Source: a virus
Strand: one strand, 5' to 3'
Length of the DNA: 20,716 nt
Virus record (IMG/VR): IMGVR_UViG_3300011258_001076
Coordinates: 1 to 20,716 of that record
Every line of letters starts with the position of its first letter. Positions within the stretch are counted from its first letter, which is position 1. The translations under genes and the position numbers were made by a program. The notes beneath the pieces were generated by a model. The model ran no database searches, had not been told where the DNA came from, and saw nothing but the letters and a program-made list of their open reading frames with translations. This document shows, one piece after another, positions 1 through 20,716 of the stretch.

Positions 1-446
1 CCTACAGGGTAGGTGTCCATCCTTTCGGACGCGACACCACGGGACTTCTCAAAGGAGCGCATGGCTCCAAGCCCCAGCATGCCTAGCAATACGGGCATCA
101 TAGTTGAAAGGTCGAGGACCGGGAGGGTTTCTACGGGGAACGCAACGCCACCGTATTGAAACCACACCCATGCCCCGAACTGTAATAGAGGGTAGAAGAC
201 GAAGTTGTAGGCGAAGGCCACGCCGCATGCCCAGCCAATGAACGGACGCCAGCCAGCGACGAACAGGGACTTATGGGAAGCCTCGTTCGCGTTCACCTTG
301 AGTTGGGCCAAGGCACCTGACTGGTGTAACTGCATCAGCCTGAGTTTGGCAGCAGCGCGTTCCTCATCGGATGTGAAGAGGTCGTCGATGAGACCCGTGA
401 GGGCCCCAAAAACGCTCCCAACATCGACGGTCAGGGGGGATATCAT
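1..446 (-). CDS. 3TM-type phage holin (partial, C-terminus beyond window edge)
   Basis: An open frame starts at ATG 446 and runs off the left edge after 148 codons without a stop. The N-terminal ~60 residues are soluble and charged (SDEERAAAKLRLMQLHQ). A membrane core follows, starting with GWRPFIGWACGVAFAYNFVF (about residues 65-84), then a second hydrophobic stretch around 86-105 and a third around 115-130 (MMPVLLGMLGLGAMRS). The layout and the GWRPFIGW motif match the 3TM holin superfamily. These proteins form inner-membrane lesions that release the phage endolysin. The C-terminal 'GLGAMRSFEKSRGVAS' is typical of the last helix, so only a few residues are probably missing. It starts 4 nt after the scaffold stop, so it is probably co-translated with it. 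A holin inside the head-gene cluster is unlike T7, where the holin (gp17.5) is near the end of the genome. The family call is from memory of the motif. Confidence 0.8.
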   Translation of the reverse strand, partial: MISPLTVDVGSVFGALTGLIDDLFTSDEERAAAKLRLMQLHQSGALAQLKVNANEASHKSLFVAGWRPFIGWACGVAFAYNFVFYPLLQFGAWVWFQYGGVAFPVETLPVLDLSTMMPVLLGMLGLGAMRSFEKSRGVASERMDTYPV

Positions 447-450
447 TACC

Positions 451-1353
451 CTACGACCACTTCACTGTGGACTTTGCCATCCGATCCATCACCGCTGCAG
501 TGTACGCGCGGCCCTCAGCCGTTGGCTTCCCGTAACGGGGATCGCGCATGGCTGCGGTCACTTCACCTGCGTTCTGGAAGCGGTCAGACCCGTCCTGTGC
601 AGGGGTGCTTCCGCCAACAAGCGCAGGCTCGGAGCCTTCTGCAGCCTTGAACCGGGCATACATATTCTCGACCATCATCTTGGTCAGAGGATCGCCGGGA
701 CGGTCCATAGCAGCATCGAAGGCATCGGCCTGTTCCTGCGTTACGTTACCCTGTCCTGCCCAGTTGATCATCGCGGAGAAGTTATCCTTGCCTTCCACGA
801 TGCTGAACAAGCCGTTCACCTGCTGCTGGCCCAGCGCATGCAGGCCCTCGGCGTAGCTGGTGATGATCGACTCAGGAATACCAGTGGACTTCAGGGCCTC
901 GATGGTCTCAGCGGAGAAGTTCCCTGTGGTGGCAACCTCAGTGCCAAGTGCGTTCAGGTCGAGGGTATCCCAATCGAAACTCTTGGGTACCTCCTGCTCA
1001 CCCTCTGAGGCAACCTCGGGAGCAACCTCAGGGGCAACCTCGGGAGCAGGCGCAGCGACTGCAATTAACAGGGCCTCAAGATCAACTTCACCCTTCTCCG
1101 CGTTCCAGTATGCCTCGGGCACGTTATCCGGGCGCTCGGCTGTGGTTGGCGGGTCAGTGTCGTTGGGGCCTACAGTCGCTGCGCCGGGGTCCACCTCTGC
1201 GGCCTCCGGGGGAGTACCCGCTGACCGGGCCTTGGCGATCATTGCCTGATCATGCTCGGAGAGGTTGGATGCAGGGGCACCGCCGGTCTCAGCCGGGGCA
1301 GCGTTGGTGTCACCAATGGTGGGGATGGCGTTCGTCTGGGGTTCAGTAGTCAA
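451..1353 (-). CDS. Capsid assembly scaffolding protein (T7 gp9-like), TTG start
   Basis: This 300-aa protein is acidic and Pro/Ala/Glu-rich in its first half, with a low-complexity APEVAPEVAPEVASE run near residue 105-119. Its C-terminal block DRFQNAGEVTAAMRDPRYGK resembles the T7 gp9 tail (GFADRSEMIKAMSDPRY), and the gene lies directly after the portal, as in T7. Scaffolds guide procapsid assembly and leave before DNA packaging. The start chosen is TTG at 1353, because AAGGAG lies 7 nt upstream and the frame begins with MTTEPQTN. The upstream 57-aa gene's TAA stop overlaps this ribosome-binding site (TAAGGAG), which suggests translational coupling. The usual next gene, the major capsid protein, is not in the window; a holin follows instead. 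Length is similar to T7 gp9 (about 307 aa). Confidence 0.9.
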   Translation of the reverse strand: MTTEPQTNAIPTIGDTNAAPAETGGAPASNLSEHDQAMIAKARSAGTPPEAAEVDPGAATVGPNDTDPPTTAERPDNVPEAYWNAEKGEVDLEALLIAVAAPAPEVAPEVAPEVASEGEQEVPKSFDWDTLDLNALGTEVATTGNFSAETIEALKSTGIPESIITSYAEGLHALGQQQVNGLFSIVEGKDNFSAMINWAGQGNVTQEQADAFDAAMDRPGDPLTKMMVENMYARFKAAEGSEPALVGGSTPAQDGSDRFQNAGEVTAAMRDPRYGKPTAEGRAYTAAVMDRMAKSTVKWS

Positions 1354-1364
1354 AGCCAGTCTCC

Positions 1365-1538
1365 TTAGCGAATGGTTACGCGGACGCGGGTTGTGCCGGG
1401 CGCACCGACAGTGCGGATAACGTCCAGCGAAGCATCTGGATCAACCTTGCGGGGCTTCTTGTCCCCTGCTTTGGCATACCGGTGTGCCGAGTCGTTGCCT
1501 GCCACAGGGGTGTCTTCGGTCTTCTGATCTTCGCTCAT
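1365..1538 (-). CDS. Small hypothetical protein between portal and scaffold (57 aa)
   Basis: The frame begins ATGAGCGAAGATCAG at 1538, overlapping the portal stop codon by 4 nt (ATGA), and ends at TAA 1365. The product is 57 aa, hydrophilic and lysine/arginine-rich in the middle (AKAGDKKPRKVD), ending RVRVTIR. No hydrophobic segment and no family I recognise. The tight overlap with the portal and the scaffold ribosome-binding site overlapping its stop make it very likely to be a translated link in the portal-scaffold operon. A structural or assembly accessory role is only inferred from position. Confidence 0.7.
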   Translation of the reverse strand: MSEDQKTEDTPVAGNDSAHRYAKAGDKKPRKVDPDASLDVIRTVGAPGTTRVRVTIR

Positions 1539-3091
1539 GCGGGGGTTCCTTGTTGGTTCTGTTGTGCCTGCAGCATCTTCATAGCGTCTGGCCCAAGCTG
1601 TTGGACCACCTGCGCCTGCTGATCCTGCTGCGCCTGTGCTTCCAACTCTTCCTTGGACTTCAGGGCCCCATCAGGGTCGATGCGGAGGTTGCTGAAGATG
1701 CGCTGGATGATGGCGGATGGGTGGACATATTGGGCCACAGCCTCGGGCCCGAACATGGACGCGATCAGTTGTGCGGCCTGTGTCAGGTTCTGGAGGTCAT
1801 GCTCCCGGCTCAGTGCATCGAGCCCCGTGACCAGTGTGGTCTTGACGTCCGCTTCCTTGAGGCGTGGGATCGTACCAGACTTACGCATGCGGTGGAGCAG
1901 AGACATGATCAGGGGGCGCTGCATCTCGATAGCGAGTGTGGCGTAGATACCCCCGAGGGCATCGTTGAGTTCGTTGATCATGTACCTGATCTCACCCAGC
2001 GTGACTCGCTCGCCCTGCCGTTGGACAGCCGAGTGCAGTAGGAAGGTCTTGCCCAACCGCGCTTCGAGCCGGTCAGCCCAGCGTTCAGCGACCGAGAGGT
2101 CCACCTGCTTGTCCAGCTTCCACGAGCCGATATCCTCTTCGCGCCCCTTGATTACGTCGCCGTTCTTGGCGCGGACGAGGTCTCGAATGTTCGTCATGGA
2201 GCCTGGTCGGACAAGTGTCACAACACGGGTGCCGAGGGCAACAGCCTCCTTGATCCCCTTCGAGATGATGTCGAGTGCCACGATATCCCCGAGGTGGTCC
2301 TCCACCATAGAGCGCCCGTAGTGCTCGCCCTCGATAGCCATCCACCGGACAGGCAACCACGGGCATCGGTCCTTAGGATATGAACCTTCGGTACCCTCGA
2401 CGATCACGCCCTCACACTCCTGATACACCTTGTACTGCTCTGCCTTGAGGTGGATGTGTGTGTACAGCTTGACCTGTTTGCGGGTGCCAGGCTTCTCAGG
2501 CTGCTGTGAGAGCTTGGCCTCAATCATGGCCCGTGTGTCCTCAGGTAGTGTCTCGAGGTCTACCATCTCCTGCACCACGCTCTCGACGTGGTTACCTGCA
2601 TGGTCGCGGCGGGTCACATAGTTGTTGAGGTTGAACCCCCGCAGCTTGTTGTCCGGCTGCGAGTGGAGCATGTAGTTGCCACCCACGATCAGGTTCCGGT
2701 TGCAGGCGTGGAGTACAGGACGCCATCCCGCCGCCTCCATCTCATCGGTGGCCTCAATCTCGATCAGACCAAGGATACCCTGCACCTGCGCCAGTGCATC
2801 GGGATCACCCTGCGTCAGTTCCATCTCGATCCGCTTGGGGACCTTCTGTTTGAAGATGGGCACACCAGCGGGAAACAGTCCGATCACCAGCTTCGAGGAC
2901 AGCACGTTGACTGCGTCCGACGCGAAGTTCTGGTTGGGGGACCGGAGCGTATCATGCCCGTTGTGCCCCTCAGGGGGGAACAGGGTGGGCAGCGTGTATT
3001 CAGCGTTGTCGCGAGCGCGGCGCAGGAACGGCTCACGATCCTTGCAGAGTTCCTTGTAGGTGACTGCAGCGCGGGGTGTGGTGTGTTCCAT
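1535..3091 (-). CDS. Head-to-tail connector / portal protein (T7 gp8-like)
   Basis: The 518-aa product has the features of the T7-type portal: an N-terminal PFLRRARDNAEYTLPTLFPP (about residues 18-37), followed by SDAVNVLSSKLVIGLFPAGV, and a Gln-rich C-terminus (EAQAQQDQQAQVVQQ). T7 gp8 is 536 aa. Portals form a dodecameric ring at one capsid vertex through which DNA is packaged and ejected, and to which the tail attaches. The ATG at 3091 is preceded by AAGGAGAG about 9 nt upstream. The gene sits between the gp7.3-like protein and the scaffold, the T7 order, and overlaps the next gene by ATGA. Assignment is by sequence resemblance and synteny. Confidence 0.95.
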   Translation of the reverse strand: MEHTTPRAAVTYKELCKDREPFLRRARDNAEYTLPTLFPPEGHNGHDTLRSPNQNFASDAVNVLSSKLVIGLFPAGVPIFKQKVPKRIEMELTQGDPDALAQVQGILGLIEIEATDEMEAAGWRPVLHACNRNLIVGGNYMLHSQPDNKLRGFNLNNYVTRRDHAGNHVESVVQEMVDLETLPEDTRAMIEAKLSQQPEKPGTRKQVKLYTHIHLKAEQYKVYQECEGVIVEGTEGSYPKDRCPWLPVRWMAIEGEHYGRSMVEDHLGDIVALDIISKGIKEAVALGTRVVTLVRPGSMTNIRDLVRAKNGDVIKGREEDIGSWKLDKQVDLSVAERWADRLEARLGKTFLLHSAVQRQGERVTLGEIRYMINELNDALGGIYATLAIEMQRPLIMSLLHRMRKSGTIPRLKEADVKTTLVTGLDALSREHDLQNLTQAAQLIASMFGPEAVAQYVHPSAIIQRIFSNLRIDPDGALKSKEELEAQAQQDQQAQVVQQLGPDAMKMLQAQQNQQGTPA

Positions 3092-3104
3092 CGGGAGGCT
3101 CTCC

Positions 3105-3302
3105 TTAGATGCGGGCGATGTTCAGGCCCGTCTTCGGTGCCCCTGTGGTGTTCGTGCGGGGGATGCGGAGGGGGTTCTTCCCAGTGGGACTGGACGCTTT
3201 GGAGCGGCCCATGTTGATCCGGGGGACAAGTGGGGCATCGCGGCGTGGGGCCGGGGCCGATGCGGGTGTAGGTGTAGCTGGCATGCTGCCGCCCATAGAC
3301 AT
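3105..3302 (-). CDS. Putative tail assembly protein (T7 gp7.3-like), 65 aa
   Basis: The start is ATG 3302, chosen because AAGGAG stands 6 nt upstream; an in-frame TTG at 3317 lies within or before that site. The protein is small, Pro/Ala-rich and basic (PATPTPASAPAPRR), with a C-terminus reading GKNPLRIPRTNTTGAPKTGLNIARI when split as GKNPLRIPR ... GLNIARI. T7 gp7.3 has a comparable basic, low-complexity body and a conserved K-SL-V-R...GINI tail, and also lies just upstream of the portal. In T7 the protein is a virion component needed for tail assembly. The similarity is short, so the assignment rests on tail motif plus position. Confidence 0.6.
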   Translation of the reverse strand: MSMGGSMPATPTPASAPAPRRDAPLVPRINMGRSKASSPTGKNPLRIPRTNTTGAPKTGLNIARI

Positions 3303-3313
3303 GGCTGGCTCCT

Positions 3314-3544
3314 TCAACTGATGGGGTGGCTGGCTGCGTTCATCTCTTCGAGCAGGCGCAGAACACGCTCAACACCCTGCAGTGCGTGGAACTGGTCCGG
3401 GGCGAGCAGGCCGTTGTTTGCGGGGGGGATGTTGCCGGGGAAGACTTCGCGCATGTACGCGATCAGTTCGTCGCTGACCTCAGGTACCAAGCTCTGACGC
3501 TCGTCAGGCTGGGAGGAAGGGGCGTCGTCCAGGAAATCGGGCAT
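3314..3544 (-). CDS. Hypothetical protein, first gene of the structural cluster (76 aa)
   Basis: The frame starts ATG 3544 with AAGGAA about 7 nt upstream and ends at TGA 3314. The product is acidic (MPDFLDDAPSSQPDERQ...) with a C-terminal amphipathic stretch ALQGVERVLRLLEEMNAAS that should form a helix. I recognise no family. It is the first gene after promoter candidate D (+1 about 3627) and the leader hairpin at 3571-3596, and its end supplies the AAGGAG ribosome-binding site of the gp7.3-like gene. A longer in-frame extension to 3784 overlaps the DUF3310 gene and the promoter, so it was rejected. A virion or assembly role is inferred from location only. Confidence 0.65.
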   Translation of the reverse strand: MPDFLDDAPSSQPDERQSLVPEVSDELIAYMREVFPGNIPPANNGLLAPDQFHALQGVERVLRLLEEMNAASHPIS

Positions 3545-3570
3545 GAATAATTCCTTCTCTGTGGGGAAGC

Positions 3571-3596
3571 GAAAAGGGCCACCCGAAGGTGACCCT
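3571..3596 (-). terminator. Intrinsic-terminator-like hairpin with UUCG loop in the structural-gene leader
   Basis: On the minus strand AGGGTCACC-TTCG-GGTGGCCCTTTT forms an 8-bp stem (one T·G pair) capped by a C(UUCG)G tetraloop and followed by four U. This is the form of a Rho-independent terminator. It lies downstream of promoter candidate D and upstream of the gene starting at 3544, so it could end read-through from the replication genes, attenuate, or act as a processing/stability hairpin. Confidence 0.75.
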
Positions 3597-3623
3597 AAAC
3601 GAACCCAGACAGAAGCACTGTGT

Positions 3624-3645
3624 GTGCTATAGGGGGCGAAAAATG
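3624..3645 (-). promoter_or_regulatory. Candidate phage RNA polymerase promoter D (upstream of structural genes)
   Basis: The minus strand reads ATTTTTCGCCCCCTATAGCAC, with the proposed +1 G at 3627. The CCC-CTATAG-CA core matches the other three candidates (at about 14690, 14662 and 12052) and ends in TATAG as T7, SP6 and K11 promoters do. It is located just after the DUF3310 stop and before the structural genes, where a late (class III) promoter would be expected. CTATAG is palindromic, so strand was decided from gene direction and the shared upstream bases. Confidence 0.55.
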
Positions 3646-3653
3646 TCTGGAGG

Positions 3654-3917
3654 CTACAGAGTGGGTTTGTCCCGAAGCTGATTGATACGCATCTCCGCGT
3701 AGCGCCGCACCTTCTCAAGGTCCAACACCTCACTCTCGACTGCATCTCGACCATCGTACAGCTTGTGCCCAGCGCGGCACACATACTTCACGATGTTGCC
3801 AACATGGAACGGGAGGTCGTTCCGCATGATGAACTCGACAGGTTCGATGGTGAACCGGGTGTAGTGGCGGGGCCGAACTACAAGCTCTTGTTCTGGGCCA
3901 GTATCGTTGGCATCCAT
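3654..3917 (-). CDS. DUF3310 family protein (87 aa)
   Basis: The central block HYTRFTIEPVEFIMRNDL, followed by FHVGNIVKYVCRAGHK and a C-terminal DLEKVRRYAEMRI helix, is the DUF3310 signature. This short family is widespread in phages and often carelessly labelled nucleotide kinase. Its biochemical function is not established. ATG 3917 has AGGAG 8 nt upstream. The gene overlaps the end of the exonuclease by 40 nt and is the last gene before the candidate late promoter, so it closes the replication cluster. Confidence 0.85.
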   Translation of the reverse strand: MDANDTGPEQELVVRPRHYTRFTIEPVEFIMRNDLPFHVGNIVKYVCRAGHKLYDGRDAVESEVLDLEKVRRYAEMRINQLRDKPTL

Positions 3918-4759
3918 AGGCGGGGCTCCTTCTTGTTGAAATCATAATCAGATGCACGGAGGATGCGGGCCACGCGGGCCTGCTGGAGGGCGTAGGCTTC
4001 CGTGTACCCAGCCTTGGCGAAGAGAGAGACGATGCCTGACCACACATCCTCTGTCGGCATCTTGACCCACCGAATGTCCACCTCCCCCTTGCGCTTCCCG
4101 GACTTGAGGATGCGCTCTTCAGGGGTGAGGATGTAGGGGTCGTCGAGGAATGCACTCGCAACCTGCGGTCCCACTCCCGGACACCCTGTGTATCCATCGG
4201 TCGTATCCCCCATGAGGGTCTGGTACAGGTGGAACCGGTCAGCCTCTGCTTGGGTCACCTCGAGGATGCCGTCCTGAGGCTTCCCGTTATTGAAGTGGAA
4301 GCCGGGAATGGTGTGGAGGTCCTTGTCGATTGTGACGCATATCTTCTCACCCGTGACCACCTTGTCGGTCGTCATAAGGATGCCGAGGATATCATCACCC
4401 TCAAGTCCGGGCCTCTCCCACACCTCGTAGTTGTCGCGGAGATACTGCCGCACGAAGCCGAGTAGCATAGGCTTACGAACAGCCTTCCGGTTTCCCTTGT
4501 ATGTGGGGAGCACGGAGACCCGCCAGTTGGTGGCGTCCGTCAGGGCGATGATGATCCTATCCGCGCCACCAAGCTGCGTCTCCACGGTAGCATGGAGGGC
4601 ATCTTCAAGGGATCGCTCGGCATCACCGGGGTCAGCATGGAGGGTCCAGAGGGCACCGTCGTCGGTATCATCCTCCCCCCAGTTGGTGGCCCGTTCGACA
4701 CTGGCGGCGGCACGGTAAGCGTACACATCACCATCAATCAGGATTGTGCGATCAGTCAT
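3878..4759 (-). CDS. 5'-3' exonuclease, FEN/T7 gp6 family
   Basis: The 293-aa protein begins MTDRTILIDGDVYAYRAAAS, the N-terminal metal-binding strand of the FEN/5'-exonuclease superfamily. It continues with the catalytic acidic clusters ERPGLEGDDILG (about 115-126) and CVTIDKDLHT, and the helix-3-turn-helix DTTDGYTGCPGVGPQVA. T7 gp6 is 300 aa. It removes RNA primers and degrades host DNA to supply nucleotides, and also works in recombination. ATG 4759 overlaps the HNH gene stop (ATGA). A longer in-frame start at 4786 exists, but it would lie inside the HNH gene. Gene order gp5-(HNH)-gp6 follows T7. Confidence 0.93.
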   Translation of the reverse strand: MTDRTILIDGDVYAYRAAASVERATNWGEDDTDDGALWTLHADPGDAERSLEDALHATVETQLGGADRIIIALTDATNWRVSVLPTYKGNRKAVRKPMLLGFVRQYLRDNYEVWERPGLEGDDILGILMTTDKVVTGEKICVTIDKDLHTIPGFHFNNGKPQDGILEVTQAEADRFHLYQTLMGDTTDGYTGCPGVGPQVASAFLDDPYILTPEERILKSGKRKGEVDIRWVKMPTEDVWSGIVSLFAKAGYTEAYALQQARVARILRASDYDFNKKEPRLWMPTILAQNKSL

Positions 4760-5121
4760 GATTTCATCCACTCCTTCTTGACCCACTTCTTGTAGAACGC
4801 AGCGACCTGCGTAAGCTCCTGGACGGTTGCGTTGTTCTTGATGCGGTTTGCTCTGTTGGAGATGACCAGCACATTACCCGGCACATACCCCATCTCGGGG
4901 ATCACGCGGTCGAGCGAGGGGGAGAAGTCTGTTGCTCTACCCTGCCCGAACTCCAACACGCACCCCAGTACGGGACACCTCGCGGGGAGCAGGATATCCC
5001 CGAGGGTGATAGTGAAGGGGATGCCCTTTATGGTTGAACGAGCCTTGGCGGCAGAGAACATACGTTGGAGGGGGTTAGTGGGTTTCCGACCAGTTCTGTG
5101 CGTTGCCTTCGATACCTTCAC
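4756..5121 (-). CDS. HNH homing-type endonuclease
   Basis: The C-terminal two thirds matches phage HNH nucleases: a helical NPLQRMFSAAKARS lead-in, the CPVLGC segment, then SPSLDRVIPEMGYVPGNV followed by VISNRANRIKNNA. These freestanding nucleases make double-strand breaks and spread between phages. The gene is wedged between DNA polymerase and exonuclease, a common insertion point, and overlaps both. The start is uncertain. GTG 5121 (MKVSKATHRTGRK, GGAG 6 nt upstream, 121 aa) is preferred. ATG 5061 would give 101 aa with no visible ribosome-binding site. GTG 5202 gives 148 aa and is preceded by a full AAGGAGGT, but is nested 128 nt inside the polymerase. Confidence 0.82.
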   Translation of the reverse strand: MKVSKATHRTGRKPTNPLQRMFSAAKARSTIKGIPFTITLGDILLPARCPVLGCVLEFGQGRATDFSPSLDRVIPEMGYVPGNVLVISNRANRIKNNATVQELTQVAAFYKKWVKKEWMKS

Positions 5122-7177
5122 AGTCTGCTCCAAGCTCACACTTGAAGTTGAAGTATTCTCCGGTTTCGCGGGCAGCGATGGGTGACAGTCTCTCGATGAC
5201 ACGAGCTACCTCCTTGTTCTTGCAAATGATTTGAAGCTCGTCGTGGACCCACGCAACGATTGCGTAATCTCCATCCCAGCCATGCACAAAGCCCTCATCG
5301 CGCAGGGCCTTGTCGAGTTCGATGATCCACCGCTTGCATGCCAATGCGCCCGCAGACTGCAGCAGCGTGTTGAGGGAAGCGAACGCCTTGCGTACAGAGA
5401 CGAGGCGGCGGTCGAGCCCAAAGATGAACCCTGTCCTCTTCGCCTTCGCCTGCACCTTGTCGATCAGGGTCTTGAGCGCGGGGAAGCCAGCGAGGAAGTT
5501 GGCCTTGAGGCGCTTACCCAACGCCTTCATCATCGCCTCAGTGACCTGTCGCTTCCCACTGAAGAAGGCCGTGCGGATCGAGTTACCAAGCCCGAGGGCC
5601 TCTTCTCGGAGCGCGGCTTCATACAGGATGCGGCCAATCTTGAGGTCACCGGCCCCATAGAGGAACCCGTAGATGAACGTCTTGGCCGAGTTACGGAACA
5701 ACTCGTGGATCGGGTTCTCTGATCCATCCGGGTTCTTTCGCTCGGTACCCTCAGGGACGAGGCCGAGGGCAATGACGTTGGCCCAGTGGATATCACCTTG
5801 CAGGATCAGTTGACCGTAGAGCCCTCCGTCCCATGCAGCCATGAAGTGTGCGAGGCAGCGCAACTCGAGGCCACTCTTGTCTGTCCCCACCATGATCGCA
5901 TCAGGCCAGCGGCGCTTGACCGCCTCAGTGATGCCGAACAGGGAGCGGCACTCCTTCCCATAGAGAGCCTTGTTACCGGGTACCTGACCGACGTTGGGGT
6001 AGCTGTGGGTGGCTCGTCCTGTCACGGCGTTGTTCGTGTTGATCGACCCGTAGATGAAACCATCGCGGCATACCTTGAGCCACGCCTGGTTCCCCTCAGC
6101 CAACTGTCCGATCCTCTTCTGGAGTAGGAAGTATTCCGTAAGCTGCTTCGCCTCGGGCCAGTCGATCCCCGCGAGGACCTCTTCGTCCACCTTTGGTTTC
6201 CCTGCGGGGGTGAACTCCTTGGGCTTCCAGCCATACCGGACCTTGAGGCAGTGGGCGATGTGATCACGGGAGGCGGGGTTGAAGAAGACCAGCTTGAGCT
6301 TCGTCCAGGGCTCCCCCTTCACACGGTCCTGCTGGTCAGGGTCTTTGTATCTGACGGTGCGTGAGGGGTTCACGAGGCCTCCATCCTCGTACCAGAAGCC
6401 GAAGGTTTCCTTGAGTCCTGCCTCCAGTTCGTTACGCCGCTGTGCCAGTCTGGCGTACAGCGAACCTCCCCCTGCCTCATCGAAGGGGAACCCGTTGCGC
6501 TCGATCTGCGCACACAGGAGTGCTGTCCTGTGCTCAAGCTCGATGGCCATGGGTGGGTAGTTCTTGGCTGTACAGGTATCGTAGAGACGCTTGGTCACCT
6601 CAACATCCTGAACACAATAGTCCTGCATCTCGACAGACCAGTTGGCCCAGACGAGGCGGTTTATCTCGTCCATCTTTAGGGGCTTCTCCCCCCGCGCCTT
6701 GAAACCCTCCTTGATTTCTTCGGCCTTGTCCTTGGAGTAGTCCCCCTTCCAGCACCCGAGGCGGTAGCCCCAAGCCTCCAGCCCGTGGGACCCAATGAGT
6801 TTGCCGGGTAGCTTGCGCTTCTTGACGCGCCCGAAGTCACTGTCTTTGATATCCGACCAGATGAGGCGCGTGAGGACAAGGGTGTCCACAAGGTCAGCCG
6901 ATGGGGTGAACCACGGGTACACCTTGTGCAGCGCCGGTACATCGAACTTGATGATGTTGTGGCCAATCAGTTCGTCTGCCTCCATCATCATCTTGAGGCC
7001 CTCTTCCACGGAGGTGTAGTGCAGGCTCACGTCCCCATCCAGCGTCCACTTCACGGCGGGCTGGTCGCAGCATGAGGTCACCTTACCTGTGTCCCTATCC
7101 ATCAGGACGAGGGAATGCACCTTAGTAAGCTCGTCGAGCAGGCCATTGGTTTCGATATCAAAAATGTATGAGCGCAT
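5075..7177 (-). CDS. DNA polymerase, family A with 3'-5' exonuclease (T7 gp5-like)
   Basis: The 700-aa protein (T7 gp5 is 704) has all catalytic parts. In the exonuclease domain these are FDIET (D7, E9), HNIIKFDVPAL (D79) and YCVQDVEVTK (D191). In the polymerase domain they are motif A GTDKSGLELRCLAHF (D433), motif B FRNSAKTFIYGFLYGAG (R495, K499, Y503) and motif C VHDE (645-647). Y503 aligns with T7 Tyr526, which governs ddNTP acceptance. The thumb region about 265-310 (NPSRTVRYKDP ... FFNPASRDHI) is shorter than the T7 thioredoxin-binding insert, so use of host thioredoxin is uncertain. ATG 7177 has GAGAGG 7 nt upstream. It replicates the phage genome with the primase-helicase and ssDNA-binding protein encoded nearby. 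Confidence 0.97.
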   Translation of the reverse strand: MRSYIFDIETNGLLDELTKVHSLVLMDRDTGKVTSCCDQPAVKWTLDGDVSLHYTSVEEGLKMMMEADELIGHNIIKFDVPALHKVYPWFTPSADLVDTLVLTRLIWSDIKDSDFGRVKKRKLPGKLIGSHGLEAWGYRLGCWKGDYSKDKAEEIKEGFKARGEKPLKMDEINRLVWANWSVEMQDYCVQDVEVTKRLYDTCTAKNYPPMAIELEHRTALLCAQIERNGFPFDEAGGGSLYARLAQRRNELEAGLKETFGFWYEDGGLVNPSRTVRYKDPDQQDRVKGEPWTKLKLVFFNPASRDHIAHCLKVRYGWKPKEFTPAGKPKVDEEVLAGIDWPEAKQLTEYFLLQKRIGQLAEGNQAWLKVCRDGFIYGSINTNNAVTGRATHSYPNVGQVPGNKALYGKECRSLFGITEAVKRRWPDAIMVGTDKSGLELRCLAHFMAAWDGGLYGQLILQGDIHWANVIALGLVPEGTERKNPDGSENPIHELFRNSAKTFIYGFLYGAGDLKIGRILYEAALREEALGLGNSIRTAFFSGKRQVTEAMMKALGKRLKANFLAGFPALKTLIDKVQAKAKRTGFIFGLDRRLVSVRKAFASLNTLLQSAGALACKRWIIELDKALRDEGFVHGWDGDYAIVAWVHDELQIICKNKEVARVIERLSPIAARETGEYFNFKCELGADCEGIEGNAQNWSETH

Positions 7178-7214
7178 GGTGGGTCCTCTCTCTGGAGTGA
7201 CTGGAGGGGTATCC

Positions 7215-7583
7215 TCAGGCGTGGGTTGTGGTGACCCGTTCGATGCAGAGGATGTTCTTGGCAGGGTACTTCATCTCGTGGAGCAGAAGCCGCAGCGAGA
7301 GGGTGGTGATGCCCCCTTGGTAGTGCTTGAAGATGACACCCTCGGCGCGGGGGTGGTTCCATGTGGGTTCGAAGCCGCGCACTGTCATCACCTTGGGCAG
7401 GCACTGCGCTATGGCGGCGTCGTAGGCCGAGTTCATATGCGAGAGAGTGGCGCGGGGGTTGGACGCGCTGGAGTGCGCCGCGCCCCTCTCAGTTGTCATG
7501 GTGTGAGCGGGCACCCACGAGGGCCGATCTGCCAGCACGGCATACATCACAATGAAGATGAGGAAGAGCTCCAGAACCCTCAT
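7215..7583 (-). CDS. Hypothetical protein with N-terminal hydrophobic/signal segment (122 aa)
   Basis: The N-terminus MRVLELFLIFIVMYAVLADR has a 14-residue hydrophobic core followed by a VLA-D junction that could be a signal-peptidase site or simply a membrane anchor. The rest is mixed polar and basic (IERVTTTHA end) with no motif I recognise. ATG 7583 overlaps the stop of the preceding 108-aa gene (ATGA), so the two form a coupled pair between primase-helicase and DNA polymerase. T7 keeps several non-essential genes (4.3-4.7) at this place. Membrane location is inferred from the N-terminus only. Confidence 0.65.
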   Translation of the reverse strand: MRVLELFLIFIVMYAVLADRPSWVPAHTMTTERGAAHSSASNPRATLSHMNSAYDAAIAQCLPKVMTVRGFEPTWNHPRAEGVIFKHYQGGITTLSLRLLLHEMKYPAKNILCIERVTTTHA

Positions 7584-7906
7584 GCCCCTGCCCCCGGTGC
7601 GCGAAACTGGTCCGGGAACTCCGCGACAAGGTCATCGCTCCAATCGCTTCCCGCGATCCACACGGGTATCGCCGGGTACGCCTCGTGGAGCACGGAGAAT
7701 GCCACCTCTTGGGGGTTGATGGGGTCAGGCTCTAGGTCCTCTTCGAACCGCTCCTGGCGGAAGTCTGTGGGAGCATGCCCCCAGAAGCTCAGGATCATCC
7801 GCGGCTCTGGGACTTCGATTACATAGCCCCGCCGCATGTAACCGAGAAGGCGCTGGCTATCGAAGCTCATGATCGGAGTACCAGCAGGCATTTCATACTG
7901 TGTCAT
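7580..7906 (-). CDS. Hypothetical protein (108 aa)
   Basis: The product is acidic and aromatic-rich (SFWGHAPTDFRQERFEED, VWIAGSDWSDDLVAEFP) with no family I recognise. ATG 7906 is preceded by AAAGG 8 nt upstream, and the stop overlaps the start of the 122-aa gene by 4 nt. It is probably soluble. Its place between primase-helicase and DNA polymerase gives a middle-gene expression time but no function. Confidence 0.65.
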   Translation of the reverse strand: MTQYEMPAGTPIMSFDSQRLLGYMRRGYVIEVPEPRMILSFWGHAPTDFRQERFEEDLEPDPINPQEVAFSVLHEAYPAIPVWIAGSDWSDDLVAEFPDQFRAPGAGA

Positions 7907-7938
7907 GTTGGAACCTTTCCGGTTGCGGAGGGATTAAG

Positions 7939-9579
7939 TCAAAAGGGGATATGATCGTCCGAGGCGAACTCATCTTTGAACCCGTGGTCCTCAAGGGCCT
8001 CTTTAGGAACCTCGACCAGCCGTCCGGTTCCCCTGTCGTAGCGGAGGAAGAACGTCTGCCCCGTGGCGTTGCCCGTGTACCTGTCCTTGAGGATGCGGAA
8101 GGTGGTCGTGGTGCGGGTGAGGGGGTCCTCAGCCTGCTGATCCCGCTCGAGACCAAACATGAAGTAGGACCAGAAGCCAATCGAACGGGAGCCCTTGAAG
8201 TGGCGGATGGAAACGCGACCGCCCTCTTCGTGGGGTGTGCCGTCAGGGGTGGCAAGGTGGCTCACGAAGATGATCATGCAGCCAAGCTCTTTCGCCAAGC
8301 CCGCCATCTCTTTCATGATCTGCTCGAGGCTACCGCGCTCGTTGTCTGTATCTGCCATCGCCGTGAGGTGGTCGAGGTAGATGATCTTGTGGCCCAAGCT
8401 CAGGACCATATAGCGTATCTGTGTGGACACGGTGTCCCACTCAGTGTGCCCGAAGTTGTCGTAGAGGTGGAGCTTCCCGCGCACCTTCTCGATACCCTCA
8501 CGGAGTTCTTCCTCGGTCCACCCGTCGTCGGGTATGTGGAAGCGACGGTTCATGATCTTCCCGGCGAGGCGCTTCAACGTCTCGGCAGGCATCTGTTCCA
8601 GCATGATAACACCCACCGTCTGGTCGAGTGTGTCGATATCGTAGGCAATCTGCTCCATCAGCACGTCAGTCTTACCCACACCAGTGCCTGCACCGAGGCC
8701 GTAAATCTCCGAGTACCGCCGCCCGTAGGTAGCATTGGTCAGTGTCTCGTAGACCCAAGGCAGGCCCAGTTCGACAGGTCGCATGGCCTCTTCAGCCACG
8801 TCATTGACGGAGACGATACCATCCGGGGTCCACTGCTTCGCTTTCCAGACCTGATCAACAACCTCTCCTGAGGCACCCTTGAGTAGGCACTCATTGGCAT
8901 CCTTGAAGGGTAGCTGGGCAACGCGAGCGGTCCCAAAGGGTAGGACCCGCACAGCTTCCTCGATGGCAGCGCGGCCCGCATCGTCCATGTCGAACATCAG
9001 GATAACCTGCTCGTATCCCGAGACGAACTCGAGAGACGCTGCGATATCCTTGGCGGCACCGGATGCACCGTTCTTGAGGGACACTACGGGCCACTTGTTG
9101 TTCTGCAACTGGGACACAGTCATGCAGTCAATCTCGCCCTCGGTGATCACCAGCTTCTTGCCGGTGCCCGACCAGAGCCACTCCCCGTAGAGGCCTACCT
9201 CCCGAGGTGACCCGCGCCACGGCATATCCTTGTCACGGGTGCGCAGCTTCTGGGCCACTGGTCTGCCAGTCTTGTCCCTGTAGGTGGCGACTTGGACAGG
9301 TTGTCCCTTCCACGAGCCGATGCCGTAGTCGAAGAACTTGCACGTCTCGAGGGAGATACCCCGCGCATTTAGGGGGAGCACCTCAAAGTCAATCAGTTCA
9401 CTTGGGTTCTGCATGCGGTGCCCCTCCCTTGTTGGTTGTTCGTCGCTGTCTCCGGCCTCGTAATACTGACAGCCAAAGCAGTAGCCGTGGCCATCAGAGT
9501 ATCGGGCCAGGTTGTCCCGTGAGCCGCACGATGGACACGGCTCTTTCCCGATGTGGACGGAGTTGTCATCATGTGGCAT
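7939..9579 (-). CDS. DNA primase-helicase (T7 gp4-like)
   Basis: The 546-aa bifunctional protein starts with a Cys4 zinc finger (C15, C18, C34, C37), which reads template sequences for primer synthesis. The TOPRIM fold follows: KKLVITEGEIDCMTVSQ (E148) and LMFDMDDAGR (D197, D199). The hexameric helicase domain has Walker A GLGAGTGVGKT (K303), Walker B IIYLDHLT (D403) and FVSHLA (H441). The C-terminus is acidic and ends in Phe (DEFASDDHIPF); in T7 the equivalent acidic tail docks on DNA polymerase. T7 gp4A is 566 aa. ATG 9579 has GAGGGG 6 nt upstream, overlapping the end of the HTH gene. Confidence 0.97.
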   Translation of the reverse strand: MPHDDNSVHIGKEPCPSCGSRDNLARYSDGHGYCFGCQYYEAGDSDEQPTREGHRMQNPSELIDFEVLPLNARGISLETCKFFDYGIGSWKGQPVQVATYRDKTGRPVAQKLRTRDKDMPWRGSPREVGLYGEWLWSGTGKKLVITEGEIDCMTVSQLQNNKWPVVSLKNGASGAAKDIAASLEFVSGYEQVILMFDMDDAGRAAIEEAVRVLPFGTARVAQLPFKDANECLLKGASGEVVDQVWKAKQWTPDGIVSVNDVAEEAMRPVELGLPWVYETLTNATYGRRYSEIYGLGAGTGVGKTDVLMEQIAYDIDTLDQTVGVIMLEQMPAETLKRLAGKIMNRRFHIPDDGWTEEELREGIEKVRGKLHLYDNFGHTEWDTVSTQIRYMVLSLGHKIIYLDHLTAMADTDNERGSLEQIMKEMAGLAKELGCMIIFVSHLATPDGTPHEEGGRVSIRHFKGSRSIGFWSYFMFGLERDQQAEDPLTRTTTTFRILKDRYTGNATGQTFFLRYDRGTGRLVEVPKEALEDHGFKDEFASDDHIPF

Positions 9580-9589
9580 TGGTGGCCCC

Positions 9590-9823
9590 TCAGTCGTGGC
9601 TTGCGGGCATCATCCTGCCCTGTGGGTCCTTCTCAGCGATGTAGCGGGCATAGTTGCGGCCAGTGAGGGTCTGCCGTATCTCAGTCGTGATCGACCAGCC
9701 CTGCTTCTTCATGTCGAAGATGACACGGGGAAGCTGGGGCATGCGATAGAGGCCGGTTGCCTCCATCTGTGAAATCGTGAGACCTGAGTTGAAGTGGGCG
9801 GCGAGGGTCTGGGCGTGTGTCAT
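9590..9823 (-). CDS. Small winged-helix/HTH protein (77 aa)
   Basis: The layout MTHAQTLAAHFNSGLTISQMEATGLYRMPQ then PRVIFDMKKQGWSI followed by a basic wing resembles the short phage helix-turn-helix proteins of the HTH_39 type (N-terminal helices, then a recognition helix of the form L.RVIYDLR.QG). Such proteins are usually presumed DNA-binding, but their targets are unknown. The gene ends 10 nt before the primase-helicase start. Its start region follows the hairpin at 9864-9887. The ribosome-binding site (GAGAAG) is weak. Confidence 0.7.
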   Translation of the reverse strand: MTHAQTLAAHFNSGLTISQMEATGLYRMPQLPRVIFDMKKQGWSITTEIRQTLTGRNYARYIAEKDPQGRMMPASHD

Positions 9824-9863
9824 GTGATCTTCTCATTTGTTGAGGGCGCAAAGGCGCATCAGG

Positions 9864-9887
9864 CCCCCGGCCACGATAGGCCGAGGG
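9864..9887. other. GC-rich hairpin between amidase and HTH genes
   Basis: CCCCCGGCC and GGCCGAGGG pair over 9 bp (one wobble on the minus strand) around a 6-nt loop. On the gene strand it is followed by CCTGATG, without a U-run, so it is not a normal terminator for the genes. On the plus strand it is followed by TTGTTTGT. A processing or stabilising hairpin, or a terminator of antisense transcripts, are possible. Confidence 0.45.
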
Positions 9888-9901
9888 TTGTTTGTGGGGA
9901 G

Positions 9902-10336
9902 TTATGGGAGCGTATCGCGTACCCACGCACATACATCGAAGCTGGGGCATGTCGTCTTCGCACCGGGCACATCGCGATGGCCAATGACGGTGAGTACGTC
10001 CGGGTAGCGATCCTCAATGGCGAGGACCAGCCAACCTAGTGCTGACATCTGCGTGGATGTGAAGTTGTCCTCAGGACGGAGGTCGGCATCGACACCGCCG
10101 ACCAAGCAGACGCCAACGGATGCTGCGTCCGTACCAGCACCGCTGTGAGCACCTATCATGTGCTCATCACGGCCCTTCTCCACGGTACCGTCGCGTCGGA
10201 TTACCCAGTGATACCCAATGCGGAACATACCCCGCATGCGGTGCAGCCGATCAATCTCCCGCGCACCTATGTCCTGCGTGGGGACCGTCCCTGAGCAGTG
10301 GATGATGATGGCTGTGGTCTCAGGGCGCGATGCCAT
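9902..10336 (-). CDS. N-acetylmuramoyl-L-alanine amidase (T7 gp3.5 lysozyme-like)
   Basis: From ATG 10336 the product is 144 aa (T7 lysozyme is 151). It contains AIIIHCSGT (H13), GYHWVIRRDGTVEKGRDE (Y42), GVCLVGGVD and GHRDVPGAKTTCPSFD (H120, K127, C130). These give the zinc ligands His, His and Cys plus the catalytic Tyr and Lys of the T7-type amidase. It cuts the amide bond between muramic acid and L-Ala. In T7 the same protein binds and inhibits the phage RNA polymerase, which may also hold here. No signal peptide is visible, so it needs a holin. The start codon shares one base with the preceding gene's stop (TGATG). The longer in-frame extension to 10597 overlaps two genes and is out. Confidence 0.95.
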   Translation of the reverse strand: MASRPETTAIIIHCSGTVPTQDIGAREIDRLHRMRGMFRIGYHWVIRRDGTVEKGRDEHMIGAHSGAGTDAASVGVCLVGGVDADLRPEDNFTSTQMSALGWLVLAIEDRYPDVLTVIGHRDVPGAKTTCPSFDVCAWVRDTLP

Positions 10337-10482
10337 CAGGACCCCACCACCATCTGCCAGATAATCTCCAGCACGATGTAGGCGATAGGACCGCCGATGA
10401 ACACGATGAAGAGGATAAGGAGGGTGACAAGGCGTATCCAAAGCTGGCCGAAGTCCTGCGCTTTGAAGAGGAAGTTCAGCAT
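10336..10482 (-). CDS. Small membrane protein next to lysozyme (48 aa)
   Basis: Translation from ATG 10482 gives a 48-aa protein. It starts MLNFLFKAQDFGQ and has a strongly hydrophobic stretch from about residue 15 to 45 (LVTLLILFIVFIGGP, AYIVLEIIW), with a Gly-Gly-Pro break that would allow one long or two short membrane helices. It overlaps the end of endonuclease I by 7 nt, and its stop overlaps the amidase start. The tight coupling to the lysozyme gene suggests a lysis accessory or membrane role, possibly a small holin. That is inference, because no family motif is visible. Confidence 0.7.
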   Translation of the reverse strand: MLNFLFKAQDFGQLWIRLVTLLILFIVFIGGPIAYIVLEIIWQMVVGS

Positions 10483-11057
10483 GAGATGATCCTCTCAAGA
10501 GCAGCACGAGACTGCTCGTTGGGGGGCTCGTTGAGCCACGTTTCGGGGGGAAGTTTGTCAGCCCAGGGGAACCCGTTCTTCTCTGCCCACATCGCATATG
10601 TGGTGGAGGATGGAGGCTTCTTTCCGATGGACTTCAGGTGGATGAAGAACTCCGCTCGGGTTGCATCGAGCAGCCTCGTGGGGATGGGTCCTGCGCCATG
10701 CCCACTCGCTCGCAGCCAGTCCCGATGCTCACTCACCTTCTGTGTCGTGATGAAGGTCTTGGCATTCGAGAACACCAGCCGGATATCAAGCTCGGGGTGG
10801 GTACTCTTGACCATGATCATCTTCTGCCGGTCGTCGGTATCGAACCGGCCCTTGGTCTCGATGATGATCCCACTGTCCAAGAAGAAGTCGGGCGTGTACT
10901 TCCGGGTCTTCACGGGGGGGACGTAGGGTAGAGCATGGGCCTCATACGAGAAGCCCACACCCATGCTCTTGAGGTAGTCGGTGACAACATCCTCCAGCCC
11001 CGAGCGGACCCCCTTTGCCAAGAGGGCCGCTTGATGGGACTTAGAAGTTCTCCGCAC
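10476..11057 (-). CDS. Endonuclease I, Holliday-junction resolvase (T7 gp3-like), GTG start
   Basis: The core matches T7 endonuclease I in order: RSGLEDVVTDYLKSMGVGF, a YVPPVKTRKYTPDFFL segment with the catalytic Asp, IIIETKGRFDTDDR (catalytic Glu and Lys of the PD-(D/E)XK fold), HPELDIRLVFSNAKT, and a C-terminal FPWADKLPPETWLNEP. It resolves branched DNA and breaks down host DNA. The protein is 193 aa against 149 in T7. Most of the excess is an insert of about 40 residues after FSNAKT (WLRASGHGAGPIPTRLLD lies in it). The GTG at 11057 was chosen because AGGGGG lies about 7 nt upstream and an ATG before the core does not exist without deep overlap. It overlaps the ssDNA-binding protein gene by 17 nt. 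Confidence 0.92.
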   Translation of the reverse strand: MRRTSKSHQAALLAKGVRSGLEDVVTDYLKSMGVGFSYEAHALPYVPPVKTRKYTPDFFLDSGIIIETKGRFDTDDRQKMIMVKSTHPELDIRLVFSNAKTFITTQKVSEHRDWLRASGHGAGPIPTRLLDATRAEFFIHLKSIGKKPPSSTTYAMWAEKNGFPWADKLPPETWLNEPPNEQSRAALERIISC

Positions 11058-11778
11058 CGTCGTCCCCCTCTGGTGTTGGCTTGTCGAACTCATCGTCGTC
11101 GTCAGCGTCAGGGCCTTTCGGCGGCGAGGGGTCATACTCGTAACCCTCTTCCTCACCGAAGCCGTAGCTGTCCGCAGTGCCAGCGCCGCCGGACACGAGG
11201 GCGATGATCTGCACCGCATCGAGGTTGAGCTTGAGGCCGACACCACCGCTGCCCGAGATGAAGTACGGGGTTGGCTTGAAGCTGATCTTCCCCACGGTAC
11301 CGCCCCAGATGGCTGGGATGGTCTTCATGAGGCGACCCTTGGCATCAAACACAGGGACACTGCGGGACCACTCCTTGCCCTTCTTCGGGCCGCTCTTGAT
11401 GGTACCCCCCGCCTTGGTCTTGAACTTGAAGATGACGTCACCAGTCGGCTCTTCCGTCTCCTCGTCGTAGGTCTCGGTGTAGAGGTCGTTGACCTTCAGG
11501 CCCCCCTTACCATTCTCCTTCTCGAGGCGGCGGCGGCTGTCCACCTTCAGTTCCTTGAAGGCCTCATGAGCTTCCGCCAGTGCCTCGTCGAACAGCGGCT
11601 GGAGCTTCTTGATCATGAAGTCGAACTCCGGGCTGTCCTTCTTCAGGATCGCATTGACCTTGAAGCTCCCATCCGGGTCCGGGTGCTGCGTGGAACCGTA
11701 GTCCGGCTCGGTGATCTTCGGGTAGCTGAAGGTGACTCTGGGGGTGGTGATCTTCGGTGCATTGTAGCGGTATGCCAT
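11041..11778 (-). CDS. Single-stranded DNA-binding protein (T7 gp2.5-like)
   Basis: From ATG 11778 (GGAG 9 nt upstream) the product is 245 aa (T7 gp2.5 is 232). The N-terminus MAYRYNAPKITTPRVTFSYP and the central OB-fold region (KSGPKKGKEWSRSVPVFDAK, IWGGTVGKISFKP) resemble phage gp2.5 proteins. The C-terminus is a long acidic tail ending in Phe (DADDDDEFDKPTPEGD ... AENF), the hallmark of gp2.5, which uses its last aromatic residue to contact DNA polymerase and helicase. It coats ssDNA at the fork and promotes annealing. The longer start at 11832 lacks a better ribosome-binding site. Confidence 0.92.
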   Translation of the reverse strand: MAYRYNAPKITTPRVTFSYPKITEPDYGSTQHPDPDGSFKVNAILKKDSPEFDFMIKKLQPLFDEALAEAHEAFKELKVDSRRRLEKENGKGGLKVNDLYTETYDEETEEPTGDVIFKFKTKAGGTIKSGPKKGKEWSRSVPVFDAKGRLMKTIPAIWGGTVGKISFKPTPYFISGSGGVGLKLNLDAVQIIALVSGGAGTADSYGFGEEEGYEYDPSPPKGPDADDDDEFDKPTPEGDDGAENF

Positions 11779-11851
11779 GCGAATATTCTCCGGTAGGGGA
11801 TGTGCTGACCCACGCAAACGCGCAGCGGTCATGTGGATGGGTGGGTGCAGT

Positions 11852-12010
11852 TCAGTGGATCATGCCGAGACCAGCCGCGTGGTCCTCGATATCTTCAATC
11901 GTGATGCCCAGACGGTAGACCTCAAAGGCCACGTCCACGGACAGTGCGCAGGAGTTTGATGCGTAATCAGCGGCAGCGCGGTCGAGCAAGGCGGTTGCTT
12001 CAAGGTTCAT
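11852..12010 (-). CDS. Hypothetical protein downstream of promoter C (52 aa)
   Basis: ATG 12010 has AAAGGA 6 nt upstream. The product MNLEATALLDRAAADYASNS ... GLGMIH is 52 aa, acidic and probably helical (VAFEVYRLGITIEDIEDHAA), with a sequence suggestive of a small helical bundle. No family recognised. It is the first gene after promoter candidate C (+1 about 12045, leader about 35 nt) and sits between RNA polymerase and the ssDNA-binding protein, where T7 has genes 1.1-2, including gp2, the inhibitor of host RNA polymerase. Similarity to those was not seen. Confidence 0.65.
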   Translation of the reverse strand: MNLEATALLDRAAADYASNSCALSVDVAFEVYRLGITIEDIEDHAAGLGMIH

Positions 12011-12041
12011 CAGGGGTCCTTTCGGGGACGAAGCTTCGGTA

Positions 12042-12062
12042 CTGCTATAAGGGGAAACAATA
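12042..12062 (-). promoter_or_regulatory. Candidate phage RNA polymerase promoter C
   Basis: The minus strand reads ATTGTTTCCCCTTATAGCAG, with the proposed +1 G at 12045. Compared with candidate A (ATTGTTTCCCACTATAGAAG) it agrees at 17 of 20 positions. It lies between the RNA polymerase stop and the 52-aa gene, the site where T7-type phages place the first polymerase-dependent promoters. A hairpin-prone CGAAGCTTCG follows in the leader. Confidence 0.6.
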
Positions 12063-12090
12063 GGGGGAATGGTTCCCTCAGCGGATGCAT

Positions 12091-14613
12091 TCAGGCAAAA
12101 CAATAGTCACTGTCGAGGATCGCCTCGATATCCAGTGCGCCTGTAGTTGGTGGGGGCGGCAGTTTCGTGTGCCGCTTCGGGTCTACCTGCTCCTTCAGTT
12201 CCGCGATGAGACCCCCGATCACATCATTGTCTTGGTACATCTCCACGAACGCCTCGCGGATCAGCATGAAGAAGCGTCCCGTGTGCCCAGCGTGGACACC
12301 GAAGCTGTCATGGACGAGGGCGAAGGCATCCATACCCTCTGCTGCGGCGGTTGACACCACCATACGCAGATGACAAGCATCGAGAGAGTGGATGTAGTTT
12401 GGTGCGATGGCCTGTGCCTGTGCCCTCCTGTCCACCTTATCGCCCTCTTCGCTCAGGCTCACCTTGATCACAGAGCCTGCCATGAAGGTCTTCACCGTCC
12501 TGCTCTTTACTTCGCGGTAGCCCTGCAGAACCGGGAACCCATCAGGCACAGTCCAGCGCACGGGTAGGTCTTCAGCAGCAACAACCTTGGCCATAGCCTG
12601 CAGCCAGTCCATCGCCTCAGCCGCCTTGACCACCACCTGCCCGACTGCCTCGGCAATCAGGCGGGCCATGAACAACGATGCCTTGTACCCATCTCCTTCG
12701 AAGGGCCAGTGTGCCCCCTCGCTCAGATGCTTGCGGTATGCGGGGTAGAGGGTATCCGTTGAAACCTGGTCGCGGAACCCGAACTGTCGGGACCCGTAAC
12801 CGAAGGTCATCGTCGGTCTCTTGCAGAGGGATCGGGTGATACCGAAGGAGAGCCATTGTGTTGCGTGGTCTCGGCAGGCCTCATCTGCTTGATCATCGGC
12901 AACGTAGGCTTCGCATGCCTCGCGGACCTTGTCAGCCACGAGCGTGTATATGTCAGCGGGCTGGTCGGTAGGCACGAGGTTGACAGCACGTCCCCCAATC
13001 TCGTCGCGGAATGCGATGGAGAAGTGCTGGATACCAGAGCAGCTACCATCAAGGGCTACTGGTAGGTGGGATAGGAACTCCGAAGGCACATTACCAGCAG
13101 CTTCCCACTCAGCCAGTGATGCCCACTCGAAGCAAGCTGCCAAGAACTGGAACGGGCTGTCTGCCTCGGACCACCAGCGGTTTGTGTATGGGTCGCGGGC
13201 GCATGCGAGGATCGCGTCGTGGTTGTCCAGCACCCACTGGATGCGGGTGGCGAGTGGCTGCTTGTCCATCTTATCGAAGGCACCTGTGTTGGCCAGTTGA
13301 ACAGCCAACCACGTCCACCCATCACTCCCCAGGGGGACCCCCTCCGAGAACTGGAGCAGGGCCTTCATGTAGTCCGGGCCCTGTGGGTTGAAGCTGGGCA
13401 CCGCATAGATGCGGCCCCGGAAGTCCATCTGATACGGGAAGTACAACTTATCGAACCGGCTGTATTTCTCGGCTGTCTGGACAGAGATGCGGAACTGTAT
13501 CCGGCGACTGCGGTTCTCCCGGTTCAGTGCGTGAACCTTCGCGGCCTCCCCCCTCCACTGCTTCCGGGCGTCTTCGTTCGCGTCGATATCGAAGGGCCTG
13601 GGCGGCAGGTCCTCATCATGTCTGGGTGGAATGTTTCCCTCAGCGGAACCAATATCCCAAAGCTCGGACAGCACATCGAGGATGGCAGGGTTCACCGACC
13701 ATGCCGTCTCCTGTGCCGCGTTCAGTGCCGCATAGGTGCGCGTCAGGTCTGTAATCCCAAGCTCATCGAGGTACCCCCTGTAGCGGGTCTTCACGACACG
13801 AAGCGGGCGCACGAACTGAGACAGGTACCCACCACCTTGTGGCTGCGTCCATGCTGCGGGCGGTACGATCATCGGCTCATACAGTGGAGCCATTAGGGAT
13901 GCCGTATCGTTACGCTTCTCGATTTCCTCGAGGGTCTCCGGGGTGGGCACGAGGACCTTGCGGATGGCCTGAAGCTTACCCCGAACGCGGGTGGTGTGAT
14001 CCTGCACGGTGTCCAGCGCGACCAAGTTTGTATGCGCAAGCACAAGGTCCAGCATCTTCGACCCAACCTGATGCTGGGCCCGGACACCCCATGATTCCCA
14101 CTCCGGGGACATACGGTTTCCAATGACAGTGGCGACCTTGTGGGCCACACGATATGTGCCCTTCTTACCGACCTCCTTGCGCAGCCAGTGATACAGGCCC
14201 CGGTCAACATCACGGGCATCAGAGAAGCGTATCTCATCCTCAATCATCTGCCCGATCATGGTGGTGGTGCGGACGATAGGTGCGGCCTGTGTCAGTGCCG
14301 CTGTCACACAGCGCAGGGTGAGGTAGGCCAGTACATCGGGGTCAGCGTCCGCGATGTATCGAACGCTGGCATGCCGTCGCCCGGCCTTGCCGCTGGTGGC
14401 ATCAGCAATGAACCCAGCGATTGCTGTGGACAGGGCGCTCAGGTGGGACTTGATCAGTGCGGAACCGTAGGCCGTCTCATTCTCGGTACCACCAGCGCGG
14501 TGGCTTTCAACCTTGTCACCATAACGGGTGATCCCAAGCTCGGTCATACCAGCCTCGAGGATCATCTGCTGGGCGTAGAGGTTCACGTCGGGTGTGAGTG
14601 CGCGTGTCGTCAT
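12091..14613 (-). CDS. DNA-dependent RNA polymerase, single-subunit T7 type (gp1-like)
   Basis: The 840-aa enzyme (T7 is 883) has motif A PVALDGSCSGIQHFS (D522), motif B SLCKRPTMTFGYGSRQFGF (K598, Y606) and motif C ALVHDSFG (D769). The C-terminus ends DSDYCFA, like the T7 'foot' DFAFA. The promoter-reading specificity loop should lie about residues 705-738 (TFMAGSVIKVSLSEEG ... APNYIHS). It differs clearly from T7, so a different promoter is expected. It transcribes the phage middle and late genes. ATG 14613 has a weak AGGA about 9 nt upstream. Two of the four candidate phage promoters lie just upstream of this gene, as does a possible host promoter at 14788-14817, so both host-driven and self-driven expression are possible. 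Confidence 0.97.
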   Translation of the reverse strand: MTTRALTPDVNLYAQQMILEAGMTELGITRYGDKVESHRAGGTENETAYGSALIKSHLSALSTAIAGFIADATSGKAGRRHASVRYIADADPDVLAYLTLRCVTAALTQAAPIVRTTTMIGQMIEDEIRFSDARDVDRGLYHWLRKEVGKKGTYRVAHKVATVIGNRMSPEWESWGVRAQHQVGSKMLDLVLAHTNLVALDTVQDHTTRVRGKLQAIRKVLVPTPETLEEIEKRNDTASLMAPLYEPMIVPPAAWTQPQGGGYLSQFVRPLRVVKTRYRGYLDELGITDLTRTYAALNAAQETAWSVNPAILDVLSELWDIGSAEGNIPPRHDEDLPPRPFDIDANEDARKQWRGEAAKVHALNRENRSRRIQFRISVQTAEKYSRFDKLYFPYQMDFRGRIYAVPSFNPQGPDYMKALLQFSEGVPLGSDGWTWLAVQLANTGAFDKMDKQPLATRIQWVLDNHDAILACARDPYTNRWWSEADSPFQFLAACFEWASLAEWEAAGNVPSEFLSHLPVALDGSCSGIQHFSIAFRDEIGGRAVNLVPTDQPADIYTLVADKVREACEAYVADDQADEACRDHATQWLSFGITRSLCKRPTMTFGYGSRQFGFRDQVSTDTLYPAYRKHLSEGAHWPFEGDGYKASLFMARLIAEAVGQVVVKAAEAMDWLQAMAKVVAAEDLPVRWTVPDGFPVLQGYREVKSRTVKTFMAGSVIKVSLSEEGDKVDRRAQAQAIAPNYIHSLDACHLRMVVSTAAAEGMDAFALVHDSFGVHAGHTGRFFMLIREAFVEMYQDNDVIGGLIAELKEQVDPKRHTKLPPPPTTGALDIEAILDSDYCFA

Positions 14614-14652
14614 GTGTCGCTGTCCTAACCTTAAGTAACCTTTGGGGGGACT

Positions 14653-14673
14653 GGGCTATAGGGGCACGAAACC
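14653..14673 (-). promoter_or_regulatory. Candidate phage RNA polymerase promoter B (weaker match)
   Basis: The minus strand reads GGTTTCGTGCCCCTATAGCCC, with the proposed +1 G at 14656. It keeps the CCCCTATAG core, but the upstream TTTC is displaced by about 3 nt relative to A and C. It lies about 27 nt downstream of candidate A, in the leader of the RNA polymerase gene. Confidence 0.4.
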
Positions 14674-14679
14674 CCCAAG

Positions 14680-14699
14680 CTTCTATAGTGGGAAACAAT
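14680..14699 (-). promoter_or_regulatory. Candidate phage RNA polymerase promoter A (upstream of RNA polymerase)
   Basis: The minus strand reads ATTGTTTCCCACTATAGAAG, with +1 G at 14683. The 11-mer CACTATAGAAG is identical to the 3' part of the SP6 promoter, and the whole site matches candidate C closely. It would produce a 70-nt leader before the RNA polymerase gene. Confidence 0.6.
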
Positions 14700-14944
14700 G
14701 TGTCTCAGTGGTGGGGAAGAGTTGCGCTGAGGGGACCATCTGATAGCTGGTAAAAGCCCAGCGATATCAACAGAACTTGTGCCAGATATGATACCTATCC
14801 TCTTGCGGATGGGTCAGGTCACAGGATGCGAGTAGTTTTTAAGTCCGCATACAGGGGCATAAGGTGCTGTTATCGCTGGGCTTTAGGTGTTCGCGGGTCA
14901 CAGCCAGATTGACCTACGTCACAGGTCAAGTCACAGGTGTGACG
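14700..14944 (-). other. Repeat-rich intergenic region: candidate attP arm region
   Basis: No gene is seen between the RNA polymerase start and the tRNA (14629-14944). The right part holds four GTCACAG copies (14818, 14897, 14918, 14930), the palindrome GTCACA-GG-TGTGAC (14930-14943) touching the tRNA 3' end, and TTGACCT/AGGTCAA arms (14909-14915, 14923-14929). A perfect 14-bp inverted repeat lies at 14753-14766 and 14871-14884. Clustered short repeats beside an integrase and a tRNA are what arm-type integrase binding sites look like. Function is inferred. Confidence 0.55.
14788..14817 (-). promoter_or_regulatory. Possible host sigma-70-like promoter for RNA polymerase gene
   Basis: On the minus strand CTGACC (14817-14812) and TATCAT (14793-14788) are separated by 18 bp and match TTGACA/TATAAT at 4 and 5 of 6 positions. 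A T7-type phage needs a host promoter to make its first polymerase. The site lies between the arms of the 14-bp inverted repeat, which could make it controllable. Confidence 0.35.
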
Positions 14945-15028
14945 TGGTGCCCGAGGCGGGACTCGAACCCGCACACCTATCGGCAGGGGTGTTTAAGACC
15001 CCAGCGTCTACCATTCCGCCACTCGGGC
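14945..15028 (-). tRNA. tRNA-Leu (anticodon UAA), complete with encoded CCA; probable attP core
   Basis: The 84-nt minus-strand sequence folds fully. The acceptor stem is GCCCGAG/CTCGGGC, with discriminator A and CCA. The D stem is GCG/CGC with a GGTAGA-type loop. The anticodon stem GGGGT/ACCCC holds loop CTTAAAC, giving anticodon TAA. There is a 13-nt variable arm and a T stem GCGGG/CCCGC with loop TTCGAGT. All stems are perfectly paired. It lies about 25 nt downstream of the integrase stop. Temperate T7-like phages often integrate into tRNA-Leu. Because the gene is complete, it could be both a functional phage tRNA and the attachment core. Confidence 0.95.
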
Positions 15029-15053
15029 CACGCGGTACTCGTAGCACGACACA

Positions 15054-16103
15054 TCACTGTTGTGCATGCCTTTCGTTGAGCGCGGCGACCGCGTCCGTGA
15101 AGGCATCAGGCCCGAGGTGGGCGTATCGCATGGTCGTCTCGATGGTCTTGTGCCCCATCCACTTCTGGACAGTCACGAGGTGGATACCTGCCTGTATCAG
15201 GCGCGAGCAGCAGGTGTGGCGGCAGGCATGGAACACCGCGTCCGTATCGACCTCGATGCCATACGCCGTGCGCCACTTGCGGAACATACGGGACACATGG
15301 GAGGGCGTCAGGTGGTCCTGAAAGACCACGCCCGAGGCCACCCTGCCCAGCGCCAGTGTATCCCACGCATGCCTCGCTCTGGACGTGAGGGGCACCGACC
15401 GGGGTGCGTCGGACTTGGACGCCCAGACGTGCAGCAGGTTGGTCTGAGGCACATAGTCCCGCACCTGTAGTGCCCGCAGTTCCCCCGCACGGAGGCCGGT
15501 GTCCATCGCGAGGGTCACGAGGTAGGCTAGCTCGGTCTCCCCCGTGGTGCGGAAGTAGGCGAGCATGTGCTCTTCTTCCTCCCTCGAGTAGTATCGCAGG
15601 CGTCCCGCATACTCCTTCCGCTTGGGGAGCAGGGGCTTTCGGGGAATGATCTGATCAGCCTCAGCCACGCCCAGCATCTTGCCGAGAGCAGCCATCTTCC
15701 GATTGATCGTGCCCGGTGCCGAGCCTCTATCAGACCACTCATCACAGACCCTGCTGATATCAGCACTGGTCAGGGTGCGAACGTCACACCTCTCCCCCAA
15801 GGTCTCGACCCATGCCTGCCCGTTGATGCGAGCAGTCCGCTCACCCTTGGTGCCCTGCCAGTAGAGACGGAAGGTGTGATCGAAGAGTGCCCCGAGGTTG
15901 CAGAGGTTGTTCTGCTGGTCGTCGATCCGGCCCCGCCTGGCGGATACGGATGGGGTTATTGTCTCCCCTCGGATCAGGGCAGCACGGAAGTCAGCCGCGA
16001 CCGCCTCTGCCTCCGCCTTTGTGGGGAAAGATACGCGAGGTGCGCGCTCACCCTTGTATGTAACGTCCACCTGCCATGTGCTTCCGCGTTGTCGTACTGC
16101 CAT
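15054..16103 (-). CDS. Tyrosine-family site-specific integrase
   Basis: The 349-aa recombinase has a short N-terminal arm-binding-like domain (MAVRQRGSTWQVDVTYKGER), a core-binding helical domain at about 65-155, and the catalytic domain. Catalytic residues are R205 in DTGLRAGELRAL, K230 in ASKSDAPRSVPL, H292-x-x-R295 in HACRHTCCSRL, H318 in WMGHKT and the nucleophile Y327 in TMRYAHL. All six are present. It would integrate the phage at a tRNA, most likely the tRNA-Leu copy that follows its stop. ATG 16103 has GGAG 7 nt upstream. It begins 4 nt after the regulator gene ends, so the two are co-transcribed. Confidence 0.97.
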   Translation of the reverse strand: MAVRQRGSTWQVDVTYKGERAPRVSFPTKAEAEAVAADFRAALIRGETITPSVSARRGRIDDQQNNLCNLGALFDHTFRLYWQGTKGERTARINGQAWVETLGERCDVRTLTSADISRVCDEWSDRGSAPGTINRKMAALGKMLGVAEADQIIPRKPLLPKRKEYAGRLRYYSREEEEHMLAYFRTTGETELAYLVTLAMDTGLRAGELRALQVRDYVPQTNLLHVWASKSDAPRSVPLTSRARHAWDTLALGRVASGVVFQDHLTPSHVSRMFRKWRTAYGIEVDTDAVFHACRHTCCSRLIQAGIHLVTVQKWMGHKTIETTMRYAHLGPDAFTDAVAALNERHAQQ

Positions 16104-16107
16104 TACA

Positions 16108-16458
16108 TCACTCCACTATATCCAACAACTCACGCACCAACGCACGACCCTTCTGGGTCAGCGTCAGGACGCGGCGTCGTCGATCCATCGGGTCTGTATC
16201 GTTGACCACGAGGCCCAAGCCGGGGACCTTGTACTTCTTCTCTGCACTCAGCAGCGCCACGTTCCGTGATGCCGTTGAGATGGCAAAGCCGAAGCGTTCA
16301 GCGACATCCTGCACACTGCATCCGGCATTTTGCGCGACGTAGATGAACACTGCGTAGCTGTGGACCTGTGTCTCTCCTGATACCCGCGTGAGCGCGTCCA
16401 GGATACGAAGCACCGTCTTGGACTTTTTCGCCTCGTCTTTGGTCAACTGTACAGACAT
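16108..16458 (-). CDS. MarR-like winged-helix regulator, candidate lysogeny regulator
   Basis: The 116-aa product has a helix-rich N-terminus and a winged-helix DNA-binding core. The turn is CSVQDVAERFGFAISTASRNVALLS (split: SVQDVAERFG, then ISTASRNVALLS). A wing DTDPMDRRRRVLTLTQKG follows, with the conserved Asp-x-Arg-x-x-x-x-LT pattern of MarR proteins. The C-terminal helix (GRALVRELLDIVE) would dimerise. No other repressor is visible in the window, and the gene stands directly before the integrase, so it may control integration or lysogeny. It is shorter than a typical MarR (about 140 aa). ATG 16458 has only a weak GGGA upstream. Confidence 0.82.
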   Translation of the reverse strand: MSVQLTKDEAKKSKTVLRILDALTRVSGETQVHSYAVFIYVAQNAGCSVQDVAERFGFAISTASRNVALLSAEKKYKVPGLGLVVNDTDPMDRRRRVLTLTQKGRALVRELLDIVE

Positions 16459-16472
16459 TTTCCCATTCCCGT

Positions 16473-16625
16473 TTAGGTCTTAGACAGGACAAGCTCCCAT
16501 CGACCGGTGCTTAAGATAACATTCCCTTGCGTCACCTTCTCAAAGAAGGGGGTGTCTATGCAAGCGGAATGGTGCCGCAGCAGGAGGGCTTCACGCCCAC
16601 AGATGCGGAGGTCCAGTATAATCAT
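16473..16625 (-). CDS. Small hypothetical ORF before the regulator (50 aa)
   Basis: The frame from ATG 16625 (MIILDLRICGREALLLRHHS ... ELVLSKT) ends 14 nt before the regulator start. Upstream alternatives at TTG 16667 and ATG 16658 fall in a TATAAT box and are less likely. The ribosome-binding site (AGAGAG) is weak. The product is basic, with no motif I recognise. Coding status is uncertain, and it could be a leader. Confidence 0.4.
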   Translation of the reverse strand: MIILDLRICGREALLLRHHSACIDTPFFEKVTQGNVILSTGRWELVLSKT

Positions 16626-16656
16626 AGTAACTCTCTCTGTATGCACTTCTTGCGTC

Positions 16657-16734
16657 ATTATAGTCAAACAGTACCAATGACTGTAGTAATCTCAGGTACT
16701 CACACTAACTCACCCCCCCTGCACACCGTGCAGG
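16657..16734 (-). promoter_or_regulatory. Promoter/operator-like region of the lysogeny module
   Basis: On the minus strand a perfect TATAAT lies at 16662-16657. The best -35 at 17 bp (TACAGT) is weak, which suits an activated or repressed promoter. Upstream lie two inverted repeats: AGTACC/GGTACT (16670-16675 and 16695-16700) and the 7-bp perfect CCTGCAC-ACC-GTGCAGG (16718-16734). They have the size of sites for a dimeric winged-helix protein such as the regulator encoded just downstream. Confidence 0.5.
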
Positions 16735-16757
16735 TCTCTCGCCGTAGGTCTAGTATG

Positions 16758-16895
16758 TTATTGTGCATAGGTGCTATGCGCCCATGCTATAGCCTTCTTC
16801 TCGGCCCTATCAGCCTTCTCGTAGTTCCTGCCATGATTGAACACCTCGTCCAGCAGCGGGAGCAGGTAAAAGGCTTTGTCTTCAGCATAATACAT
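16758..16895 (-). CDS. Small hypothetical protein (45 aa)
   Basis: ATG 16895 opens a 45-aa frame starting MYYAEDKAFYLLPLLDEV and ending WAHSTYAQ, closed by TAA 16758. The composition (amphipathic helices, Lys/Glu pairs such as EKADRAEKKA) is protein-like and soluble. AAGGG sits directly before the start, closer than usual. It begins 4 nt after the previous gene ends, continuing a chain of tightly packed small genes. No family recognised. Confidence 0.65.
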   Translation of the reverse strand: MYYAEDKAFYLLPLLDEVFNHGRNYEKADRAEKKAIAWAHSTYAQ

Positions 16896-16899
16896 CCCT

Positions 16900-16980
16900 T
16901 CAGATACTGAACAGGGTGAACAGGAGGAAGACACTGAGCACGATGCCCAGCGAGGCGATCAGGTCCATGTTATCGGGCAT
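16900..16980 (-). CDS. Very small membrane peptide (26 aa)
   Basis: From ATG 16980 the frame reads MPDNMDLIASLGIVLSVFLL then FTLFSI, a single hydrophobic helix after a short polar head. A GGGGGG run lies about 6 nt upstream. ATG 16968 would give 22 aa with little ribosome-binding site. It overlaps the 49-aa gene before it by 11 nt. It is probably an inner-membrane peptide; its role is unknown. The size makes the call tentative. Confidence 0.5.
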   Translation of the reverse strand: MPDNMDLIASLGIVLSVFLLFTLFSI

Positions 16981-17119
16981 CCACATCCCCCCAGATGGGG
17001 TCACCAGAGGCCGGGACTGTGGTGTCCGTGCCAGTGTCCGTGCCAGTGTCCTCTGCCAGTGATGCAAGGTCTTCCAGCATGGACTGCGGGAAGAGATGTG
17101 CAAGTTCGAAAGGTTTCAT
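16970..17119 (-). CDS. Small acidic hypothetical protein (49 aa)
   Basis: ATG 17119 starts MKPFELAHLFPQSMLEDLAS and the frame ends DPIWGDVDAR at TAA 16970. The middle is a Thr/Asp/Gly repeat (EDTGTDTGTDTTV). GTGGAG lies about 11 nt upstream, at the end of the previous gene. It is acidic and soluble, with no known family. Small acidic proteins in T7-type early regions are often host-enzyme inhibitors, but nothing specific points to that here. Confidence 0.65.
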   Translation of the reverse strand: MKPFELAHLFPQSMLEDLASLAEDTGTDTGTDTTVPASGDPIWGDVDAR

Positions 17120-17126
17120 TTCAGGG

Positions 17127-17306
17127 TCACTCCACGATCACAAAGGGGACGAGCAAGCGGCGGGCAACATCACCCTTCGCATCTCGCTTAATGGTCAGTC
17201 GGTCGATATCTTCCTGCATGCCAAGCTGTTCAGCAGCCCGGAGAGCACGACAGGTGATCAACAGGTCGTCGATAGCGGCCAGTTGGGTGGTGTTGGGGGT
17301 TCTCAT
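17127..17306 (-). CDS. Small hypothetical protein (59 aa)
   Basis: The frame starts at ATG 17306, overlapping the stop of the pentapeptide-repeat gene (ATGA), and ends TGA 17127. The product, beginning [20 protein letters not shown], is helix-prone and ends in a hydrophobic LLVPFVIVE. It contains the charged block [19 protein letters not shown]. The overlap strongly suggests translational coupling to the pentapeptide-repeat protein, and perhaps partnership with it. No family recognised. Confidence 0.65.
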
Positions 17307-17632
17307 CGCCGTGCCCCCGTCAGGTCAGCCCCGTTCAGGTCAGCCCCGGTCAGGTCAGCCTCGGTCAGGTTCGCCCCGCGCAGGTCAGCCCCGTACAGGT
17401 CAGCCCCGGTCAGGTCAGCCCCGGTCAGGTCAGCCTCGGTCAGGTTCGCCCCGCGCAGGTCAGCCCCGTACAGGTCTGCCCCGGTCAGGTCAGCCTCGGT
17501 CAGGTCAGCCTCAGTCAGGTCAGCCCCGTTCAGGTCAGCCTTGACCAAGCTCGCGCCGCGAAGGTCAGCCTCGGTCAGGTTCGCCCCGCGCAGGTCCGCA
17601 CCCGGTTCTATCTTATAGCCGTTGATCATCAT
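17303..17632 (-). CDS. Pentapeptide-repeat protein (109 aa)
   Basis: After a short head ([11 protein letters not shown]) the protein is almost entirely A(D/N)LxG-type pentads. I count 19 ([20 protein letters not shown] and similar) before the end ARR. Such repeats fold into a right-handed square beta-helix of about five coils. Some family members (MfpA, Qnr) mimic DNA and bind gyrase; others have unknown roles. Length here is about half of those gyrase binders. ATG 17632 has AAGGA 7 nt upstream; GTG 17635 and ATG 17629 are alternatives. The gene contains a 75-bp tandem duplication at DNA level (five pentads). Confidence 0.9.
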
Positions 17633-17647
17633 CACTCAGTCCTTCCG

Positions 17648-18391
17648 TCAGATGTTGGCGATGAGCACCGCACGAGCGAACCCGCGTGGCGTCTCATTGC
17701 GGATGGTCTTGGTCTTGAAACTACTACCGCCCAGCTTCATGAACTGGCGCGAGCCCCGGATCGTGCGGCCACTCTTGGTCACCCTCTCGAGGACCTCAGG
17801 CTCGACCCTGATAGTATTGGGCATGACGAACCCGCCGCCCGCCCAGAGCCAAGTGTCCTTGGTGTAGGCATCACGGGGGGCGATGTAATCCGGCCATGTC
17901 GGGTGCGCATCATCCGCAGGTAAATACCCCCCGAAGTCACAGGGGTCGAACTTGTGGTCGGGCTTGCGCCACAGCGTCGAGAGGACAGAGCGCGGGTTCT
18001 CGATCACATACGGTGACCCCCACATCTTGGCCATATCCTCGACCTGTCGTGCCATAGCCACGGCTCGAACCTGAAATGTGGGATCAGCGGTCCACTTGGT
18101 AGCAAAGTGCTTGGCCCCGGATACCGCCAGATCGGTACAAGGCGGGAACCCGAAGACCATAGCGGGGGTCCGCTTGATGCCCACCATGCGCCGCGCAATG
18201 TCCCATCCGGTTCCATCAGGGGACAGGTCGGCAGGGACGTACCAAATACCCCCGCCGGCGCTTCCAACCGGCTCATATGTCTTCACCTTATGCGCAAGGT
18301 CAAAGCACATCGCCTCATAACCAAGCTCGGCCCACTCGCGAACCGCATTGCCTGAATAATCGAAGAACGACACAACTACATCGCTGTTCAT
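17648..18391 (-). CDS. Cytosine-C5 DNA methyltransferase-like protein
   Basis: From ATG 18391 (GGAGG 7 nt upstream) the protein is 247 aa. It opens with a SAM-binding-like strand, VVVSFFDYSGNAVREW, followed by CFDL. The catalytic-loop motif is FGFPPCTDLAVSG (C85; family motif IV PPC). Then come VIENPRSVLSTLWRKPD (ENV/ENP motif VI) and, near the end, NETPRGFARAV. It is short for a stand-alone 5mC methyltransferase, and the target-recognition region is small. No restriction enzyme is next to it, so protection of phage DNA or regulation is more likely than a restriction-modification pair. Substrate and activity are inferred from motifs only. Confidence 0.75.
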   Translation of the reverse strand: MNSDVVVSFFDYSGNAVREWAELGYEAMCFDLAHKVKTYEPVGSAGGGIWYVPADLSPDGTGWDIARRMVGIKRTPAMVFGFPPCTDLAVSGAKHFATKWTADPTFQVRAVAMARQVEDMAKMWGSPYVIENPRSVLSTLWRKPDHKFDPCDFGGYLPADDAHPTWPDYIAPRDAYTKDTWLWAGGGFVMPNTIRVEPEVLERVTKSGRTIRGSRQFMKLGGSSFKTKTIRNETPRGFARAVLIANI

Positions 18392-18392
18392 C

Positions 18393-18692
18393 TCAGAGCC
18401 TCCATTCTTTACCACTGGAAATCGGGCGGGGACCTCTGCCCGTGGCGATCAGGCGGAACCCTTTGTTCAATGCGCTCGACGCCTGATAGTCCGCGAAGTC
18501 CTTGTATTTGCGAACCTTGTCCACGTCGTGACTTGAGGCCCAGCTTGCCACATGGCCAAGCCCCCCCGCGCGGTCATATTGCGCGTACCCGATGCGCTCC
18601 CCGTCCGAGTAATAAAAATACGATGCATCATCAGACCGTCCGAAGACGTCATAGCCAGCCGCCACGATGGGCGCATATATCTTGGCATCCAT
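18393..18692 (-). CDS. Hypothetical phage protein (99 aa)
   Basis: ATG 18692 follows GAGGAA about 8 nt upstream, supplied by the end of repeat copy 1. The product starts MDAKIYAPIVAAGYDVFGRS and contains YYSDGERIGYAQYDRAGG, an aromatic-rich alpha/beta composition. The C-terminus is basic (IATGRGPRPISSGKEWRL). I have an impression of related unannotated proteins in other marine podoviruses but cannot name a family. It ends 1 nt before the methyltransferase start. Confidence 0.75.
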   Translation of the reverse strand: MDAKIYAPIVAAGYDVFGRSDDASYFYYSDGERIGYAQYDRAGGLGHVASWASSHDVDKVRKYKDFADYQASSALNKGFRLIATGRGPRPISSGKEWRL

Positions 18693-18701
18693 AGGTCATT
18701 T

Positions 18702-18785
18702 CCTCGCGTTCTAAACCGGCACCATCAGCCGTCATAGAGGCCCCTCGCGAGGCCCCTAAAAGAGCGGATCGTTTCCTTATGGGGA
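18702..18785 (-). repeat. Intergenic repeat copy 1 with conserved hairpin (84 bp)
   Basis: The sequence is near-identical to 19648-19732. On the minus strand it reads TCCCCATAAGGAAACGATCC, then CGCTCTTTTA, the hairpin arms AGGGGCC (18757-18751) and GGCCTCT (18742-18736), then a conserved tail ending CGCGAGG, which serves as ribosome-binding site of the 99-aa gene. The hairpin differs from copy 2 by base changes that keep pairing in the minus-strand RNA. Confidence 0.85.
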
Positions 18786-18789
18786 TGCG

Positions 18790-19638
18790 TTACCGCATGA
18801 CAAAGCCCGAAGTGTCGTTACGGGCATCACCCTTTGCCTTAAGGCCCACAATGCAGCCCGCAGGGTCCGCAGGTCGGTAGTCGTGGGCGTCACCATCCGT
18901 CACCTGCCAACCGCCCCATGGGTGAACCGCGAGACCAGTCCCGGAGGGTGCGACAAACCCAGGCAACCGGTGCTTGCGATCAAACACGATGGAAACATTT
19001 CCGCCAGCCCGCAGAACCGCCAAGACGTCCACGTCATTGTCCTCCGCCTTGCTAAATGTCAGGTGGTAATTGGCAGGCCATTTAGGGTCCGCGTTAGCAG
19101 CCTGCAGCGCCCGCTTGGTGATCTTGGTGTAATCGTAGAAGCTCAAGTCCGGGTGATGCTCCATTAGGGACCCTGCCCCGCCGTCGATCATGACTGGCAC
19201 CCGCTCCCATGCAATGTCCGATGTTGCGTTAAGGCGAATGGCGCATTCCATGCCCGCCTTAGCAGCCTTGCGCCGCGCTGCTGCAATCTCGAATGCCAGC
19301 ACCGCCATGAAGGCCTTACGCGCCCGAAAGTAACCTTGGACCTTGGCAATGCGGGATCGTGTCTTGCCTGCCATATATACAGGGTTGCCTGCGGTATGGA
19401 GACAAGCTGCCTTGCACCCTTCCGAAGCCTGAGCGCACACATTGAACCCCCCAAGGCTTGCCGGTGCCAGATGCATGGGGAAAGTCATGACCCCTATCAG
19501 CTTGCCGTTCTTGGCCACTTTTGGGTTACTCAGGGGGTCCGCAAGCAAGCCCGATATCTTGCCGTAACCATGCGCCTCTAGAACCTTATTCAAAGCCCGC
19601 AAGGCTGCCGCCTTTGTGGTGTATCCATTGATTAGCAT
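18790..19638 (-). CDS. GP88-family phage protein of unknown function (282 aa)
   Basis: The protein carries the GP88 family hallmarks: MTFPMHLAPASLGGFNVC, then C-x6-C-x3-C (C68, C75, C79), ACLHTAGNPVYMAGKTR, RLNATSDIAWE, FYDYTKITKRAL, YHLTFSKAED, VTDGDAHDYRPADP and a C-terminal IVGLKAKGDARNDTSGFV. The family is common in phages and plasmids and has no established activity. The invariant-looking cysteines with nearby His suggest metal binding (inference). ATG 19638 follows GAGG, about 9 nt upstream, at the end of repeat copy 2. It is an early gene by position. It is not fused or truncated as far as I can see. Confidence 0.85.
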   Translation of the reverse strand: MLINGYTTKAAALRALNKVLEAHGYGKISGLLADPLSNPKVAKNGKLIGVMTFPMHLAPASLGGFNVCAQASEGCKAACLHTAGNPVYMAGKTRSRIAKVQGYFRARKAFMAVLAFEIAAARRKAAKAGMECAIRLNATSDIAWERVPVMIDGGAGSLMEHHPDLSFYDYTKITKRALQAANADPKWPANYHLTFSKAEDNDVDVLAVLRAGGNVSIVFDRKHRLPGFVAPSGTGLAVHPWGGWQVTDGDAHDYRPADPAGCIVGLKAKGDARNDTSGFVMR

Positions 19639-19647
19639 CTTGTAGTC

Positions 19648-19732
19648 CCTCGCGTTCTAAGCCGGCACCATCAGCCGTCATAGGGACCCCCTTACGAGGT
19701 CCCTAAAAGAGCGGATCGTTTCCTTATGGGGA
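19648..19732 (-). repeat. Intergenic repeat copy 2 with conserved hairpin (85 bp)
   Basis: Differs from copy 1 mainly within the hairpin. On the minus strand the arms are AGGGACC (19704-19698) and GGTCCCT (19688-19682), a perfect 7-bp stem. The flanks (TCCCCATAAGGAAACGATCC to the left, ATGACGGCTGATGGTGCC to the right) are identical in both copies. It lies between the 75-aa gene and the GP88 gene and supplies the latter's ribosome-binding site. Confidence 0.85.
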
Positions 19733-19737
19733 AGGGT

Positions 19738-19965
19738 CTAGGCGTACCTAAACGCATGGCAGCATGTCTGCAGGATGAACCCCGTGGCCACCATTTTGAC
19801 CTCGACCTTGATACCGTCGCGGGTCAATTCCTTGTGGTGCCGGAATGCCCGGTCCGCTATCGATCCCCTACCTAATGTCTGGGCATAGGTCCGAAGTGTC
19901 GCGACGGTAATGCGCTTGGCGCGGAGCTTGCCAGTCATATTAATGATAGTATTACCTGTTGGCAT
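19738..19965 (-). CDS. Hypothetical early protein (75 aa)
   Basis: ATG 19965 is preceded by GGAGGG about 9 nt upstream. The protein starts MPTGNTIINMTGKLRAKRIT and is basic, with helix-prone VATLRTYAQTLGRGSIADRAF and a C-terminus TCCHAFRYA containing adjacent cysteines. No family recognised. The basic N-terminus and size would suit a DNA-binding or host-interaction protein, but there is no clear helix-turn-helix. It is the first gene of the window in transcription order. The longer frame to 20061 needs a TTG start without a ribosome-binding site. Confidence 0.65.
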   Translation of the reverse strand: MPTGNTIINMTGKLRAKRITVATLRTYAQTLGRGSIADRAFRHHKELTRDGIKVEVKMVATGFILQTCCHAFRYA

Positions 19966-20459
19966 TGTTTCGACCCTCCCTAGGTCATCATCAGCGGAGC
20001 GGATAAGCCCCGGACAATGAAAGAGTGGACGGCAACCCGTTCCTAAAGCACCGCGTTTCAACCCCTTCGAAGCTTGCCAAGCCCCTCGAGGGTTGCACCA
20101 TCAGGCTCACCCATTAACTAACGACCCATCTCCTCACTTTAACCCCGCCTTCGTCCACCTTTTGAAGGGTGCGGCACCGGGCATGAACGGATATCTAGTC
20201 GCCAGTCCCCTAAGTTCTCTATCCCGTGGCCCCTAGGGCGGGCCGTGACCGGTGCGTCTCGCTGCATCCGGTGTCCCATTCTTATCGGCAGGGAATTTAA
20301 TACGCAATAGGAAATATCGGAAGAAACGAAAAAAGATTGATCTGTGGGGCTAACCCGTTGAAACTACTGAATAAGTTTTTTGTTGGCGTTCTTGGTTTCA
20401 CCCTTTCCAGCCCCTAAAACCGCCTCGGGAATGTTTTTAATGAGGGGTTTCTTTCCGCT
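19966..20459. other. Gene-free region upstream of the early genes, with an AT-rich segment
   Basis: I see no convincing coding frame here on either strand. About 20291-20400 is clearly more AT-rich than the rest of the window (runs such as GAAAAAAGATTGA and AAGTTTTTTG), as expected for a host-promoter or early regulatory region. On the minus strand only weak -35/-10 pairs can be made, so no individual promoter is called. The region lies where T7-type phages have the strong early promoters. Confidence 0.4.
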
Positions 20460-20525
20460 TTCAAGCTGCGCGGGGAGGACGTTCAAGCTGCGCGGGGAGG
20501 ACGTTCAAGCTGCGTGGGGAGGACG
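20460..20525. repeat. Three tandem 22-bp direct repeats
   Basis: Units start at 20460, 20482 and 20504, each beginning ttcaagctgcg and ending ggaggacg. The first two are identical and the third has one C-to-T change. They abut the 11-bp repeat array. Confidence 0.9.
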
Positions 20526-20529
20526 GTGG

Positions 20530-20617
20530 GTGGACTGAGGGTGGACTGAGGGTGGACGGTGGGTGGACTGAGGGTGGACTGAGGGTGGACTGAGGGTGGA
20601 CTGAGGGTGGACCGTGG
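20530..20617. repeat. Eight tandem 11-bp direct repeats
   Basis: Units of GTGGACTGAGG start at 20530, 20541, 20563, 20574, 20585 and 20596. Variant units GTGGACGGTGG and GTGGACCGTGG lie at 20552 and 20607, all in exact 11-bp register. Three further degenerate 11-bp units follow at 20660-20692 (GCCCACCTATG type). The array has no spacers and no coding. In T7, short tandem repeat arrays flank the terminal redundancy; an origin-like iteron role is an alternative. Confidence 0.9.
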
Positions 20618-20716
20618 AAAATAGATCACCCCCTCACTTAGGCACGCTTGAATATTTCGGCCCACCTATGGCCCACCTACGCCCCACCCCTGGACCCCCT
20701 ACAGCCCCACTAGCCG

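Follow-up and report, generated by a model that had tools for sequence, protein, structure and literature searches.

Genetic organization of the fragment

The uncultivated virus fragment IMGVR_UViG_3300011258_001076 is T7-like and 20,716 bases long, and this whole stretch is referred to below as the window. All of its annotated genes are on the minus strand and follow the T7 order, from the early genes and a pentapeptide-repeat protein through a MarR-like regulator, an integrase, a tRNA-Leu and the RNA polymerase (RNAP) to the genes for SSB, endonuclease, amidase, primase-helicase, DNA polymerase, exonuclease, portal and assembly protein. The half of the genome encoding capsid, tail and terminase is outside the fragment. 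The genes around the RNAP are as follows:

12091..14613, minus strand: single-subunit T7-type RNA polymerase, 840 aa (PHROG 414 at 5e-258; alignments)
14945..15028, minus strand: tRNA-Leu (TAA), complete gene, between the integrase and the RNAP
15054..16103, minus strand: tyrosine integrase
16108..16458, minus strand: MarR-like transcriptional regulator of the lysogeny module (PHROG 9665, transcriptional regulator)

The profile of the RNAP matches T7 RNAP structures at about 1e-253, and the MarR-like gene is 37% identical to the MarR gene of LUZ100 as analysed using tblastn. The MarR regulator, the integrase and the tRNA-Leu adjoin the RNAP, which is the gene arrangement of the LUZ100 group of integrase-bearing temperate T7-like phages. 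The tRNA-Leu is possibly an attachment-site remnant, perhaps captured at integration. Between it and the RNAP there is a 20-nt inverted repeat (90% identity, arms 92 nt apart, 14753-14772/14865-14884), which brackets 14788-14817, the one stretch of bases 1-20000 that matched a sigma70-like promoter; in the pre-RNAP regions of 16 relatives, this long inverted repeat had no counterpart. In the early region, the pentapeptide-repeat protein (ADLTGADL..., 17303-17635) adjoins a DNA methyltransferase (17648-18415). Moreover, two early genes share an almost identical leader, some 95 nt long (18693-18789 and 19639-19737), and its long hairpin stays paired though both arms differ between the copies. 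Near the right end, tandem repeats of CAGTCCACCCT and CGTCCTCCCCGCGCAGCTTGAA occupy 20470-20610, possibly close to the genome terminus.

Repeated sites in the intergenic gaps

The sequence-only reading had proposed four minus-strand sites as promoters of the phage's own RNAP. All four sequences are present on that strand and in intergenic gaps:

14683..14699, minus strand: site 1, ATTGTTTCCCACTATAG, predicted +1 at 14683, about 67-70 nt upstream of the RNAP start codon
12045..12061, minus strand: site 2, ATTGTTTCCCCTTATAG, predicted +1 at 12045, about 30 nt past the RNAP stop
3627..3643, minus strand: site 3, TTTTTCGCCCCCTATAG, predicted +1 at 3627
14656..14672, minus strand: site 4, GTTTCGTGCCCCTATAG, 27 bp downstream of site 1, one base off the core

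The core CCC(A/C)(C/T)TATAG (CCCMYTATAG), which had been ascribed to all four, has three matches in the fragment, all on the minus strand; the stretch 14653-14673 reads GCCCCTATAG and misses it by one base, so the number of sites sharing the core is corrected to three. Site 2 precedes a small ORF and the SSB gene, and site 3 has a DUF3310-like ORF on one side and the portal (late) region on the other. Thus a gene-oriented repeat of 17-20 bp (sites 1-3, all in gaps) is found upstream of middle and late genes, and strong matrix matches were found neither in the early region nor on the plus strand in the gaps. As had been noticed, the two best sites are alike beyond the core: sites 1 and 2 are identical at 15/17 and 17/20 positions. 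This near-identity is limited to them, site 3 having 12/17 positions in common with site 2. At every site TATA is followed by G, that is, an A/T-rich melting region at -4 to -1 and a purine start. The caution that CTATAG is palindromic is borne out by its four sense and four antisense occurrences, and the strand assignment therefore depends on the CCC flank.

Promoter slots in related phages

Among the promoters of the phage LUZ100, which have been mapped by ONT-cappable-seq, are ones before and after the RNAP and others downstream of the amidase gene and upstream of the portal gene (PMC10134795). The repeat search used here recovers these mapped promoters, which serves as a positive control. 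In the uncultivated phage G001, with an RNAP 51% identical to that of the window, the search found five identical 18-mers TAACCCACACAGTAGGAT, including ones before the RNAP, after the RNAP and before the portal gene, and in L111, likewise uncultivated, which has the closest polymerase (53%), AATTAACCCACACCTTTGGA occurs both before and after the RNAP. The slots before and just after the RNAP are thus occupied in LUZ100, G001 and L111, and the before-portal slot in LUZ100 and G001. Site 1 has the slot of phi1 in LUZ100, 16080 in G001 and 42 in L111, site 2 that of phi2/phi3, 18857 and 2886, respectively, and site 3 that of phi6 in LUZ100 and 28131 in G001, so that the three sites fill three of the four slots known from relatives. 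The fourth slot, after the amidase, is occupied in LUZ100, G001 and many relatives; in the corresponding gap of the window (9824-9901) no candidate site was found, the best score there being no better than in shuffled sequence.

In addition, by the same criterion a repeat stands before and after the RNAP in 44 other records. Judged by eye, the repeat resembles a promoter in about 37 of them but not in the others, such as L150, L157, L159, L170, L173 and L183. A search with the portal protein for closer relatives found none, and a genome search with the RNAP returned only relatives at 30-32%, which were left aside. An exact scan of IMG/VR for ATTGTTTCCCNNTATAG gave 85 matches, which we take as chance because none is near a related RNA polymerase. 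The core of LUZ100 and G001, CCACACAG, has one match in the window, inside a gene, which is no more than chance.

Statistical support and chance resemblance

It could be asked whether the sites are a chance resemblance, in which two intergenic stretches happen to be similar and the TATAG occurrences are unrelated. Some single tests are indeed weak: the best 17-mer pair between any two gaps is sites 1 and 2, with 13 of 400 shuffles as good, and the best 20-mer shared by the 350 nt before the RNAP and everything downstream is equalled in 55/500 shuffles, which is not significant by itself. This last search uses no motif, and it returns the pair of site 1 and site 2. The best 20-mer pair between any two gaps is again sites 1 and 2 (3/400 shuffles as good), and the best 20-mer common to the 350 nt before the RNAP and the 400 nt after its stop is matched in 5/500. 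For CCCMYTATAG the shuffles give an expectation of 0.10 and never reach three. Furthermore, when a matrix is built from sites 1 and 2 alone, site 3 outscores every other position on either strand and lies in the slot predicted from other phages, while site 4 is sixth among the non-training matches, beneath several in coding regions; the within-slot p values are 0.012 for site 3 and 0.014 for site 4 (in the slot between site 1 and the RNAP). Patterns common to at least three of the four relative-derived promoter slots number 15, against a shuffle mean of 0.55, and only 4 of 2000 shuffles reach 15; the antisense count of this test is uninformative, because reverse-complementing preserves the number of shared patterns. 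Since site 3 was found without being used, the slot pattern is rare in shuffles and a residue of the polymerase loop independently predicts the C at -8 (see below), we consider chance resemblance very unlikely.

The specificity loop of the polymerase and base -8

The window RNAP has the specificity loop SRTVKTFMAGSVIKVSLSEE. The expectation of a distinct promoter from a loop unlike that of T7 agrees with the alignments, in which the loop also differs from those of the nearest relatives, L111 and G001. In T7 RNAP, Q758 contacts the base pair at -8 (PMC5937735). Among the relatives, the equivalent residue covaries with base -8, Lys or Arg going with C and Tyr or Phe with G: with the -8 register set by hand, C is at -8 for 5/6 of the Lys/Arg RNAPs and 0/12 of the others (Fisher p 0.0007; non-redundant RNAPs, leaving out the window and also L005, whose repeat is maybe no promoter). 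The exceptions are SP6 (Lys, A at -8) and L155 (Arg, A). Several independent changes of loop and -8 base are seen on the tree, and sister pairs change together, for example L112 (K/C) versus BB8 (Y/G), L123 (R/C) versus L139 (F/G), L132 (K/C) versus L143 (F/G), and the window (K/C) versus L111 and G001 (V/A). The pairing extends to the core as a whole, the loop INGKL-VYLTM going with GGTTGCACAATTGGA, GSR-VV or GGSR-HLL with CCACAC, GKV-IKL (YIMV22061) and GRV-MKL (L156) with AACCCCCACTTATA, and GSV-IKV of the window with TTTCCCACTATAG. The window has Lys at the Q758-equivalent position and C at -8 in every site, and its core bases are thus consistent with its specificity loop in the hand-set register. 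The HMMER alignment to T7 puts the loop residue one position earlier; hydrophobic and variable residues alternate, which speaks for the one used here as the probable equivalent of 758.

This covariation also bears on the idea that a phage regulator, for instance the MarR-like protein, uses the sites as operators, which would leave it unexplained. For an operator speak the palindrome CTATAG and the position of site 1, in the region where, in LUZ100, a MarR protein has been proposed to act. However, the palindrome is confined to CTATAG, the conserved CCC and ATTGTTT flanks being one-sided, and sites 2 and 3 precede middle and late genes, where relatives carry polymerase promoters. We therefore regard operators as highly improbable.

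Leaders, hairpins and site 4

Site 3 is followed by a strong terminator, beginning about 31 nt beyond the predicted +1:

3575..3596, minus strand: intrinsic terminator, AGGGTCACC-TTCG-GGTGGCCCTTTT

The same order of promoter and hairpin is found in LUZ100 (phi4/T6), G001 (21021) and L007 (10350). Site 4 is within a predicted hairpin, as its 3' arm. This arm and the hairpin after site 3 could point to a role of the sites in RNA leaders or RNA processing in place of promoter function. Such a role is hardly credible, since sites 1-3 are upstream of predicted hairpins and not inside them, the leader following site 1 is no better folded than shuffled sequence (z -1.06), and the leader following site 2 is unstructured (z -0.38). 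As for site 4, a weak tandem promoter copy is conceivable because L111 has two copies 24 bp apart, and we put this forward as a tentative prediction, with odds somewhat below even; it may simply be the 3' arm of the leader hairpin.

A proposed transcription scheme

The synteny with LUZ100, the motif-free rediscovery of the sites and the covariation of loop and promoter support the proposal of phage promoters, with 14653-14673 doubtful. We estimate at about 90% the probability that the phage's own T7-type RNA polymerase uses sites 1, 2 and 3 as promoters and transcribes from them leftward, in the direction of the genes. This estimate was drawn from the observed sequence, position, statistics and covariation with relatives, and the binding of the polymerase, its start point and direction and the strength of each promoter are predictions from them. 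In each site, an A/T-rich part around -16 to -10 would be followed by a C-rich core (C at -9, -8 and -7; specificity core near -12 to -5) read by the specificity loop, then by TATA at -4 to -1 as the melting region and by G as the start at +1. The host polymerase would transcribe the early genes and give rise to the first RNAP, which could then transcribe its own gene from site 1, as proposed for LUZ100, the replication genes from site 2 and the late virion genes from site 3. It is also possible, though on balance we doubt it, that the RNAP activates itself via site 1 within a lysis-lysogeny switch, one that would be entered through the host-type promoter candidate (14788-14817), subject to repression.

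This kind of system is already known, and the promoter sequence, as far as we have checked, is new. The predicted polymerase-promoter pair, unlike those of T7, SP6 and LUZ100, could be useful as an orthogonal transcription tool. Furthermore, the slots before and after the RNAP, taken together with the specificity loop, allow promoters to be read from the sequence of uncultivated T7-like phages. The use of phage genomes to decode T7-like promoter specificity, with engineering in view, has reportedly been published already, by Zhu and colleagues in 2025.

Comparison with known systems

The Pseudomonas phage LUZ100, with promoters phi1-phi8, is similar to the window in the slots before the RNAP, after the RNAP and before the portal gene (PMC10134795), in the gene order, where MarR, integrase and tRNA-Leu precede the RNAP, and in the pairs of promoter and subsequent terminator. 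The main differences are that its core is AATTACCACACAG..TATGGA versus TTTCCC..TATAG in the window, that its polymerase is 38.5% identical to that of the window, and that its promoters are mapped while those of the window are predicted. A tRNA-Leu near the integrase is common to LUZ100 and the Limnohabitans phage YIMV22061. In the latter and in L156, the same search found the predicted promoters AATTAACCCCCACTTATA, which resemble those of the window in the CCCAC core and the TATA part, as do their polymerases in the Lys at the Q758-equivalent position; they differ in having AACCC upstream of CCCAC versus GTTT in the window, and the polymerases are 40-42% identical. G001 and L111, with the predicted promoters TTTAACCCACACAGTAGGAT and AATTAACCCACACCTTTGGA, respectively, have the closest polymerases (51-53%) and the same slots, but another core, which matches another loop (GSR-VV). 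The T7/T3/SP6 class (core CACTATAG) shares with the window the TATA at -4 to -1 and the G at +1, and the likeness to SP6 that had been pointed out holds, the 11 bases CACTATAGAAG being present at 14680-14690, in site 1, and in the SP6 promoter. Unlike in T7 and SP6, the specificity part from -12 to -8 is TTTCC in the window, and unlike that of T7, the loop is without an equivalent of Arg756 in the alignment used.
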